Shown in pieces: positions 1 through 64,000 of a stretch of 64,000 nt of DNA (its first letter is position 1; the number at the start of each line of letters is the position of its first letter). Where the stretch lies: the NCBI RefSeq assembly GCF_900100165.1, contig NZ_FNEO01000001.1:682001-746000 (forward strand), given 5' to 3'. Source of the DNA: Flavobacterium glycines (GTDB lineage: Bacteria; Bacteroidota; Bacteroidia; Flavobacteriales; Flavobacteriaceae). The notes below the pieces were generated by a model, which was not told where the DNA came from, made no database searches, and saw only the letters and a list, made by a program, of their open reading frames with translations. The position numbers and the translations under genes were made by a program.

Positions 1-71
1 CCTAAATTACAATCGAATAACTAAAATTTTATCTCTTCCACCAACTGAAAACTGAACACTGACCACTTTTT

Positions 72-470
72 CTAAATCCCCTTTGCTTTCATTTCCAGAA
101 TCACATCCGAAGGATTCAGAAAAGTAGGTGCTTGTTCCGTGATGCTTCCGGCACGTTTTTTATTGAGTTTAAAAACTACGTCCTGTTCACTGGTGAATAA
201 CAAGGCGCTTAAAAAAGGCTTATTTATTAACGAAAACAAAATAGGATAGGTTTCCTCAAGAGAATAAAAACTTTCAGTCTCTTCGGTTTTAAAACGGCTT
301 ATAACCGACATTTTCATCACATCATTCTGTAGCAAAACCGGACGAACATAAACATTCTTGATTTCGGTATCACCAATAGTCTTTGCCAGCGTTAATTTGG
401 CAAAAGTTTTATCTTCTATACTTTGTTTTACTCTTTCCCAAAAAAGCGCAAAAATAGGCTCGTATGACAT
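72..470 (-). CDS. Conserved-looking hypothetical protein, 132 aa
   Basis: An intact soluble ORF with no signal peptide or membrane segment. I do not recognise a domain. The sequence is charged, with an internal FxLNKKRxG stretch near residue 100 and a C-terminal MKAKGI. The start at 470 lies 71 nt from the stop of the crotonase gene, with the same orientation, so cotranscription is possible. Codon use matches the neighbours, which argues for a real gene. Function cannot be inferred from sequence or context. Confidence 0.7.
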   Translation of the reverse strand: MSYEPIFALFWERVKQSIEDKTFAKLTLAKTIGDTEIKNVYVRPVLLQNDVMKMSVISRFKTEETESFYSLEETYPILFSLINKPFLSALLFTSEQDVVFKLNKKRAGSITEQAPTFLNPSDVILEMKAKGI

Positions 471-541
471 TTATTTTTTTGATTATTAATTTCTGAAAAA
501 CTGTTCCCGTCACTACAGGACTGAACACTGACCACTAAAAA

Positions 542-1324
542 CTATTCTCCTGTAAAAACGGCTTTTCTTTTTTCCAAAAAAGCTTTGGTTCCTTCTTTGA
601 AATCTTCGGTACCAAAACATTTTCCAAAGGATTTTATTTCGGTTTCAAAACCATTCTCCCCTTCTTTGTAATTGGCATTAACTGCATGAATCGCCATACT
701 AATAGCTGCCGGAGAATTTTTAATGATTTTTTGAGCTATTTCATTACAAAAAGAAACGAGTTCCTCTTGTTTTACCACGTGATTCACTAAGCCCATTCTA
801 TAGGCTTCTTCTGCCGAAATCATTCCTGCAGTAAGAATCATTTCCAGAGCACGTCCTTTACCTATCAATTGTGGTAAACGTTGTGTTCCTCCATAACCGG
901 GAATTACACCTAAGGACACTTCCGGCAATCCCATTTTTGCATTGTCTGAAACCACACGAATATGACAGGCCATAGCCAATTCTAATCCGCCTCCAAGAGC
1001 AAATCCATTGATAGCCGCGATAACAGGCACTTTTAAATTTTCAACAAAATTGAACAGGGTTTCCTGTCCCTGAGCCGATAATTGAATTCCTTCTTCTACT
1101 GAAAATTCGGCAAATTCAGCAATATCAGCACCTGCCACAAAAGCTTTCTCTCCACTACCCTTTAAAATAATGGCACGTATATCCTGATGTGTCTCTAATG
1201 TGGAAAAAGCATGATGCAATTCTTCGATGGTTACTTTATTTAAAGCATTTAATTTTTCAGGACGATTAATGGTGATGGTTGCAATATTATGCTCTTTTGC
1301 AATCAAAATGTTTTGGTAGCTCAT
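542..1324 (-). CDS. Enoyl-CoA hydratase/isomerase (crotonase family)
   Basis: A 260-residue protein of normal crotonase length. The oxyanion-hole segment AFVAGADIAEF is near residues 61-71. The two acids expected of a hydratase are present: Glu115 in GGGLELAMAC and Glu135 in GLPEVSLGVIPGYGGTQRL. It should hydrate trans-2-enoyl-CoA in fatty-acid beta-oxidation or a related acyl-CoA route in the cytoplasm. It lies 10 nt downstream of the histidine kinase gene on the same strand. Exact substrate (short-chain, or a 3-hydroxybutyryl-CoA dehydratase) cannot be told from sequence. Confidence 0.93.
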   Translation of the reverse strand: MSYQNILIAKEHNIATITINRPEKLNALNKVTIEELHHAFSTLETHQDIRAIILKGSGEKAFVAGADIAEFAEFSVEEGIQLSAQGQETLFNFVENLKVPVIAAINGFALGGGLELAMACHIRVVSDNAKMGLPEVSLGVIPGYGGTQRLPQLIGKGRALEMILTAGMISAEEAYRMGLVNHVVKQEELVSFCNEIAQKIIKNSPAAISMAIHAVNANYKEGENGFETEIKSFGKCFGTEDFKEGTKAFLEKRKAVFTGE

Positions 1325-1333
1325 TGTGTTGAT

Positions 1334-2806
1334 TTAAGAGTTAATAATGGGTAGCGAAACTGTAAAACGCGTTCCTTTGCCGTAAGTTGTTTCAAAGTTA
1401 ATACTGCCTTTATAGTTTTCGATAATGTTTTTTATAATCCCTAATCCTAATCCCATTCCACTGCTTTTAGTGGTAAACTTAGGCTCGAATATTCGATTGA
1501 TATCTTCTGCTCTTATTCCAATTCCGTTATCTTCAACAACAATTAACACATTATCATCCTCTTTTCTTACCGAAACAGCCACCCTCTTCTCCTCTTGTTG
1601 TTCAGGAATAGACTGAATTGCATTTTTTACTAAGTTAGTAATAATTCGGATTAATTGGGTACGATCGATCTTGGAAATTATCTCAGCTGCCTCACTTTCA
1701 AAAACAATCTGATTTTCATTAAAAATATCCAAAGCCAATTCGACAACCTCAACCACATTGAGGGTTTCATTTTGCTGTGCCGGCATCGAAGCAAAATTCG
1801 AAAATGCCGAAGCTACTGAATTCATCGTATCAATTTGCTGAATCAGCGTTTCGGAGTAATCCCTCATTTTTTGAACAATGTTAGGGTCTTCCGGATTAAA
1901 TCGACGTTGAAAACTCTGCACTGTCAATCGCATAGGCGTTAGCGGATTTTTAATCTCGTGTGCCACCTGTTTAGCCATTTCACGCCAGGCTTCTTCCCTT
2001 TCGCTTTGGGCTAATTTAACAGCACTTTTTTCCAGTTCATCCACCATTTGATTGTAACCATTAATCAACAAATTGATTTCTTTACTGCTGGCCGAAAGTA
2101 AAATCTTCTCGTTTTTTTTGTTCAAACGGGTTTCATTTAACTTATCGGATATAGTTTTCAATGACTTAGTAATATAAGACGAAAGAAAATAAGCCAAGGC
2201 AAAAGCCACTATGAGCATAAAAGAATATACCTGCCCCAAACGAATTAAAAAACTATTTAACTCTTTGTCATAAAAACCATCGTCCTCCTGATACGGCAGA
2301 TTTAAAACACCTAAAGGCTTAAATTTATCATCCTTGATTTGGGTAAACGAAGAACGATTTTTAATACCGTTGATGGTTTTAATATCCACATAACGTTTTT
2401 CGATTGAAGAGCGAACCAATTTAAGAATGTATTTCGGAATGGGAGGAGCACTTTTATCTACAGAAAAAGATTCTTTAGACGATTTCAACAATTTACCATC
2501 AAGGTCATAAATATTAATTTCAATATTATGAATATGCGCCAATTCATGGATTTTATCCTTAAAAATCAAATCCAAATTCTCAGTCGTCAATGGATAAGTT
2601 GTTGTAGAAAGGATATAATTAATATGCTCTTTAACCGCATTTTCTTTGCGTTCTAAGCGTTCACGATGGTATTCCTTAGCTTCATTTTTAAATTGAACAA
2701 TCGAAATAGAAGCTAATAAAACAGAAGCAACAATTATCACCACGATCATCGAAAGGAAAATTCGAATCCGTAATGAAAGCATGGATAATTTGAAGCTTTT
2801 TAGCAT
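1334..2806 (-). CDS. Membrane sensor histidine kinase (NtrY-like)
   Basis: A 490-residue membrane kinase. A first transmembrane helix (about 17-36) precedes a periplasmic domain of about 150 residues and a second helix (about 190-210). HAMP-like linker and HisKA follow, with the phospho-accepting His283 in VAHEIKNPLTPMRL. The catalytic ATPase domain has an N box (LVKNAIQSIP), G1 (VEDNGIGI), F box (FEPKFTTKSSGMG) and G2 (GLGLGII). The NPLTPMRL H-box resembles NtrY-type kinases. No response regulator is encoded next to it, so it is an orphan within this window. Signal unknown. Confidence 0.93.
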   Translation of the reverse strand: MLKSFKLSMLSLRIRIFLSMIVVIIVASVLLASISIVQFKNEAKEYHRERLERKENAVKEHINYILSTTTYPLTTENLDLIFKDKIHELAHIHNIEINIYDLDGKLLKSSKESFSVDKSAPPIPKYILKLVRSSIEKRYVDIKTINGIKNRSSFTQIKDDKFKPLGVLNLPYQEDDGFYDKELNSFLIRLGQVYSFMLIVAFALAYFLSSYITKSLKTISDKLNETRLNKKNEKILLSASSKEINLLINGYNQMVDELEKSAVKLAQSEREEAWREMAKQVAHEIKNPLTPMRLTVQSFQRRFNPEDPNIVQKMRDYSETLIQQIDTMNSVASAFSNFASMPAQQNETLNVVEVVELALDIFNENQIVFESEAAEIISKIDRTQLIRIITNLVKNAIQSIPEQQEEKRVAVSVRKEDDNVLIVVEDNGIGIRAEDINRIFEPKFTTKSSGMGLGLGIIKNIIENYKGSINFETTYGKGTRFTVSLPIINS

Positions 2807-2815
2807 ATTTTTTTT

Positions 2816-2860
2816 AGTATTCAGTGTTCAGAATTTAGTGTTCAGCGCCAACTGAATACT
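2816..2860. repeat. Palindromic spacer built from CAGTGTTCAG-type words
   Basis: The gap between the kinase gene and hemJ contains AGTATTCAGTGTTCA (2816-2830) and its inverted counterpart ACTGAATACT (2851-2860). The same word family recurs near 41-72, 505-540, 29015-29055 and 54617-54682. It can fold as a hairpin. Role unknown. Confidence 0.6.
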
Positions 2861-2862
2861 GC

Positions 2863-3420
2863 TTACTGCCTACTGTTTTTCTCTCTTATTCTCTTGTAAA
2901 ATTTAAAACCCAGCATAATTAAAACCGAGAATAATACAATCCCGATAACGCCATAAATCCAATTTACAGCATTTTTTAATACAACTAAAAAAACAACAGC
3001 AAAAAGAATAATGGTAGCTCCTTCATTCCATAATCGCATGAAATTAGTAGAATAGTTTACCTCATCATTTTGTAATTGTTTAAATATCTGATGGCATTTT
3101 AAATGATACAAATACAGCACAAAAACAAAGCCAAGTTTTACATGCATCCACGGCATTTGTAACCAGGCATTACCTGTAGATGTAAACAACAGCATCCAAA
3201 AAGCAAAAAAACTGGCTAAAACCGCCGATGGCCAAGTGATAATATACCACAGGCGATAACTCATGATTTTGAATTGTTTTTGCAAAATTTCCTTTTCCGG
3301 CGAAGGTTTATCTGCCGCTTCAATTTGGTACACAAACAAACGCACAATATAAAATAAACCCGCAAACCAGGTAATTACAAAGATTAAATGAAGTGACTTT
3401 AGGTAATTGTAATACTCCAT
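2863..3420 (-). CDS. hemJ: Protoporphyrinogen IX oxidase HemJ (CopD/UPF0093 family)
   Basis: A 185-residue integral membrane protein with four to five predicted helices. HemJ hallmarks are visible: the N-terminal helix with His11 (LKSLHLIFVITWFAGLFY), the RLWYIITWPSAV helix and the HVKL motif (His93, Lys95). HemJ oxidises protoporphyrinogen IX to protoporphyrin IX at the inner membrane and replaces HemG/HemY in many bacteria. Its position two genes downstream of ferrochelatase supports the call, since it makes HemH's substrate. No other protoporphyrinogen oxidase is present in the window. Confidence 0.92.
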   Translation of the reverse strand: MEYYNYLKSLHLIFVITWFAGLFYIVRLFVYQIEAADKPSPEKEILQKQFKIMSYRLWYIITWPSAVLASFFAFWMLLFTSTGNAWLQMPWMHVKLGFVFVLYLYHLKCHQIFKQLQNDEVNYSTNFMRLWNEGATIILFAVVFLVVLKNAVNWIYGVIGIVLFSVLIMLGFKFYKRIREKNSRQ

Positions 3421-3426
3421 AGAAAT

Positions 3427-3945
3427 TTAATCAATTAGAACTGGTTTAGAATTTTTAGGAATTTTTAAGTCTGAATTGAAATTAGGAAAAATCAGTTTCT
3501 TATTTTCATCATTTAACATATGAGATTCTATAAAAAACCATCTTCTACCATTATCTTTAGATACTGCTAACAAGTAATACGTAGCTTCTACTCTCCCTTT
3601 TGGGGTTTTAATTATTGTTTTTTTAGGCACAATACAATGAAGTTCTTTTCCGGCATTATAAATTCTTTGTGGTTCACCTAAAATTTGATTTTCAAACACA
3701 TACCCTTCTTTTTTCATTTTATCCAAAGTGTTTTTCATCAAGGAAAACAACTTTTCTCTTCCTCCTCCAATTTCTATTACTTTTGGATAAGTGTAATCTA
3801 AAATTTTATTATAATCACTATTTTTCATAGCACTAATAATAATTTCACAATCACTTTTAATTTTACTTGAAAATTGATTTTGAGAAAACGCACAATTACA
3901 TACTAGAAAAATAAAAATATAAAACTTTTTCATAAGTAAATCCAT
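3427..3945 (-). CDS. Secreted hypothetical protein between hemH and hemJ
   Basis: About 172 residues from the preferred ATG at 3945, which sits 2 nt after the hemH stop; an in-frame ATG at 3960 lies inside hemH and is less likely. A Sec signal peptide (KKFYIFIFLVCNCAFSQ) ends near residue 20 and a 150-residue periplasmic domain follows. The family is not recognised. Spacing shows cotranscription with hemH and hemJ, 6 nt from the latter. A role in heme synthesis is not implied by any motif; it may simply be operon cargo. Confidence 0.8.
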   Translation of the reverse strand: MDLLMKKFYIFIFLVCNCAFSQNQFSSKIKSDCEIIISAMKNSDYNKILDYTYPKVIEIGGGREKLFSLMKNTLDKMKKEGYVFENQILGEPQRIYNAGKELHCIVPKKTIIKTPKGRVEATYYLLAVSKDNGRRWFFIESHMLNDENKKLIFPNFNSDLKIPKNSKPVLID

Positions 3946-3947
3946 AG

Positions 3948-4961
3948 CTATTTCGCCCAATTGTTAATCCAATTCCCCACCGTTTGACACCATTGATCGT
4001 CGTCATTCAAACAAGGAATAGCTAAGAATTCTTCACCTCCGTTTTCTTCAAATTCTTCTTTGGCGCGCATAGCAATTTCCTCTAAGGTTTCCAAACAATC
4101 GGATACAAAAGCAGGTGTTACCACTGCTAATTTTTTGATTCCTTTAGCAGGCATTTTATTGATTTCAACATCGGTATACGGTTCCAGCCATTTATCACCT
4201 GCTAATCGGGATTGAAATGTCAGACTGTATTTGTCCTGAGGAATTCCTAATTGTTCAATTACCAGTTTCGTAGTTTCATAACACTGATGACGGTAACAAA
4301 ATTCATGCGCAGGAGAAGGCGTATTACAACACGAACCATCTATTTTACAATGGGATTTGGTTACATCGGTTTTGCGAATGTGACGCTCCGGAATTCCGTG
4401 ATACGAAAACAACAAATGATCATAATCAAAACCTTCCAGATGCTTTTTCATTGAATCAGCTAAGTTTTTGATGTAATCGGGTTTATTATAAAAAGCCGGA
4501 ACATCTGTAAAAGTCATTTGAGGAAATTTCTTTTTGCGAATTTCTTCTGCTTTCACTAAAATTGTTAAAGTTGAAGCCATTGCATATTGCGGATACAACG
4601 GAAAAAGCAACACTTCAGTAACGCCTTTATCGTGTAATTCCTGTAAACCTTTTTCAATTGTCATGGTTCCATAACGCATAGCCAGTGCCACAGGAACATT
4701 AACCAATGGTTGTACTTTTTGCTGCATTCTTTCTGAAAGAACTACTAGCGGTGAACCTTCATCCCACCAAATTTTGGCATAAGCATGTGCTGATTCCTCT
4801 GGTCTTTTTCTCAAAATAATACCACGAACTAATAAGGCACGCAACAAATACGGAACATCAATTACGTATTTGTCCATTAAAAATTCGTCTAAATATGGTT
4901 TTACATCTTTGGGGGTTGGACTTTCTGGTGAACCAAGATTAACTAATAATACTCCTTTCAT
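3948..4961 (-). CDS. hemH: Ferrochelatase
   Basis: A 337-residue cytoplasmic enzyme that inserts Fe2+ into protoporphyrin IX. The catalytic His188 lies in FSYHGIPERHI and the second signature is SRLAGDKWLEPYTD (251-264). The acidic helix CLETLEEI carries the conserved Glu pair. A Cys-rich insert, CCNTPSPAHEFCYRHQC (211-227), is typical of Bacteroidota ferrochelatases. It heads the hemH-hypothetical-hemJ operon. A TACTTTTG box lies about 65 nt upstream. Confidence 0.97.
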   Translation of the reverse strand: MKGVLLVNLGSPESPTPKDVKPYLDEFLMDKYVIDVPYLLRALLVRGIILRKRPEESAHAYAKIWWDEGSPLVVLSERMQQKVQPLVNVPVALAMRYGTMTIEKGLQELHDKGVTEVLLFPLYPQYAMASTLTILVKAEEIRKKKFPQMTFTDVPAFYNKPDYIKNLADSMKKHLEGFDYDHLLFSYHGIPERHIRKTDVTKSHCKIDGSCCNTPSPAHEFCYRHQCYETTKLVIEQLGIPQDKYSLTFQSRLAGDKWLEPYTDVEINKMPAKGIKKLAVVTPAFVSDCLETLEEIAMRAKEEFEENGGEEFLAIPCLNDDDQWCQTVGNWINNWAK

Positions 4962-4974
4962 ATTTTGTTTTTTT

Positions 4975-5005
4975 AACCCTGTCAGGGTTTTAAACGCTGA
5001 CAGGG
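4975..5005. repeat. Nested inverted repeat CCCTGTCAGGG
   Basis: AACCCTGTCAGGGTT (4975-4989) is itself near-palindromic. It is followed by CTGACAGGG (4997-5005), which can pair with CCCTGTCAG. It lies between the hemH start and its likely promoter box, hence inside the probable hemH 5' UTR. It could be a spacer repeat or an RNA structure affecting hemH. Confidence 0.6.
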
Positions 5006-5025
5006 CTGTGTGTTTAAATTTTCGT

Positions 5026-5033
5026 CAAAAGTA
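5026..5033 (-). promoter_or_regulatory. Putative -7 box TACTTTTG for hemH
   Basis: The plus strand reads CAAAAGTA, so the minus strand carries TACTTTTG, matching the Bacteroidota -7 consensus TAnnTTTG. It lies about 65 nt before the hemH start. A -33 TTG at the right spacing was not seen. Confidence 0.5.
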
Positions 5034-5106
5034 GTACAAGCCACTTTTTAGAAACATGATAATTGTTATTTTTTATTTATTGTTTAATTTAAAAAATCAA
5101 TTCCTA

Positions 5107-5973
5107 CTATGCATTTGGATTGATTGACATGAGATATTTTTTGGGAGTGGTTCCAAATTTCTTCTTAAAAGCCGAAATAAAATGACTTCCCGTACTGTAA
5201 CCAATTTTTAAACCTACTTCGTTTACATTATACGAACCACTATCGAGCAATTTTCTGGCAAAATCCATTTTGTAATCAAACAAAAAACCATAAACCGTAT
5301 CACCATAAATTTGTTTGAAACCCATTTTTAACTTCTTCAAATTCAACCCAACCTGATCGGCTAATTCCGGCAAACCGGGTGGTTCAGCCATATTAGCTAT
5401 GATAATTTCTTTGGCCTTTTTAATTTTCAATACATTTTCTTCATCGACTAAAAACGGACATTGTTCCGCATTTGGATCTTCATTTCGATTGAAAAAAAGA
5501 CTCAACAACTCGTATCCTTTGCCTTTGTAATATAAATTTTTGATGGAAGGATTCAGATTGTAGTGAAACATCTGATTTAAAACAATTGCCATCGACGGAC
5601 TGATATCACTTTCGTTATAATATTTTTTATCCTGATTTTCCTTGCTTAAAAAAGGAATATGCTCGGCATCACTGGTAAACAATCCGTGAAATTTTTTAAT
5701 AGAAACAAAAATAGAAATCAACCAGGATTTTGGTGCAATCTGAACGTTTAAAGGCAATTCTTTTTCAGTATTATAAAACAGTAAAGCCTTTTCTTCCTTG
5801 AGATTAAGCACATAATTACCTTGGTTAAAAATATAATTGGCACTTCCTTTTAATCCAAAATGAAATTGTATCAAACCCAATTGAACAGGACGCTGAAAAG
5901 TTAAAACCTCATCGGTATTATTTTGAAAACGAATCAAAATAAAATCATCGTCAATTTTTATTTCTTCCTCCAT
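5107..5973 (-). CDS. AraC-family transcriptional regulator
   Basis: A 288-residue protein. The C-terminal 95 residues form the double helix-turn-helix of AraC/XylS regulators: first HTH near LPELADQVGLNLKKLKMGFKQ, second near VNEVGLKIGYSTGSHFISAFKK, ending FGTTPKKYL. The N-terminal 190 residues are an unrecognised sensor domain. It sits between the hemH operon and the hemA cluster region, making it a candidate regulator of heme or iron genes. That link is positional inference only. Confidence 0.92.
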   Translation of the reverse strand: MEEEIKIDDDFILIRFQNNTDEVLTFQRPVQLGLIQFHFGLKGSANYIFNQGNYVLNLKEEKALLFYNTEKELPLNVQIAPKSWLISIFVSIKKFHGLFTSDAEHIPFLSKENQDKKYYNESDISPSMAIVLNQMFHYNLNPSIKNLYYKGKGYELLSLFFNRNEDPNAEQCPFLVDEENVLKIKKAKEIIIANMAEPPGLPELADQVGLNLKKLKMGFKQIYGDTVYGFLFDYKMDFARKLLDSGSYNVNEVGLKIGYSTGSHFISAFKKKFGTTPKKYLMSINPNA

Positions 5974-6097
5974 ATTTTATGCAACTTAATGTAGTCGTTT
6001 TTAATTAAACGTCTCATTTGGTGTTTCAAAATTAAATCTTTTTCATGGTTTATCGTTTACTTGACACAAATTATTACATAATCTTTAATTTTATAGT

Positions 6098-6637
6098 TTA
6101 TCTCAAAACAGCGGTCAGCTGAATTGCTACCTTATTAGCCACTTTATTCTTAACTATTGCCGGTATTGAGATATCAAAATCACTTGCATTAACCCAAAAA
6201 TTTGTCTGTAGATTCACCCCCGATGTTGTTTTACACATTTTAGCCGAAGCTTTAATAGCGACACTTTTTCCGTGAAGCTCTAACTTACCGTTGATTACAA
6301 AATCTTTGGGAGTTGCTGTTAGACTATTAACTTCAAATCCTTCTATTTTCCCTTTAAATATTGCTTTAGGATATCGGTCGCTTTCTACATAATTCTCGTT
6401 AAAATGTTCTTCCATCAGCGCGACTTTAAATCGAAAAGCTTTCATTAATGCTAAACTGGCTATTTCTCCTGTTTCAGTATTTACAACCACAGTTACATTA
6501 TTATTGATCGCTTTTACTTCTTCAAAGGAAGGTACCGAAGCCTCAAAAATAACATTGGCTGATTTACTCATTATTTTTCCCTGTGCCATTATAAAATTAG
6601 ACAGAAGAAAAATACTAATTACAATTATTTTTTTCAT
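6098..6637 (-). CDS. YceI-family periplasmic protein
   Basis: About 179 residues from the ATG at 6637 (MKKIIVIS...); the ATG three codons upstream is less likely because the signal peptide starts at the second. A Sec signal (to about residue 20, IMAQG) is followed by a lipocalin-like YceI fold with the typical LMKAFRFKVALMEEHFNENYVESDRYP stretch split around residues 65-95. YceI proteins bind polyisoprenoids or other amphiphiles in the periplasm. It lies 17 nt downstream of a cytochrome c gene, suggesting a shared electron-transfer or lipid role. Confidence 0.88.
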   Translation of the reverse strand: MKKIIVISIFLLSNFIMAQGKIMSKSANVIFEASVPSFEEVKAINNNVTVVVNTETGEIASLALMKAFRFKVALMEEHFNENYVESDRYPKAIFKGKIEGFEVNSLTATPKDFVINGKLELHGKSVAIKASAKMCKTTSGVNLQTNFWVNASDFDISIPAIVKNKVANKVAIQLTAVLR

Positions 6638-6654
6638 TTCTTCCATTCTTTAAA

Positions 6655-7023
6655 TTATTCCTCTAAAAGTCCGTCTTGCTGCCATTTAGCGACCACATCT
6701 ATTGTTGTCTGAGGCAGTCTTGGACCGCCCTGAGGCATGAGTAAACTATTTCCGTTATTTAAAGAAATCCGATTCAACAAACCACGATTTTGCATTGCAT
6801 TTTTCACCTGAGAGTAGGTCACTAAAGACATCGGAGCACCATTTGCAGGTGTTGCTCCATGACAGGAAATACAATTATTGTCAATAATCGATTTTACATT
6901 TTGCTTATACGTAACAACACCTTGAATAGGCGTATTATCCATTAAAGTTTCCGAATTCTCATTAGAACATGCCATTAAAAAGCCTGAAAAAATTAGCAGC
7001 GAAAAAAGATTTTTTGGTTTCAT
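6655..7023 (-). CDS. Small c-type cytochrome lipoprotein
   Basis: A 122-residue protein. A lipoprotein signal ends at Cys19 (GFLMAC). One heme-binding CISCH is at 51-55 and a likely axial Met97 lies in LLMPQGGPR. It should be a membrane-tethered mono-heme electron carrier on the outer face of the cytoplasmic membrane or in the outer membrane. It is transcribed with the YceI gene and divergently from the OB-fold gene at 7172. Confidence 0.9.
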   Translation of the reverse strand: MKPKNLFSLLIFSGFLMACSNENSETLMDNTPIQGVVTYKQNVKSIIDNNCISCHGATPANGAPMSLVTYSQVKNAMQNRGLLNRISLNNGNSLLMPQGGPRLPQTTIDVVAKWQQDGLLEE

Positions 7024-7171
7024 AACAAATTGATTTATAGTTTAAAAATGCTTTGTAATTCATATACGCTGAAATGATATATCTGGTTTTCACGAAACAA
7101 TTCTTTTTTCAAACAAAACCAATCTTTCTCTTTTTCCGTAGATAATCCTGAAGACCTAAACAACCCATCTT

Positions 7172-7567
7172 ATGAACAAAAAGATACTACTTGGAATTTT
7201 AATCCTGCTGATAGCTGGCATTTTTATCTATCGCTACACCTATCAGGATCATCGGAATATTAGCAGCGAAAAGGCAACTTACACCCTTACTATTGCTGTA
7301 TTAGAAAAAGAATTTGCTGCAAATGACAGTCTGGCTTCAGCCAAATACCAAGACCAAACCATTGCACTCTCGGCTCAGATAACCGAAGTTGATTTTGAAA
7401 ACAAAGCCGTTATTCTCAACCAAAAATTGTATGCTGTTTTTGACAGTTTGCCAAAAAATATCATTCCCGGAAAAACACTAAAAATCAAAGGACGCTTTTT
7501 AGGTTATGATGAACTATTGGAAGAATTTAAAATGGATCAATGCACAATTGTAAATCCTAAAAACTAA
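7172..7567 (+). CDS. Membrane-anchored OB-fold protein (tRNA_anti-like)
   Basis: 131 residues. One N-terminal helix (4-22) anchors an extracytoplasmic domain. The pattern IALSAQITEVDFENKAVIL followed by IIPGKTLKIKGRFLGYDEL is characteristic of the small OB-fold family (PF12869-like) common in Bacteroidota. Function is unknown; the family often sits beside cytochrome and YceI genes. It begins an apparent four-gene plus-strand operon ending at 9584. Confidence 0.75.
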   Translation: MNKKILLGILILLIAGIFIYRYTYQDHRNISSEKATYTLTIAVLEKEFAANDSLASAKYQDQTIALSAQITEVDFENKAVILNQKLYAVFDSLPKNIIPGKTLKIKGRFLGYDELLEEFKMDQCTIVNPKN

Positions 7568-7588
7568 CAATCCTAAAAAATATATTTT

Positions 7589-8428
7589 ATGAAAAAATTC
7601 ATTCTATTTCTGTTATTGTTTCCGGTAGTAAGCTTTTCACAAGATGATTTGTTAGCCGGAACAGACACAATCCGAATTAAAGAAAAAGTTGTATCAGCCT
7701 TTAAAGGCTTAAAAATTGTCAATTTGGAATCGACAAAACTGGCGGCAAAAGGCGATTTGTATTTTATCGTTGCCCACAGGTTTGGTTCCGTAAAAGATGG
7801 ATTCGAAGGTTTCTTTGGACTGGATAATGCCAATACCCAACTAAAATTTGTTTACGGATTAACCGATTATTTGACAATAAGTGCCGCCAGAAACGAACAA
7901 GCCTATGATTTTGCTACGAAATACACTTTAGTTAGCCAAAAAGCAGAAGGTTTTCCATTTAGCATAGCTGGATTTACAAGTTTAGCCATCAATAATAAAA
8001 TAAAAGAAAGTTTGTATCCAAAACTCACTTTTGACGACAGACTAACGTATTTACAACAACTATTAATTTCCCGAAAATTTTCAGAAAAACTATCCTTAGA
8101 AATAGCACCTACTATCTTTCATGAAAATTTTGTCGACAATCCACAGCAAGATAACACACAATACGCCATCGGAATTGGAGGACGTTACAAATTATCCAAA
8201 CGATGGTCACTTAATATGGATTATGCGGCACATTTAAACCGAGCTTCTAATTCAATTTATAAAAACCCACTCTCAATAGGTTTTGACTTAGAAACCGGCG
8301 GACACGTTTTCCAAATGCATTTCACCAGTTCGCAAGGCATTCATGAAGCCGGATTCCTGGGGCAAACCACTGGCGATTGGACTAAAGGCAATGTGTTCTT
8401 TGGATTTAATCTGCTTCGCGTTTTTTAA
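7589..8428 (+). CDS. DUF5777-like outer-membrane beta-barrel protein
   Basis: 279 residues with a signal peptide (cleavage near VSFSQ, residue 18). Alternating amphipathic strands run throughout and the protein ends in an aromatic residue (NLLRVF), as expected of an outer-membrane barrel. The segments LYFIVAHRFGSVKDGFEGFFGLDNANTQ (around residues 57-84) and GLTDYLTISAARNEQ match the DUF5777 family as I recall it. It lies 21 nt after the OB-fold gene. A porin-like or metal-related role is possible but unproven. Confidence 0.82.
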   Translation: MKKFILFLLLFPVVSFSQDDLLAGTDTIRIKEKVVSAFKGLKIVNLESTKLAAKGDLYFIVAHRFGSVKDGFEGFFGLDNANTQLKFVYGLTDYLTISAARNEQAYDFATKYTLVSQKAEGFPFSIAGFTSLAINNKIKESLYPKLTFDDRLTYLQQLLISRKFSEKLSLEIAPTIFHENFVDNPQQDNTQYAIGIGGRYKLSKRWSLNMDYAAHLNRASNSIYKNPLSIGFDLETGGHVFQMHFTSSQGIHEAGFLGQTTGDWTKGNVFFGFNLLRVF

Positions 8429-8549
8429 AAACACAATTATTGTCCAATCTTTCAGTATTTGAATTCATTCTAAATTACATCTTTTTGCAAATAAAACAAA
8501 ACCAAACAAAAAGAACTACCGTAAATAAATTTTCAAAAACCCACCGATT

Positions 8550-8984
8550 ATGAAAACTTATAAAATCATTAAAAAAGGATTAGTACTTGTTGCCGGAATT
8601 GCATTGCTTTTCATTGTCATTTTACTTTTCCACATTATTACTGCTAAACCAGCCGTTTATGAAACACCTAACTTACAGGTAAGCCGAATTGATTTTAAAT
8701 CAAATATCGACTCAGCGCAGGCAAAACAAATTTGTACCGATTTGAGATCCATAAAAGGTTTAACCTCTGATTCTATCATTGTAAAAAGAAATGTTGTAGT
8801 CTATTTTCACAACAATAAAATTACCAACTCTGAGAAAGTTTTTAATGAACTCATGAGCAAAAGACCTTATGAAGCACATCGCTTCATCGTACCGGCTAAC
8901 CTGGCCAACAAAGAAGTTTGTCCAATGGATCAAAATAGTTTCAGTTATAAATTATCTAAAACCATAAATCAATTTTTTAATTAA
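8550..8984 (+). CDS. Membrane-anchored HMA-like small protein
   Basis: 144 residues. One N-terminal helix (about 12-32) precedes a domain with the order strand-helix-strand (SRIDF, DSAQAKQICTDLRSIKG, IIVKRNVVVYFHNNK), resembling a ferredoxin-like heavy-metal-associated fold but without the CxxC motif. A lone Cys lies near residue 121 (KEVCPMD). It falls between the DUF5777 barrel and the globin-like lipoprotein on the same strand. Function unknown. Confidence 0.7.
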   Translation: MKTYKIIKKGLVLVAGIALLFIVILLFHIITAKPAVYETPNLQVSRIDFKSNIDSAQAKQICTDLRSIKGLTSDSIIVKRNVVVYFHNNKITNSEKVFNELMSKRPYEAHRFIVPANLANKEVCPMDQNSFSYKLSKTINQFFN

Positions 8985-9002
8985 TCTTTAAATTCAATTA
9001 TC

Positions 9003-9584
9003 ATGAGAAATTTTTCAAAAATCACACTAAGTATGTTACTAATTGCATCAGTAACATTAACATCATGCAGCAAGGATGATGATCCGGAAGTAAAAGCATC
9101 TATTTACAGTCGTTTAGGTGGAACAACGATGGTTGCTGACCCGGATAATCCAGGTCAAATGATTGAACAGGGACGTTTAAGTTTCAGAAAAGTAGTAAAC
9201 TCAGCCATCGGACTCATTGTTGCCGACATTACCAATAATGCATCCGGAAATTTAAAAGCGCATTTTGCTCCGCTGCTGGCAGAAACAGGAAGCACTCAAA
9301 CAACAAGTATTGCTAAACTATCAGATAATTTAACTGATTTCTTTTCATACAATACAGGAGGAACAAACGCAGTAAATGCCTATTCCGGTTTGAGTATGGC
9401 TGCCGCACATAATCCGGCTGTTAATGCGCGTATGGGAGCAAAATCTACTAACGCCGATTATACTAAATTTGAAGGCTATGTGGGCGCTGCTGCAAATGCT
9501 AACGGTGTTGCCTCAAATACTGAACTTTATACGGACATTGTAGCTGTTTTAGAATCACTAAGAAGCACTATTGTTCAAATGTAA
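9003..9584 (+). CDS. Globin-like lipoprotein (truncated-hemoglobin resemblance)
   Basis: 193 residues. A lipoprotein signal ends at Cys22 (TLTSC). The mature part begins SIYSRLGG, the usual opening of truncated hemoglobins. The C-terminal part, with His136 in MAAAHNP, then ADYTKFEGYVGAAANANGV and a final VLESLRSTIVQ helix, follows the pattern around the proximal His of group 1 globins. The middle region is longer and atypical. If it is a heme globin it would be an exported, lipid-anchored one. Assignment is by visual pattern only; heme binding is not assured. Confidence 0.65.
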   Translation: MRNFSKITLSMLLIASVTLTSCSKDDDPEVKASIYSRLGGTTMVADPDNPGQMIEQGRLSFRKVVNSAIGLIVADITNNASGNLKAHFAPLLAETGSTQTTSIAKLSDNLTDFFSYNTGGTNAVNAYSGLSMAAAHNPAVNARMGAKSTNADYTKFEGYVGAAANANGVASNTELYTDIVAVLESLRSTIVQM

Positions 9585-9594
9585 TCCTCATTTT

Positions 9595-9635
9595 AAGTAA
9601 TAACGCTACTCATTTTCCGATTAGCGTTATTACTT
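9595..9635 (+). terminator. Hairpin after the globin-like gene
   Basis: AAGTAATAACGCTA (9595-9608) pairs with TAGCGTTATTACTT (9622-9635): a 14-bp perfect stem with a 13-nt loop, 10 nt after the stop codon. No long T run follows. Confidence 0.65.
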
Positions 9636-9735
9636 AATTATACACTCAACGTACACGTACCAACACAATTCCGATTTACCATAAAATAAAAAAACTACAC
9701 AAAAAAGACTGTTTTATCAATATCGAATCAGAACC

Positions 9736-9893
9736 CTAAGCGATATTTTTTTACAGATAATTTTGGAATCTACCAATAATGCTATTTAGAATAAATCTAC
9801 ATAGTCAATCAAAAACCACCTGATTTCACTCTATTTTTAAGTCTAACAGCTATTATAATTACGATTTTAGGCCAAATTAACACTAAGCGATAT
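9736..9893. repeat. Direct repeat CTAAGCGATAT, two copies upstream of hemA
   Basis: The 11-mer CTAAGCGATAT occurs at 9736-9746 and 9883-9893. The second copy ends about 18 nt before the -33 TTG of the hemA promoter, a typical activator position. Could be an operator for a heme or iron regulator; the AraC protein encoded nearby is one candidate. Confidence 0.45.
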
Positions 9894-9911
9894 AAAAAGA
9901 ACTTACAGCGT

Positions 9912-9943
9912 TGTTTTTATAAAATAGTTAATAATAATTTTGT
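9912..9943 (+). promoter_or_regulatory. Putative hemA promoter, TTG-N21-TAATTTTG
   Basis: TTG at 9912-9914 and TAATTTTG at 9936-9943 match the Bacteroidota -33/-7 arrangement with 21-nt spacing. The start codon of hemA follows at 9970, leaving a short 5' UTR. Confidence 0.7.
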
Positions 9944-9969
9944 AGAACTTTTTTAAGGAAAGTATAATT

Positions 9970-11226
9970 ATGGAAAGTTATAACATGTCCAAAAACAGCA
10001 CTTTTTACGCTTTAGGTTTAAGTTACAAAAAAGCAGATGCAACCATTAGAGGGAAATTTAGCTTAGATGCCAAAGCACAATCTATTCTCTTAATGCAGGC
10101 GGAAGCAGAAGGTATTGAATCTTTGATAGTAACTTCAACTTGCAACAGAACTGAAATTTATGGTTTTGCCAATCACCCTTATGAGTTAATCAAATTACTT
10201 TGTGAAAACAGTAACGGTTCGGTTCAGGAATTTCAGGAAGTAGCCTATATTTATAAAAATCAGGAAGCGATCAATCACATGTTCCGTGTAGGAACCGGAT
10301 TAGACAGTCAGATTCTGGGTGATTTTGAAATCATCAGTCAAATAAAAAATGCTTTCAACCAAAGTAAATCCTGCGGTTTAGTAAATACTTTCATGGAACG
10401 CTTAGTAAACTCAGTAATCCAGGCAAGTAAAAAAATCAAAACAGACACTGAAATTTCTTCTGGTGCAACTTCCGTTTCATTCGCATCAGTTCAATATATC
10501 ATCAAAAATGTAGCCGATATTGCCAATAAAAATATCCTGCTTTTCGGAACGGGAAAAATTGGTCGAAACACCTGTGAAAACCTGGTAAAACACACTAAAC
10601 ACGAGCAAATTACCTTAATCAACAGAACCAAAGACAAGGCGGAGAAATTAGCCGAAAAACTGGATTTAGTAGTTAAAAATTATTCTGATTTGCAATTGGA
10701 AATTCAAAAAGCCGACGTTTTAGTAGTAGCTACAGGAGCACAAAACCCTACAATAGACAAAGCCATTCTGAATCTTAAAAAACCATTGTTGATTTTAGAT
10801 TTGTCCATCCCTAAAAACGTACATGAAAATGTAACCGAAGTAGAAGGCGTGACATTAATTCACATGGATCATTTATCGCAAATAACTGATGAAACTTTAG
10901 AAAACAGAAAAGAACATATTCCTGCTGCTGAAGCCATTATTGAAGAAATAAAAGACGAATTTAAAATCTGGACAAAAGGCAGAAAATTTGCACCAACTAT
11001 TAATGCTTTAAAAGCCAAATTAAACGAAATTAAAAATTCGGAATTGGATTTTCAAAGTAAAAAAATTGCCGATTTTAACGAAGAACAAGCTGAAATCATC
11101 AGCAACAGAATCATCCAAAAAATCACCACGCATTTTGCTAATCACCTCAAAGACGAAAACACTTTGGTTGATGAAAGCATCGAATGGATTGAAAAAGTCT
11201 TTAAAATTGAAGCTGTGGTGAAATAA
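9970..11226 (+). CDS. hemA: Glutamyl-tRNA reductase
   Basis: 418 residues, the normal length. The catalytic Cys58 lies in TSTCNRTEIYGF; GTGLDSQILGDFEI follows near 107-120 and the NADPH-binding segment LLFGTGKIGRNTCENL near 190-205. It reduces Glu-tRNA(Glu) to glutamate-1-semialdehyde, the committed step of the C5 tetrapyrrole pathway. A start at 9985 (MSKNSTF) is possible. It leads the plus-strand run hemA-C-D-E-F-B behind a good promoter. hemL is not in the window. Confidence 0.97.
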   Translation: MESYNMSKNSTFYALGLSYKKADATIRGKFSLDAKAQSILLMQAEAEGIESLIVTSTCNRTEIYGFANHPYELIKLLCENSNGSVQEFQEVAYIYKNQEAINHMFRVGTGLDSQILGDFEIISQIKNAFNQSKSCGLVNTFMERLVNSVIQASKKIKTDTEISSGATSVSFASVQYIIKNVADIANKNILLFGTGKIGRNTCENLVKHTKHEQITLINRTKDKAEKLAEKLDLVVKNYSDLQLEIQKADVLVVATGAQNPTIDKAILNLKKPLLILDLSIPKNVHENVTEVEGVTLIHMDHLSQITDETLENRKEHIPAAEAIIEEIKDEFKIWTKGRKFAPTINALKAKLNEIKNSELDFQSKKIADFNEEQAEIISNRIIQKITTHFANHLKDENTLVDESIEWIEKVFKIEAVVK

Positions 11227-11309
11227 AAGATCAAACACAAATTACACCAATTTTCACAAATTAATTAAGTCACAGTTACACTTTCAGTATCTATGGCAAA
11301 AAAATAAAA

Positions 11310-12236
11310 ATGGCAGAAAAAACAATACGTATAGGTACAAGAGATAGCGAACTCGCTTTATGGCAGGCACATACTGTTCAAAACAAACTAAACGATTTGG
11401 GTTATAAAACAGAAATTGTTGCCGTAAAATCACAAGGCGATATCATCCTTGACAAACCCCTTTACGAATTAGGAATCACCGGAATTTTCACTAAAACATT
11501 GGATATCGCCATGATTAATGGTGATGTGGATATTGCCGTACATTCTATGAAAGATGTTCCTACTGCTCTACCTACAGGAATTGTTCAGGCTGCCGTTTTA
11601 CAAAGAGCCAATACACTTGATATCTTGGTTCACAAGGGAAACCTTGATTTTCTGGAAAATAATGGAACCATCGCAACCGGAAGTTTACGTCGTCAGGCAC
11701 AATGGTTAAACAAATACCCTAATCATACCGTAGTGGATTTACGCGGAAACGTAAATACCAGAATGCAAAAACTACAGGAAAACAATTGGAACGGAGCTGT
11801 TTTTGCAGCAGCAGGACTGGAAAGAATCAACTTAAAACCAGGTGATTATATTGATTTAGACTGGATGATTCCCGCACCGGCACAGGGTGCAATGTTAGTA
11901 GTGGCTATGGCTGATGATGACTATACATTAGACGCTGTATCCCAATTAAACGATATCGAAACAGAAGTTTGTACCTATATCGAACGCCAGTTTTTAAGAA
12001 CTTTAGAAGGCGGTTGTACCGCTCCTATTGGTGCTTTGGCAAAATACAATGAAGAAGAAGATACCATTCATTTTGATGGCGTTTTATTTTCATTAGACGG
12101 AAAACAAAAAATTGAAATCAACAAAATTGTGGATATTTCGGAATGGAAAAAACTGGGATTCTATTCAGCTAAGGAAATTCTGGATAATGGCGGAACAGAG
12201 TTGATGAAAAATATTAAGGAAAGTTTGAAAAAATAA
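11310..12236 (+). CDS. hemC: Hydroxymethylbilane synthase (porphobilinogen deaminase)
   Basis: 308 residues. The N-terminal RIGTRDSELALWQA, the VAVHSMKD-type motif (IAVHSMKDVPT) and the GSLRRQAQ segment are present. Cys236 in TLEGGCTAPIG is the dipyrromethane cofactor attachment residue. It polymerises four porphobilinogens to hydroxymethylbilane. Its stop overlaps the hemD start (TAATG), so the two are translationally coupled. Confidence 0.97.
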   Translation: MAEKTIRIGTRDSELALWQAHTVQNKLNDLGYKTEIVAVKSQGDIILDKPLYELGITGIFTKTLDIAMINGDVDIAVHSMKDVPTALPTGIVQAAVLQRANTLDILVHKGNLDFLENNGTIATGSLRRQAQWLNKYPNHTVVDLRGNVNTRMQKLQENNWNGAVFAAAGLERINLKPGDYIDLDWMIPAPAQGAMLVVAMADDDYTLDAVSQLNDIETEVCTYIERQFLRTLEGGCTAPIGALAKYNEEEDTIHFDGVLFSLDGKQKIEINKIVDISEWKKLGFYSAKEILDNGGTELMKNIKESLKK

Positions 12237-12901
12237 TGAGCAATCCAATCCATATTTTATCTACAAAAACACTTGCAAAACATCAAAAACAAGCCTTATT
12301 GGATCTTGGTTTTTCGGTTACTGAAACTAATTTTATCAAAACCGAAAATACTGATTTTGATTTAAAAGAAATCAACGACAATCTGATTTTTACAAGTCAA
12401 AATGCCGTTCAAAGTGTATTGCATCATTCCAAATGTGGTGAATTAAAATCCAAAAATGTATTCTGTGTAGGCTTAAAAACCAAATCCCTGTTAGAAGAAA
12501 ACGGTTTTACGGTTGAAGTTTATGTAGATTATGCTTCTGATTTAGCAGAAATCATCACCTTGATTTACAAATTAGAGAATTATACATTTTTCAGTGGTAA
12601 TTTGCGCAAAGAAACGCTTCCAAAAGCCCTGAAAGAAGCCAAAGTCAACTTTAACGAAATTCAGGTGTATGAAACCATTTTGACCCCACAAAAAATAAAA
12701 ACGCCGGCAGATGGAATTTTGTTTTTTAGTCCGTCAGCTATTGAAAGTTACCTGAAAGAAAATAAGATAAAAAACGAAATATGCTTTTGCATTGGCGAAA
12801 CAACAGCAGAAGCATTGGAAAAAATTACCAAAAATATAATTGTGGCTGAACAGCCTTCGATTGAAGATGTTATAGAAGCTGTAATTGAAGAATATAACTA
12901 A
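12236..12901 (+). CDS. hemD: Uroporphyrinogen-III synthase
   Basis: 221 residues, consistent with HemD. Sequence is divergent as usual for this family, but LIFTSQNAVQSVL (near 50-62), the KVNFNEIQVYETILTP strand and ILFFSPSAIESYL (near 160-172) match the two-lobed fold. It closes and flips ring D of hydroxymethylbilane. Its ATG overlaps the hemC stop, which strongly supports the assignment. Confidence 0.92.
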   Translation: MSNPIHILSTKTLAKHQKQALLDLGFSVTETNFIKTENTDFDLKEINDNLIFTSQNAVQSVLHHSKCGELKSKNVFCVGLKTKSLLEENGFTVEVYVDYASDLAEIITLIYKLENYTFFSGNLRKETLPKALKEAKVNFNEIQVYETILTPQKIKTPADGILFFSPSAIESYLKENKIKNEICFCIGETTAEALEKITKNIIVAEQPSIEDVIEAVIEEYN

Positions 12902-12907
12902 ACATTT

Positions 12908-12990
12908 TAGCTATGAGCTTTTAGCTTTTAGCTTATTTAAAATAAATAATTATAATGCTAATAGCTAAATGCTAATAGCCAATAGCTTAA
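12908..12990. repeat. Inverted spacer of AGCTTTTAGC / GCTAATAGC words
   Basis: The hemD-hemE gap contains reiterated AGCTTTTAGC words in the left half and GCTAATAGCTAAATGCTA words in the right half, which are mutually inverted and can fold into an imperfect hairpin. Related words flank the four-helix-bundle gene at 15851 and 16264. Confidence 0.6.
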
Positions 12991-12995
12991 AAAAA

Positions 12996-14021
12996 ATGAT
13001 AAAAAACGACCTATTCTTAAAAGCACTAAAAGGAGAAACAGTACAACGTCCACCAGTTTGGATGATGCGTCAGGCAGGAAGATATTTACCGGAATTCCGA
13101 GCTTTGCGTGACAAATACGATTTTTTCACCCGTTGTGAAACTCCGGAATTAGCTGCCGAAATCACCGTTCAGCCTATTCGTCGTATTGCTCCGGATGCTG
13201 CGATTCTATTCTCAGATATTTTGGTGGTTCCAAGAGCGATGGGAATTCACGTAGAATTAAAAGACAACTTAGGTCCGATTATTCCAAATCCTATTCGTAC
13301 GATGGAACAGGTAAATCAGGTTTATGTTCCGGACGTGAATGAAACTTTAGGCTATGTTTTTGATGCTGTAAAACTGACTAAAGAAATGCTGAACGACGAA
13401 GTGCCTTTGATTGGTTTTGCCGGTTCACCTTGGACTATTTTCTGTTATGCTGTGGAAGGAAAAGGTTCGAAAAGCTTTGATACGGCTAAAGGATTTTGTT
13501 TCTCAAATCCTGTAGCTGCTCATACTTTATTGCAAAAAATCACCGATACTACCATTTTATATCTGAAAGAAAAAGTAAAATCAGGTGTGAATGCCGTTCA
13601 AATTTTTGATTCCTGGGGAGGTATGTTGTCTCCAACAGATTATAACGAATTCTCATGGAAATACATCAATCAAATCGTGGAAGCTTTGGCTGAAGTAACT
13701 CCGGTAATTGTTTTCGGAAAAGGATGCTGGTTTGCTTTGAACGAAATGGGAAAAAGTAAAGCTTCTGCATTAGGTGTTGACTGGACTTGTTCGGCCAGAA
13801 ATGCACGTTATTTGTCAGGTGGAAATGTTACTTTACAAGGAAATTTTGACCCTTCAAGATTGCTTTCGCCAATTCCAACCATCAAGAAAATGGTTCATGA
13901 AATGATTGACGAATTCGGTAAAGACAAATATGTGGTGAATTTAGGTCACGGAATTTTGCCAAATATCCCTGTAGACCACGCTAAAGCGTTTATTGACGCT
14001 GTTAAAGAATACGGAAATTAA
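12996..14021 (+). CDS. hemE: Uroporphyrinogen decarboxylase
   Basis: 341 residues from the ATG at 12996 ([11 protein letters not shown]); an in-frame ATG at 12969 lies within the spacer repeat and is unlikely. The signature [17 protein letters not shown] carries the conserved Arg pair, and [12 protein letters not shown] and [16 protein letters not shown] follow at expected positions. It decarboxylates uroporphyrinogen III to coproporphyrinogen III in the cytoplasm. Confidence 0.97.
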
Positions 14022-14025
14022 TTAT

Positions 14026-14099
14026 TGACAGTTGTTAGTTGATTGTTGTTTGAAAAAATCATAGTAACTGTCAACTAACAACTAGCAACTAACAACCAA
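14026..14099. repeat. Inverted spacer of GTTGTTAGTTG words
   Basis: GTTGTTAGTTGATTGTTG in the left half is mirrored by CAACTAACAACTAGCAACTA in the right half, about 30 nt away. It is another member of the palindromic word-spacer class, with a different word from the hemD-hemE gap. Confidence 0.6.
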
Positions 14100-14104
14100 A
14101 TAAA

Positions 14105-14479
14105 ATGCTAAACAAAGGCTTAAGAGACCAGGAAAGTATACGAATAGACAATGTGCTAAAAACGTTGCATTCGTTGGTTTTTGTGCCTAAAAAAGCATTT
14201 GACCAAGACCAAATTGAAGGAGCACTAAAAGATTTCGGGCTGAATATTGAAAGTTTAATTTCAATTACGCCAAATGACTTAATTGTACTTTTAGACAGAT
14301 TGCATCTGGACTGGAATCAAAAAGAACAATTTGCTGATTTTTTAGTTGGCTTTTCTAAAGAAAATCAATTTGATTTCGCAGAAAAAGCCATTAGCATTTA
14401 CAATCACATCCAAACGGAAAGCAAGACTTTTTCGTTTGGAATTTTTAATAAAATAGCTTCCGCAAAAGCCAATTTATAA
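14105..14479 (+). CDS. Hypothetical protein in the hem cluster, 124 aa
   Basis: A soluble, mostly helical 124-residue protein with no recognised domain and no signal peptide. Acidic helices such as PNDLIVLLDRLHLDWNQKEQFADFLVG dominate. It lies between hemE and hemF with the same orientation and is followed 10 nt later by a lipoprotein gene. A role in heme synthesis is not supported beyond position. Confidence 0.75.
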   Translation: MLNKGLRDQESIRIDNVLKTLHSLVFVPKKAFDQDQIEGALKDFGLNIESLISITPNDLIVLLDRLHLDWNQKEQFADFLVGFSKENQFDFAEKAISIYNHIQTESKTFSFGIFNKIASAKANL

Positions 14480-14489
14480 TGAAATAGCT

Positions 14490-14909
14490 ATGAAGTTAAA
14501 ATATAGTTTATTATTTGTTCCTTGTTTGTTGTTTTTGTCATGTAAGACCTATACAGTAACACCTGAAAGTTTTAAGAGCCAATTTAGCAATGTTGATTAT
14601 GATCTTTCTACATCAAAAAGTATATCTGGTTCAATCTATTATAATGGTTTTCAAATTAAAAAAATCAATGTAGTTGATAAAAATGGAGAAACACAAATGC
14701 TCGATAATGCTCCATCATTAGAAATGCGGGTCACATTGAATAATGGAAAGCGTAACCATTTTTATTTTGACAGTATGAAATTAAAAAATGATACGCTAAC
14801 TGGCTATAAGGCTCGATTGTTACCATGGATGACTGTTAAAATTCCTTTTTCTGAGGTTGTTAAAATAGAAATTCAAGAAAGTGGAAAGAAAATAAAATAT
14901 ATGAATTAA
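14490..14909 (+). CDS. Small lipoprotein, hypothetical
   Basis: 139 residues. A lipoprotein signal ends at the Cys of LLFLSC (residue 18). The mature domain is beta-rich: short alternating strands, an SKSISGSIYYNGFQI region, and a final VKIPFSEVVKIEIQESGKKIKY. Family not recognised. Its ATG follows the previous stop by 10 nt, so it may be coupled to it within the hem run. Confidence 0.75.
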   Translation: MKLKYSLLFVPCLLFLSCKTYTVTPESFKSQFSNVDYDLSTSKSISGSIYYNGFQIKKINVVDKNGETQMLDNAPSLEMRVTLNNGKRNHFYFDSMKLKNDTLTGYKARLLPWMTVKIPFSEVVKIEIQESGKKIKYMN

Positions 14910-14945
14910 TTTAATCTCCACATATTAAATTAGAACCAATTTATA

Positions 14946-15848
14946 ATGAAAGAACAATTTTACGCCTACATACAAAATCTCCAAGATCAAATCGTAGCCG
15001 GACTGGAAGCAATTGACGGTCAGGCCAAATTTAAAGAAGATCTTTGGAAACGTCCGGAAGGTGGCGGCGGAAGAACACGCGTAATTGAAAACGGAAAAGT
15101 TTTCGAAAAAGGAGGAGTGAATATTTCGGCTGTTCACGGTAAATTACCGGATTCCATGCAAAAATTATTCAACGTAGGTGAAGCCGATTTTTTTGCCTGT
15201 GGACTGAGTTTGGTGATACACCCAAAAAGCCCAATGGTGCCAACAGTTCATGCCAACTGGCGTTATTTTGAAATGTATGATGAGAACGGAAACGTAATCC
15301 AGCAATGGTTCGGCGGCGGACAGGATTTAACGCCTTATTATTTGTTTGAAGAAGATGCAATCCATTTTCATCAAACATGCAAAACCGCTTGCGACAAGCA
15401 TAATCTTGAGTTTTATCCAAAATACAAAAAACAATGTGATGGGTATTTCTGGAATGCGCATCGCAACGAAGCCCGTGGTCTTGGCGGATTGTTTTTCGAT
15501 TATTGCAAAGCAACAGAGCAAATGTCAATGGAAAATTGGTTCAATTTCGTTACTGAAGTTGGAAATAGTTTTCTTCAAGCCTATGTGCCAATTGTAGAAC
15601 GAAGAAAAGATTTACCTTATACTGAAGCGCAAAGAAACTGGCAGGAAATCCGTCGTGGACGCTATGTGGAATTCAATTTGGTACACGACAAAGGCACCTT
15701 ATTTGGTTTAAAAACCAACGGAAGAATTGAATCTATTTTGATGAGTTTACCACCACATGTACAGTGGGTTTACGACCATCATCCGGAAGCGGGAAGTGAA
15801 GAAGAAAAGTTAATTAATATATTAGAAAATCCGATTGAGTGGATATAG
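14946..15848 (+). CDS. hemF: Oxygen-dependent coproporphyrinogen III oxidase
   Basis: 300 residues. HemF signatures are clear: GGGGRTRVIENGKVFEKGG near 39-57, the HANWRYFEM strand, WFGGGQDLTPYY near 120-131, and EIRRGRYVEFNLVHDKGT with FGLKTNGRIESILMSLPP near the C-terminus. It converts coproporphyrinogen III to protoporphyrinogen IX using O2, implying an aerobic lifestyle. HemJ and HemH encoded upstream would complete heme formation. Confidence 0.97.
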   Translation: MKEQFYAYIQNLQDQIVAGLEAIDGQAKFKEDLWKRPEGGGGRTRVIENGKVFEKGGVNISAVHGKLPDSMQKLFNVGEADFFACGLSLVIHPKSPMVPTVHANWRYFEMYDENGNVIQQWFGGGQDLTPYYLFEEDAIHFHQTCKTACDKHNLEFYPKYKKQCDGYFWNAHRNEARGLGGLFFDYCKATEQMSMENWFNFVTEVGNSFLQAYVPIVERRKDLPYTEAQRNWQEIRRGRYVEFNLVHDKGTLFGLKTNGRIESILMSLPPHVQWVYDHHPEAGSEEEKLINILENPIEWI

Positions 15849-15850
15849 AA

Positions 15851-15881
15851 GCAATTAGCTCTCAGCTTTTAGCAATTAGCC
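15851..15881. repeat. Left inverted repeat flanking the four-helix-bundle gene
   Basis: This 31-nt block is the reverse complement, at about 26 of 31 positions, of 16264-16294 on the far side of the gene. Shared core is GGCTAATTGCT on the right copy and AGCAATTAGCC here. Confidence 0.6.
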
Positions 15882-15894
15882 TAAATTTAAAATT

Positions 15895-16248
15895 ATGAAA
15901 GATTATAAAAATTTTACAGTTTGGCAAAAATCACATCAATTAACCCTTGACGTTTATAAAATATTAAATACTTTTCCAAAAGAAGAACTTTTTGGCTTAA
16001 CGAGTCAAATGAAAAGATCCGCAAGTTCAATACCAACTAATATTGCTGAGGGTTGCGGTAGAAATTCAGACAAGGATTTTGCTCGATTTTTAATTATAGC
16101 ATTTGGGTCTGCAAATGAATTAGAATACCAATTTATATTGAGTACTGATTTAAGTTTTATCAGTAAAGAGTCAAGTGAAAAACTATTATCTCAAATTGAA
16201 GAAATTAAAAAAATGCTTAATAGTCTAATTTCAAAATTAAATAATTAA
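15895..16248 (+). CDS. Four-helix-bundle protein (23S rRNA-IVS type)
   Basis: 117 residues. The opening FTVWQKSHQLTLDVYKIL, the LTSQMKRSASSIPTNIAEG motif and the following FLIIAFGSANELEYQF helix match the four-helix-bundle family first known from intervening sequences of 23S rRNA genes. Function unknown; such genes are scattered and often behave as mobile cargo. Here it sits between hemF and hemB, flanked by inverted repeats. Confidence 0.92.
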   Translation: MKDYKNFTVWQKSHQLTLDVYKILNTFPKEELFGLTSQMKRSASSIPTNIAEGCGRNSDKDFARFLIIAFGSANELEYQFILSTDLSFISKESSEKLLSQIEEIKKMLNSLISKLNN

Positions 16249-16263
16249 TCGCTGAAAGCAGAA

Positions 16264-16294
16264 GGCTAATTGCTGAAAGCTAAAAGCTAAAAGC
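16264..16294. repeat. Right inverted repeat flanking the four-helix-bundle gene
   Basis: Begins GGCTAATTGCTGAAAGCT and mirrors the block at 15851-15881. It overlaps the tandem GCTAAAAGC words that precede the hemB start at 16304. Confidence 0.6.
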
Positions 16295-16303
16295 TAAAAT
16301 ATT

Positions 16304-17299
16304 ATGTTCCCACTACAAAGAGGCAGAAGATTACGCGTTAACGAATCGATTAGAAGTTTAGTTCGTGAAACTACATTAAGTCCGAGTGATTTTATGTTTC
16401 CTATGTTTATTGCCGAAGGCGAAAACGTAAAAGTAGAAATCCCATCGATGCCGGGAATTTTCCGCCGTTCGATAGATTTAACGGTGGAAGAAGTGAAGGA
16501 ATTATTCGATTTAGGCATTCGCGCGGTGAATATTTACGTAAAAGTAAGTGAAAATCTAAAAGACAATACCGGTAAAGAAGCCTGGAATCCAAACGGATTG
16601 ATGCAACAAACTATCCGAGCCATTAAAGCGGCCTGTCCTGAAATGATAGTAATGCCCGATGTAGCTTTAGATCCCTACTCCATTTACGGGCACGACGGAA
16701 TTATTGCCAACGGCGATGTCGAAAACGATTCGACTAACGATGCTTTGGTAAAAATGGCGGTTTCTCATGCCGAAGCCGGTGCCGATTTCGTAGCTCCTTC
16801 GGATATGATGGACGGTCGCGTGTTACGTTTGCGTCAGGGATTGGATGCAGCTGGTTTTCACAATGTGGGAATTATGAGTTATTCGGCTAAATATGCTTCG
16901 GCATTTTACGGGCCTTTCAGAGACGCTTTAGATTCTGCACCTAAAGAAGCTGACGTTGTTGTTCCAAAAGACAAGAAAACCTACCAAATGGACTATGCAA
17001 ATCGCATCGAAGCCATAAAAGAAGCCCTTTGGGATGTCGAAGAAGGTGCCGACATGGTGATGGTAAAGCCCGGAATTGCCTATTTAGACATCGTTAGAGA
17101 AGTTAAAAACGCCGTGAATGTTCCGGTGACGGTTTATCATGTTTCAGGCGAATACGCAATGATTAAAGCCGCTGCCGAAAGAGGATGGCTTGACAACGAC
17201 AAAATCATGATGGAGCAATTAATGTGTATTAAAAGAGCCGGAGCCAGCCTGATTTCGACTTATTTTGCCAAAGAAGCAGCAATACTTTTAAAGAAATAA
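16304..17299 (+). CDS. hemB: Porphobilinogen synthase (delta-aminolevulinate dehydratase)
   Basis: 331 residues. Schiff-base lysines lie in MSYSAKYASAFYGPFRDA (Lys196) and MVMVKPGIAYLD (Lys255). The metal-site region reads DVALDPYSIYGHDG without the cysteines of zinc-type enzymes, so it should be the Mg2+-dependent class. It condenses two aminolevulinates to porphobilinogen. Its place last in the run, after hemF, means gene order does not follow pathway order. Confidence 0.97.
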   Translation: MFPLQRGRRLRVNESIRSLVRETTLSPSDFMFPMFIAEGENVKVEIPSMPGIFRRSIDLTVEEVKELFDLGIRAVNIYVKVSENLKDNTGKEAWNPNGLMQQTIRAIKAACPEMIVMPDVALDPYSIYGHDGIIANGDVENDSTNDALVKMAVSHAEAGADFVAPSDMMDGRVLRLRQGLDAAGFHNVGIMSYSAKYASAFYGPFRDALDSAPKEADVVVPKDKKTYQMDYANRIEAIKEALWDVEEGADMVMVKPGIAYLDIVREVKNAVNVPVTVYHVSGEYAMIKAAAERGWLDNDKIMMEQLMCIKRAGASLISTYFAKEAAILLKK

Positions 17300-17361
17300 A
17301 CAGTTTTTAATTTAAAACCAAAAAATAATTTATTTTTGGAATCACTAAAAACGAAAAACAC

Positions 17362-17760
17362 ATGAAAAAACTAGCATTTATAGCAATAGTTGTTTTTGCC
17401 TTTGCTTGTAAAAAAGAAAGCAGTGAATCTTTTGGAAAAGAAGACCAAAACACCACTGTTGCTAAAGAAGACAAAGAATTAGCACCGGAAGAACTTGGAA
17501 AAGTTATCTTTGAGAGCAAAGGAAACTGCATTTCCTGTCACAAAACGGATGAAAAACTAATTGGTCCCAGCCTACAGGATATTGCTAAAATTTACAAAGA
17601 AAAAAATGGCAACATAGTTACTTTCTTAAAAGGAGAAAGCGAAGCCATAGTTGATCCTTCGCAATTTGCCGTAATGCAAGCGAATCTTACATTAACAAAG
17701 ACATTTTCAGATAAAGAATTACAAGGCTTAGAAGCTTATATTTATTCGAATTTAAAATAA
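17362..17760 (+). CDS. c-type cytochrome lipoprotein
   Basis: 132 residues. A lipoprotein signal ends at Cys16 (VFAFAC), followed by a Lys/Glu-rich linker and a mono-heme domain with CISCH at 56-60. Met105 (AVMQANLTL) is the probable axial ligand. It belongs to the cytochrome c551/c552-like class and should be a tethered periplasmic electron carrier. It lies 62 nt after hemB on the same strand. Confidence 0.92.
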   Translation: MKKLAFIAIVVFAFACKKESSESFGKEDQNTTVAKEDKELAPEELGKVIFESKGNCISCHKTDEKLIGPSLQDIAKIYKEKNGNIVTFLKGESEAIVDPSQFAVMQANLTLTKTFSDKELQGLEAYIYSNLK

Positions 17761-17779
17761 ATTTCATACAATAAAAGGA

Positions 17780-17858
17780 AGGAGCAATTTCCCGCTATCA
17801 TTCCAATCTTTCCTTTTTTAAAGAAAAAAACGAAAGGATTTTCCCTTCTATCGGGGCT
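17780..17858. repeat. Flavobacterial-type intergenic element ending CTATCGGGGCTA
   Basis: The segment contains CAATTTCCCGCTATC at the left, an inner AATCTTTCC / GAAAGGATTTTCCC inverted pair, and TTCTATCGGGGCTAA at the right. I recall similarly built intergenic elements from Flavobacterium genomes. Only one copy was noticed here. Function unknown. Confidence 0.45.
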
Positions 17859-17859
17859 A

Positions 17860-17903
17860 AAAACACAAAAACCATTCAATGTTCTGAATGGTTTTTGTGT
17901 TTT
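17860..17903. terminator. Bidirectional terminator, 19-bp stem
   Basis: AAAACACAAAAACCATTCA (17860-17878) pairs perfectly with TGAATGGTTTTTGTGTTTT (17885-17903) around a 6-nt loop. It separates the converging cytochrome c and methyltransferase genes. Confidence 0.85.
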
Positions 17904-17957
17904 GTAATAACTTCTTTGCATACTTAGCGAAAAAACTTTGCGTCCTTTGCGGTTAAA

Positions 17958-18665
17958 TCACTTTATCCCTCCAAAAGCCCCAAAACAAGCATTTTTATGC
18001 AAAATTTCCGTACTTGAAAAACCTACTTTTTTCATTAAATCCAATTGGTAGGTCATCGATCTTGGTGTATCTTCTTTTTCGATATAATCAAAAACTTTCT
18101 GCTGGTATTCCCCTCCTCCATGGTCATTCAAATAATTGGCATACATTTTCCAAACCAATTGATTTACTCCCGGATGATCCTGAATCAACAAATCGGAAAT
18201 CAAAAAACAACCGCCAGGTGTCAAACTATCATACAATTTTTGAAAAACCATTTCCCAATCGGAATCCTCACGTAAATGGTGCAAAACCGCACCTGCCAAG
18301 ATAATATCAAAATGATTTTTGGGTAATTCAATATCCCGAATATCACCCTGAATCGTTTCCACTTTTCCGTTTGTTGCTGCCGAAACCCGTTCCTGAGCTT
18401 TATCCAACATATTCTGACTCAAATCAATCAAAGTACAATTCAAATCAGGCACCTTAGACAACATTTTCAAGGTATAATTTCCGGCTCCGCAACCTAAATC
18501 CAAAATAGTTTTAGCTTCCGGTTTTACGGCTCTTGCAGTGCAGGTAATTAATTCTAAAGCAATTTTAGCATCCATCGTGGCCACCTGCCCTGTTTCTAAA
18601 TTGGAGAAACGTTCGACCTCGTTGTCAAAACGTTCCCTGATTTCTGTTACTGTTGATTTTTTCAT
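17958..18665 (-). CDS. Class I SAM-dependent methyltransferase
   Basis: 235 residues. Motif I is ILDLGCGAGNYTLKML near 64-79; LIDLSQNMLDKA (motif II) and GDIRDIELPKNHFDIILAGAVLHHL (around 111-135) follow. It is a small-molecule methyltransferase of UbiE/Tam-like architecture with unknown substrate. It is divergent from a LysR gene across a 91-nt gap, so that regulator likely controls it. Confidence 0.9.
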   Translation of the reverse strand: MKKSTVTEIRERFDNEVERFSNLETGQVATMDAKIALELITCTARAVKPEAKTILDLGCGAGNYTLKMLSKVPDLNCTLIDLSQNMLDKAQERVSAATNGKVETIQGDIRDIELPKNHFDIILAGAVLHHLREDSDWEMVFQKLYDSLTPGGCFLISDLLIQDHPGVNQLVWKMYANYLNDHGGGEYQQKVFDYIEKEDTPRSMTYQLDLMKKVGFSSTEILHKNACFGAFGGIK

Positions 18666-18756
18666 GATTATTGGTTTTTATTTTTACAAACCTATAATTT
18701 TCATTTATGACTTAAAAATGCTTATTTTGTCAATTATTAATACTTAAAAAGTATTT

Positions 18757-19650
18757 ATGGAATTGCGTCACTTAAAATATTTCTTAAAATTAGCCGAAGA
18801 ACTAAGCTTTGTCCGTGCTGCCGACAAATTATTCATTTCCCAACCGCCGTTAAGCAGACAGATTAAAGAACTGGAAACCGAACTGGGCGCCACACTTTTC
18901 GAACGAAATAACAAACGCGTAATCCTAACCGATGCCGGTAAATATTATCAAAAAGAAATTCAGGAATTAGTTCAAAATCTGGAACGCATTAATTTAACTA
19001 CCAAAAAAATCAGTCAAAATCAAAGCGGCGAATTTCGGATTGCCTATGTGAGTTCCACTTTTTCAGGAGATATTTCAAAGCTGTTACAATTTCTATCTGA
19101 TAAATATCCGTATGTCAATTTTCGCCTTTATGAGGTGCCGACAGTCAAACAAATCGCTGCTTTAGAAGAAGGAAAAATTGATTTTGGAATCATTCGCGCA
19201 CCTTTGCATTCGCCAAAAATAGCTTCGCAACTCTGGTTTAAAGATAGTTTTTCACTGGTATTTAATCGAAATAAATACAACATTACATCCGAAGAAGATT
19301 TGGCACATTTGAAAGAAGAAACATTTGTATTTTTTAATAAGCAATATGCGCCTTATTTTTACGATGCTTTATTACAGATTTGTGCCCAATATGTTTTTAA
19401 TCCCAAGGTTGTTCACGAATCCAATAATATTTCGTCGATTATCCAGTTGGTTAAAAATGGATTGGGCATTTCGATTGTGCCAACCGCCATTAAAAAAAGT
19501 CATAATTATCCCGAATTAGAATTCGTAGAACTTAAAAAAACGGCTCTTTTCACTGATATTTTATTGGCTACGCCAAAAGGAAATCCCTCGGAAATTTCAA
19601 AAGCAGCAATAGCATTCTTAATGGAACAAAATAGTAAAAATGAAAACTAA
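18757..19650 (+). CDS. LysR-family transcriptional regulator
   Basis: 297 residues. The N-terminal winged HTH is textbook: LRHLKYFLKLAEELSFVRAADKL (about 3-25), then SQPPLSRQIKELETELGATLFER. A periplasmic-binding-like effector domain follows, with GLGISIVPTAI near 235-245. It is divergent from a methyltransferase gene and overlaps the next gene by 11 nt. Effector unknown; an arrangement like this usually means control of the divergent gene and autoregulation. Confidence 0.95.
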   Translation: MELRHLKYFLKLAEELSFVRAADKLFISQPPLSRQIKELETELGATLFERNNKRVILTDAGKYYQKEIQELVQNLERINLTTKKISQNQSGEFRIAYVSSTFSGDISKLLQFLSDKYPYVNFRLYEVPTVKQIAALEEGKIDFGIIRAPLHSPKIASQLWFKDSFSLVFNRNKYNITSEEDLAHLKEETFVFFNKQYAPYFYDALLQICAQYVFNPKVVHESNNISSIIQLVKNGLGISIVPTAIKKSHNYPELEFVELKKTALFTDILLATPKGNPSEISKAAIAFLMEQNSKNEN

Positions 19651-20128
19651 CGATCAAAATATAGCTTACTTTAAAACCCCTCTGGGAATTGCCAAAATCA
19701 TTGGCGATGAAAACGGAATTTCGGTTATTTCAATTGCTGATGAAGGCACAGTTTCCGAAACAATTCCTGAAGTTTTACAGGAAGCCGTTTCTCAATTGAA
19801 TGATTATTTCGAAGGAAAAAGGACGGATTTCAATTTTAAACTGAATCCATCCGGAACCGAATTCCAGCAAAAAGTATGGAAAGCCTTAGTCGAAATCCCT
19901 TTTGGAAAAACGATGAGTTATTTGGATCTATCCAAAAAATTAGGCGATGTCAAAGCCATTCGTGCTGTGGCTTCCGCCAATGGTAAAAATCCGTTGTGGA
20001 TTGTGGTACCCTGCCACAGGGTCATTGGAACTGACGGTTCTCTCACAGGTTATGCAGGTGGATTGTGGCGCAAAAAATGGCTTCTGGAACACGAAAACCC
20101 ATCGCGAAAACAAGAACTTTTGTTCTAA
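19640..20128 (+). CDS. Methylated-DNA-[protein]-cysteine S-methyltransferase
   Basis: 162 residues. The active-site PCHRVIG contains the acceptor Cys125; the recognition helix region KAIRAVASANGKNP and C-terminal GYAGGLWRKKWLLEHE are standard. It removes O6-alkyl groups from guanine in DNA by suicide transfer. It overlaps the lysR stop by 11 nt. No AdaA-type domain is fused, so this is the stand-alone Ogt/MGMT form. Confidence 0.95.
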   Translation: MKTNDQNIAYFKTPLGIAKIIGDENGISVISIADEGTVSETIPEVLQEAVSQLNDYFEGKRTDFNFKLNPSGTEFQQKVWKALVEIPFGKTMSYLDLSKKLGDVKAIRAVASANGKNPLWIVVPCHRVIGTDGSLTGYAGGLWRKKWLLEHENPSRKQELLF

Positions 20129-20189
20129 AAATTAAAACATACCTTTATCGTTTTTTATGTAAATTCGTACTGAAGCTAATTCAAACCTC

Positions 20190-21347
20190 ATGAAAAAACT
20201 CAAAAAATTCCTTGTCAAATTACTCATTTTCATTGGTGCTCTAATCCTTTCGCTTTATATTTTCAAGAAAGACTATTTGTTAAGAGCTATTAGAATTACT
20301 TATTTCAACGGACATTCAACTGCTTTTTTAGATGATTATCAGTATTTTGACAATCGAATTATTCAGAAAAGTAACCAACCACAAACTTGGAATTTAGCCA
20401 AAGATTACAATCTGGTAAAACCAACCGAAAGACTTGAAAAACTACATGAGGAAATTGGCACAGTTGCTTTTTTAATCATCAAAAATGATAGTATCTGGAA
20501 CGAAAACTATTATGATAATTACAGCAAGGATACTAAATCCAATTCTTTTTCTATGGCCAAAAGCATTGTAACCGCTTCATTGGGAAAAGCCATTATGGAA
20601 GGGAAAATCAAAAATTTAGACACAAAAGTAGGTGACTTTTTCCCTGAATTCAAAAAAGGTAAATCGGCACAAATGACTGTTGGCGACCTGGCTTCCATGT
20701 CCTCGGGCTTCGAATGGGACGAAGCCTACTACGACCCATTTTCAATCACTACTCAGGCTTATTTTGATAAAAATTTAACTCCGGTCATATTAAATTTGAA
20801 AGGCATTGAAGAACCGGGAAAAACATACAAATACTTAAGCGGCAACACCCAACTTCTGGCAATGTGCATTGAAAAAGCTGTTGGAAAAAGTCTGGCTGAT
20901 TATGTTTCAGAATCCTTCTGGAAACCTATGGGAGCTGAAAGTGATGCTTTTTGGCAAACCGATAAAAAAGACGGAATGGTAAAAGCCTTTTGCTGTATTG
21001 CCAGTAATGCCAGAGATTTTGCCCGATTTGGAAAACTCTATCTGCAACATGGAAAATGGAACGGTCAACAAATTTTAGACAGCGCTTTTGTAACTAAATC
21101 AGTGACTCCAAGATTTAAAAATTCGCCACAATACGGCTACGGCTGGTGGCTGAGTACTTTTAACAACAAAAAAGTTTTTTACATGCGTGGGCATTTGGGA
21201 CAATATGTAATTGTAGTTCCGGAAGATAATCTGATTATTGTAAGATTAGGGAATCATGATCAGCCAAGTACTACCGGCTCACCACACAGCGATGATTTTT
21301 ATGTCTATTTAGAAGAAACTTATAAAATGCTCCAACAAGCCAAATAA
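20190..21347 (+). CDS. Membrane-anchored serine hydrolase (beta-lactamase class C fold)
   Basis: 385 residues. An N-terminal helix (8-25) serves as signal anchor. The SxxK motif is Ser121-Met-Ala-Lys124 in FSMAKSIV; YKYLSGNTQLL supplies the Tyr motif, and GYGWWLSTFNN is typical of the 6-aminohexanoate-hydrolase-like branch. It probably acts as an extracytoplasmic esterase or amidase rather than an antibiotic-resistance enzyme. Confidence 0.92.
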   Translation: MKKLKKFLVKLLIFIGALILSLYIFKKDYLLRAIRITYFNGHSTAFLDDYQYFDNRIIQKSNQPQTWNLAKDYNLVKPTERLEKLHEEIGTVAFLIIKNDSIWNENYYDNYSKDTKSNSFSMAKSIVTASLGKAIMEGKIKNLDTKVGDFFPEFKKGKSAQMTVGDLASMSSGFEWDEAYYDPFSITTQAYFDKNLTPVILNLKGIEEPGKTYKYLSGNTQLLAMCIEKAVGKSLADYVSESFWKPMGAESDAFWQTDKKDGMVKAFCCIASNARDFARFGKLYLQHGKWNGQQILDSAFVTKSVTPRFKNSPQYGYGWWLSTFNNKKVFYMRGHLGQYVIVVPEDNLIIVRLGNHDQPSTTGSPHSDDFYVYLEETYKMLQQAK

Positions 21348-21354
21348 TAAAACT

Positions 21355-22068
21355 ATGATTGAAAAGATAAACCTCAACAATATCCTTTTTCTGGACATTG
21401 AAACTGTTCCGGAAACAGCAGATTTCAATTCTTTAGACTCAGAAATGCAGGCTTTGTATGAGCAAAAAACCCAATACCAACGTAAAGAAGAAATCTCCGC
21501 CGAGGAATTTTATGATCGTGCCGGAATTTGGGCCGAATTCGGAAAAATTGTCTGTATCTCCGTTGGATTTTTTGTCATTAAAGGTGATGTTCGGAATTTC
21601 AGAGTGACTTCCTTTTTTGGAGAAGAACCAAAGCTTTTAAAAGATTTCAATAATCTGTTGAACAATCATTTCAACGGTCCACAACATCTGTTGTGCGGAC
21701 ATAATGCCAAAGAATTTGACATTCCGTTTCTGGCGCGACGCATGATTATCAATCAAATCCCCATTCCTGACAAGTTGAATTTATTTGGTAAAAAACCCTG
21801 GGAAATTCCGCATTTAGATACTTTGGAATTGTGGAAATTTGGCGATTACAAACATTTCACTTCATTAAAACTAATGTGCAAAGTCCTCGGAATCCCTTCT
21901 CCGAAAGGCGATATCGACGGCAGTCAGGTGGGACATGTTTTTTATGTGGAAAAAGACATTGACCGCATTGTCACTTATTGCGAAAAAGACACCATTGCCG
22001 TAGCGCAGATTTTCCTCCGCTTAAGACGGGAAGAGTTATTGATTGAAGAGGAGATTATTCATGTATAA
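21355..22068 (+). CDS. Predicted 3'-5' exonuclease (DnaQ/PolB-like)
   Basis: 237 residues. Exo I motif is LFLDIETVPE (Asp14, Glu16), Exo II is CGHNAKEFDIPFLARR, and Exo III is VTYCEKDTIAVAQIF. The arrangement matches the stand-alone PolB-type exonuclease-like family. It starts 7 nt after the serine hydrolase stop, suggesting cotranscription. Likely nucleic-acid repair or processing. Confidence 0.9.
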   Translation: MIEKINLNNILFLDIETVPETADFNSLDSEMQALYEQKTQYQRKEEISAEEFYDRAGIWAEFGKIVCISVGFFVIKGDVRNFRVTSFFGEEPKLLKDFNNLLNNHFNGPQHLLCGHNAKEFDIPFLARRMIINQIPIPDKLNLFGKKPWEIPHLDTLELWKFGDYKHFTSLKLMCKVLGIPSPKGDIDGSQVGHVFYVEKDIDRIVTYCEKDTIAVAQIFLRLRREELLIEEEIIHV

Positions 22069-22184
22069 ATTTCAATAACAATTGCAAAATTCAATAACAA
22101 TAAAAAAACTCCTTTTGGGATTGAAATTGATTTTTGATATTGAGATTGACATTGAATTATTATTTTTACAAAAATTAAAAAATT

Positions 22185-23624
22185 ATGGTATTAAGCAGAT
22201 TTTGGTTAGCTATTTTTATTTCGTCAATTGTATTTATTGTGGTGAGTTTGTTCACTGCTCAAACTTACACCATTGATTATGTTTTGAATGGAAAAAAAGA
22301 CGATCCCATCCTGATTTCAGAGAAATATGTGGAACAACTTCCTGCCTTTATCAAAGACAGCATAAAAAAAGCTCCAGATCAAACCCTGATTATCAATCGT
22401 GATACACTCAATGCCGACACGACTTATGTGTATAAAAACAAGACCGTAAAAGTTTTCAGTGGTATTCAAAAATCGGACGGTTTACTGCCTACCTGCAAAA
22501 ATACTTTGATGGATTTGGTATTGCCGCTTATGGCTTATTTGGCTTTTTTCTGTGGCCTAATGGAACTTTTAATCATTTCGGGAGCTTCAGGAAATCTGGC
22601 TAAAGCACTGAGTCCGGTATTTGTAAAAGTGTTTCCAAGTATTCCTAAAAACCACCCTTCGATTTCATATATGACCCTGAATTTTGCCGCCAATTTTCTG
22701 GGATTGGATTCGGCTGCTACGCCTTTTGGACTCAAAGCGATGGAAAGTTTACAGGAAATAAACCCCGAAAAAGACAAGGCCAGCGATGCCCAAATTATGT
22801 TCATGTGCTTGCATGCTTCAGGGCTTACGTTAATTGCCACTTCCATCATTGGATACCGCGCTGCGGCTAATGCAACCAATCCTGCCGATGTGATGCTCCC
22901 TTGTATCATTACTTCTTTCATTGGTACCATTGCTGCATTTTTAATTGTGGGAATAAGACAAAAAATCAATTTTAAAAGCGCCTCTTTAGTGCTGTCCTTA
23001 ATGGCATTAATTGCTGCTATTGTTGGTTTGCTGATGTATGTAAATCATCTGGATTTAATTGGTAAAAACTATTTTACTTCAAATCTATCGGGATTGATTT
23101 TAGTGGGTATTATTGCTCTAACCTTGTTTTTTTCGTTCAAAAAGGAAAAGAAATTTACCGAGGCAAACACCACCGTTTTTGAAGCTTTTGTATCGGGAGC
23201 CAATAACGGAGTAAAAACCGGGGTTACTATTTTCCCTTATGTTTTGGGAATGTTGGTTGCTATTTCATTGTTTAGAAACAGCGGCCTATTTGAAATCATC
23301 AGCAACGGACTTGGGTTTGTTTTCTCAAATATGGGAGTTAATAAAGAAATTGTAGACGCTTTGCCTGTTGCCTTATTGAGACCTTTCAGCTCTGCAGGTT
23401 CCAGAGGATTTTTAATTGATTCGATGAATACTTTTGGCGCCGATTCTTTAACAGGACGTTTGAGCAGTATTTTTCAATGCAGTGCCGAGAGTACTTTTTA
23501 TGTAATTGCTGTTTATTTTGGTTCGGTAAATATTAAAAACACACGTTATGCCTTAGGCACGATGCTTCTGGTTGATGTGGTTTGTGTGATTACCGCGATT
23601 TTTGTGGCGAGCTGGTTTTTTTAG
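22185..23624 (+). CDS. Nucleoside-recognition (SpmA/SpmB fusion) membrane protein
   Basis: 479 residues, strongly hydrophobic. After an N-terminal helix and an extracytoplasmic segment, two Gate-type domains follow: the first with AANFLGLDSAATPFGLKAM near 168-186, the second with the LPVALLRPFSSAGSRGF-like motif (ALPVALLRPFSSAG) near 398-411. This corresponds to SpmA and SpmB joined in one chain, common in Bacteroidota. Transport function is presumed but the substrate is unknown. Confidence 0.9.
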   Translation: MVLSRFWLAIFISSIVFIVVSLFTAQTYTIDYVLNGKKDDPILISEKYVEQLPAFIKDSIKKAPDQTLIINRDTLNADTTYVYKNKTVKVFSGIQKSDGLLPTCKNTLMDLVLPLMAYLAFFCGLMELLIISGASGNLAKALSPVFVKVFPSIPKNHPSISYMTLNFAANFLGLDSAATPFGLKAMESLQEINPEKDKASDAQIMFMCLHASGLTLIATSIIGYRAAANATNPADVMLPCIITSFIGTIAAFLIVGIRQKINFKSASLVLSLMALIAAIVGLLMYVNHLDLIGKNYFTSNLSGLILVGIIALTLFFSFKKEKKFTEANTTVFEAFVSGANNGVKTGVTIFPYVLGMLVAISLFRNSGLFEIISNGLGFVFSNMGVNKEIVDALPVALLRPFSSAGSRGFLIDSMNTFGADSLTGRLSSIFQCSAESTFYVIAVYFGSVNIKNTRYALGTMLLVDVVCVITAIFVASWFF

Positions 23625-23776
23625 AGAATCATAACCGCAAATAATCTTTGAAAATTTGCGGAATTTGTGGTTAATTGAATTTTAATATCTAAAGAAAATA
23701 ATAGAAAATTATTGCCGTTATCTTAGGGATTTTAATCTATTTTTCATTCTTTTGAATTTTATACAAACAAATAAAA

Positions 23777-23962
23777 ATGTCAAAGTACACTAAATATATA
23801 GCAATTGGATTGCTAATCCTATTCTTACTTACCAGTTTATTGAGTTGCGGTGTTGTTTATACCAGAAATAATTCATCATCGGGTAAAATTCCCCCAGGAC
23901 AGGCTAAAAAAATGACGGGAAGCAAAAGCGCAAAATACTATGCTCCAGGTCATAATAAATAA
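23777..23962 (+). CDS. Small lipoprotein with PPGQAKKMTGSKSAK tail
   Basis: 61 residues. A hydrophobic signal ends at Cys24 (LTSLLSC), leaving a 38-residue basic tail with PPGQAKKMTGSKSAKYYAPG. The PGQAKK...GSKSAK...APGH pattern recurs in small Bacteroidota lipoproteins as I recall, function unknown. A truncated second copy of its signal sequence lies immediately downstream. Confidence 0.8.
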   Translation: MSKYTKYIAIGLLILFLLTSLLSCGVVYTRNNSSSGKIPPGQAKKMTGSKSAKYYAPGHNK

Positions 23963-23991
23963 TCTATTAATCACTTTAAATAATTAAAAAA

Positions 23992-24063
23992 ATGTCAAAA
24001 TACACTAAATACATTGCTATAGGATTGCTAATTCTATTTTTAGTTACCAGCTTATTAAGCTAG
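23992..24063 (+). pseudogene. Truncated tandem copy of the small lipoprotein (signal only)
   Basis: This 23-codon ORF encodes MSKYTKYIAIGLLILFLVTS and ends after LLS with a stop exactly where the upstream gene has its lipobox Cys. It differs from the upstream signal peptide by one residue (Val for Leu), while its DNA shows many synonymous changes. It looks like a duplicated gene cut at the lipobox, or else a small membrane peptide under selection. Confidence 0.7.
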
Positions 24064-24090
24064 TTTTTAAAACATTAATCAGACACATAA

Positions 24091-24125
24091 AGAGATGGTA
24101 TTGCATAAATATCATCTCTTTTTGC
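24091..24125 (+). terminator. Terminator before the fumarase gene
   Basis: AGAGATGGTAT and ATATCATCTCT pair around a short loop, followed by a T run (TTTTT). It ends the small-lipoprotein transcript. Confidence 0.7.
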
Positions 24126-24202
24126 TTGTTTTTATAACAAAAAGTTTGATTTTACGAAGGAATCACAGCTGTTAAAAGACTGTGGCTACGCTAAATAATT
24201 TT

Positions 24203-24210
24203 TATATTTG
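24203..24210 (+). promoter_or_regulatory. Putative -7 box TATATTTG for fumarase
   Basis: TATATTTG matches TAnnTTTG and lies 21 nt before the ATG at 24231. Confidence 0.55.
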
Positions 24211-24230
24211 TCAAAAAAAATAAAATACCA

Positions 24231-25832
24231 ATGGACTTTATTTATCAGGATCCTTATCCAATTTTAAAAGACGATACCCAATACCGTAAAATAACTTCAG
24301 ACTACGTAAAAGTAGAAAAACTAGGAGACCGCGAAATCCTAACTGTTGACCCAAAAGCTTTGGAATTACTTTCGCAGGAAGCCATGAAAGATGTTTCATT
24401 TATGTTGCGTACTTCACATTTGGAAAAATTAAGAGCTATTCTTGACGATCCGGAAGCAACCGACAACGACCGATTTGTGGCTTATAATTTATTACAGAAT
24501 GCCGTAGTAGCTATCGATGGGGAATTACCTTCCTGTCAGGACACCGGAACAGCGATTGTAATGGCCAAAAAAGGAGAAAATGTATATACGGGCGTTGATG
24601 ATGCCGAATGGCTTTCTAAAGGTATTTTTAATACTTATATCGAAAGAAACCTTCGTTATTCTCAAATTGTACCTATCAGCATGTTTGAAGAAAAGAACTC
24701 AGGTTCGAATCTTCCGGCTCAGATTGATATTTATGCTAAAAAAGGTGCTTCTTACGAATTTCTGTTTTTAGCAAAAGGAGGAGGTTCGGCTAACAAAACC
24801 TATTTGTACCAACAAACGAAATCCCTATTGAACGAAAAATCATTGGATGCTTTTATTCGTGCTAAAATAATGGATTTAGGAACTTCTGCCTGTCCGCCTT
24901 ACCACTTGGCTTTAGTGATTGGAGGAACTTCTGCCGAAGCAACCTTGGCAGCTGTTAAAAAAGCCTCTGCGGGTTATTATGATAATTTACCTACTACAGG
25001 AAACATGGCCGGTCAGGCTTTCCGTGACTTAGAGTGGGAAAAAAGAGTGCAAAAAATTTGCCAGGAAAGTGCTATTGGAGCGCAATTTGGAGGTAAATAT
25101 TTCACTCATGACGTTCGTGTAATCCGTTTGCCACGTCACGCTGCTTCTTGTCCTGTAGGATTAGGAGTTTCCTGTTCTGCCGACAGAAATATCAAAGGAA
25201 AGATTACCAAAGACGGAATCTTCGTAGAGCAATTAGAGGTAAATCCAAAACGTTTATTACCTGAAACGCCACCGCATTTAGAAGAAGCTGTAGAGGTTGA
25301 TTTGAACCAACCAATGAGCGAGATTCTTAAGAAATTATCTCAATACCCAATTAAAACACGTTTGAAATTAAACGGAACTTTAATTGTGGCTCGTGATATA
25401 GCCCACGCTAAAATCAAAGAATTACTGGATGCCGGAAAACCTATGCCGGAGTACTTTAAAAACCACCCGATTTATTATGCTGGTCCTGCTAAAACTCCGG
25501 ACGGAATGCCATCGGGAAGTTTTGGTCCAACAACTGCAGGACGTATGGACGTTTATGTAGAAGAATTCCAGAAAAATGGTGGAAGTATGGTGATGCTTGC
25601 CAAAGGAAACAGAACTAAGGATGTGATGAACGCTTGTAAAACTTACGGCGGATTCTATTTGGGTTCTATTGGTGGTCCAGCTGCTATTTTAGCAAAAGAA
25701 AATATCCTTTCAGTTGAAGTAGTTGACTTTGAAGAATTAGGAATGGAGGCCGTTAGAAAAATCACTATTAAAGATTTCCCTGCTTTTATTATAACTGATG
25801 ATAAAGGAAATGATTTCTTTGAGAATTTATAA
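24231..25832 (+). CDS. Class I fumarate hydratase (Fe-S dependent)
   Basis: 533 residues, the length of the fused class I fumarases. Cys102 in [13 protein letters not shown] is the first cluster ligand, with further conserved cysteines in GTSACPPYH and GVSCSADR. The C-terminal beta domain includes [20 protein letters not shown]. It interconverts fumarate and malate in the TCA cycle with an oxygen-sensitive [4Fe-4S] cluster. It is monocistronic with its own promoter and a terminator hairpin after it. Confidence 0.95.
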
Positions 25833-25861
25833 TCTGAAATTCTAAACTTAGAATATTTTTT

Positions 25862-25905
25862 ACCGCAAATTCACAAATTAAAACTGTGAATTTGCGGTTT
25901 CTTTT
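25862..25905 (+). terminator. Terminator after fumarase
   Basis: ACCGCAAATTCACA (25862-25875) pairs with TGTGAATTTGCGGT (25885-25898), followed by TTCTTTTTTT. Confidence 0.85.
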
Positions 25906-25909
25906 TTTA

Positions 25910-26113
25910 TCAGGCAGTCAATATACTACCACAAATACCTAAGCCAATCAGCAAATACAAAGCGGCTAAAATAAAAAATACTTTGGCTGTTCTGGGTTTG
26001 TCTTTTTTCATTGCAAAACCTATAATGGATAATAATATTGGTGGTACAACCATTATCATTATCATGATTACAATAATTCCTCCAAAATCTATATTACCTT
26101 CTAATGCTATCAT
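25910..26113 (-). CDS. Small two-helix membrane protein
   Basis: 67 residues with two hydrophobic segments (about 11-34 and 44-66) separated by the basic turn KKDKPRTAK. No recognised domain. It follows the radical SAM gene by 3 nt on the same strand, so it is probably part of that operon and may be a membrane partner. Function unknown. Confidence 0.75.
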   Translation of the reverse strand: MIALEGNIDFGGIIVIMIMIMVVPPILLSIIGFAMKKDKPRTAKVFFILAALYLLIGLGICGSILTA

Positions 26114-26116
26114 AAC

Positions 26117-27514
26117 TTAAGTTTTTATTAGATTTCTCAATTCTTCCAGACGTACTTTTTTATCATCCCTGTAAAACAAATTCATCGTCTCAAAAGGAAT
26201 GATTTTATAATCTTTATCAACTATGTGCACACAGGATTTTTTAATCGCTCTGACATCAAAATTATAAGCATCAATAAACTGCATGATGATAATTCGAAAT
26301 AAATTATCATAACCTAAATCGGGAGCATCAATTGACGGCAAACAACACATAATGGATTTTAGATTTTCTTCGGCTACTTCAACTGAATTTCCAGTGCTAA
26401 AAAGTTCTATCATTTTTTCCTTAAGCACATCATCTTGTTCGTAAATGATAGTGTTTTTACTGTTATCCAGTAAGTCATTCGGGTTGATATAACGTGTTAA
26501 AGGAAATACTTCATTGCCTAATTTTAATGCATAACCCATTACCAAAGCATCGGGATTACAAGGAACCGGTAATAAATCATCAGGATTAAAAATAGTAGTT
26601 TGTTCCAAAATTTTACGCCTTACTTCGGTTAACGTCATCCGATCGGTTTCGGGATTAAAATTTTCCAATCGACCGGCAATTTGTGTAGGTTGAAAAGTAA
26701 CTCCCCGAACGCATTTTTGCTGTAAAGCAAATTCGATTATTTTACCTATTTCGTTATCATTCAATCCTTTTTGAAGCGTAACAACCAAGGTAGTAGAAAG
26801 ATTCAATTCGTTCAGATTTTCAATGGCTTGTTTTCGAATTTCATTCAAATCGGCACCACGTAATTCTTGCAACACACTATTTTCAAATGAATCAAATTGC
26901 AAATAAATTTCAAAATCAGGAGCATAGCTTTTTAATTGTCTGGCAAATTCCTTGTCTTTGGCAATTTTAATTCCATTGGTATTTAACATCAAATGCCTGA
27001 TTGGAAGTGATTTTGCGTAATCCAATATTTCAAAAAATTGCGGATGAATCGTAGGCTCTCCGCCGCTTATTTGTACTACATCCGGTTCTTTTTCGTTGCG
27101 AACAATGGCATCCAGCATGGCTTTTACTTCTTCCAAAGTACGATGTCTGCCATAAGTGGGCGAAGAACCCGCATAACAGGTAGGACAGCTTAAATTACAT
27201 CTATCTGTAATTTCAACAACCGTTAAACAGGAATGTTGTTCATGATCCGGACATAAACCACAATCGTAGGGACAGCCATAATCTGTTTTGGTATTAAATT
27301 TATAAGGCATTTCAGAAGGTTTATTGTAATTTCTGATGTTCTTATAGTATGAAATATCATCTGCAATCAACACTTTGGATTTTCCATGTTCCAGGCAATT
27401 TTTGAGCATATACACCTTATCGTTTTCAAAAACAATTTTAGCGTCAATTCGTTTTAAGCATTCCGGACAAAGACTTAAAGTATAATCGTAATAGGTGTAA
27501 TTTCTAACTGGCAT
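26117..27514 (-). CDS. Radical SAM enzyme, tetraether-synthase/MJ0619-like
   Basis: 465 residues. The SAM cluster motif CNLSCPTC gives Cys106, Cys110 and Cys113. Upstream lie CPEC (16-19) and GCPYDCGLCPDHEQHSC (80-96), the extra cysteine pattern characteristic of the archaeal tetraether lipid synthase/MJ0619 family. The SISGGEPT-like motif reads QISGGEPTIHPQF. Family members catalyse C-C bond formation on lipid chains or methylation; the bacterial homologues are mostly uncharacterised. It overlaps by 11 nt the start of an Lgt-like gene, which points to a lipid substrate. Confidence 0.85.
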   Translation of the reverse strand: MPVRNYTYYDYTLSLCPECLKRIDAKIVFENDKVYMLKNCLEHGKSKVLIADDISYYKNIRNYNKPSEMPYKFNTKTDYGCPYDCGLCPDHEQHSCLTVVEITDRCNLSCPTCYAGSSPTYGRHRTLEEVKAMLDAIVRNEKEPDVVQISGGEPTIHPQFFEILDYAKSLPIRHLMLNTNGIKIAKDKEFARQLKSYAPDFEIYLQFDSFENSVLQELRGADLNEIRKQAIENLNELNLSTTLVVTLQKGLNDNEIGKIIEFALQQKCVRGVTFQPTQIAGRLENFNPETDRMTLTEVRRKILEQTTIFNPDDLLPVPCNPDALVMGYALKLGNEVFPLTRYINPNDLLDNSKNTIIYEQDDVLKEKMIELFSTGNSVEVAEENLKSIMCCLPSIDAPDLGYDNLFRIIIMQFIDAYNFDVRAIKKSCVHIVDKDYKIIPFETMNLFYRDDKKVRLEELRNLIKT

Positions 27515-28244
27515 TTTTAAATAAGCTTAAAATTGTTTTATGATAATAAATTAAACACAGCAAACACAATAACTGAATACTGCTTAAACCGAAAAGAAAG
27601 AACACATTGGGTTTTAAAAATTCAATACAAAAACGAAATGCAAAATAAGCAATCATGAAATACCGGAAGAGCATACCGTTTTTAAGTTCTTTATCTTTTA
27701 ATTTCCATAAAAATAAAAATAAAAAGCTTACAAAAATCAATTCATACAAAGCTAATGGATGTCTTTTTAAACCATCGCCAAGGTTCATTCCCATAAAGAA
27801 GGAAGTTTTCTCCCCATAGGTAAATTCATTTATTCCGGACAGAAAGCATCCTATTCGGCCAATAAAAATCCCCAGAAGAATTGGAAAAACAAATAAATCT
27901 CCCGAAGATTGTTTTTCACCGATTATTTTTTTCGAAAGTTCTACTCCTAATAAACCTCCAAACAAACCACCCATAATGGTTTTAAAATTGAAAATAGCAA
28001 CCCATGATTCAACCGAATCCGGAAGAACAGGATTCTCCAGAAAACCCATAATTCTCGAACCTAAAAAAGCACCAAGAATTGCTCCAAGAATAATGGAAAG
28101 TCTATTGATGCCTGAAATATGATCCGTTGATTTTTTTCGAAGAAATAAATAATAGCGAAATCCCAAAAAGAAAGCCAGATATTCTAAAACCAGATGAATA
28201 TTTATTTGATATCCTAAAAAAACTGGGGCGAAAGGCAGAGTCAT
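27504..28244 (-). CDS. Lgt-like membrane protein (diacylglyceryl transferase paralogue)
   Basis: 246 residues, about six to seven helices. Lgt-type motifs remain: MGGLFGG (91-97), GRIGCFLSG (129-137) and RHPLALYE (161-168). However, the His preceding GGL in E. coli Lgt (essential His103) is Met91 here, and the usual GNxxN part is GCFLS. It therefore may not lipidate prolipoproteins. It is coupled to the tetraether-synthase-like radical SAM gene, so a different glycerolipid reaction is plausible. Confidence 0.8.
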   Translation of the reverse strand: MTLPFAPVFLGYQINIHLVLEYLAFFLGFRYYLFLRKKSTDHISGINRLSIILGAILGAFLGSRIMGFLENPVLPDSVESWVAIFNFKTIMGGLFGGLLGVELSKKIIGEKQSSGDLFVFPILLGIFIGRIGCFLSGINEFTYGEKTSFFMGMNLGDGLKRHPLALYELIFVSFLFLFLWKLKDKELKNGMLFRYFMIAYFAFRFCIEFLKPNVFFLFGLSSIQLLCLLCLIYYHKTILSLFKNAS

Positions 28245-28251
28245 TTCTTTC

Positions 28252-28911
28252 TTAATCTATCACCATCTCAGGAATATCACCTTCAATGATTAAATTCGCT
28301 TCAGTCGAAGCGATAATATGTTCAACTGATATTCCCGGAGCTCTTTCTAATAACTTAATTCCTTTTGGAGTAATTTCCATGACGGCCAGTTCGGTTACTA
28401 TTTTTTTGACGCAACCTACACCAGTTAAAGGCAAAGTACATTTTTTAAGAATTTTAGACTCTCCTTCTTTGTTGACGTGCATCATCGCCACAATGATATT
28501 TTCGGCAGAGGACACTAAATCCATCGCCCCTCCCATTCCTTTAACCATTTTACCGGGAATTTTCCAATTGGCTATATCGCCATTTTCAGCCACTTCCATA
28601 GCGCCAAGGATTGTCAAATCGACATGCTTACCGCGAATCATCCCAAAGCTCATTGCCGAATCAAAAAAACTAGCTCCGGCTAACGTGGTAATAGTTTGCT
28701 TGCCCGCATTGATAAGATCAGCGTCTTCTTCGCCCTCAAAAGGAAAAGGCCCCATGCCCAGAACGCCATTTTCGCTTTGTATTTCAACGTTTATTCCTTC
28801 AGGTATATAATTAGCCACCAGAGTAGGAATTCCTATCCCTAAATTCACAAAATAGCCGTCTTTGAGTTCCCGGGCAATTCTTTTGGCGATATCTTCTTTT
28901 GTTAAAGGCAT
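28252..28911 (-). CDS. scoB: 3-oxoacid CoA-transferase subunit B
   Basis: 219 residues. The catalytic Glu lies in SENGVLGMGPFP, with the start LTKEDIAKRIARELKDGYFVNLGIGIPT typical of beta subunits. With subunit A it moves CoA from succinyl-CoA to acetoacetate, for ketone-body or branched-chain/aromatic catabolism. It is separated from scoA by a 171-nt spacer with low-complexity repeat words, unusual for two subunits that are normally adjacent. Confidence 0.93.
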   Translation of the reverse strand: MPLTKEDIAKRIARELKDGYFVNLGIGIPTLVANYIPEGINVEIQSENGVLGMGPFPFEGEEDADLINAGKQTITTLAGASFFDSAMSFGMIRGKHVDLTILGAMEVAENGDIANWKIPGKMVKGMGGAMDLVSSAENIIVAMMHVNKEGESKILKKCTLPLTGVGCVKKIVTELAVMEITPKGIKLLERAPGISVEHIIASTEANLIIEGDIPEMVID

Positions 28912-29082
28912 AATTTTATTTTTTAAAACATATAAGTCATATAAGTTTTCTATTCAAATAGAACATTTTTTTGAACCATATAAGAAATTGAAGTTCATTT
29001 AAGTGCTATTCAAACTGAACAGTAATCCCGAAACTTCGGGACTGATCACTGAGCACTATTTCTTTTCTCTAGTTTCTTTCTT

Positions 29083-29784
29083 CTATTCTCTTTTTCGAAC
29101 CGTTCTCTTCTCAATCCGTTTTTCATATTTCTCACCCTGAAAAATACGTTGTACAAAAATTCCGGGAATGTGAATTTGATTAGGATCTAAGCTTCCGGCT
29201 TCAACCAATTCTTCCACTTCGGCAATGGTTATTTTTCCGGCACCTGCCATTACAGGATTAAAATTTCGAGCAGTTCCTTTGAAGATTAGGTTTCCTGCCG
29301 TATCGCCTTTCCAGGCTTTTACAATGGAAAAATCGGCATTGAAAGCCTGTTCCATCACATACATTTTCCCGTTGAATTCGCGGGTTTCTTTACCAATCGC
29401 TACTTCGGTTCCATATCCCGCCGGAGTATAAAAAGCCGGAATTCCTGCCTGAGCCGCACGACAGCGTTCAGCCAGAGTTCCTTGCGGAATTAATTCGACT
29501 TCCAATTCTCCCGAAAGCATCTGACGTTCAAATTCGGCGTTTTCTCCCACATAGGAAGAAGTCATTTTCCGGATTTGTCTTTTTTGCAAAAGCAATCCCA
29601 GACCAAAATCGTCCACACCGGCATTGTTTGAAATACAACTGAGATTTTTAGTTCCTTTTTGAACTAATTCGGCAATAGCGTTTTCAGGAATACCACACAA
29701 TCCGAAACCACCAAACATAATAGTTGCATTATCGTAAATACCTTCTAATGCCTCCTGAACCGAATTTACTTTTTTATTAATCAT
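29083..29784 (-). CDS. scoA: 3-oxoacid CoA-transferase subunit A
   Basis: 233 residues. The glycine-rich [15 protein letters not shown] near 21-35 and the [22 protein letters not shown] segment are standard for the alpha subunit of family I CoA-transferases. It precedes scoB on the same strand. The final residues (KRTVRKRE) are basic and partly encoded by repetitive DNA near the stop. Confidence 0.93.
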
Positions 29785-29870
29785 AAGGAATTGTAGTTTT
29801 TGATTCTTAAAAATAAGGCTTTATTTCTAAAAATAAAAAACAATATTACAATTCGAAAAAAATAAACCCT

Positions 29871-30302
29871 TTATAATTTCTTATGAAAATGATAAGCGCT
29901 AATGGTAAAATCCTCTTTGAAGTAGAGTTTATGCGCAGTAGTTCTGGCCGGACCGGAATCTAACTGAATCGAAACACAGTTATTTTCCAAAGCAATTGCT
30001 TTCAGGTGATTTAAAAGCTGGCTTGCATAACCCTTACCTCGGTATTCTTCCAATGTTGAAAGATCATCCAGATAAAGCATTTTACCACAATACAACATCG
30101 TATAGATACGATAACCGGCAATTGCAACCGTTTTATCCTTTTCCTGAATATAAAGCAAATGATAGCCTTCTTTTTGTAAATTCTGAATTTGAGAAACAAA
30201 ATTTTCTCTTTCTAACATAGGTCGTAATACAGAAATAGCTTCCCAGCAGGAAGCTATTTCTGTATCTGTAATTGCAATTTTAATTTCAGTCATGATTAAC
30301 AA
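29871..30302 (-). CDS. GNAT-family N-acetyltransferase
   Basis: 143 residues. Acetyl-CoA binding motif A reads LYLDDLSTLEEYRGKGYASQLL (around 76-97, with RGKGYA as the pyrophosphate loop). C-terminal QLDSGPARTTAHKLYFKEDF fits the fold. Substrate unknown. It sits 18 nt downstream of the PBP1A gene on the other side of its start region; both read on the minus strand, but this gene lies downstream of PBP1A. Confidence 0.9.
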   Translation of the reverse strand: MLIMTEIKIAITDTEIASCWEAISVLRPMLERENFVSQIQNLQKEGYHLLYIQEKDKTVAIAGYRIYTMLYCGKMLYLDDLSTLEEYRGKGYASQLLNHLKAIALENNCVSIQLDSGPARTTAHKLYFKEDFTISAYHFHKKL

Positions 30303-30320
30303 ATAAAATTAAAAACGGCT

Positions 30321-32624
30321 TTAAAATTCAAATTCATCTGTTGTTTGGGTTGAATCTTTTGCAACAGTATCTCTTACTTTTCTAGGTTGGTAACAATCAA
30401 CTTTTATAGAAAGATTGGCCGGACGTTCAAAATCTTCTTTGGACACTTTTAAATTCGGATCTTCATAACACAACTTCATAAAATATCCCCAAACAGGCAA
30501 AGCAGCAGTAGCTCCCTGACCGTAAGTAAGGCTTTTAAAACGTGCCGAACGGTCTTCGCAACCTACCCAAACTCCGGTTACTAAATTAGGAACCATTCCC
30601 ATAAACCATCCGTCTGATTGATTTTGTGTTGTTCCTGTTTTACCGGCAATTGGATTCTTAAACACATACGGATAACCTGTCCAACGGTTGTCACCGCTAC
30701 CTCCGTATTCCGTTCTTAATCTGGAACCCGAACCTCCTTCGGTTACACCTTCCAGTAATTTAACCACAGCAAATGCAATATCTTTATTCAATACATCATG
30801 CGATTCCGGTATTGGTTCATAAATAACTACTCCGCTTTTATCTTCAATTCTGGATAAAAACTGAGGTTTATTATACACTCCCTGATTAGCAAAAGTACTA
30901 TAAGCAGCTACCATTTCTTCAACCGTAATATCAACTGCTCCAAGCGCAATAGAAGGCTGAGCCGGTATACTAGTTTTAACTCCTAATTTATGAGTTAATT
31001 TAATAACCGCTTCCGGACCTACTTTATCAATTAATTTAGCCGAAACGGTATTGATCGAATTAGCCAATGCTTTTTTCAAAGTTACCATTCCAAGGTAAGT
31101 ATTGTTTGAGTTTTTTGGCGTCCAGGTTTCGGTCACGTGATGACGTCCAACAGGAATTGTAAATGGTGCATCAATGATGGTATCACAAGGTGACATGTTC
31201 AATTGTTCGATTGCAGTTGCATAAACAAAAGGTTTAAAAGTAGAGCCTACCTGTCTTGCTCCCTGAGCTACGTGATCGTATTGAAAATACTTATAGTTAA
31301 TACCTCCCACCCAGGCTTTAATATGTCCTGTTTGAGGTTCCATTGCCATTAATCCAGATTGCAGGAAGTGTTTGTAATAACGAATAGAATCCAGAGGTGT
31401 CATAATAGTATCTCTTTCCCCTTTCCAGGTAAACACAGTCATTGGCACTTTTTTATTAAAAGATTCAATGATTTCCTCATCGGTTTTTTCCATCGATTTC
31501 AGAATAAACCAACGGTTAGAAGCCTTCATTGCCTGCTTTAAAATACGATTGGTTTCTTTTTCGGTAATATTTACAAAAGGTGCATTTTTATTGTCTTTTT
31601 GTTCAATAAAAAATTGTTCCTGTAAATTAGCCATGTGTGCAGCCACAGCTTCTTCGGCATGTAGTTGCATTCTGGAATCAATCGTAGTGTAAATCTTTAA
31701 TCCGTCTTTGTAAATGTCATAGTCTGATCCATCCGGTTTTTTATTCGTTTCAGCCCATTTTTTCATGTATTCTCTCAAATACTCTCTAAAATAAGTTGCT
31801 GTTCCTTCACGGTGGCTTTCTAATTTAAATTTCAACTTGATTGGTAAAGCCTGTAATTTTTCTTTCTGAGCTTCAGTAATCATATGTGATTTTTCCATTT
31901 GCGCAAGCACCACATTTCTGCGGTTTTTTACACCAACAGGATTTCTTACCGGATTATACAAACCTGAATTTTTAAACATTCCCACTAACATTGCCGATTC
32001 ATCTACGGTTAATTCTTTAGGTGTTTTTGAGAAATAGGTTTGTGAAGCCGAACTTACTCCAACAGCATAATTTCCAAAATCATACACATTGCAATACATA
32101 GCAAGAATCTCATTCTTAGTATATTGTCTTTCTAACCTTATAGCAATAATCCATTCTTTAGCCTTTTGAACAATACGAAACGGTAAAAATTTAGAACCTT
32201 CACCGTGGAATAATTGTTTGGCTAATTGTTGGGTCAATGTACTTGCACCTCCATTAGTTCCTAAACTCAAAATGGCTCTCAAAGTCCCTCTTCCATCAAT
32301 ACCTGAATGTTCATAAAAACGCTCATCTTCGGTTGCTACTAAAGCATCTACAAGATTTTTTGGTAAATCAGAATATTTTAATTGGGAACGGTTTACCTGA
32401 AAATATTTTCCAATTACTACTCCATCAGAAGAAATAATTTCGGTAGCTAAATTGGAATCCGGATTTTCCAAGTCTTCAAAAGAAGGCATGGAACCAAAAA
32501 GTCCCCAGGAAGCAAATAGGAAAAAAAGAAAAACTCCTCCTAATCCATAAAAGAAAAACTTCCAGAATTTTTTTGCATAATACTTTACATCGTGTTCTGC
32601 ATTATTTGTCTTTTTAACTGCCAT
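30321..32624 (-). CDS. Bifunctional penicillin-binding protein 1A
   Basis: 767 residues. One signal-anchor helix (24-44) precedes a GT51 glycosyltransferase with Glu99 in ATEDERFYEHSGID and STLTQQLAKQL. The transpeptidase domain has SxxK in GSTFKPFVYA, SxN in the NSINTVSAKL region, and KTGTTQNQSDGWFMG. It polymerises and crosslinks peptidoglycan. It lies just downstream of gldH, a gene order seen in flavobacteria. Confidence 0.96.
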   Translation of the reverse strand: MAVKKTNNAEHDVKYYAKKFWKFFFYGLGGVFLFFLFASWGLFGSMPSFEDLENPDSNLATEIISSDGVVIGKYFQVNRSQLKYSDLPKNLVDALVATEDERFYEHSGIDGRGTLRAILSLGTNGGASTLTQQLAKQLFHGEGSKFLPFRIVQKAKEWIIAIRLERQYTKNEILAMYCNVYDFGNYAVGVSSASQTYFSKTPKELTVDESAMLVGMFKNSGLYNPVRNPVGVKNRRNVVLAQMEKSHMITEAQKEKLQALPIKLKFKLESHREGTATYFREYLREYMKKWAETNKKPDGSDYDIYKDGLKIYTTIDSRMQLHAEEAVAAHMANLQEQFFIEQKDNKNAPFVNITEKETNRILKQAMKASNRWFILKSMEKTDEEIIESFNKKVPMTVFTWKGERDTIMTPLDSIRYYKHFLQSGLMAMEPQTGHIKAWVGGINYKYFQYDHVAQGARQVGSTFKPFVYATAIEQLNMSPCDTIIDAPFTIPVGRHHVTETWTPKNSNNTYLGMVTLKKALANSINTVSAKLIDKVGPEAVIKLTHKLGVKTSIPAQPSIALGAVDITVEEMVAAYSTFANQGVYNKPQFLSRIEDKSGVVIYEPIPESHDVLNKDIAFAVVKLLEGVTEGGSGSRLRTEYGGSGDNRWTGYPYVFKNPIAGKTGTTQNQSDGWFMGMVPNLVTGVWVGCEDRSARFKSLTYGQGATAALPVWGYFMKLCYEDPNLKVSKEDFERPANLSIKVDCYQPRKVRDTVAKDSTQTTDEFEF

Positions 32625-32633
32625 AACTATTTT

Positions 32634-33113
32634 TTATTCTTTTTTTTCAATTCTTAAACCAACTTCTGTAATACCCTCTAATTGAGTAACTCCGGGAACT
32701 TTACCTCCTTCTCTAACAGCTTGTTTGATGTTGAGTTTGTATTTTCCTCTAAATTTTACATTCTCTTTATAATACAATTTACTTTCTTTAATATCGGTAA
32801 ATCCATCACCCAAAAGTGTTCCATCCGGTGCTGCCATTTGATATTCCAGCGTATCTACTTTGGTATAACCATTCGGTTTTTCTAAAGTTACAATCAAAAA
32901 AAGATTGTTAAAAGGATAATTATTATTGTCCCTGATATTTATAAAAAGATCGTACTTTTTAGCAGAATCCAATTCTGGCAAGTTGAAAGAAACAACACTA
33001 TCCTTATGCCATCCACTACCAACAGATTTGTATTCATCAAAAACCCTTTTTTTATCACAAGAAAAAAAGAGCATGCTCACTAAAAGTATTAAAACGCTAT
33101 TTTTTAGCCTCAT
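32634..33113 (-). CDS. gldH: Gliding motility lipoprotein GldH
   Basis: 159 residues. A lipoprotein signal ends at Cys19 (SMLFFSC). The mature domain with NIRDNNNYPFNNLFLIVTLEKPNG and a DTLEYQMAAPDG motif matches GldH, a lipoprotein needed for flavobacterial gliding and linked to type IX secretion. It overlaps the ricT stop by 17 nt, and PBP1A follows 9 nt later. Confidence 0.93.
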   Translation of the reverse strand: MRLKNSVLILLVSMLFFSCDKKRVFDEYKSVGSGWHKDSVVSFNLPELDSAKKYDLFINIRDNNNYPFNNLFLIVTLEKPNGYTKVDTLEYQMAAPDGTLLGDGFTDIKESKLYYKENVKFRGKYKLNIKQAVREGGKVPGVTQLEGITEVGLRIEKKE

Positions 33114-34407
33114 TTTTTTTAATAATTATAGGTTTTCTGGGTCCTTTAGACTTTTTCTCAGAAGCTGGTTTTTGCTCATTTGGAGCAGTTTGAGCTGGCT
33201 GAGCAGGTTTATTTGATTGTTTATTTTTATTCGATGGCTTTTTAGCAGTTGGAGCAGCAGCCACTGAATTTTCAACTGCTTTTTTAGGCTTTTTATTGTG
33301 TCTTTTACTCTTTTTTGGCTGGTCAAAACGAGTTAAACTCTCCTGCCCCATCGCATTATTAAAGTCTTTTTCAACTTCCTGGGTTACCTCAATAGCATAA
33401 TCTTCAAGCGAAGCTACTTTCTTTTTCTGCTTATTTTCGGCTATAATTTCCTTAACCTTATCAATTTTTAATACATGCCAATTGGCAAAATTGTTCGTAT
33501 AGGCAAACCACATCAAACCTTTAAAAATATCCTGTTTTTGACAAACGGCATCCCCTTTTTCGGTAATTAATTTGGTTTCAAATTCAGGAAATCCTTTCAG
33601 GGCATCCATGTAAGTATCTAATTCATAGTTCAAGCAACATTTTAATTTACCACACTGACCCGCTAATTTTTGCGGATTCAGAGACAATTGTTGGTAACGT
33701 GCTGCTGAAGTATTTACACTTCTGAAATCAGTTAACCAGGTGGAACAGCATAATTCGCGTCCGCAGGAACCAATTCCTCCTAAACGGGCCGCTTCCTGAC
33801 GGAAACCTACCTGCTTCATTTCAATTCGGGTGCTGAATTCCTTAGCAAAATCTTTAATCAACTGTCTGAAATCCACACGGTCATTAGCAGTATAATAAAA
33901 CGTAGCTTTTGAACCATCTCCCTGAAATTCAATGTCAGAAATTTTCATTTCCAGCTTTTGTACAATGGCTAATTCTCGTGCACGAACTTTCATTGGTTCT
34001 TCTTTACTTCGGGCAGCAGTCCAAATATCGATGTCTTTTTGAGAAGCTTTTCGGTAAATTTTTGGAATATCATTCGCATCAGGATTAATACCTTTTTTCT
34101 TCATTTGGATACGAACCAATTCCCCTGTAAGAGTTACAATACCAATATCATGACCGGGAGAAGCTACTGTAGCTACTATATCCCCCATACTTAAAGTCAA
34201 TTTTTCAGTATTGCGGTAAAACTCTTTTCTACCATTTTTAAAACGGACTTCAACACAATTAAAAGGGGCTTCGCCATTAGGCAAACTCATATTAGAAAGC
34301 CAATCGAAAACCGTTAATTTGTTGCAGCTATCAGTGCCACAAGTACCATTATTTTTACAACCTTTAGGTGCGCTACCATCAGAGGTTGAACAACTTGCAC
34401 ATGCCAT
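33097..34407 (-). CDS. ricT: PSP1-domain protein RicT
   Basis: 436 residues. A Cys-rich N-terminus (CASC, CKNNGTC, CNKL) precedes the PSP1 domain, with the cysteine signature GIGSCGRELCCSTWL and CGKLKCCLNYEL. The last 90 residues are a Lys/Pro/Ala-rich low-complexity tail. RicT (YaaT) binds Fe-S clusters with partners in Bacillus; in flavobacteria it is regularly found upstream of gldH. Its role here is unknown. Confidence 0.93.
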   Translation of the reverse strand: MACASCSTSDGSAPKGCKNNGTCGTDSCNKLTVFDWLSNMSLPNGEAPFNCVEVRFKNGRKEFYRNTEKLTLSMGDIVATVASPGHDIGIVTLTGELVRIQMKKKGINPDANDIPKIYRKASQKDIDIWTAARSKEEPMKVRARELAIVQKLEMKISDIEFQGDGSKATFYYTANDRVDFRQLIKDFAKEFSTRIEMKQVGFRQEAARLGGIGSCGRELCCSTWLTDFRSVNTSAARYQQLSLNPQKLAGQCGKLKCCLNYELDTYMDALKGFPEFETKLITEKGDAVCQKQDIFKGLMWFAYTNNFANWHVLKIDKVKEIIAENKQKKKVASLEDYAIEVTQEVEKDFNNAMGQESLTRFDQPKKSKRHNKKPKKAVENSVAAAPTAKKPSNKNKQSNKPAQPAQTAPNEQKPASEKKSKGPRKPIIIKKNEAKK

Positions 34408-34535
34408 AATTTTATATGTAGTGTTGCGACTTGCGCAACTTAAGTTCTTAAAACGTTGAATCGGTAAAGATAGTATATTTTAAGTTTACCTCACAACCGT
34501 TAAAAATGCCTTTAGCTCTTAATTTTTTATTAAAA

Positions 34536-34566
34536 AAAACCATTACAATTAAAATGTAATGGTTTA
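34536..34566. terminator. Hairpin between ricT and the S41 protease
   Basis: AAACCATTACA and TGTAATGGTTT form an 11-bp stem with an A-run on the left, so the T-run is on the minus strand. The minus-strand ricT operon starts below it and the minus-strand protease ends at 34668 above it, so it probably ends the protease transcript. Confidence 0.65.
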
Positions 34567-34667
34567 AAATTGAATATTTTAATACTTACTTTCTAAGTTT
34601 CATTAACTGAAATAATTTTAAATTACTAGCTTTTGCTACCAATTCAAAACTTTCGTTTTAGTTATTC

Positions 34668-36161
34668 TTATTCTTTTAAACTTTTAAAATCTTGAATATA
34701 TAATCCTTTGGCTGTATTTGTAGGATTGAATGCCGCAAGATTGTCATTTCTAAAAGATATTGCGCTTTTAGCACTTTGGTTATTAGTCCGTAAAGTTTGC
34801 CCGGTAATTAGTTCAAGAGCCTTTTTTAAATATGGGTCTTTTACGTTTCCAAATTCTACCAGATTTGAAAAAGTATCGTATGGATTAATTTCATAATTAG
34901 GTGTTATTTTTGACGGATTTACATCTTTGTCTTTATTGTAATAGGCAAAAGTAATAGGTTGCAATTGCCATTGGTGTTTGGTACTTCTATTAGCGTATGA
35001 GGCATAATCGTAAGCAGGAGAGTCATATAAGGTTATCGATCCTACAAATTTACCAACTGTATCATCGCCTATCGTAACCACGTCAATGTATTTTTTTAAA
35101 CATTGAATGGTGAGTTCACTAGCAGAAGCCGTTTCAAAACTAACTAGGACATATATTTTAGTTAAAGAAAGACTATTTACACTTTCTTCACTCTGAAAAG
35201 TGGGTTCGTTATCTACTAAGTTGTAAATTTTAACTTTATCTGAAAGGTATTCAAAACCATCATCGCTATTATGTTTATCATTAAAATCTAAATAGATATA
35301 AGGCTTATTTGTATTACTTCCGTTAATCATTTGTGCCAATGCAATTGCAGTTTCTAATGAGCCACCACCATTATATCTTAAATCTAAAACTAATTCATTA
35401 ATTCCATCCAATTTCATTTTAGCGAAAGCTGCATTAAGTTCATCATTATAATCTGCTTTGAAACCATTAAACACTAAATAGCCTATGTTTTTACTGCCAT
35501 ATACTTTCTTTTCGTAATAAGCAATAGGGTTTTCGTCAATATCAAGTTGGGAAACAGTTACAGTAGTCGCTTTATCGGTGGTTACCATAGCAGTACTTGT
35601 AAATCCCACACTTGCAGCCAAAGTAAGGGTTACTTGTGTGTCTTCTAACTGATTATAATTGCTTGCCGTAAGTTGACTTCCATTTATTTTTGTAACAACG
35701 TCACCTCTTTTCAATCCTGCTAAAGCAGCAGGTGAACCAGGTACGATATAATTTATTAAGGCTACTAAATTTACATTATTAGCATCTTTAGGGTAAAGAC
35801 CATAATTAAAACCACCACTTTTTTGGACTTCGGCAATTTTTGAAGCGCTCACAACTTCATTGCTGTTTTCAATCCAAGAAAATTTATCAATCGTTCCTCT
35901 TTGATAAAGAAGCGAATAAAAAAGAGCATCAGGAGTCTTACCGTTAATAAAATTAGCATAGTTATTGTTGGAAGTAATTTTGCTATCAGATAAATTAGAA
36001 ACTTTGGATTGCCAATAATACCAGGAATTCATTGCTTTCCAAACAAAATCATTTATCACATCTGGCGTGGTGGTGGTGGTTTCATTAGAATCAGAATCCT
36101 TACTGCAAGAAGTAAAAACCAATCCCACAAGCAACGTTAAAAGGACATATTTTAATTTCAT
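34668..36161 (-). CDS. S41-family (tail-specific) protease lipoprotein with PDZ domain
   Basis: 497 residues. A lipoprotein signal ends at Cys19 (LVFTSC), followed by a Ser/Thr-rich linker. A PDZ domain (GSPAALAGLKRGDVVTKING near 150-170) precedes the S41 core with LDLRYNGGGS and the catalytic Ser in SFETASASELTIQ. It should be a membrane-tethered C-terminal-processing-type peptidase on the cell surface or in the periplasm. It is divergent from a small lipoprotein gene at 36214. Confidence 0.92.
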   Translation of the reverse strand: MKLKYVLLTLLVGLVFTSCSKDSDSNETTTTTPDVINDFVWKAMNSWYYWQSKVSNLSDSKITSNNNYANFINGKTPDALFYSLLYQRGTIDKFSWIENSNEVVSASKIAEVQKSGGFNYGLYPKDANNVNLVALINYIVPGSPAALAGLKRGDVVTKINGSQLTASNYNQLEDTQVTLTLAASVGFTSTAMVTTDKATTVTVSQLDIDENPIAYYEKKVYGSKNIGYLVFNGFKADYNDELNAAFAKMKLDGINELVLDLRYNGGGSLETAIALAQMINGSNTNKPYIYLDFNDKHNSDDGFEYLSDKVKIYNLVDNEPTFQSEESVNSLSLTKIYVLVSFETASASELTIQCLKKYIDVVTIGDDTVGKFVGSITLYDSPAYDYASYANRSTKHQWQLQPITFAYYNKDKDVNPSKITPNYEINPYDTFSNLVEFGNVKDPYLKKALELITGQTLRTNNQSAKSAISFRNDNLAAFNPTNTAKGLYIQDFKSLKE

Positions 36162-36213
36162 TATAATTCAATTGTTTAAATTAGCATTTGTAGCTATTAA
36201 AAACTCTAAAATT

Positions 36214-36594
36214 ATGAAAATTATTACATCAAAAACCATCTATATTTTACTTTCATTCGGATGTTTCTTTCTGTCATCCTGTTCCAAACAACTTTTAGAC
36301 ATCAAAAACCAAACCTATAAAAGCTATAATAGGAATACTGAAAAAGGATATATCGTTAGTTTTGAACTAAATAATAGCGCAATAATTCCAAAATCGATTG
36401 TGATAAACGGAATTGTTCAAAATATATCTATGGAAAACAAAATGGGCACTACCTATCAAGTAAATGTGATTGCTCAAACCACTTTAATTCATAACTACCA
36501 AGTAAAATTAGAGGAAAAAGAAAACGGAATTTATTTTGAAAAAGATTCGCAACTATTTTTTCAAGCTGTTAAATTTAAATTAATTGAGCAGTAA
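36214..36594 (+). CDS. Small lipoprotein, hypothetical (126 aa)
   Basis: The ATG at 36214 is chosen because it directly starts a lipoprotein signal (KIITSKTIYILLSFGCFFLS) with lipobox SSC; upstream in-frame ATGs overlap the divergent protease gene. The mature domain is beta-rich and not recognised. A terminator follows at 36642. Confidence 0.75.
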   Translation: MKIITSKTIYILLSFGCFFLSSCSKQLLDIKNQTYKSYNRNTEKGYIVSFELNNSAIIPKSIVINGIVQNISMENKMGTTYQVNVIAQTTLIHNYQVKLEEKENGIYFEKDSQLFFQAVKFKLIEQ

Positions 36595-36641
36595 CATTTA
36601 TATTCATTTGATTTAATTCAAAAAGCTAAAATTTACAATAA

Positions 36642-36676
36642 AAAATCCTGTTTCGAAATATTCAAAACAGGATTTT
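36642..36676. terminator. Hairpin between converging small lipoprotein and ferredoxin genes
   Basis: AAAATCCTGTTT (36642-36653) pairs with AAACAGGATTTT (36665-36676). It can work in both directions for the convergent genes. Confidence 0.8.
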
Positions 36677-36697
36677 AGTATTTAGAAAACAATATTT

Positions 36698-36928
36698 TTA
36701 AGTTTCTTTCACCGAAATTATCTTTACAGGACAAGCTTTGGCAGCCAATTCAACACTTTCGGCAATACTGTGATCATGCGATTTTAAGGTAAAAAAACCT
36801 TTGGCATTTTGCGAATGCAATAAAACTGATTTACCGTCTTTTTTAGACATTTGAAACTGTAATGGAGCCATTTCAACACAATAATTACAACCAATACATT
36901 TATCTCTTTGTAAGGTAACTATAACCAT
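36698..36928 (-). CDS. Ferredoxin-like 4Fe-4S protein
   Basis: 76 residues. CIGCNYC at the N-terminus and CPVK near the C-terminus give the four ligands of a single [4Fe-4S] cluster. It begins directly where trhP ends (shared nucleotide 36928), so it is translationally coupled to it. A natural role is electron supply to the U32 hydroxylase TrhP; that is inferred from coupling. Confidence 0.9.
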   Translation of the reverse strand: MVIVTLQRDKCIGCNYCVEMAPLQFQMSKKDGKSVLLHSQNAKGFFTLKSHDHSIAESVELAAKACPVKIISVKET

Positions 36929-38169
36929 CAGGCTTCCACAATTTTATAAAGTTTGTCAGACATACGGATTCGGAACGGTAATTTAAACGTACAGTCGTCT
37001 CCCTTAGTAGCTTTTTCAGCGGTGCTGTCATTGACGTACATTTCTTCGATAATCATTTCCTGAGCACCGGTATTAGGTCCTGTAATTAGGATTTTGTCTC
37101 CAATTTTAATGTCGTAAGCCTCGATTTTAAACTGACCAATCTCGGCTTTTGGAAAATAATGGGTTCCTTTTCCAATATATACTTTTTTCTGAGTAGCAAC
37201 AGAACCAGGAACTTCACTCCATTCCCCTAATTCCTGACCCAGATAATATCCGGCCCAAAAACCACGATTGTAAACGGTATTTAAAGCTTCCATCCACACC
37301 ACTATTTTTTCTTTAGAAAAAGTGCCTTCATAATAACTGTCAATGGCTTCGCGATAGGTTTTGATAACGGTTGCCACATATTCCGGAGCACGACCGCGAC
37401 CTTCAATTTTCAATACCTGAATACCCGAATCGATTACCTGATCCAGAAAATCCAGCGTACATAAATCTTTTGGCGACATCATGTATTCGTTATCCAGCTC
37501 GATTTCGAAACCGCTTTCCTGATCGATAACTGTATATTTTTTTCGGCAATTTTGTTTGCAGGCACCTCGGTTTGCCGAAGAATTATGCGAATGCAAACTT
37601 AGATAACATTTGCCAGAAACCGCCATACACAAAGCGCCGTGACCGAAAATTTCAATTTCTACTAATTTTCCTGATGGCCCTTTGATTTGTTCTTTTTCAA
37701 TTTGAGAAGTAATGCTTTTTACCTGACGCAAACTCAATTCGCGACTTAAAACCATCGTATCGGCAAAAAGACTGTAGAATTTTATGGTTTCAATATTGGT
37801 AATATTCAACTGAGTAGAAATATGCACTTCCATTCCAATGCTTCTCGCCATCGCAATTACTGCCTGATCTGATGCAATTACTGCCGTAATATTAGCTTCT
37901 TTAGCTTTGTTCAATAAGGTTTTAACTACCGATAAATCGTGATCGTAAATGATGGTATTTAATGTTAAATAACTTCTCACATTTTTAACCTCACAACGAC
38001 GGGCAATTTCCGGTAAATCATCTATGGTAAAGTTCACTGTAGAACGGGCGCGCATATTTAATTGCTCAACGCCAAAGTAAACCGAATCAGCACCATTATC
38101 TATTCCAGCCTGAAGTGACTCAAAGTTCCCGGCGGGAGCCATGAGTTCAATTTTATGAATCGATGTCAT
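36928..38169 (-). CDS. trhP: U32-family tRNA hydroxylation protein TrhP
   Basis: 413 residues. The U32 core opens with LMAPAGNFESLQAGIDNGAD and contains FGHGALCMAVSGKCYLS and NRGACKQNCRKKY, the cysteine set binding an Fe-S cluster. TrhP (YegQ) makes 5-hydroxyuridine at tRNA position 34 in a prephenate-dependent reaction. The last 85 residues, ending LPFRIRMSDKLYKIVEA, form a separate beta domain that is clearly homologous to the C-terminus of the neighbouring TrhO. Confidence 0.93.
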   Translation of the reverse strand: MTSIHKIELMAPAGNFESLQAGIDNGADSVYFGVEQLNMRARSTVNFTIDDLPEIARRCEVKNVRSYLTLNTIIYDHDLSVVKTLLNKAKEANITAVIASDQAVIAMARSIGMEVHISTQLNITNIETIKFYSLFADTMVLSRELSLRQVKSITSQIEKEQIKGPSGKLVEIEIFGHGALCMAVSGKCYLSLHSHNSSANRGACKQNCRKKYTVIDQESGFEIELDNEYMMSPKDLCTLDFLDQVIDSGIQVLKIEGRGRAPEYVATVIKTYREAIDSYYEGTFSKEKIVVWMEALNTVYNRGFWAGYYLGQELGEWSEVPGSVATQKKVYIGKGTHYFPKAEIGQFKIEAYDIKIGDKILITGPNTGAQEMIIEEMYVNDSTAEKATKGDDCTFKLPFRIRMSDKLYKIVEA

Positions 38170-38175
38170 GATAAA

Positions 38176-39534
38176 TTAGTCTAAAATCTTATATAATTTA
38201 TCCGATAAACGAATTCGGAACGGAACAGCAAAAGTCAATTTATCACCAGCCTTAGCCTGAATTCCTTCATATCCATTAACAAACATTTTGTCCAGAATCA
38301 ATTCTTGATTTCCGGTTGTTGGTCCTGAAATTAAGATCTTATCTCCCAAATTCAATTCGTTATTTTCAATGGTAAAAAGTCCAATTTGCGCTTTTACATA
38401 ATAATGCTCAGCTTTTCCAACTAAGGTCTTTTTTACTTTTATTTTCTGACGAATATCAGCTGATTTTGAAGCGGTTGCTAAAGCCGTATCCGAAAGTTCA
38501 CCTGAATGTTTGAACTTCAAACTTTCGGATTTTCCTTTTCTGAATACTTTATTACCAACTTGTTTTCCTTTTCGCAATTTTAATTGTTCTTCCCAAGGCA
38601 AATGCGTGATTTCCTGACATTCGATTGAACAACAATTTTCCATAGCGGCCTTACAATCATCACATTGGATAAACAATAAATGGCAGCCATCATTAGCACA
38701 ATTGGTATGATTGTCACAAGGTTTTCCACATTGATGGCATTGCGAAACAATATCATCAGTAATTCTTTCGCCTAGACGATTATCAAAAACAAAGTTTTTT
38801 CCAATGAATTTGCTTTCTAAGCCTTCTTCTTTCAATTGCTTGGCGTAATTGATGATTCCCCCTTCTAATTGGTAAACATTTTTAAAACCCTGGTGTTTAA
38901 AATATGCACTCGCTTTTTCACAACGGATTCCTCCGGTACAATACATTACCAGATTTTTATCTTCTTTGTGGTTCTGAAGTTGCTCGTTGATAATAGGCAA
39001 ACTTTCTCTAAAAGTCTCCACATCAGGAGTAATGGCGCCTTTAAAATGACCCACTTCACTTTCGTAGTGATTTCTAAAATCAACCACAATTGTATCCGGA
39101 TCATCAAGAATATCGTTGAATTCCTTAGCCTTTAGGTGAATTCCTTTATTAGTTACATCAAAAGTGTCGTCGTTCAATCCGTCGGCAACAATCTTGTGAC
39201 GTACTTTTATTGTCAATTTCAAAAATGCATGATCGTCATGTTCTACGGCTACATTCAAACGAATGCCTTTCATGAAATCATACACCTCCAAAGTTTCTCT
39301 AAAAGCTTCAATATTTTCGGCAGGAACGTTCATTTGAGCGTTAATACCTTCATGAGCAACATAGATTCGACCCAGGGCATCTAGTGCATTCCAGGCTAGA
39401 AATAAATCGTCGCGAAATTTTTTAGGATCTTCAATTTTGGCATACGCATAGAAAGACAACGTGAGACGTTGTTTACCCGCTTGATCAATTAGTTCAGCTC
39501 TTTCTTCTGCGCTTAAGGTGTTGTACAGTTGCAT
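38176..39534 (-). CDS. trhO: Rhodanese-type tRNA hydroxylase TrhO with TrhP-like C-terminal domain
   Basis: 452 residues, about 100 more than E. coli TrhO. Acylphosphatase-like N-terminal domain (to about 110), rhodanese domain with active-site loop VMYCTGGIRCEKAS, then a Cys-rich zinc-like segment (CHQCGKPCDNHTNC). The extra C-terminal domain (from KKTLVGKAEHYYVKAQIG to FRIRLSDKLYKILD) aligns with the end of TrhP. TrhO makes the same 5-hydroxyuridine by an O2-dependent route. It is 6 nt upstream of trhP on the same strand. Confidence 0.94.
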   Translation of the reverse strand: MQLYNTLSAEERAELIDQAGKQRLTLSFYAYAKIEDPKKFRDDLFLAWNALDALGRIYVAHEGINAQMNVPAENIEAFRETLEVYDFMKGIRLNVAVEHDDHAFLKLTIKVRHKIVADGLNDDTFDVTNKGIHLKAKEFNDILDDPDTIVVDFRNHYESEVGHFKGAITPDVETFRESLPIINEQLQNHKEDKNLVMYCTGGIRCEKASAYFKHQGFKNVYQLEGGIINYAKQLKEEGLESKFIGKNFVFDNRLGERITDDIVSQCHQCGKPCDNHTNCANDGCHLLFIQCDDCKAAMENCCSIECQEITHLPWEEQLKLRKGKQVGNKVFRKGKSESLKFKHSGELSDTALATASKSADIRQKIKVKKTLVGKAEHYYVKAQIGLFTIENNELNLGDKILISGPTTGNQELILDKMFVNGYEGIQAKAGDKLTFAVPFRIRLSDKLYKILD

Positions 39535-40094
39535 GCTATAAACAGTTTAAGGTTAGAATATTTTTTGCAAAAGTATAAAAAATAAATGGTTTAGTTGTTA
39601 CACGAAGATTCACAAAGAAATCTCATTTCAAAAGTCAAGCACTGGATAAGGGTTAGCGAGATTGCTTCGTTCCGATAGTTATCAGAATGAAAAAATGAAA
39701 GAAAAACCCAAATATAATTAGATATTTTTATTTTGAATGTTACTTTATATCGTTTTACGATATGTTAATCGTTTATGGCTATTATTGAAGATTAAAGTTG
39801 ACAGATTTTTTTTGTTTTGGATTTTAAAATTTCTATATTTTATAACGTGATAAAACGTTTTCAAACTTTCAAATTACTGATAAACAATATTATACTGTTT
39901 TATTAAAGATTCAGGAGTGATTTCTGTCTTTGTTAAAAACATGGGGTTATTGTGAATAAGTTTGGCTTTTAATTGCCGTTAGAATTTACAATCTTTGTAT
40001 CTGACAGCTGAGCATAAAAAAAACCACAGATCCTACCCTGTGGTTATTTGTAAGGCCTCACAAGTTCTTATTTATTAACTTTATATTTTCTAAA

Positions 40095-40196
40095 ATGAGT
40101 TTTAACGATGCTTCATCTTGGAAAACTATTTCTGAATGCCTTTTTTATTTTTCCGGTATTGTTCTAAATATCTACCGTGCTAATAAACGATTTTAG
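40095..40196 (+). CDS. Possible 33-aa peptide before a plus-strand terminator
   Basis: ATG at 40095 begins MSFNDASSWKTISECLFYFS and the frame ends at TAG 40194-40196. A strong plus-strand terminator lies 15 nt further on. No homologue comes to mind and no good promoter was found, so it may equally be part of an sRNA. Confidence 0.3.
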   Translation: MSFNDASSWKTISECLFYFSGIVLNIYRANKRF

Positions 40197-40211
40197 ATTA
40201 GTTTTAAAATG

Positions 40212-40237
40212 CCCGTCTTTCAAAGACGGGTTTTTTT
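40212..40237 (+). terminator. Plus-strand terminator in the gene-poor region
   Basis: CCCGTC and GACGGG enclose TTTCAAA, giving a GC-rich stem followed directly by seven Ts. It points to a plus-strand transcript with no annotated gene upstream other than the 33-codon ORF. Confidence 0.75.
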
Positions 40238-40367
40238 ATATAGTAATTTTTGTTATGCTTTTTTACTATATCATTTCATGTTGTAAAAGTATAAAAAAAA
40301 CTTTGCTTTTAAATAAAAAAGTGCTTTTTTAATTTAAAAACTTTTCAATAAAGTATCTTTAAGTTAG

Positions 40368-40402
40368 ATTGCTTAGTTACGAAGCTATCGTAACTCGCAA
40401 TG
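40368..40402. repeat. REP-like palindrome ATTGC...GTTACGA...GCAAT
   Basis: ATTGC, GTTACGA, then TCGTAAC and GCAAT form an interrupted stem around AGCTA. A related fragment (TTAGCGAGATTGCTTCGTTCC) is at 39653-39673. This GAGATTGCTTCGTTCCTCGCAA-like word type is a common intergenic element in Bacteroidota. Confidence 0.55.
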
Positions 40403-40407
40403 ACTTT

Positions 40408-42678
40408 TTAGTTCAAACTCGCTTTAAACATTCGCAATTCTTCCCAGCTGTATTTGTCACCAAATTTTTCTTTCATCGGAGTAAGAGACTCTTCTTTATA
40501 GAATTTAAAAGCTTCGGCTAATTCGTCAATTTTATCCTGAGGCAAGACTTCGCTTATCGAAATTCTTTTGCCCTGAATTAATTTTACCAAATGACCTTCA
40601 ATAGTTTGAACGGTTAGCTTGCGAATATCGGCAATATCTTCAATCGAATTTTTAGCTATCCACAAGTCAAAAGTTTCTTCAATAGTAGATTTTTTAGGTG
40701 CTGCCTTGTCTTTTTTCTTAGAAATATAGCGATTCAAATCGACTTCGTCTTCAATCAAATTCACATGCGTTTCTTTGAATTGATTTTGGATAGCTTCTTT
40801 TTTCCTCGAAAGATATTTTTTGATTTCATCCGAAGTTAGTTTTTCTTTCGAAATAGGCTCATTGGCAATAACCGTTTCAATTAAAAGTTTGGTTTTCATC
40901 AATCGCAAAACCGCTTTCGACTGCAATTCTTCTAATTCAGACAATTCTTCAAAATAGGCTTTTGCTTTTTTGAGCCGTTTAATTTCTTCAATTTTCCACA
41001 GAATTTCAAAAACCAAATTGTCCATCGGTTTGAAAAAATAATCAAAAGCTGCCTGAATTCTGGCAGAAACATGAATTAAATCTACCGTTTCATTGGCAAA
41101 AATTTTATTCAATTGGATGATGAATTTTTTGGATGGATCCAAAAGCAATTCGATACTTTCCAATTGTTTGGCTGCCCAAAGTGCATTTTTAGATTTTGCC
41201 GAACTTTCCGTTTTATCCGAATAACTGAATTTATGATTACGCCATTCCTGAGCCAAATCATACCAATCGAAACTGTTAATCAGATAATTATGGATAAAAT
41301 TCTTGGTTTCAAAATGCAGCGAATTTTTCAAAACTTCTTCCGAAGCTTTATTCTGTGCATATTCCATCACATCCTGATCGTTTGAAATACCGTTCATACG
41401 TAGCGGAGAAAGCAAAACTAAGCCTTCTAACGAACGCAAACGCGACAGAGCCACATAAGCCTGCCCAGGCATAAAAACCTGCGAAACATCAATCGCAGCC
41501 TTGTCAAAAGTTAATCCCTGACTTTTATGTACTGTAATGGCCCAGGCCAATTTGATAGGATAATGCACAAAAGTTCCCAAAACCTCCTCCTCGACTTCCT
41601 TAGTCAACGGATCGACTTTGTAACGGATATTTTGCCATTCGTAACGCTCTACTTCTATCGTTTTATTTTCTTCGGGAAAATGAACCAGAATTTCCTGACT
41701 GGAAAGTGATTTGATAATTCCCATTTTACCATTGAAATAGTTTTTTTCGAAATTCAAATCGTTTTTAACAAACATGATTTGCGCTCCCACTTTCAATTGC
41801 AAATTGTGTTCGACAGGAAATATTTTCTCAGGGAAATCACCAGTAATTTCAGGTTTATAGGTAATTAATTCTCCTTTTAAATCCTCCAAAGCCTGAGCAT
41901 TCATAGCATCGGCTTTGGCATTGTGAGTCGTTAAAGTGATATAACCTTTATTGGCTTTTAAATCAAAATCAGGTTTTACATATTGGTTCAAAACCTGAAC
42001 GTCTTCGGGAGTAATCTGGTTATTTCTCAGATTATTTAAAACCGAAATAAAACTAGTATCGGTCTGACGGAAAATCTTAGACAATTCAATATACAAAGGC
42101 GGACTTTGCTGAATAACATGCGAATGAAAAAAGAATTTTCCCTTGTAATAATTGCGTAAAGTACGCCATTCCTCATCCCGGATTACCGGTGGCAATTGCA
42201 ACAAATCACCAATAAACAAAACCTGAACACCACCAAAAGGAGTCGCTTTTTTCCGAACGGTTTGCATCATATAATCCATAGCATCCAGCAAATCGGCACG
42301 CAGCATACTTACCTCGTCAATCACCAGCAATTCCATATTTCGAATTACCGATTTTTTCACCCCATTCATCTTAAAATGCCTGCGCAAACTTTCCTTAGTT
42401 TCAAATTTTACCGTTTCCGAAAACTGTGATTCAGCAGTATGCGAAGGAATGAATCCGCTAAACGGCAATTGGAACATCGAATGAATCGTAACACCGCCGG
42501 CATTTAAAGCCGCAATACCCGTAGGTGCCACAACCACAGTATTTTTATGGGTTGTTTCAATTATTTCACGAAGCAAAGTGGTCTTACCCGTTCCTGCCTT
42601 ACCCGTCAAAAAAACCGAACGCTGGGTTTGATTGATGAATTGTAAAGTATATTTTGCGGCTTCGGATAAGGTTTGCAT
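40408..42678 (-). CDS. PIF1/RecD-like helicase with C-terminal HTH
   Basis: 756 residues. Walker A is LTGKAGTGKTTLLRE near 24-38, Walker B LLVIDEVSML; later motifs include FIGDLLQLPPV and AITVHKSQGLTFDKA (motif V/VI region, typical of SF1B). The C-terminal third is helical with a winged-helix-like segment (DLWIAKNSIEDIADIRKLTVQTIEGHLVKLIQG around 685-717). It is a DNA helicase of unknown specific role and lies just outside the lasso locus; 22 nt separate it from the ABC transporter gene on the same strand. Confidence 0.92.
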   Translation of the reverse strand: MQTLSEAAKYTLQFINQTQRSVFLTGKAGTGKTTLLREIIETTHKNTVVVAPTGIAALNAGGVTIHSMFQLPFSGFIPSHTAESQFSETVKFETKESLRRHFKMNGVKKSVIRNMELLVIDEVSMLRADLLDAMDYMMQTVRKKATPFGGVQVLFIGDLLQLPPVIRDEEWRTLRNYYKGKFFFHSHVIQQSPPLYIELSKIFRQTDTSFISVLNNLRNNQITPEDVQVLNQYVKPDFDLKANKGYITLTTHNAKADAMNAQALEDLKGELITYKPEITGDFPEKIFPVEHNLQLKVGAQIMFVKNDLNFEKNYFNGKMGIIKSLSSQEILVHFPEENKTIEVERYEWQNIRYKVDPLTKEVEEEVLGTFVHYPIKLAWAITVHKSQGLTFDKAAIDVSQVFMPGQAYVALSRLRSLEGLVLLSPLRMNGISNDQDVMEYAQNKASEEVLKNSLHFETKNFIHNYLINSFDWYDLAQEWRNHKFSYSDKTESSAKSKNALWAAKQLESIELLLDPSKKFIIQLNKIFANETVDLIHVSARIQAAFDYFFKPMDNLVFEILWKIEEIKRLKKAKAYFEELSELEELQSKAVLRLMKTKLLIETVIANEPISKEKLTSDEIKKYLSRKKEAIQNQFKETHVNLIEDEVDLNRYISKKKDKAAPKKSTIEETFDLWIAKNSIEDIADIRKLTVQTIEGHLVKLIQGKRISISEVLPQDKIDELAEAFKFYKEESLTPMKEKFGDKYSWEELRMFKASLN

Positions 42679-42700
42679 GTGACGTAAAGATTAAATACAA

Positions 42701-44473
42701 TTACAATTGGTCTTCAAACATTTCGCAAAAATAACTTTTCTGAGCAATTAAAGTATCAAAATCCCCTTTCTCAACAATACGTCCCTCTTTCATCACATAA
42801 ATAACATCGGCTTTTTTCAATTGAAACAATCGATGAGAAACTAAAATAATCATTTTTTCTTTCCCCCAATCTCTTAGCGAATTATACAATTCTCCTTCAG
42901 AAAAAGCATCTAAGGCGCTGGTAGGTTCGTCCATAACGACCAAATCGGCATCACGGTAAAACAATCGGGCTAAGGCTAGTTTTTGCCATTCGCCACCGCT
43001 TAATTGTTCACCCATCCAAAAAGTCCGTCCTAATTTTGTATCAAAACCATGTTTTAATTTATCAATGACAACCTTTGCACCACTATTTTCGGCGGCTCTT
43101 TTTAAGGCTTCTAAATCATTGGTTTCTTTAGCGCCTAAACTGATATTTTCGGCAACACTTAAAAAATATTTTTCAAAATCCTGAAAAAGGAAAACACTAT
43201 TTTCCCGGAATGTCTCTTTATCAATATTTTTTAAATCCAATCCATCAATAACAATACTTCCATTTTCATAATCATACAATTTCCCTAACAATTTTACCAA
43301 AGTAGATTTTCCCGAACCATTAGCACCAACAATGGCTATGATTTGTCCCTTTTCACAGGATAACGAAATGTCTTTAAGAATTTCTCTTTTGGTATTCGGA
43401 TAAGAAAAATGTAAATTATTGATTTCTAATTTCGAAGGTTTTACCGGAAAAGGAACAATGGATTCCTTAGAAATTCTTTCCGGAATATCAAGAAATTGAA
43501 AAAGATGATTAATGAACATTCGGTGTTGGAATAATTGCACCAAGGCTGTCAAAAAGCTTTTTGTTCCCGATTGTAATTTTTGGAAACCTTGTAAATAAAT
43601 CACAAAAAGTCCCGGTGTAATAAGTTGTTCCCAGGTATTTTGTGCCAAAGACAGAAAAATAAAACCTACCAGAACAATTTCACCCGCTTCAATAATGACA
43701 CTGTAAAAATTCTGCTTGTTTTGAATAGATTTTCGTTGCTTAAACAAATATTCCCTTAAAACACTGTAACGGGCAATAAATTCTTTTCCAAAACCAAAAA
43801 GACGTACTTCCTTAGCATAACTCAATCCCGTTAAAACCTGTTGTAAATAATTCGATTCGCGTTCTATTTTGGCCAACTTCGTTTCCTCATTAAAACTTTT
43901 TCGGGAAAAAAACCATTTAACTGCAAACAACGGCAGAGAAAGAACCACAATGATTACTGCATATTGCCAATAATAATAAGCCAGCATACTCGCAATCATC
44001 ACAACACTCGAAAATTGCATCAACAGATTACTGAAACCATTTAACAACTGAGCCGCTTTAAAAACCGCTTGTTGTTGCGCCAGATGTAAGGTATCGTGAT
44101 AGACCGGATTTTCATAATAGGAGAAATCAACTGAAATGGCTTTGTCCAATACACGTTTCGATAAATAATCACCTACTTTTTGTTGGTACAAACCATTTAC
44201 GTAAGTTGCTAATTGTGAACAAATGGAAGCAACTAATTGCAAAAGACAAAAACCAATAACCCAAAAAATAATTTCGTTAAAATTATGTCCTTTGGGAGTG
44301 GTAATAATATCAATAATTTCTTTGGTAATATAAAGTGTAGCAACCGGAACCACCGACTGAAATAAAACCAAAACAAAATAACTCAGAGCATTTCCGGGAG
44401 AAGCTTTGTAGATGATTTCTAAGATTTGAAGATAATCCTGAACGATTTTTTTGAATTGAAACTGTTTTTTCAA
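42701..44473 (-). CDS. ABC exporter of the lasso-peptide locus (D component)
   Basis: 590 residues: six-helix transmembrane domain (1-320) fused to an ATPase. Walker A is VGANGSGKSTLVKLLG, signature LSGGEWQKLALARLF, Walker B DLVVMDEPTSALD. There is no N-terminal C39 peptidase domain, consistent with lasso systems where leader removal is by B2. It should export the mature peptides and give self-immunity. It is 6 nt from cysC and transcribed away from the precursor array. Confidence 0.88.
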   Translation of the reverse strand: MKKQFQFKKIVQDYLQILEIIYKASPGNALSYFVLVLFQSVVPVATLYITKEIIDIITTPKGHNFNEIIFWVIGFCLLQLVASICSQLATYVNGLYQQKVGDYLSKRVLDKAISVDFSYYENPVYHDTLHLAQQQAVFKAAQLLNGFSNLLMQFSSVVMIASMLAYYYWQYAVIIVVLSLPLFAVKWFFSRKSFNEETKLAKIERESNYLQQVLTGLSYAKEVRLFGFGKEFIARYSVLREYLFKQRKSIQNKQNFYSVIIEAGEIVLVGFIFLSLAQNTWEQLITPGLFVIYLQGFQKLQSGTKSFLTALVQLFQHRMFINHLFQFLDIPERISKESIVPFPVKPSKLEINNLHFSYPNTKREILKDISLSCEKGQIIAIVGANGSGKSTLVKLLGKLYDYENGSIVIDGLDLKNIDKETFRENSVFLFQDFEKYFLSVAENISLGAKETNDLEALKRAAENSGAKVVIDKLKHGFDTKLGRTFWMGEQLSGGEWQKLALARLFYRDADLVVMDEPTSALDAFSEGELYNSLRDWGKEKMIILVSHRLFQLKKADVIYVMKEGRIVEKGDFDTLIAQKSYFCEMFEDQL

Positions 44474-44479
44474 AATGGA

Positions 44480-45100
44480 TTATGGCTTTAATTGAACTTT
44501 TGGTTGTAACTTATTTTCTAACAACCAACTAGTTATTATTTCTAATGAAGTTTCAATGCTTCTATCAGTAGTATCAACAATAATATCAGGATTTACGGGT
44601 ATTTCATACGGACTATTGATTCCAGTGAAGTCACTAATTTCTCCTTTTTGAGCTTTGGCGTACAAACCTTTAGCATCTCTTTGAATACAGGTTTCAAGTG
44701 GTGTAGCTATATAAACTTCGATATAATTTTCAGGACCTACAATGCTTTTAGCAGAAATTCTATCCTCTTCAAAAGGTGAAATAAAAGAACTGATAACCAC
44801 TACACCGGCATCGTTAAAAAGCCTGGCAACTTCAGCCACACGACGGATATTTTCCTTTCGCCCTTCTCTGCTAAAATCTAAATCACGGTTCAGATGCATG
44901 CGGGTATTATCACCATCCGTAATGTAAGAACGTATTTGCCTGTTGAAAAACCATTGATCTAATGCAGCAGCCAGAGTCGATTTTCCGGAGCCCGAAAAAC
45001 CACTAAACCAAACCGTAAAAGCGATATGCCCATTTAAATCCTCACGGTCTTTACGGGAAACGGAATAGTTTTGTTGAAACAAATAGTTTGTTACACTCAT
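44480..45100 (-). CDS. cysC: Adenylylsulfate (APS) kinase
   Basis: 206 residues. P-loop FSGFSGSGKST (32-42), GDNTRMHLNRDLDFS, ISPFEEDR and GLYAKAQKGEISDFTGINSP are CysC hallmarks. It phosphorylates APS to PAPS, the sulfate donor. No ATP sulfurylase or other sulfate-assimilation gene is nearby, so it is best read as donor supply for the sulfotransferase encoded at 47761. It forms an operon with the exporter. A minus-strand TAAATTTG box lies 20 nt upstream. Confidence 0.93.
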   Translation of the reverse strand: MSVTNYLFQQNYSVSRKDREDLNGHIAFTVWFSGFSGSGKSTLAAALDQWFFNRQIRSYITDGDNTRMHLNRDLDFSREGRKENIRRVAEVARLFNDAGVVVISSFISPFEEDRISAKSIVGPENYIEVYIATPLETCIQRDAKGLYAKAQKGEISDFTGINSPYEIPVNPDIIVDTTDRSIETSLEIITSWLLENKLQPKVQLKP

Positions 45101-45120
45101 ATTTGTAAATTATAAAGAGC

Positions 45121-45128
45121 CAAATTTA
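45121..45128 (-). promoter_or_regulatory. Putative -7 box TAAATTTG for the cysC-exporter operon
   Basis: CAAATTTA on the plus strand reads TAAATTTG on the minus strand, 20 nt before the cysC start. It is divergent from the first precursor promoter. Confidence 0.5.
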
Positions 45129-45197
45129 ATCTTTTAGCTGTAGTTTTAATAAAAAAACAAAGTTTTATTATCAAAGTGTTTTATTACAAAAAAATAC

Positions 45198-45205
45198 TAC
45201 TTTTG
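45198..45205 (+). promoter_or_regulatory. Putative -7 box TACTTTTG for precursor 1
   Basis: Matches TAnnTTTG, 36 nt before the ATG at 45242. The 5' UTR contains AAACCTAC (45218-45225), an element shared with precursors 4, 5 and 6. Confidence 0.55.
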
Positions 45206-45241
45206 TTTCAAATTTTTAAACCTACTAAATAAATAATTATC

Positions 45242-45346
45242 ATGGAAAAAGAAAAAAAACAATGGATTGCTCCTGTAGCAACTGAAATGGAAGTTAATAC
45301 CGGTGGTATGCCAAATACTTTTGAAGACGTTATCTTCTCTTCTTAG
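45242..45346 (+). CDS. Lasso precursor peptide 1 (34 aa)
   Basis: Leader MEKEKKQWIAPVATEMEVNT carries WIAP at 8-11, equivalent to the YxxP motif read by B1 proteins. The predicted core is GGMPNTFEDVIFSS (14 aa): Gly1 and Glu8 form the ring, with Asp9 adjacent. The core ends in Ser, the site used by lasso peptide kinases. A core starting one residue later (Gly22, Glu at 7, Thr at leader position -2) is an alternative. It is the first of seven related plus-strand genes, with its own promoter box and terminator. Confidence 0.85.
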   Translation: MEKEKKQWIAPVATEMEVNTGGMPNTFEDVIFSS

Positions 45347-45410
45347 TTGAAATATAAATTAAACCTATTTAATGGCTATTATTTTTTAATTGCTCATTAA
45401 ATAAAAAAAT

Positions 45411-45444
45411 TAAAGTCCGCTCGTAATAAAGCGGACTTTTTATT
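45411..45444 (+). terminator. Terminator after precursor 1
   Basis: AAAGTCCGCT (45412-45421) and AGCGGACTTT (45430-45439) form a 10-bp stem followed by TTTATTT. Confidence 0.8.
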
Positions 45445-45490
45445 TAAAAAAACATTATCATTTTTCTTACTAATATTTGAAAAATAATTT

Positions 45491-45498
45491 TAGTTTTG
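45491..45498 (+). promoter_or_regulatory. Putative -7 box TAGTTTTG for precursor 2
   Basis: Matches TAnnTTTG, 26 nt before the ATG at 45525. Confidence 0.5.
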
Positions 45499-45524
45499 CT
45501 TTAAATTATTAAAAAATAAAACTT

Positions 45525-45632
45525 ATGAATACAGAAAAAAAACAATGGATAACGCCTCAAGCTACTGAAATTGAGGTGAATGGTGGTGGTATTACCGATA
45601 TCTTTGAAAATGCTTTCTATCAAGTGTCATAA
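45525..45632 (+). CDS. Lasso precursor peptide 2 (35 aa)
   Basis: The leader MNTEKKQWITPQATEIEVNG belongs to a second leader type shared with copies 3 and 5. The core is GGITDIFENAFYQVS (15 aa) with Glu8 as ring acceptor and a C-terminal Ser. Aromatic residues Phe and Tyr in the tail could act as steric plugs. A terminator with a 15-bp stem follows. The stop is 5 nt before an ATG that opens into copy 3. Confidence 0.85.
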   Translation: MNTEKKQWITPQATEIEVNGGGITDIFENAFYQVS

Positions 45633-45637
45633 ATTTT

Positions 45638-45844
45638 ATGATTAAAAAAGCATTTTTTTGTACATCTAAAAAAAGTCTACTTTATCGAAAAGTAGACTTT
45701 TTTATTAATAATTTTAACTGTTTATCAAAAAAAATAAAGAGTGTAGAAAAGAAACAATGGATTACTCCTCAGGCTACTGAAATTGAAGTAAATGGCGGTA
45801 CAGATCTTGGTTATCAGGAATTAGATTATGGTACAATATCATAA
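45638..45844 (+). CDS. Lasso precursor-like ORF 3, normal start lost
   Basis: The C-terminal part reads EKKQWITPQATEIEVNG then core GTDLGYQELDYGTIS (15 aa, Glu8, final Ser), a good precursor. The expected ATG and 5' UTR are missing: compared with copy 5, about 34 nt including AAACCTAC and ATGAATACA are gone. The only in-frame ATG is 45638, giving a 68-residue product that would have to be read through the terminator hairpin of copy 2. It is either a decayed gene or uses a non-ATG start near 45740. Confidence 0.55.
   Translation: MIKKAFFCTSKKSLLYRKVDFFINNFNCLSKKIKSVEKKQWITPQATEIEVNGGTDLGYQELDYGTIS
45669..45703 (+). terminator. Terminator after precursor 2 (inside ORF 3)
   Basis: AAAAAAGTCTACTTT (45669-45683) pairs with AAAGTAGACTTTTTT (45689-45703), a 15-bp stem. 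Nearly the same hairpin follows precursor 4. Confidence 0.85.
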
Positions 45845-45869
45845 ATGTTCTTAAACTTAGATATTTTAT

Positions 45870-45904
45870 AAAAAAGTCGGATTTTAATAAAATTCGACTT
45901 TTTT
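45870..45904 (+). terminator. Terminator after ORF 3
   Basis: AAAAAAGTCGGATTTT pairs with AAAATTCGACTTTTTT with one imperfect position. It is present although ORF 3 lacks its start. Confidence 0.8.
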
Positions 45905-45951
45905 ATGCCTAAATAGTGACGTTTAACGATACTTTTAATAATTAAAAACAC

Positions 45952-45959
45952 TATTTTTG
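45952..45959 (+). promoter_or_regulatory. Putative -7 box TATTTTTG for precursor 4
   Basis: Matches TAnnTTTG, 34 nt before the ATG at 45994; AAACCTAC follows at 45971-45978. The region resembles that of precursor 1 closely. Confidence 0.55.
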
Positions 45960-45993
45960 TTTCATATTTTAAACCTACTAATAAATAATTATC

Positions 45994-46104
45994 ATGGAAA
46001 AAGAAAAAAAACAATGGATTGCTCCTGTAGCAACCGAAATTGAAATTAATGGTGGTCCAAATCCTACTATTTCAGGTGAGGATTCAGTTTATCATGTATC
46101 ATAA
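45994..46104 (+). CDS. Lasso precursor peptide 4 (36 aa)
   Basis: Leader MEKEKKQWIAPVATEIEING is of the copy 1 type. The core is GPNPTISGEDSVYHVS (16 aa). Here the ring acceptor would be Glu9 (or Asp10), giving a nine-residue ring unlike the eight-residue rings of the other copies. The C-terminal Ser is kept. Own promoter box upstream and terminator downstream. Confidence 0.85.
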   Translation: MEKEKKQWIAPVATEIEINGGPNPTISGEDSVYHVS

Positions 46105-46131
46105 ATTTTAGATAAAAAAAGTACATCTAGT

Positions 46132-46165
46132 AAAAAGTCTACTTTATCAAAAAGTAGACTTTTTT
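46132..46165 (+). terminator. Terminator after precursor 4
   Basis: AAAAAGTCTACTTT (46132-46145) pairs with AAAGTAGACTTTTT (46151-46164). It is a paralogue of the hairpin at 45669, showing that this junction was duplicated. Confidence 0.85.
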
Positions 46166-46232
46166 GTTACTAATTTTAACTGTTTGTCAAAAAACGAATT
46201 TAAATTTCTAAAACCTACAAAAAACAAAACTT

Positions 46233-46349
46233 ATGAATACAGAAAAAAAACAATGGATAACGCCTCAGGCTACTGAAATTGAAGTGAATGGTGGTGTAGA
46301 TCCTGGTATATACGAAGTAACCAATGGCACCATAACAGCTCTTTCTTAA
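46233..46349 (+). CDS. Lasso precursor peptide 5 (38 aa)
   Basis: Leader MNTEKKQWITPQATEIEVNG is identical to that of copy 2. The core is GVDPGIYEVTNGTITALS (18 aa), with Glu8 and C-terminal Ser. AAACCTAC (46211-46218) precedes the ATG by 14 nt. No clear TAnnTTTG box or terminator was found for this copy, so it may rely on readthrough from copy 4. Confidence 0.85.
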   Translation: MNTEKKQWITPQATEIEVNGGVDPGIYEVTNGTITALS

Positions 46350-46455
46350 ATATTTGGAATTTTAAAAAATAAAATTACTTTCCATAAAAGTGGTCTTAAT
46401 TCATTCCTAAAAGCACTATTTACAAATAATTTCTAATTTTTTTACAAAAAAATAT

Positions 46456-46463
46456 TACTTTTG
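46456..46463 (+). promoter_or_regulatory. Putative -7 box TACTTTTG for precursor 6
   Basis: Matches TAnnTTTG, 35 nt before the ATG at 46499; AAACCTGC follows at 46477-46484. Confidence 0.55.
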
Positions 46464-46498
46464 ATTCAAATTTTTTAAACCTGCATAAAACAAATCTT

Positions 46499-46624
46499 AT
46501 GAATACAGAAAAAAAAGAATGGATTACTCCTTTAGCAACTGAAATTAATGTGAATGGAGGGACTGATTTTGGTAACAATGAAAGTTATGTTACTGGTTTT
46601 GGTAATCACGGAAGTATTTCTTAA
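46499..46624 (+). CDS. Lasso precursor peptide 6 (41 aa)
   Basis: Leader MNTEKKEWITPLATEINVNG diverges slightly (Glu7, Leu12, Asn17). The core is 21 residues: it starts GTDFGNNESY with Glu8 and ends GFGNHGSIS. The tail is Gly-rich and shares GNHG with copy 7. C-terminal Ser is kept. Terminator downstream at 46663. Confidence 0.82.
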   Translation: MNTEKKEWITPLATEINVNGGTDFGNNESYVTGFGNHGSIS

Positions 46625-46662
46625 AAAAAGTAAATACTATTTTAGTTACTCTAATTTAATCA

Positions 46663-46693
46663 AAAGTCCACTTTTATGAAAGTGGCTTTTTTT
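46663..46693 (+). terminator. Terminator after precursor 6
   Basis: AAAAGTCCACTTT and AAAGTGGCTTTT pair around TATG, followed by TTTT. Confidence 0.75.
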
Positions 46694-46796
46694 ATATGAC
46701 TTAATGGCTTATTTACAACATTTAAGTAATGAGAATGGAGTAATATCGAGTTTTGAAAAAATTTATTATAAAAGTAGATACTTTTTATAAATAAAA

Positions 46797-46804
46797 TATC
46801 TTTG
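46797..46804 (+). promoter_or_regulatory. Putative -7 box TATCTTTG for precursor 7
   Basis: Perfect TAnnTTTG match, 38 nt before the ATG at 46843. The 5' UTR lacks the AAACCTRC element of copies 1, 4, 5 and 6. Confidence 0.6.
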
Positions 46805-46842
46805 CGTCTGATTTTTATTATTAATCTAATTACACAAAAGTT

Positions 46843-46983
46843 ATGGAAACAAAAAGAAAATGGGTAAATCCCGAAGCAACAGAAATGGAAATTAATGGTG
46901 GAACTGTCCCAGGACAAAATGAAGCCTGGATTGGAGGAGGAGGAAACCACGGAGTAGGATTACCTTCAACGAGTGTTTCCTAA
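46843..46983 (+). CDS. Lasso precursor peptide 7 (46 aa), most divergent
   Basis: Leader METKRKWVNPEATEMEING is one residue shorter but keeps WxxP and ATExEING. The 27-residue core begins GTVPGQNEAW (Glu8) and ends LPSTSVS. The middle is GGGG followed by NHG. At 27 residues it is long for a lasso core, with a predicted 19-residue loop-plus-tail. C-terminal Ser is kept. Weak inverted repeat (47029-47058) follows. Confidence 0.8.
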   Translation: METKRKWVNPEATEMEINGGTVPGQNEAWIGGGGNHGVGLPSTSVS

Positions 46984-47028
46984 ATAATCATTTTGATTAT
47001 CTTACAAAATCTACCACAAACAAATTAA

Positions 47029-47058
47029 TAGTTCACTTACTCCCCAAAAGTGAACTTA
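47029..47058. terminator. Hairpin between precursor 7 and the B2 gene
   Basis: AGTTCACTT and AAGTGAACT form a 9-bp stem around ACTCCCCAA-type loop sequence. No T run follows on the plus strand; it may serve either direction of the convergent genes. Confidence 0.5.
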
Positions 47059-47067
47059 CACAAAATA

Positions 47068-47496
47068 TTAAACAAGAAAGTAATTTTTCTCATTGCAGTT
47101 ACCGCAAATGAATTTACCGTTTACTTTTACCCAGGAATGCCCCTCTTTCTTGTATTTATTTTTTTCAATACCTACAAAATAATCAAAAGGAATTTGGTAT
47201 TGCAACAATAAATACACCGCCTGCCAGGATTGATGGCGACAAACATTTTTCCAGAGAATGTATTTATTGACAATGTATATAGCCAGTGCAATATCTTTTG
47301 CAATTACTGTTTTTTCTGCTGTTAATATTACTTTTGTATCCTGATTTTTACAAATTTGCTCTGTAAAAGCTTTTCTGGATTTTATGGCTAATAACAAATT
47401 TCTATAAATAGCAAGCCAGAACACCATCAAAATTAATTTTCGCTGGTGCCGGCTTAAAATAAATGTGTTTTTAAGCTTTTTAAGAAAAAAATTCAT
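47068..47496 (-). CDS. Lasso leader peptidase (B2, transglutaminase-like)
   Basis: About 142 residues from the ATG at 47496 (MNFFLKKLKN); an ATG at 47514 is also in frame and both overlap the B1 stop. The catalytic region has Cys in VCRHQSWQAVYLLLQ and His in GHSWVKVNG, as in McjB C-terminal-domain proteases. The third triad residue, normally Asp, is not evident (VNGK and GNCNE contain Asn). B2 cuts the leader so the cyclase can close the ring. It is coupled to B1. Confidence 0.88.
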   Translation of the reverse strand: MNFFLKKLKNTFILSRHQRKLILMVFWLAIYRNLLLAIKSRKAFTEQICKNQDTKVILTAEKTVIAKDIALAIYIVNKYILWKNVCRHQSWQAVYLLLQYQIPFDYFVGIEKNKYKKEGHSWVKVNGKFICGNCNEKNYFLV

Positions 47497-47758
47497 TAAT
47501 GTACTCTTTAGCAATTAAATCGGCTAATACAGCCTTTAATTGAACTTCACAGAGTTCCTGCTCTACTTCGTATTCTGCCATTAATTGTGCTACAATTTCG
47601 TTATAAACTAATCCTTCAGAAATATATTGAATAATGGAAGTGTAAGTGGTATTCAAACTAATGTATTTGTTATCTTCGATAGCATACAAAACACCCTCTT
47701 CTTCTAAAGGGGTAAACAATACTTTCTCCGTATTTAAAAGGTATTTTTGATTATCCAT
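47480..47758 (-). CDS. Lasso leader-binding protein (B1, PqqD-like RRE)
   Basis: 92 residues with the PqqD fold order: EEEGVLYAIEDNKYISLNTTYTSIIQYI followed by helices ending LIAKEYINEFFS. Split B1 and B2 proteins are the hallmark of lasso systems outside the proteobacterial McjB fusion. It should bind the leader via the WxxP motif and hand it to B2. It is 2 nt downstream of the sulfotransferase gene. Confidence 0.9.
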   Translation of the reverse strand: MDNQKYLLNTEKVLFTPLEEEGVLYAIEDNKYISLNTTYTSIIQYISEGLVYNEIVAQLMAEYEVEQELCEVQLKAVLADLIAKEYINEFFS

Positions 47759-47760
47759 AA

Positions 47761-48621
47761 TTATTGTATTTGATTTATAACTTCTTCCCAGTACCCCAAT
47801 CGTTTCATCATCGATTCGTTTACTGTCATGATTTTTTGTATTTGTTCTTTAGTTAATTCTTTTTTCCAACGTCCCGTTTCTCCCTTAAAAAAGAAAGCCG
47901 AAGACGGAATTGCTTTTTCTTTAAAGCCTTTGTTTTCTTCCTGTTGCTTTAATTTTTTAAAATCTGTTGCTTCAATAGCCTTACGAATCGCATCATCAGA
48001 ATAATTCAATTGCATTTTTTCTACGGCTGTTTTAAAAGTTGCAAAAGCATTCATTTTCATATCTTCATAGCGAATAACATGAACCGGAACATCTTTTTGC
48101 TGCATCCAGCTCGAAGCGTGCATGGCCCAAGTTCCCATCAGTTGGTAATATTGCTGACCTGCTTTCCCTTTCTTAACAAAAGCACCTTCTTCACAATTCA
48201 TGTATTTATCAATCGTTTCATCAATACTCAATCCCGTGTGATTAGCCAATGAAAGTACTACATCCAATGGATTTCGAACTAAATACAAAGCTAAACGGCT
48301 ACCTTTGTTTGGAATGAGAGGCAATCCATCCCATCGGGAAAAAGTATAAGCATCGTGTATTTTTACAAATAATTCTTTTTGAGCGAGCTGTGCTTTGTAT
48401 GAAAAAGCCGTTTTTCTTAAAGATTCAAACTCTCTTGGTCTTAAATCATCGGTAGATAAGTCTAAAATACTCTCGATATATTCTTTAGCCGAAAAGATAC
48501 CATCTGTTTCCATTTTATTGATATCAATTTCGCCCTGATTCAACAAAGCGGTCAAAAAACTTCGAAACCAGGTATTTCCTGACTTTGGATAAGATGCTAG
48601 CCAAATGATATTATTTTTCAT
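47761..48621 (-). CDS. PAPS-dependent sulfotransferase of the lasso locus
   Basis: 286 residues, full-length for the Sulfotransfer_1 family. The 5'-phosphosulfate loop is LASYPKSGNTWFRSFL (8-23) and the 3'-phosphate motif is LYLVRNPLDVVLSLANHTG near 109-127. A C-terminal KGETGRWKKELTKEQ completes the family pattern. It transfers sulfate from PAPS to a hydroxyl. Position between the kinase and B1 genes and the nearby cysC suggest the precursor peptide is the acceptor. Which residue (Tyr, Ser or Thr) is unknown. Confidence 0.92.
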   Translation of the reverse strand: MKNNIIWLASYPKSGNTWFRSFLTALLNQGEIDINKMETDGIFSAKEYIESILDLSTDDLRPREFESLRKTAFSYKAQLAQKELFVKIHDAYTFSRWDGLPLIPNKGSRLALYLVRNPLDVVLSLANHTGLSIDETIDKYMNCEEGAFVKKGKAGQQYYQLMGTWAMHASSWMQQKDVPVHVIRYEDMKMNAFATFKTAVEKMQLNYSDDAIRKAIEATDFKKLKQQEENKGFKEKAIPSSAFFFKGETGRWKKELTKEQIQKIMTVNESMMKRLGYWEEVINQIQ

Positions 48622-49525
48622 CGGCTTCTATAATTTGATTGATAATAGCATCGGCAAAACTATCAAAACTCGGTTTATCTTTAGGCCTTACAGCTGTCCA
48701 AAAAGGGACTTTTTGCGAAATAATACTCAGGGTTTTAAACTGTAACAACTGCTTGTTCATGCCGTGAATCCAGTTATTTCGATAAATATTATCACCTAAA
48801 CGTTTCATTCCATCAGTAGATTTTAGTCTTTCGATTTGGATGCTATCTCCTTTCATTTCCAGAAAAATAATTCCTTTCACTTTTTGAGAAGTAGCCACAA
48901 AATCATCATGAAAAGCAATACCAAACTTATTGATTTCAGCACGCAATTGCTTTCCATCAGAAAGTGCATATACCTGTTGATTATTCATGGTATTTTCCCA
49001 GGCTCTTAAAACGGGATAAGAAGCAATGGCAACACATTGATTGTCTTCAACCATAATTAAAGCAGTATCATCGGTAAAATAAGTATAGCCTTTTTCTTTT
49101 AATTTTAAAGCCGTTGTTGATTTACCCGTTCTGGAAGGAGCCGCAAAAAGCCATAATCCATCTTTTTTATCCAATACTCCTGAAACATGAAAAGGAATTT
49201 GGTCCTTTTGAAAAAGGATTGCAGCAATACAATTGGAATAAAAAAACAACAGAATACTATCCCAATCTTCACAAAGCGGCTCAATGACTACTTTATTTCC
49301 ATCAGTAACAAAATAACGGGCAATATCAGGCATTTGATAAAAAAACTCATTCTCATTGAATTGTGTAAATGGTTTTTTTACAGTTGGTTCTTTCTTGAAA
49401 TCAGGTACTACAGTACCTAAAACCACTTCAAAATCAGGAATTACCTCTTCTTGATTCATCACAAATGAGGGAAGCAGAATGGTTGAAGTACAGCGTAAAT
49501 TAAAAACCTTGTAATTATATGGCAT
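48611..49525 (-). CDS. HPr-kinase-like lasso peptide kinase
   Basis: 304 residues. The HPr kinase-like core has PFHVSGV (His113), P-loop AAPSRTGKSTTALKL (128-142) and TDDTAL (Asp152-Asp153). HPr is not its likely target, as the regulatory N-terminal domain of HprK is absent. Homologues in lasso clusters such as paeninodin phosphorylate the side chain of the C-terminal Ser. All seven precursors here end in Ser. It overlaps the sulfotransferase start by 11 nt and leads the B-side operon. Confidence 0.88.
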   Translation of the reverse strand: MPYNYKVFNLRCTSTILLPSFVMNQEEVIPDFEVVLGTVVPDFKKEPTVKKPFTQFNENEFFYQMPDIARYFVTDGNKVVIEPLCEDWDSILLFFYSNCIAAILFQKDQIPFHVSGVLDKKDGLWLFAAPSRTGKSTTALKLKEKGYTYFTDDTALIMVEDNQCVAIASYPVLRAWENTMNNQQVYALSDGKQLRAEINKFGIAFHDDFVATSQKVKGIIFLEMKGDSIQIERLKSTDGMKRLGDNIYRNNWIHGMNKQLLQFKTLSIISQKVPFWTAVRPKDKPSFDSFADAIINQIIEADEK

Positions 49526-49559
49526 TAGCTCACTTTATTTTAATATTTTATTAACTTCG

Positions 49560-49567
49560 CAAATGTA
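49560..49567 (-). promoter_or_regulatory. Putative -7 box TACATTTG for the kinase-ST-B1-B2 operon
   Basis: CAAATGTA on the plus strand gives TACATTTG on the minus strand, about 35 nt before the kinase start. It lies in the 57-nt divergent gap shared with the cyclase gene. Confidence 0.55.
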
Positions 49568-49582
49568 AAAAAATACAGTGAA

Positions 49583-51388
49583 ATGAAAGGATTTTTTGGA
49601 ATTTTAAACTTGAATAATGGAAATTTTCAAGAAGTAACAAATAAGTATCTCAATACTAAATCACTAAAGAATGGAAATACTTCATTACTAACCGATCAAA
49701 TCCTATTAGAAGATTTTGCTCAACCAATTTCTAAAAACAATAAATTTCCTGATTTACAATATGTGGGTTGGTGCCGATTAGATAATATTGAAGAATTACA
49801 ATTGCAACTGCAACTTTCTGATGATGTTAAAGAAAAAGAAGTAATAGTAGCTGCCTATCAAAAATGGGGAAAAGATTGTGTCAAACATTTCATTGGCGAT
49901 TTTAGTTTTGCAATTTGGGATGAAATGAAAAAATCGCTTTTTTTAGCTAAGGATCAAATGGGTATCCGTCCGCTTTTTTATATGGAGGAGGATGAACTAC
50001 TCTATTTTGGAACAACAATTCCGTCAATTAAAGCAGCTTTACTCAAAAAACCGGCGTTAAATGAAAACTATATCGCTAAAGAACTTCGCAATTATCCTCA
50101 GGAAGTAGAAGACACTTTTTTCAAGAACATTAAAAGACTCAAACCGGCTCATTCTATTGTTATAAGTCCCGGAGAAAAGATAGAAGAAATTCGTTATTGG
50201 GAACTCAACACAGTAGATTTAAGTTATTGTAAAAACAATGAAGATTATTATGCCCTTTTAAGAAAAACACTTGAAACAGCTATAAAATCCAGAATCAGAG
50301 GTAAAAAAAATGTAGGATGCCAACTTTCGGGCGGAATGGATTCCTCAGCCATTGCCGTACTTTTATCTCGATTAATGGATAAAAAACAGCTGCATACTTA
50401 TTCGTTTGTTCTGGATGAAACCACAAGAGCTTACTCTGATAACGGTATTGATGAACAAGGCACTCAGGAAGAAATTATTAACTATGCGAATTTAATTCGT
50501 GAAAATCATCATCCAATTACCGGTTTTCATTATAAAGATGTATTTGAAGAAATTCATAAACATAATGAGGTAATGGGTGGCGTTGCCAATAGCGATTGTA
50601 TCTGGCAGGATAGTTTATACAAAATAGCTGCAGAACAAAACCAGATAGAAGTGATTTTTAGTGGTTTTCCTGGTGATGAAGGCATTTCTCAAAATGGAAA
50701 TAATTATTTTTACGATTACCTGAACGATTTTAATATTAAAGGTTTATTTCAATTTCTACTTGATTTTAGACGGGGAGCCATTCTAAAAACCGTACATTAT
50801 TACAAAGCAAAAAAAGTAAAAACAACTGCCTTCGATTTTTCTGAAATACAGGAAAAAAGAAATTTATTAAATCCCAAATCTTCATTTTACAAGGAATTAA
50901 AAGACATTTCTTTTGCTTTTAATCCCAGTTTCAAAAACTGGCAAAAACAACAAATTTGCAGAGCACATACTAGTTTACGAACCGAGTCAGAAGGAGCCTA
51001 TGCTAATCAATATAATATAGAAACTGTATATCCCTTGGCTGATATTCGATTATTGGAAATCATGTACAGTTTACCTACGGAATTGTTTAAACCCAAACCC
51101 TATTCCAGAGCCTTATTTAGAAATTTAGCCATTGGAATCTTACCGGAAAAAGTACGACTACAGCCTAAAAGAAGCGGGGCTAAAACCCTTGCTTTTGCGG
51201 ATTACTGGATTTTTACAAAAGCAGAAGAATTAAAAATTTATAACATTAAAAACCATACGGGTTTAATGATTTCCGAAGAAGAATACCTGCAAAAAGAAGC
51301 CGAAAATGAATTGATGAAAATGAAACGATTAAATAATTTAAAAGAAATGGATTATTTGATAAGTTTGAATTTACCCGATATTTCTTAA
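49583..51388 (+). CDS. Lasso cyclase (asparagine-synthetase-like, C component)
   Basis: 601 residues. The N-terminal glutaminase-like domain starts MKGFFGILNL and lacks the catalytic Cys2 of true asparagine synthetases, as in lasso cyclases. The synthetase domain has the ATP motif LSGGMDSSAIAVLLSRL (248-264). It would adenylate the ring Glu and join it to the N-terminal amine of the core. It reads divergently from the kinase operon and 53 nt before the nucleotidyltransferase gene. Confidence 0.93.
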   Translation: MKGFFGILNLNNGNFQEVTNKYLNTKSLKNGNTSLLTDQILLEDFAQPISKNNKFPDLQYVGWCRLDNIEELQLQLQLSDDVKEKEVIVAAYQKWGKDCVKHFIGDFSFAIWDEMKKSLFLAKDQMGIRPLFYMEEDELLYFGTTIPSIKAALLKKPALNENYIAKELRNYPQEVEDTFFKNIKRLKPAHSIVISPGEKIEEIRYWELNTVDLSYCKNNEDYYALLRKTLETAIKSRIRGKKNVGCQLSGGMDSSAIAVLLSRLMDKKQLHTYSFVLDETTRAYSDNGIDEQGTQEEIINYANLIRENHHPITGFHYKDVFEEIHKHNEVMGGVANSDCIWQDSLYKIAAEQNQIEVIFSGFPGDEGISQNGNNYFYDYLNDFNIKGLFQFLLDFRRGAILKTVHYYKAKKVKTTAFDFSEIQEKRNLLNPKSSFYKELKDISFAFNPSFKNWQKQQICRAHTSLRTESEGAYANQYNIETVYPLADIRLLEIMYSLPTELFKPKPYSRALFRNLAIGILPEKVRLQPKRSGAKTLAFADYWIFTKAEELKIYNIKNHTGLMISEEEYLQKEAENELMKMKRLNNLKEMDYLISLNLPDIS

Positions 51389-51441
51389 AAAAATTGCACT
51401 AAAAAAACTTAATTTAATTATTCCTCAACTAATTCTTCTCA

Positions 51442-52695
51442 ATGATTACTATTTCAGACATCAAAAATAAATATGGAATTTCTATGGCATTAGTTATACT
51501 ATGCACTAGAGTATACTTTAAAACGGCTGAAATAGACGATTTAAACACTTTTATTGCGTCCAATGATATAGAATGGTCAGATGTATTCAAAACATGTCGT
51601 AAACACCGAATCAGATCGTTTATCTATCGGGTACTATTAAAAATAGAAATTCCTGAAAAAATAAGATTAGAAATAAACATAGAACTAAAAAGAAATTCTG
51701 TTCAAAATATAAAACTTGCTTTAGAAACGGAAAAATTGATTAATATACTAAATCAGCAGGGAATAAAAATACTGCCTTACAAAGGAGCAGCATATTCAAA
51801 ACAATTTTTTGGAAATATTAATATGCGAGAATCATCTGATATTGATTTGATACTAAATCCAGATGATCTATCTAAAATATTTCCAATAATGAAGGAACTA
51901 GGATTTCAATCCTATCAATTAGAATACTACCATAGAATTGGACATAAAAAATTTATAAAGACACATAAGGATTTTAATTTTGATAAGTTTTTAGGCGAAA
52001 AAATAGAATTTCACGTGGAATTTCATTTTAATATTATTAATAAAAATTTACACGTTAATAAAAAATTAAATTATTTTGACTGGAATAATCCCCAAGAAAA
52101 TCAACTAATTAATAAAAAAATCCATTTTATAAATCCAATAGAACATTTTAAGGCTGTATGTATGCATCATCTGCTTCAGGATCAACTTGGACACCTTAAA
52201 ACCATAATTGATTTAACACAAGGAATGAATTGGGTCGAAAACTACCAAATTCAAAACAACAATGAGAATAATAACTCAGAAACGTTCACGCTCCTAAATA
52301 AAAATCTCAATACCAATATTGTAAAAGCAACAATAAATCAACTACTAGCAACACAGTTTAAAAATAAATTAGTTGAGAAAAAAAAGATCGATATACTAAT
52401 TCATTTTATCTTAAGCAATAACTATCAAAAAATGCGAAATAATAAATTCCCAATTTGGGATGCTATTAAATATCATTATTCTATTATTACAAGAACTAAA
52501 GAATTTTATATTACATTAGAAGATAAGTTCTTCTATTTATATAATCAAATACTTAGCACCTTTAAACCACAAGCAGTTGATTATATGATTATTAAAATAA
52601 ATAAACCATTCCACTTTTTATATTACATAGCCAGACCAATAAGGTTACTATTTCTACCTCAAGATCCACAATCAGCTACTAAAAATAAGATATAA
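51442..52695 (+). CDS. Nucleotidyltransferase-like tailoring protein of the lasso locus
   Basis: 417 residues. The segment ILPYKGAAYSKQFFGNINMR followed by SSDIDLIL (Asp133, Asp135) matches the uncharacterised nucleotidyltransferase family PF14907 often found in kinase-containing lasso clusters. A homologue from the pseudomycoidin cluster acts on the phosphorylated C-terminus. I infer that here it extends or decorates the phosphoserine made by the kinase. The A+T-rich codon use is more extreme than in neighbours, consistent with a transferred accessory gene. Confidence 0.85.
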   Translation: MITISDIKNKYGISMALVILCTRVYFKTAEIDDLNTFIASNDIEWSDVFKTCRKHRIRSFIYRVLLKIEIPEKIRLEINIELKRNSVQNIKLALETEKLINILNQQGIKILPYKGAAYSKQFFGNINMRESSDIDLILNPDDLSKIFPIMKELGFQSYQLEYYHRIGHKKFIKTHKDFNFDKFLGEKIEFHVEFHFNIINKNLHVNKKLNYFDWNNPQENQLINKKIHFINPIEHFKAVCMHHLLQDQLGHLKTIIDLTQGMNWVENYQIQNNNENNNSETFTLLNKNLNTNIVKATINQLLATQFKNKLVEKKKIDILIHFILSNNYQKMRNNKFPIWDAIKYHYSIITRTKEFYITLEDKFFYLYNQILSTFKPQAVDYMIIKINKPFHFLYYIARPIRLLFLPQDPQSATKNKI

Positions 52696-52714
52696 GTGAA
52701 TTATTTTTGAAACA

Positions 52715-52752
52715 AAAAAAGCCTTCAATTCTTAAGAATTGAAGGCTTTTTT
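52715..52752. terminator. Bidirectional terminator, perfect 38-nt palindrome
   Basis: A 19-nt arm AAAAAAGCCTTCAATTCTT is followed directly by its complement. It ends the plus-strand lasso genes and the minus-strand OmpH gene and marks the right edge of the lasso locus. Confidence 0.9.
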
Positions 52753-52769
52753 ATTTTTTTGAAACAGAA

Positions 52770-53336
52770 CTATTTCTTTTCTTCCGCTTTAGTTTCTGAT
52801 TTTTCAGAAGCTTTATACTTCTCATTCAAGGCTTTAATGATTTCTTTAGTGATATCATATTTATCTTCTGCATATAAAATTGAAGCAGCATCACCTGTTC
52901 CATAGATATACGCATATCCTTTTTCCTTGCCGTAATCCTTAATAAATTTTTTAACTCCCTTTATAAGAGTATCCATTTCAGCACCGCTTGATTGCTGTAA
53001 TTGTTGTGCTAAAGCTTGTTGGGCATAACCTAATTGTTGCTCTCTTTTTTGCAATTCAGCTCCTCTTTTTTGAGCCCATTCCTGACCATTAGCCTGAGCC
53101 TGACTTTGGAAATTAGCAGCATCCTGCTTAAAACGATTAATCTCGGCTTCTAATTGTCTTCCTTTTTCTTCTGATTGTGCTTTATATTTTGCCTCAAGGT
53201 CTTTCGCTTCTGTATATTCCTTCATTAATTCCGAAGTATCTACATAAGCTGTTTTCATTTCTTTGACTTCGGCAGTTTTTTCGTTGCAAGCAAAAACTGA
53301 AATAGAAATTGCGATAATTAATAATAATTTCTTCAT
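52770..53336 (-). CDS. OmpH/Skp-like periplasmic chaperone (lipoprotein)
   Basis: 188 residues. A lipoprotein signal ends at Cys17 (ISVFAC). The mature part contains the Skp pattern VDTSELMKEYTEAKDLEAKY, then a long coiled coil rich in Gln, Glu and Lys (about 50-120), and a globular YAYIYGTGDAASILYAEDKYDIT region. It should help outer-membrane protein assembly. The Lys/Glu tail is low complexity. Confidence 0.9.
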   Translation of the reverse strand: MKKLLLIIAISISVFACNEKTAEVKEMKTAYVDTSELMKEYTEAKDLEAKYKAQSEEKGRQLEAEINRFKQDAANFQSQAQANGQEWAQKRGAELQKREQQLGYAQQALAQQLQQSSGAEMDTLIKGVKKFIKDYGKEKGYAYIYGTGDAASILYAEDKYDITKEIIKALNEKYKASEKSETKAEEKK

Positions 53337-53584
53337 TTGGATAAAATTGTAATTGAATGATGTGTTGGTAGCAAAAATATAAAAAAATAGATAGTATCCT
53401 AGAAAACACCTGAAAAATGGGAAAAATTTACATTATTAGATTTCGTTATAAACAAAACAAAACCCATAATCTAAAGCTATAAAAAACGGATTAAATAAAT
53501 TAAAAATAAGGTTAAAACAAAAAACAGCTAATAATTGACACCATAAACCGCTAAAAAGGCGCTTAAAAAGCCTTAAAATGAGTT

Positions 53585-54433
53585 TTAGCTGTTTTTAAGA
53601 ACATAAATTAACGAAGAATACTCCGAATTTTGTTTTGCTTTTAAATTTGATTGTAATCCGATAAAAAATGCTTTTATAAAATTCATTTTTCCGTTTTTGT
53701 ATTTTTCCGAAAGCAAACTCACGTAAAACGAATCAAATTTCATTGGAAGTACTTTTTCTAATTTCATATTTTCTTTTTGGAAAAGCATCTGAATTGCTTT
53801 TTTGGAAAAATGCCAAAAATGAATGGGCACATCAAAAGCAGCCCAAAAAGTTCCGTAATGTTTTGCATCAAAAGATTTGAAATTAGGAACAGCCACAATT
53901 AAAGTTCCGCTGGGTTTCAATAAACGCTTTAATTCTTTAATCTGAAAATCCAAATCAGGCACATGTTCTAAAACATGCCACATCGTAATAACATCAAAAG
54001 AATGATTTTCTAATGCTGTTGTATTTTCTACAAATGAAATTCCTTTATTAATTGCAATTCCTTTAGCTCTGTCGCTGGGTTCAATCCCCACAGTTTGCCA
54101 ACCGTCATTTTTTGCCACAGCTAAAAAATCTCCGGTTCCGGCACCAATATCAAGAATTCTCCCTTTTTGTGATTGTTGTGAATTAATTAAATTCAATTTA
54201 TTTTTAAGTGCAATCCCTTTTACAAAGTGATAGGCTTTTTCAAACAAGGATCTTTTATTATCGGTGTGTGAGATATAATCTTCACTTTCGTAATACTTAC
54301 CTAAATTTTCTAAATTGGGTTGCGGATGTGTTATTAGCATATCCAAATCTTCATCATAATACAAATCGAAAGTTTCTTTAGAAACAGAATGGTCTTTTAC
54401 GGTAAGAAAATGTTTTTTGTTTGAAATATCCAT
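53585..54433 (-). CDS. Class I SAM-dependent methyltransferase
   Basis: 282 residues. Motif I is GRILDIGAGTGDFLAVA, followed by VGIEPSD, then a WHVLEHVPDL motif typical of the Methyltransf_23/UbiG-like branch. The C-terminal half carries FKSFDAKHYGTFWAAFDVPIHFWHFS (around 180-205). Substrate unknown. It is downstream of a spacer with CAGTTT-type words. Confidence 0.9.
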   Translation of the reverse strand: MDISNKKHFLTVKDHSVSKETFDLYYDEDLDMLITHPQPNLENLGKYYESEDYISHTDNKRSLFEKAYHFVKGIALKNKLNLINSQQSQKGRILDIGAGTGDFLAVAKNDGWQTVGIEPSDRAKGIAINKGISFVENTTALENHSFDVITMWHVLEHVPDLDFQIKELKRLLKPSGTLIVAVPNFKSFDAKHYGTFWAAFDVPIHFWHFSKKAIQMLFQKENMKLEKVLPMKFDSFYVSLLSEKYKNGKMNFIKAFFIGLQSNLKAKQNSEYSSLIYVLKNS

Positions 54434-54596
54434 TTTTTAGTGGTCGGTGGTCAGTTTAGTCTTCAATTAATGAAGACAAAATTATACATTAAAATTTATA
54501 CTAATTTTTAAAAGGAGTAATAAACCAAAATATTTATTACTCCTTTTTATTATTTTAAATCACATACTTCCCAGTTATAACAAGGCTTACGGACGT

Positions 54597-54612
54597 AGTT
54601 TCACGTGGAACA
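54597..54612. promoter_or_regulatory. Degenerate parS-like site
   Basis: AGTTTCACGTGGAACA matches the parS palindrome TGTTCCACGTGGAACA at 14 of 16 positions. It lies between the methyltransferase and mnmG genes, about 2 kb from two perfect sites. Confidence 0.55.
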
Positions 54613-54616
54613 AATC

Positions 54617-54682
54617 AGTATTAAGTGTTCAATTTAACAGACAGCAGTCAAACTGCCTACTAAAAACTGAACACTGAATACT
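54617..54682. repeat. Palindromic spacer AGTATTAAGTGTTC / GAACACTGAATACT
   Basis: The left arm 54617-54630 and right arm 54669-54682 are near-perfect inverted repeats of the word type seen at 2816-2860. It sits just before the mnmG stop. Confidence 0.6.
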
Positions 54683-54685
54683 AAT

Positions 54686-56557
54686 TTATCTTCCCATATA
54701 AATCAGCAATACCGAAATATCACTCGGAGAAACTCCGCTTATTCTTGAAGCCTGCGAAATGGTTACAGGACGAATCTTATTTAATTTTTGTTTTGCTTCA
54801 ATAGACATCGACTTGATTTTATTATAATCAAAATCTTCGGGAATTTTCACATCTTCAAGTCGTGTTAATTTATCCGCATTATTTCTTTCCTTTTCAATAT
54901 AACCTGAATATTTAACCTGAATTTCTGCCTGTTCTAAAATTTCCTGATCCAAATTATTTTCGTCAACATAATTTTGCACTTTTTCAAATTTAATCATGTC
55001 TTCTAAATCAATTTGCGGACGAGAGAAAATCTTAAACATCTTATCTCCCTGAGAGATTGGTGCACTTCCCTTAGATTCTAAAATAGGATTGGTTTCTGCA
55101 ATCGTAACACTGGTCTCTCTGAAAAAAGCAACCATTTTTTCCGATTCATTCAGCTTGCGCTCCATTCTTCGCAAACGGGCTTCTGAAGCTAAACCAATTT
55201 CGTGCGACATTGGCGTTAATCTAAAATCGGCATTATCCTGACGCAATAAAGTTCTGTATTCAGCACGAGAAGTAAACATTCTATATGGCTCTTCCGTTCC
55301 TTTTGTAATTAGGTCATCAATTAAAACTCCAATGTAAGCTTCGTCACGTTTTAAAATTAACGGCGCTTTTTCATGTACTTTTAAATGCGCATTGATTCCT
55401 GCCATCAGTCCCTGAGAAGCAGCTTCCTCATAACCTGTAGTTCCGTTAATTTGTCCGGCGAAATATAAATTATCAACCAACTTCGTTTCCAAAGTATGCT
55501 TTAATTGTGTAGGAGGAAAATAATCGTATTCAATTGCATAACCCGGTCTGAAGAATTTTACGTTTTCAAAACCGGCAACAGTACGCAACGCTTTGAACTG
55601 AATATCCTCAGGAAGCGAAGTCGAAAATCCATTTACATAGACTTCACAGGTATGCCATCCTTCCGGTTCAACAAATAATTGATGACGCTCCTTATCAGCA
55701 AAACGATTAATTTTATCTTCAATAGAAGGACAATATCTTGGACCTAAACTTTTAATTCGACCGTTGAACATTGGCGAACGATCAAAACCAGATCTCAAAA
55801 TATCATGAACTTCTAACGAAGTATACGTCATGTGACATGATCTTTGATACGTCAACGGAGTTGTCAAATCAGAATAAGAAAACTTATCCGGTTTAGCATC
55901 CCCTTTTTCTTCATTCATTTTAGAATAATCCAACGAACGTCCATCAACACGAGGAGGCGTTCCCGTTTTCATTCTGCCCGCTTCAAAACCGGCTTCAACT
56001 AAATCTTCGGTAATTCCATGTGCGGCACTCTCACCTGCTCTACCTCCACCAAATTGTTTCTCTCCAATATGAATCAATCCGTTCAGGAAAGTTCCATTGG
56101 TCAACACAACCGATTTGGAACGAATTTCAATTCCAAGTGAAGTTCGAATTCCTTTTACTTTACCATTTTCAATAATCAAACCTTTTACCATTTCCTGATA
56201 GAAATCAAGATTTGGAGTTCCTTCCAACATCATTCTCCATTCTTCGGCAAAACGCATACGGTCACTTTGAACACGCGGAGACCACATTGCAGGTCCTTTT
56301 GACTTGTTCAACATCTTAAATTGAATTGCCGTTCGGTCTGAAACAATTCCTGAATAACCTCCCAGCGCATCAATCTCACGAACAATTTGACCTTTTGCAA
56401 TTCCACCCATAGCAGGATTACAAGACATCTGGGCAATGTTCTGCAAACTCATAGTAACCAACAAAGCTTTGGAACCCAAATTTGCAGCAGCAGCAGCAGC
56501 TTCACAACCTGCGTGCCCAGCGCCCACAACAATTACATCATACTCTTCTAGAAACAT
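54686..56557 (-). CDS. mnmG: tRNA uridine-5-carboxymethylaminomethyl modification enzyme MnmG
   Basis: 623 residues, normal length. FAD-binding VVGAGHAGCEAAAAAANLG near 10-28, then SCNPAMGGIAKGQIVREIDALGG and the FAGQINGTTGYEEAASQG segment. With MnmE it modifies U34 of several tRNAs. mnmG (gidA) is classically close to the replication origin, which agrees with the parS-like sites beside it. Confidence 0.97.
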   Translation of the reverse strand: MFLEEYDVIVVGAGHAGCEAAAAAANLGSKALLVTMSLQNIAQMSCNPAMGGIAKGQIVREIDALGGYSGIVSDRTAIQFKMLNKSKGPAMWSPRVQSDRMRFAEEWRMMLEGTPNLDFYQEMVKGLIIENGKVKGIRTSLGIEIRSKSVVLTNGTFLNGLIHIGEKQFGGGRAGESAAHGITEDLVEAGFEAGRMKTGTPPRVDGRSLDYSKMNEEKGDAKPDKFSYSDLTTPLTYQRSCHMTYTSLEVHDILRSGFDRSPMFNGRIKSLGPRYCPSIEDKINRFADKERHQLFVEPEGWHTCEVYVNGFSTSLPEDIQFKALRTVAGFENVKFFRPGYAIEYDYFPPTQLKHTLETKLVDNLYFAGQINGTTGYEEAASQGLMAGINAHLKVHEKAPLILKRDEAYIGVLIDDLITKGTEEPYRMFTSRAEYRTLLRQDNADFRLTPMSHEIGLASEARLRRMERKLNESEKMVAFFRETSVTIAETNPILESKGSAPISQGDKMFKIFSRPQIDLEDMIKFEKVQNYVDENNLDQEILEQAEIQVKYSGYIEKERNNADKLTRLEDVKIPEDFDYNKIKSMSIEAKQKLNKIRPVTISQASRISGVSPSDISVLLIYMGR

Positions 56558-56624
56558 TTTTTCTTTGGTTTTAGATTTTGGTTTTAGATTATTTCCAGAA
56601 CTTCTATCTATATTTTATTATACT

Positions 56625-56640
56625 TGTTCCACGTGGAACA
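56625..56640. promoter_or_regulatory. Perfect parS-like palindrome, upstream of mnmG
   Basis: TGTTCCACGTGGAACA is a perfect 16-bp palindrome identical to the parS consensus recognised by ParB in many bacteria. It lies 68 nt upstream of the mnmG start and 55 nt from a second identical site. Confidence 0.85.
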
Positions 56641-56675
56641 CCATTATATTTTTACTTTAAAAATTTGAAATTTAT

Positions 56676-57095
56676 TTACTGTTCCACGTGGAACATAGCT
56701 ATTTTTTCATCTTCTTTTAAACGCATTAAACGTTCATCTTCTTCTCCTTTGTCTTTATAACCGCAATAATGCAATACACCATGAACTAATACACGCTTTA
56801 ATTCTTCTTCAAAAGAAACATTAAAATCATTTGCATTATCCATAACACGTTCTACAGAAACAAAAATATCACCGTTTAATTCGTTACCAACAGTGTAATC
56901 AAAACTAATGATATCCGTAAGTGTATCGTGGTTTAAGTATTCAAGATTGATTTTATGAAGATAATCATCATCACAAAAGATATAATTAATCTCACCTTCA
57001 TTCTTTTTTTCAGATACAATTACAGCCGATAACCAAGCAGCTATTGCTTCTTCATTATCTAAATTAAAGTCGTTTTCGTAATTAAAATTTATCAT
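56676..57095 (-). CDS. ybeY: Endoribonuclease YbeY (rRNA maturation factor)
   Basis: 139 residues. The metal-site motif reads LVHGVLHYCGYKDKGEED; two of the three canonical His are kept and the third position is Lys-Asp, as commonly seen in Bacteroidota YbeY. It processes 16S rRNA 3' ends and acts in ribosome quality control. The last residues MFHVEQ are encoded by a parS-like palindrome, which explains this tail. It overlaps the DUF4175 start by 4 nt. Confidence 0.94.
   Translation of the reverse strand: MINFNYENDFNLDNEEAIAAWLSAVIVSEKKNEGEINYIFCDDDYLHKINLEYLNHDTLTDIISFDYTVGNELNGDIFVSVERVMDNANDFNVSFEEELKRVLVHGVLHYCGYKDKGEEDERLMRLKEDEKIAMFHVEQ
56680..56695. promoter_or_regulatory. Perfect parS-like palindrome inside the ybeY 3' end
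   Basis: TGTTCCACGTGGAACA again, 55 nt from the other site. It encodes the FHVE part of the YbeY C-terminus. Confidence 0.85.
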
Positions 57096-60000
57096 TTTGT
57101 CTTAAAATATTCTTGAACCTTGCGGTTAAAATTGGAGCGCAAAGGTAATGATTGTCTGTTTAATATCTCTATGCTATGTAAATATTCTAACAAAGAATTG
57201 GGTAAAGCTCTCGATTGATTAAGAAAATCTTTATTATTAGTTTCAGACTGTCTTCTGTTTTCCTCACCTTGTTGCTGAACAGCATTATTCAATTTTAATA
57301 ATTCCTGTTTGATATTCATCACTTTTTGAAGCGTTTCATTCTTAAAACCTTTGTTTAATAATTGCTTTTCTAATTGCTTCATTTGTTCTAAAGCATTCTC
57401 TCCTTTATTACCCAAACCTTGTTTTTTCAATTCGCTGTCTAAAGCTTCACGGAGTTCTTTTTGTTGTTTATAAATTTCCATGATAGCTTTGGCATCTCCT
57501 TCACCTCCATCACCATCTTCACCTTTTCCGGAATTTTCTTTTCCTTCATTCCCTTCTCCTGGTTTGATTCCTTTCTTAATTTTATCACCTAAACTTTGCT
57601 GTTTAGAAATGATATCCGGTAATTGCATTCCTTCTCCCTGTCCCGGTTTTGGTTTTCCCTGCCCCATAGAAGACAAAGACATTTGCATACTATTAAGCAA
57701 TTCACTTAAAAAATCTCCCAACTTGTTTGCAGAAGCAACGGCATATTGTTGATGTGATACTCCTTTAGAAATTTCAGAATCAGATAATTTATCAATAGCT
57801 TTATCGATATTGTATTGTACATTTCCAACTTCTTTAGTAATATCCTCCGTGAATTTAGGATTACGCAAAGACATAGCAAACAAACTATCATCAACGTGTT
57901 TGAATTGAATACGTAAATCCTGTTGTAGTTTTATATTCTTATTGAAAGCAGGCGAAGCAGAATTTATCGATTTAAAACTCTTCATTACCGATTCCTGAGA
58001 CAAAGAAAAGGCTAATAAATTATCTAAAATCTGGCGAAGCATTTTTACATCTTCTTCCATCTGTTCCATCTCTGCTCCTTCCATTCCCTGATCCATTTTT
58101 TTAGACATCGCTTTCATTTTCTTAGCAGCACTTTTTTGATTAGGTTTTGCTTTTGAAGTATTATTTTTTTGCAATTCTTCAGAAGCTTTCTTCAAATCCT
58201 CATCAATGCTTTTTTCAGTTTTATCATCTTTAGGAATATCTAAAGGTGATTTTAATTGTTTGTTGTCTTTATCCAATTCATTCAAATCTTCCTGAATTTT
58301 ATCGAAATCTTTATTTATTTCTTGTTGTTTAGAATTGGTATTTTCCTTTTCATTCTCCGAAAGTTTGTCTTGTTTATCGGATAATTTATCTAATTTATCA
58401 GCAATTTGTTCAGCCTTTTTCTGAACGTAATACTTCTTAGTCAACTCGACTAATTGCTGTAAATTTTTAACTTGGTTTTTACTCTTTTGCTTAAACTGAT
58501 CTAATTTTTCAAGCAAATCTTCATTCTTCATTTTATCATTTAGAGATTTTAATTCCTCTAAAAGCTTTTTGTTTTTTTCTAATTCTTCATTGTTGTTTTC
58601 AATGCGTTTTTCTAGTTCTTTTTTAAATTCGTCCTTAGCTTTAGTCCCGATAGCCATCGGGATAGATTCCTCTAAATTATTTTTCATTTTATCCATGAAA
58701 TTGCGCATCATCTCATCCTGCCTTTTTTGCTGTTGGATAAAATCATTTACTTTCTGTTGGTCGTTGAATTCAAAATTTTCTTTTTCTTTTCCTGATTTCT
58801 GAATCTTATCCAATTGAGAAAATTGTTTATCCTGACGCTGCAATGATTTTTGCAAACCCTGAATATTATCATTTTGTTGTTTCAAAATTAAATCCTGTTT
58901 CTCCTGAGCAGTTACAATTCGATTAGAAAAAACAGAAGATTTTGAACTTTTAAAATGATGCAAAATATCATTATCAAAAACTTCAAAATAATAATCATAG
59001 GTTACACCTTCTATAACCGGAAGATTAGCAGGAAAAGAAAAAACGAATTGGTCAAAAACACCAGACTTAACAGCAATTGTTCCACGTTTGGCAGTAGCCG
59101 GTTTATTGGATTCATAATAGACTACTTGCAATTTAGATAAACCATAATCATCACCTATTTTTCCTAAAAGATAATTAGCAGCAAGCTTTAAACTATCCGG
59201 AGCCTGATTCACTGTAATCGTTGGGTACTGATCTTTAATAACTGTTAGCTGATAATTCAATTTTTCGAAGTTAGAAACCGCATTATTCGAAGTAATTATT
59301 TGATAATCTGTATTTTCTGAAACTTTTTTTGATAAAATAAAGCTATTATCTGATTTAGAAAACGGAAAAATCATATTTGCATTAGAAAACACTACTTTTT
59401 GGGTTGCCTGTGTACTCATTTTCCAAGTTACCACTGTCCCTTCCGGAATAATAGCATTACCAGTTCCTCTAATTATTTCAGCTTTTCTTTTCAAATGCGA
59501 AGGAAAATTCAATAGCATTTCGAAATTTAAAATCGAAGGAACAGCAACCACTTTTAATTCGTAATCTTCCGAAGAAACTGAATTTCCTTTGATATAAAAC
59601 GAAAGATTTTGAGTTGGTTTTTCAATCTTAAACTCAAATTCACCAGGCTTTGTATTTTCCATAAAATAACTTTCATCATTAATAAAAATCATTGCATTTT
59701 CAGGAATCACTTTTCCTTTCGTTTTTACTTTTACAACAAAATCTTTGTTTTGTTCCGTTTGTAAACTGGAATTCAAAAGCACAAATTCAAAAGGAGCCTG
59801 CGGTAAAAAAGAAACATTAAAATGCACTACCCTATTTAAACTTTGGGTTAGTATCGAATTATTTCCAGAAAGATAAAACGAAGCAAAAAGAAAAATCGGA
59901 ATTAAAGCAAGCGGTAAATACTTTTTATTCGAATTAAAATTAATAGCATTTGAAAATGGAATCGGCTGCAAGGCATTAGCCTTTTGTTCAATCGAAGCTA

Positions 60001-60382
60001 AAAGCAATTCGGATTTATCAGTAGTATTATCAGGATTTGAAAGTTGAATAAAGTTCAGTAATTTATCTTTTACATCCGAAAAATGATTTCCAATTATAGC
60101 CGAAGCATCATTGTAATCAATCCCTTTTTGAAATTTAAAAAGTTTAAAAATTGGAAATAAGATAAAACGAAAAAGCAAAAAGACTTCTACTCCAACAAAA
60201 GTCCAAAACAAAATGGTTCTTCCCATTGGCTTTAGCCAAAGGAAATATTCAATAAAAAGCGTAAAAAGAAAATACAACAAACCCAGACCAATAAAGAGAA
60301 CGACGCCTCTTATCAATTCGTTTAAATAATACTTTCTAATAAAAGCTTCTAATTTTTGATATATGAAATTGGAACTATTCAA
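57092..60382 (-). CDS. DUF4175 family membrane protein, large (1096 aa)
   Basis: 1096 residues. Two to three helices near the N-terminus (about 20-40, 55-75, 155-172) anchor a long periplasmic part with beta-domain repeats (to about 470). A coiled-coil, Lys/Glu/Gln-rich region (500-760) and a Gly-rich GEGNEGKENSGKGEDGDGGEG segment (around 945-965) follow. It matches the large Bacteroidota DUF4175 family; function unknown. It starts 4 nt inside the ybeY overlap and may be cotranscribed with ybeY and mnmG. Confidence 0.85.
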   Translation of the reverse strand: MNSSNFIYQKLEAFIRKYYLNELIRGVVLFIGLGLLYFLFTLFIEYFLWLKPMGRTILFWTFVGVEVFLLFRFILFPIFKLFKFQKGIDYNDASAIIGNHFSDVKDKLLNFIQLSNPDNTTDKSELLLASIEQKANALQPIPFSNAINFNSNKKYLPLALIPIFLFASFYLSGNNSILTQSLNRVVHFNVSFLPQAPFEFVLLNSSLQTEQNKDFVVKVKTKGKVIPENAMIFINDESYFMENTKPGEFEFKIEKPTQNLSFYIKGNSVSSEDYELKVVAVPSILNFEMLLNFPSHLKRKAEIIRGTGNAIIPEGTVVTWKMSTQATQKVVFSNANMIFPFSKSDNSFILSKKVSENTDYQIITSNNAVSNFEKLNYQLTVIKDQYPTITVNQAPDSLKLAANYLLGKIGDDYGLSKLQVVYYESNKPATAKRGTIAVKSGVFDQFVFSFPANLPVIEGVTYDYYFEVFDNDILHHFKSSKSSVFSNRIVTAQEKQDLILKQQNDNIQGLQKSLQRQDKQFSQLDKIQKSGKEKENFEFNDQQKVNDFIQQQKRQDEMMRNFMDKMKNNLEESIPMAIGTKAKDEFKKELEKRIENNNEELEKNKKLLEELKSLNDKMKNEDLLEKLDQFKQKSKNQVKNLQQLVELTKKYYVQKKAEQIADKLDKLSDKQDKLSENEKENTNSKQQEINKDFDKIQEDLNELDKDNKQLKSPLDIPKDDKTEKSIDEDLKKASEELQKNNTSKAKPNQKSAAKKMKAMSKKMDQGMEGAEMEQMEEDVKMLRQILDNLLAFSLSQESVMKSFKSINSASPAFNKNIKLQQDLRIQFKHVDDSLFAMSLRNPKFTEDITKEVGNVQYNIDKAIDKLSDSEISKGVSHQQYAVASANKLGDFLSELLNSMQMSLSSMGQGKPKPGQGEGMQLPDIISKQQSLGDKIKKGIKPGEGNEGKENSGKGEDGDGGEGDAKAIMEIYKQQKELREALDSELKKQGLGNKGENALEQMKQLEKQLLNKGFKNETLQKVMNIKQELLKLNNAVQQQGEENRRQSETNNKDFLNQSRALPNSLLEYLHSIEILNRQSLPLRSNFNRKVQEYFKTK

Positions 60383-60478
60383 AGTTTTTTACTTTTTAAT
60401 AACCCATAAAAGTAATAATTATAACATAATCAATGTCAAAAACAATTTCAATATCAAAACAAAAGAGAAATATTGAAA

Positions 60479-60514
60479 AACTTCTAACTTCTAACTTCTA
60501 ACTTCTGACTTCTA
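60479..60514. repeat. Tandem AACTTCT word repeat before gltX
   Basis: CTTCTAACTTCTAACTTCTA continues as ACTTCTGACTTCT, i.e. about five copies of a 7-mer. It abuts the gltX promoter box at 60517, so length changes could affect expression. Confidence 0.7.
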
Positions 60515-60516
60515 AT

Positions 60517-60524
60517 TATCTTTG
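60517..60524 (+). promoter_or_regulatory. Putative -7 box TATCTTTG for gltX
   Basis: Perfect TAnnTTTG match, 18 nt before the ATG at 60543, directly after the AACTTCT tandem repeat. Confidence 0.6.
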
Positions 60525-60542
60525 TGTCAAAATTTATAAAAG

Positions 60543-62048
60543 ATGTCAAACCCAATTCGTGTGCGTTTTGCACCAAGTCCAACGGGACCTTTGCATATTG
60601 GCGGAGTTCGTACTGCCTTATTTAATTATTTGTTTGCCAAAAAACATGGTGGAACTTTCTTTTTAAGAATTGAAGATACTGACCAAAATCGTTTTGTTCC
60701 GGGAGCAGAACAATACATCATGGAAGCTTTGGAATGGTTAGGAATTGCTCCTGATGAAACTATTGGCAAGAATGAAAAATTTGGTCCTTACCGTCAAAGC
60801 GAAAGAAAGCATTTATATAAACAATATGCTGATCAATTGATTAATTCAGGTTGGGCATACTACGCATTTGATACTCAGGAATCTTTAGATACTTATAGAA
60901 AAGCGGAAGAAGAACAAGGAAAAACTTTTATTTACAATCATACTAACAGGGAAAAACTGGATACTTCTTTAGTAATTTCCGCAGAAGAAACATCTCATAG
61001 AATTGCTAACGGAGAACATTATGTTATTCGTTTTAAAACTCCTGTAGACGAAATTTTACATTTAAAAGATATTATCCGTGGTCATGTAAAGTTTGAAACT
61101 AATCTTTTAGACGATAAAGTTTTGTTTAAAAGTGACGGAATGCCAACTTATCATTTGGCTAATATTGTTGATGATCATTTAATGCAAACTACGCATGTAA
61201 TTCGTGGTGAGGAATGGTTGCCATCAATGCCTTTGCACGTTTTATTGTATCATGCATTTGGTTGGGCAGCTCCTGAATTTGCTCATTTGCCTTTGATTTT
61301 AAAACCGGTTGGAAACGGAAAATTATCAAAACGTGATGGCGATAAATTAGATTTCCCTGTATTCCCTTTAGAATGGAAAACAGAAGAAGGAATTTCGTCA
61401 GGATACAGAGAAAAAGGATTTTTCCCGGAAGCAGTAGTCAACTTCTTAGCTTTGTTAGGCTGGAATGACGGAACAGATAAAGAATTATTTTCACTAGAAG
61501 AATTAGTTGCAGCTTTTGATTTAAACCGAGTACATAAAGCAGGAGCTAAATTTGATCCGGAAAAAAACAAATGGTTCAATCACCAATATTTAGTTCAGGC
61601 TAATGATGAAAAATTAGCAACAGATTTTGCTATACTATTAAAAGAAAAAGGGTTCTCTCCTACTTTAGAATTAACTACAAAAATTGTTTCACTAATTAAA
61701 GAACGTGCAAATTTTGTTTCAGAATTCTGGGATTTAAGTGATTTCTTTTTTGTAGCTCCAACTGCTTATGATGAAAAAGCAAAGAAAAACTGGAAGGAAG
61801 AAACTCCGGCTTTAATGCAGGAATTAATTTCAGTGCTCGAAGAAATCACCGATTTTACTTCTGTTAATATTGAAACCATTGTTAAAGACTGGTTAACTAA
61901 AAATGAAATTGGAATGGGTAAAGTAATGCAGCCTTTCCGATTGAGTTTAGTAGGAGCTTTAAAAGGTCCTCACCTATTTGACATTGTTGAAATCATCGGA
62001 AAAGATGAAACCATTTCAAGACTTCAAAAAGCTATTGAAAGCATATAA
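60543..62048 (+). CDS. gltX: Glutamyl-tRNA synthetase
   Basis: 501 residues. HIGH motif in PSPTGPLHIGGVRTALFNYL, KMSKS variant KLSKRDGDKL. Class I synthetase with the discriminating GluRS anticodon-binding C-terminus. It charges tRNA(Glu), also supplying HemA in the heme pathway. It is a single gene with its own promoter box. Confidence 0.97.
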   Translation: MSNPIRVRFAPSPTGPLHIGGVRTALFNYLFAKKHGGTFFLRIEDTDQNRFVPGAEQYIMEALEWLGIAPDETIGKNEKFGPYRQSERKHLYKQYADQLINSGWAYYAFDTQESLDTYRKAEEEQGKTFIYNHTNREKLDTSLVISAEETSHRIANGEHYVIRFKTPVDEILHLKDIIRGHVKFETNLLDDKVLFKSDGMPTYHLANIVDDHLMQTTHVIRGEEWLPSMPLHVLLYHAFGWAAPEFAHLPLILKPVGNGKLSKRDGDKLDFPVFPLEWKTEEGISSGYREKGFFPEAVVNFLALLGWNDGTDKELFSLEELVAAFDLNRVHKAGAKFDPEKNKWFNHQYLVQANDEKLATDFAILLKEKGFSPTLELTTKIVSLIKERANFVSEFWDLSDFFFVAPTAYDEKAKKNWKEETPALMQELISVLEEITDFTSVNIETIVKDWLTKNEIGMGKVMQPFRLSLVGALKGPHLFDIVEIIGKDETISRLQKAIESI

Positions 62049-62052
62049 AACT

Positions 62053-62084
62053 AAAAGTCCCGACAATTAATCGGGACTTTTTTT
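62053..62084. terminator. Bidirectional terminator after gltX
   Basis: AAAGTCCCGA and TCGGGACTTT form a 10-bp stem with flanking A and T runs between converging genes. Confidence 0.85.
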
Positions 62085-62724
62085 ATAGATAAATAATAAC
62101 ATTTCCGTTTAAAATTCCTGGATTTCCTTTAAAATGATAACCCAAGTTTTTAGAATTCAAGTTCCCTAACATATTTGAAATTCCGTATTGATAGGAAACA
62201 TTCAGTCTAAAATGTTTGGCTCCAGCTGTAATTCCTGCCGTTGGATAAAAATTAAATTTACCAATATCAACAATATCTTTGGCTTGTAAAGTAGTTCCTG
62301 AAATCACATTGTTTTCTTTTCCTGACTCTACTTTAAATTTTCCATTTACCTGAACTAATGGTCCAAATTCAACCGATAGACAATTTTCAATTAAAACATA
62401 ACTTAATTGCAATGAAATTTGAGCTGAAGGTAATTTATAATTTACATCTTCTTTACCAAAAACCAATTCGTCTGTAGCTACCGAAAAGTTATTTTCAGAA
62501 AACTGAATAGCATACACCATATCCCAATTGTCATAAAAATTTCCACGCATAGAAAGACCTGCATTCCAGCCATTTCCTGGTTTTGTATCAAAATTATTGG
62601 TGTTTAGAGTAAATTGATTCACTCCTGCAGTAATTCCAATTCGGTTTGAATCACGATAATTATATTGGGAATAACCTGATATTGAAACTAAAAACAACAA
62701 AAAATATAACGATGACTTTTTCAT
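62083..62724 (-). CDS. Outer-membrane beta-barrel protein (PorT-like family)
   Basis: 213 residues with a signal peptide (to about residue 19, SGYSQ). The rest is a series of amphipathic strands (NRIGITAGVNQFTL, QISLQLSYVLIENCLSVEFGP, FNFYPTAGITAGAKHF) ending VIIYL. It resembles the small outer-membrane barrel family common in Bacteroidota. Role unknown. Confidence 0.85.
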   Translation of the reverse strand: MKKSSLYFLLFLVSISGYSQYNYRDSNRIGITAGVNQFTLNTNNFDTKPGNGWNAGLSMRGNFYDNWDMVYAIQFSENNFSVATDELVFGKEDVNYKLPSAQISLQLSYVLIENCLSVEFGPLVQVNGKFKVESGKENNVISGTTLQAKDIVDIGKFNFYPTAGITAGAKHFRLNVSYQYGISNMLGNLNSKNLGYHFKGNPGILNGNVIIYL

Positions 62725-62799
62725 AAGAATACTTTTAACAAGCGCAAACCTAAAGTTTTTTTGTAATTTAACAGATAATTTTTAACTAATTTATTTGCT

Positions 62800-63771
62800 A
62801 TGAGTGTACCATTTCTTTTTTTGTTATTTATTGTATTATTTATTTTCCTTTCCTCCTTCTTCACCGTTAAACAACAAACGGCTGTTATTATAGAGCGTTT
62901 TGGAAAATTTCAAAGTATCAGACATTCGGGTTTACAACTAAAAATTCCTTTAATCGATCGAATTGCCGGGCGTGTGAATTTAAAAATTCAACAATTGGAT
63001 GTAATTATTGAAACAAAAACTAAAGATAATGTTTTTGTCAAACTAAAAGTTTCAGTTCAGTTTATGGTGGTTAAAGAAACCGTTTATGATGCTTTTTATA
63101 AATTAGAATATCCACACGATCAGATAACTTCTTATGTATTTGACGTAGTACGTGCCGAAGTTCCAAAGTTAAAATTAGATGATGTTTTTGAACGAAAAGA
63201 CGATATTGCTGTTGCGGTAAAAAGAGAATTAAACGAAGCCATGACTACTTATGGATATACAATTATTAACACTTTAGTTACCGATATTGATCCGGATATT
63301 CAGGTAAAAAATGCAATGAACCGAATTAATGCTGCCGACAGAGAAAAAACAGTAGCAGAATATGAAGCGGAAGCATCAAGAATTAGAATTGTTGCTAAAG
63401 CAAAAGCTGAAGCTGAAAGCAAACGTTTACAAGGACAGGGAATTGCCGATCAAAGACGTGAAATTGCCCGTGGATTAGTAGAAAGTGTAGATGTTTTAAA
63501 CGGAGTTGGAATCAATTCTCAGGAAGCTTCTGCCCTAATTGTGGTTACCCAACATTATGATACTTTACAAGCAATAGGTTCAGATACTAATTCTAATTTG
63601 ATTTTGTTACCAAATTCTCCACAAGCCGGAAGTGATATGTTAAACAATATGGTAGCCAGTTTTACTGCCAGTAATTTAGTAGGTGAATCTATGAAAAAGA
63701 ATATTAAATCAATTAAAAAGAAAACGGAAGAACCAGAAAAACCTTCAGAAGAAGATAATAATCAAATATAA
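62800..63771 (+). CDS. SPFH/Band 7 family protein (stomatin/HflC-like)
   Basis: 323 residues. An N-terminal helix (1-22) precedes an SPFH domain with TAVIIERFGKFQSIRHSGL and LKIPLIDRIAGRVNLK, then an Ala/Glu/Lys coiled coil (185-230) with RRE...ARGLVESV and a Lys/Glu/Pro tail. SPFH proteins build membrane microdomain scaffolds and can regulate proteases. It lies alone, divergent from the barrel gene. Confidence 0.9.
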   Translation: MSVPFLFLLFIVLFIFLSSFFTVKQQTAVIIERFGKFQSIRHSGLQLKIPLIDRIAGRVNLKIQQLDVIIETKTKDNVFVKLKVSVQFMVVKETVYDAFYKLEYPHDQITSYVFDVVRAEVPKLKLDDVFERKDDIAVAVKRELNEAMTTYGYTIINTLVTDIDPDIQVKNAMNRINAADREKTVAEYEAEASRIRIVAKAKAEAESKRLQGQGIADQRREIARGLVESVDVLNGVGINSQEASALIVVTQHYDTLQAIGSDTNSNLILLPNSPQAGSDMLNNMVASFTASNLVGESMKKNIKSIKKKTEEPEKPSEEDNNQI

Positions 63772-63776
63772 AACTA

Positions 63777-63805
63777 AAAAAGAGGCTTTAATCGCCTCTT
63801 TTTTT
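63777..63805. terminator. Terminator between the Band 7 gene and the partial gene
   Basis: AAAAGAGGC and GCCTCTTTTT pair around TTTAATC, with a T run on the plus strand. Confidence 0.8.
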
Positions 63806-64000
63806 ATGTCTAAACCATTTTATAATAATTGGTATCAAAATTCTTAAAACAGTTGCGTATGAGCTAAAAAAAGTGCTTTTAACGCTATCTATAACATTAG
63901 TTGTAAGATTTAAAAAAGTAAAACTCTCTTTTGTCTTTTGAATATTAAAAACTAACTTTTGATAGCTGATTTCTTTTTCGATTTTTAAAATTTCAAGTTC
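63788..64000 (-). CDS. C-terminal part of a small membrane protein, cut by the window edge
   Basis: The last 70 codons of a minus-strand gene whose start lies beyond 64000. It begins ELEILKIEKEISYQKLVFNI and ends IPIIIKWFRHKKRGD. One hydrophobic helix (VLRILIPIIIKW) near the C-terminus follows a charged helical region. The stop lies in the terminator stem. Family not recognised; the 5' part is missing from the window. Confidence 0.75.
   Translation of the reverse strand, partial: ELEILKIEKEISYQKLVFNIQKTKESFTFLNLTTNVIDSVKSTFFSSYATVLRILIPIIIKWFRHKKRGD

Follow-up and report, generated by a model that had tools for sequence, protein, structure and literature searches.

A lasso-peptide island of Flavobacterium glycines that carries a sulfotransferase, an HprK-like kinase and an APS kinase

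Lasso island and its insertion site

The window analysed here, the whole stretch of 64,000 nucleotides taken from a contig of Flavobacterium glycines, contains a lasso island flanked by a helicase gene and, on the other side, a Skp-like gene with its terminator. The genes of the island, except for the precursors, and its neighbours are:

40408-42678, helicase gene, left neighbour of the island
42679..52714, no strand assigned, lasso island, ~10.0 kb, from the helicase gene to the terminator of the Skp-like gene
42701..44473, minus, D, ABC exporter without C39 domain (PF00664 and PF00005 over cut-off)
44480..45100, minus, APS kinase, predicted PAPS maker (PF01583 and TIGR00455 over cut-off)
47068..47514, minus, B2, leader protease (NF033537 40.6 bits, cut-off 33)
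47480..47758, minus, B1, leader-binding RRE (PF05402 over cut-off; TbiB1 and TfuB1 in the PDB; NF033536 under cut-off)
47761..48621, minus, PAPS-type sulfotransferase (PF00685 88.5 bits, cut-off 22)
48611..49525, minus, HprK-like kinase (HprK_rel_B E 1.3e-6, under cut-off; PEPCK-like fold)
49583..51388, plus, C, lasso cyclase with Lys for Cys at residue 2 (PF00733 over cut-off)
51442..52695, plus, NTP_transf_5 protein, resembling PsmN only in family name (PF14907 116 bits, cut-off 31.2)
52770-53336, minus, Skp-like gene, right neighbour of the island

The initial annotation had described a full lasso toolkit, and in profile searches B1, B2, cyclase, exporter and precursors were indeed found together in one island. 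Matches of B1 include PqqD and lasso RREs of solved structure, and B1, B2 and the cyclase group with lasso enzymes as had been expected, with the limit that B1 and the cyclase stay below the lasso-specific cut-offs of NCBI; for the cyclase the best NCBIfam match is NF033535 with 245.6 bits at a cut-off of 525. Two finer points of the same annotation also hold, as the cyclase is Asn-synthase-like with Lys2 in place of Cys2, and the Pfam matches of the exporter over cut-off are ABC_membrane and ABC_tran, with no C39 peptidase among them. Judged by its genes, the lasso-peptide locus is real. Searches for defence families gave only generic ATPase matches, all of them to the exporter.

The island is inserted, as both flanks align to an empty site in L119. 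The helicase and Skp-like genes adjoin in 21 of 23 congeners (a count without L142, which belongs to another family, and L143, a second piece of G410), in agreement with the view of the locus as a discrete module, and the lasso cluster occupies one and the same site in four related genomes. The palindrome at 52715-52752, which had been taken as the border of the module, belongs to the Skp-like gene as its terminator; it lies outside the lasso module since it is retained at the empty site of L119.

Because the B2 family model NF033537 matches only 4/397 family genomes, two of them over cut-off, the cyclase was chosen for a census. It was detected in 3/398 congeners at E 1e-60, the own genome included, and at E 1e-120 in 3/395 genomes of the phylum sample and 10/390 of the family of G892.

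Precursor array

Between the APS kinase and B2 genes lie the precursors, listed with the position of the promoter-like box TAnnTTTG:

45242..45346, plus, precursor 1, core GGMPNTFEDVIFSS, box at 45198
45525..45632, plus, precursor 2, core GGITDIFENAFYQVS, box at 45491
45740..45844, plus, precursor 3, core GTDLGYQELDYGTIS, aligned start codon missing
45994..46104, plus, precursor 4, core GPNPTISGEDSVYHVS, Glu9, box at 45952
46233..46349, plus, precursor 5, core GVDPGIYEVTNGTITALS, box not found
46499..46624, plus, precursor 6, core GTDFGNNESYVTGFGNHGSIS, box at 46456
46843..46983, plus, precursor 7, core GTVPGQNEAWIGGGGNHGVGLPSTSVS, box at 46797

The tight plus-strand array of seven small ORFs at 45242-46983 and the features reported as common to them were recovered: all seven share WxxP, Gly1 and a terminal Ser, and the ring residue is Glu8 in six and Glu9 in gene 4. 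In addition, leader position -2 is Asn in 7/7 instead of the usual Thr. A whole-genome profile search for precursors returned seven matches, all inside the array, and a loose precursor pattern gave one extra match in the 64-kb window (8340-8462), which was judged to be due to chance.

The count of seven precursor genes nevertheless has to be qualified because copy 3, although its ORF and core are present, has no start: none of ATG, GTG or TTG stands at the aligned position. Compared with gene 5 about 36 bp were lost, taking the promoter region and the ATG, and the first start of gene 3 is the ATG at 45638, upstream of the hairpin of gene 2. Precursor 3 is therefore likely silent or else would be read from ATG 45638. 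The other six look intact, five of them with a promoter-like box of their own; a sigma-70 promoter scan showed no excess (50 vs 47.3 in shuffles). Seven is the highest precursor number among the loci compared in this analysis, where Mongoliitalea lutea (L019) has five and an Emticicia (L020) has four ORFs with three different cores.

Relatives of the precursors

A search of the peptides against other genomes, as suggested in the initial annotation, was carried out with a precursor profile and yielded 98 precursors that share one common leader and have hypervariable cores. Asn is found at -2 in 98/98, a value that, like the high leader identity, is partly built in because the search was seeded with the leader of the island itself. 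Thr(-2), usual but not strictly defining for lasso leaders, is absent from the island precursors and from the 98 relatives; that it is not universal is known from Ile and Val cases in print. The C-terminal Ser is present in 94/98 precursors, and the acidic ring residue stands at position 7, 8 or 9, and at 10 in two aligned cores.

The core counts take the duplicate core of L020 as one and include the L018 core (Glu7), which falls outside the pattern; the L099 core enters both Tyr counts given below. Pattern matches judged by eye to be due to chance were excluded (e.g., L010, L012, L013, L017, L099, L111), L100 and L101 are among the genomes in which the pattern search gave no precursor, and exporter matches below 150 bits were omitted from the locus comparison.

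Both the Asn at -2 and the cyclase score under the NF033535 cut-off would fit products that are unthreaded macrolactams (branched-cyclic peptides), threading is unreadable from sequence, and the one decayed precursor of seven would fit a cluster that is not productive. We regard this reading as highly improbable: B2 scores over its lasso cut-off, B1 matches lasso RREs, six precursors are intact, and four related genomes carry the cluster at the same site.

Sulfotransferase, HprK-like kinase and PF14907 protein

Four tailoring genes within 42701-52695, encoding the APS kinase, the sulfotransferase, the HprK-like kinase and the NTP_transf_5 protein, had not been mentioned in the initial annotation. 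This equipment for sulfation and phosphorylation is more unusual than the number of precursors.

The sulfotransferase matches SULT1B1, Teg12, Teg14 and StaL in the PDB. It has the Sulfotransfer_1 domain together with the PAPS-binding residues and catalytic His of PAPS-dependent sulfotransferases (motifs YPKSGNTW, H89, R116 and S124), and the positions of the PAPS-loop, the catalytic His and the PAPS-binding Arg and Ser are conserved among 24 sulfotransferases. In the kinase the His-Lys-Asp-Asp motif, as described in the accessible passages of PMC9266682, was found with H113, K135 and D152 in 28/28 aligned kinases and D153 in 89%. An HprK-type kinase with this motif and a C-terminal Ser in 7/7 cores are the features of paeninodin-type systems, and the kinase is predicted to phosphorylate the C-terminal Ser. 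A PF14907 match is present in 23/24 genomes. The genes of the sulfotransferase and the kinase overlap, the former being placed between the kinase gene and B1; of 27 sulfotransferase ORFs, 25 directly follow a kinase gene, including loci of Acidobacteria and Alphaproteobacteria.

APS kinase and PAPS supply

The APS kinase of the cluster matches solved APS kinases with E 7.5e-48 and is the only PF01583 match detected in the genome; E. coli, used as a control, has an APS kinase too. CysN, CysD and CysH are encoded about 670 kb from the island, and no CysC was found there. CysH scores over the threshold of TIGR02055, a model of APS reductases (250.4 bits, cut-off 235.3); it likewise passes two general models of phosphoadenylyl-sulfate reductase, but not TIGR02057. 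Since CysH passes an APS-reductase model, CysN and CysD lie elsewhere and no CysC was found, PAPS is not predicted to be necessary for assimilation, and a role of the APS kinase in sulfate assimilation is unlikely.

An APS kinase is encoded in 15/16 sulfotransferase-bearing genomes and in 3/8 in which the sulfotransferase is absent or broken, kinship being ignored. With the same limit, proximity to the lasso genes (10 kb or less) differs only weakly, 6/16 vs 1/8, and was rejected as a test; a p value of 0.057 for proximity belongs to other counts (7/16 vs 0/7) and was not relied on. As three genomes have an APS kinase without any sulfotransferase match and 25/150 congeners, the own genome included, have one, the APS kinase alone is no marker of the system. 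L005 combines a broken sulfotransferase with a core without Tyr, and its genome gave no APS kinase match.

These numbers bear on the possibility that lasso genes and kinase form a paeninodin-like system and that the sulfotransferase and APS kinase serve a surface glycan or small molecule, being there by chance or through common regulation. The sulfotransferase superfamily has many substrates and APS kinases occur in cluster-free congeners (25/150 have the APS kinase, 3/398 the cyclase). However, the overlap of the sulfotransferase gene with the kinase gene, its place next to B1, and the 25/27 pairing that extends to Acidobacteria and Alphaproteobacteria make this explanation quite improbable.

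Core tyrosines and the sulfate acceptor

Tyr occurs in 5/7 cores of the island and in 61/98 relatives. Within the clade it is present in 16/23 cores of sulfotransferase-bearing loci vs 0/8 of loci without sulfotransferase, a comparison that ignores kinship. L098 has a sulfotransferase and an APS kinase and Tyr in 0/2 cores, and distant sulfotransferase-bearing loci have Tyr in 1/6. Because both L098 cores and 5/6 distant cores are without Tyr, it was rejected as an obligatory sulfation site. By these counts Tyr is an enriched, not obligatory, candidate acceptor. Most likely, the sulfate acceptor would be the core Tyr where present, and otherwise Ser/Thr or the group on the last Ser.

If instead the last Ser received a phospho-hexose from kinase and PF14907 protein, and this sugar alone were the target of the sulfotransferase, the core sequence would be irrelevant. 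Hypervariable cores whose last Ser is a near-constant hydroxyl (94/98), the coupling of sulfotransferase and kinase genes (25/27) and PF14907 in 23/24 genomes are all compatible with such a cap, and PsmN is reported, in the available passages of PMC8498205 and PMC9266682, to put hexose on phosphorylated Ser. However, Tyr is enriched in the sulfotransferase-bearing loci of the clade (16/23 vs 0/8), and the kinase and PF14907 genes are also present in loci without sulfotransferase. A sulfated cap as the only modification of this kind is therefore considered unlikely.

Proposed assembly line

The reading that we prefer, and consider fairly probable, is that the island encodes a lasso line with one leader and varied cores, which likely sulfates its peptides with PAPS from its own APS kinase. 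B1 would bind the WxxP leader, the HprK-like kinase would phosphorylate the C-terminal Ser common to the seven cores, and the sulfotransferase would move sulfate from PAPS onto a tail hydroxyl. B2 would cleave after Asn-x, the cyclase would link Gly1 to Glu8/9, the PF14907 protein may, by analogy to PsmN, attach a hexose to the phosphate, and D would export the finished peptide.

About evenly balanced is the wider proposal of a combinatorial sulfo-lasso system with its own PAPS supply, a fixed Asn(-2) leader code and diversifying cores, which would make its products the first sulfated (and phosphorylated) lassos, with a kinase-sulfotransferase pair spread across several phyla. In a literature search that included the accessible parts of PMC13352647 and PMC9266682, with most subscription journals outside its reach, no sulfated lasso peptide was found. 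With their constant leader and 98 different cores, the precursors amount to a natural library of cores accepted by one kind of B1/B2/cyclase.

Comparison with known systems

Sulfotransferase genes in lasso clusters were already noted in 2014, with their role left unassigned in the passages available (PMC4289311), and some Firmicutes lasso clusters carry such a gene without an assigned role, as far as the accessible text goes (PMC8498205, PMC4289311). This question would become directly testable in a host in which the one APS kinase detected lies in the cluster.

The paeninodin and pseudomycoidin clusters of Bacillota (PadeK, PsmK, PsmN) have B1/B2/C/D, an HprK-type kinase, a C-terminal Ser and an NTP_transf_5-type nucleotidyltransferase in common with the island. 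The island differs by its in-cluster APS kinase, seven precursors, Asn(-2) and a Bacteroidota host, and it is known from its genes alone. Its ring residue is Glu, whereas Asp is described for ruminal Firmicutes cores in the passages seen of PMC7533575.

The bsf cluster of Bradymonas sediminis (BsfK) is likewise a kinase-bearing lasso cluster with a leader that departs from Thr(-2). According to the available passages of PMC10368454, which mention no sulfotransferase, it has Ile(-2) and phosphorylated Ser3, whereas the island has Asn(-2), a constant C-terminal Ser and a sulfotransferase.

RaxX-RaxST of Xanthomonas likewise combines a ribosomal peptide, a PAPS-using sulfotransferase and an exporter in one cluster. 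In contrast to the island with its likely in-cluster PAPS supply through the APS kinase, it has no lasso enzymes and obtains PAPS from housekeeping genes, as far as described in the accessible part of PMC6637879. In addition, the RaxX-type rule of Tyr in every substrate does not hold for the island, where Tyr is not found in every core.

Algoriphagus and Cecembia also have lasso clusters (L006, L007, L015, L017, L023, L024), in which related cyclase, kinase, B1, B2 and exporter genes, a PF14907 gene and Ser-ending cores occur as in the island. Unlike the island, these clusters have one or two precursors, cores without Tyr and neither a sulfotransferase nor an APS kinase in the cluster.

Gene content and insertion site

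The initial annotation had described a full lasso cluster, and the complete set of B1, B2, cyclase, exporter D and precursors is indeed present in the interval, together with four further genes:

42701-44473, minus: exporter D
44480-45100, minus: APS kinase
45242-46983, plus: seven precursor ORFs
47068-47514, minus: B2
47480-47758, minus: B1
47761-48621, minus: sulfotransferase
48611-49525, minus: HprK-like kinase
49583-51388, plus: cyclase
51442-52695, plus: PF14907 protein

The PF14907 protein shares only 41-47% identity with its counterparts in L005 (F. kayseriense), L008 (a Flavobacterium MAG) and L098 (another genome), whereas the island proteins adjoining it reach 63-89%.

In these three loci the cluster is flanked by a helicase and a Skp-like gene, as in the window. 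Among the other congeners in which the helicase was matched, 21 of 23 have the two genes next to each other and lack the cluster. In the congener L119, which has a 95% identical helicase, they are only 111 bp apart and the terminator palindrome is retained. Therefore, judged from this alignment, the cluster represents a cleanly inserted segment of ~10.0 kb (42679-52714) in comparison with L119. The earlier suggestion of a discrete module between helicase gene and palindrome thus holds for the insertion, but the palindrome belongs to the neighbour. Cyclases this close to that of the window occur in 3 of 398 congeners, its own genome counted.

Precursor array and relatives

Searched with a profile, the whole genome gave seven precursor matches, all inside the array. 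The WxxP leader, Gly1, Glu8 (Glu9 once, in gene 4) and final Ser were found in all seven ORFs as previously noted, in the order WxxP, Asn-x, core. However, the number of seven genes needs qualification, as gene 3 lacks its start. Compared to gene 5 it lacks ~36 bp including promoter region and ATG, and its sole in-frame upstream start (ATG 45638) is located ahead of the 3' hairpin of gene 2. In five of the six other precursors a TAnnTTTG box, presumably the Bacteroidota -7 box, lies within 80 nt upstream; in 2000 first-order random sequence trials the mean was 0.42 of six and five was never reached. Inspected by eye, the hairpins 3' of genes 1, 2, 3, 4 and 6 have a U-rich run at the end or directly after, whereas those of genes 5 and 7 are poor.

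A profile search seeded with the leader of the window collected 98 proteins, six of the seven window precursors among them, with 98 distinct cores. Mean pairwise identity is 78% in the leader block (13 residues), 11% in core residues 2-7 and 8% in the four residues preceding the last. Asn(-2), which is part of the search seed, is present in 98/98, Gly1 in 96 and the final Ser in 94. The acidic ring residue, scored as the first one met at positions 8, 9, 7 or 10, is Glu8 (74), Glu9 (13), Glu7 (8), Glu10 (2) or Asp9 (1). According to a 2023 paper, Thr(-2) was universal in reported precursors until its own Ile(-2) case (PMC10368454). In L019 (Mongoliitalea lutea, 5432-9024) five precursors all contain Tyr, and one ends in Phe instead of Ser.

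HprK-like kinase and sulfotransferase

The predicted model of the HprK-like kinase (mean pLDDT 93.9) best matched PEPCK structures (E 1.7e-8, query TM 0.57), and no HprK structure was among the best 50 matches listed. By sequence, HprK in the PDB is matched weakly (E 0.025). HprK and PEPCK have a common fold. Across an alignment of 28 kinases H113, K135 and D152 are invariant and D153 is present in 89%, which fits the His-Lys-Asp-Asp residues that lasso kinases are reported to have (PMC9266682).

In the PDB, the sulfotransferase matched SULT1B1 as well as three further enzymes of this type, Teg12, Teg14 and StaL. The PAPS loop YPKSGNTW, the predicted catalytic H89 and the predicted PAPS-binding R116 and S124 are at least 95% conserved across 24 aligned sulfotransferases. 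These roles are consistent with PMC6637879. In 25 of 27 cases the ORF lies directly behind the kinase gene (at most 120 nt, mostly overlapping); both exceptions are from locus L103. As such pairs are also found in L076, L077 and L079, which are loci of Acidobacteria and Alphaproteobacteria, the pairing extends beyond Bacteroidota.

L008 has a further sulfotransferase gene between the cyclase and PF14907 genes (11806-12988), this one belonging to a different family (PF03567), along with a gene for an Asp/Asn beta-hydroxylase (PF05118). Three Lunatimonas genomes (L099, L100, L101 with L010, L012, L013) have a second lasso locus, comprising kinase, sulfotransferase, B1, B2 and a different cyclase, at a separate place from the window-related cyclase.

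APS kinase

The island APS kinase is similar to APS kinases of solved structure (E 7.5e-48) and is the only one found in its genome. The same contig also encodes CysN, CysD and a CysH, the latter passing the APS-reductase model, at a distance of ~670 kb. A sulfotransferase is present in 16 of 24 genomes having related cyclases (one gene cut by a contig end). APS kinase occurs in 15 of these 16 versus 3 of the 8 in which the sulfotransferase gene is broken or gave no match (Fisher p 0.007, kinship ignored); among congeners it occurs in 25 of 150, own genome counted. It is close to the lasso genes in the window, L008, L019, L022, L026, L098, L103 and L021, the last being a 4.2-kb contig on which no sulfotransferase is visible.

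In L005 the sulfotransferase frame (8434-9042) stops 201 residues after the ATG versus 286, and by eye the PAPS loop is altered and Gln replaces the catalytic His. APS kinase gave no match in this genome, and its single core found is without Tyr. In P0247, an entry of the protein set with a related core, Tyr occupies the position of the L005 core's Phe.

Candidate sulfate acceptor

Within the clade, Tyr is present in 16 of the 23 unique cores that come from genomes with the sulfotransferase (10 loci) and in 0 of 8 cores at 7 loci with no or a broken sulfotransferase gene (Fisher p 0.0008 by core and 0.01 by locus, with closely related rows). However, both cores of L098 and two of the window's seven lack Tyr despite a sulfotransferase, and at more distant loci Tyr occurs in 1 of 6 cores with a sulfotransferase at the locus and in 1 of 4 at others. 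Tyr is therefore a candidate acceptor and no fixed rule.

Comparison with known lasso clusters

Sulfotransferase genes in lasso clusters were recorded in 2014 (PMC4289311) and in a 2021 review (PMC8498205), with no function given. A term look-up in a 2022 (PMC9266682) and a 2026 review (PMC13352647) found no sulfated lasso peptide. For the present cluster, the genes, their motifs, the co-occurrence and the empty site are direct observations, and all of the chemistry is predicted from sequence. We place the cluster with the phosphorylated lasso kind, as a variant thereof, whose products would be phosphorylated and probably also sulfated.
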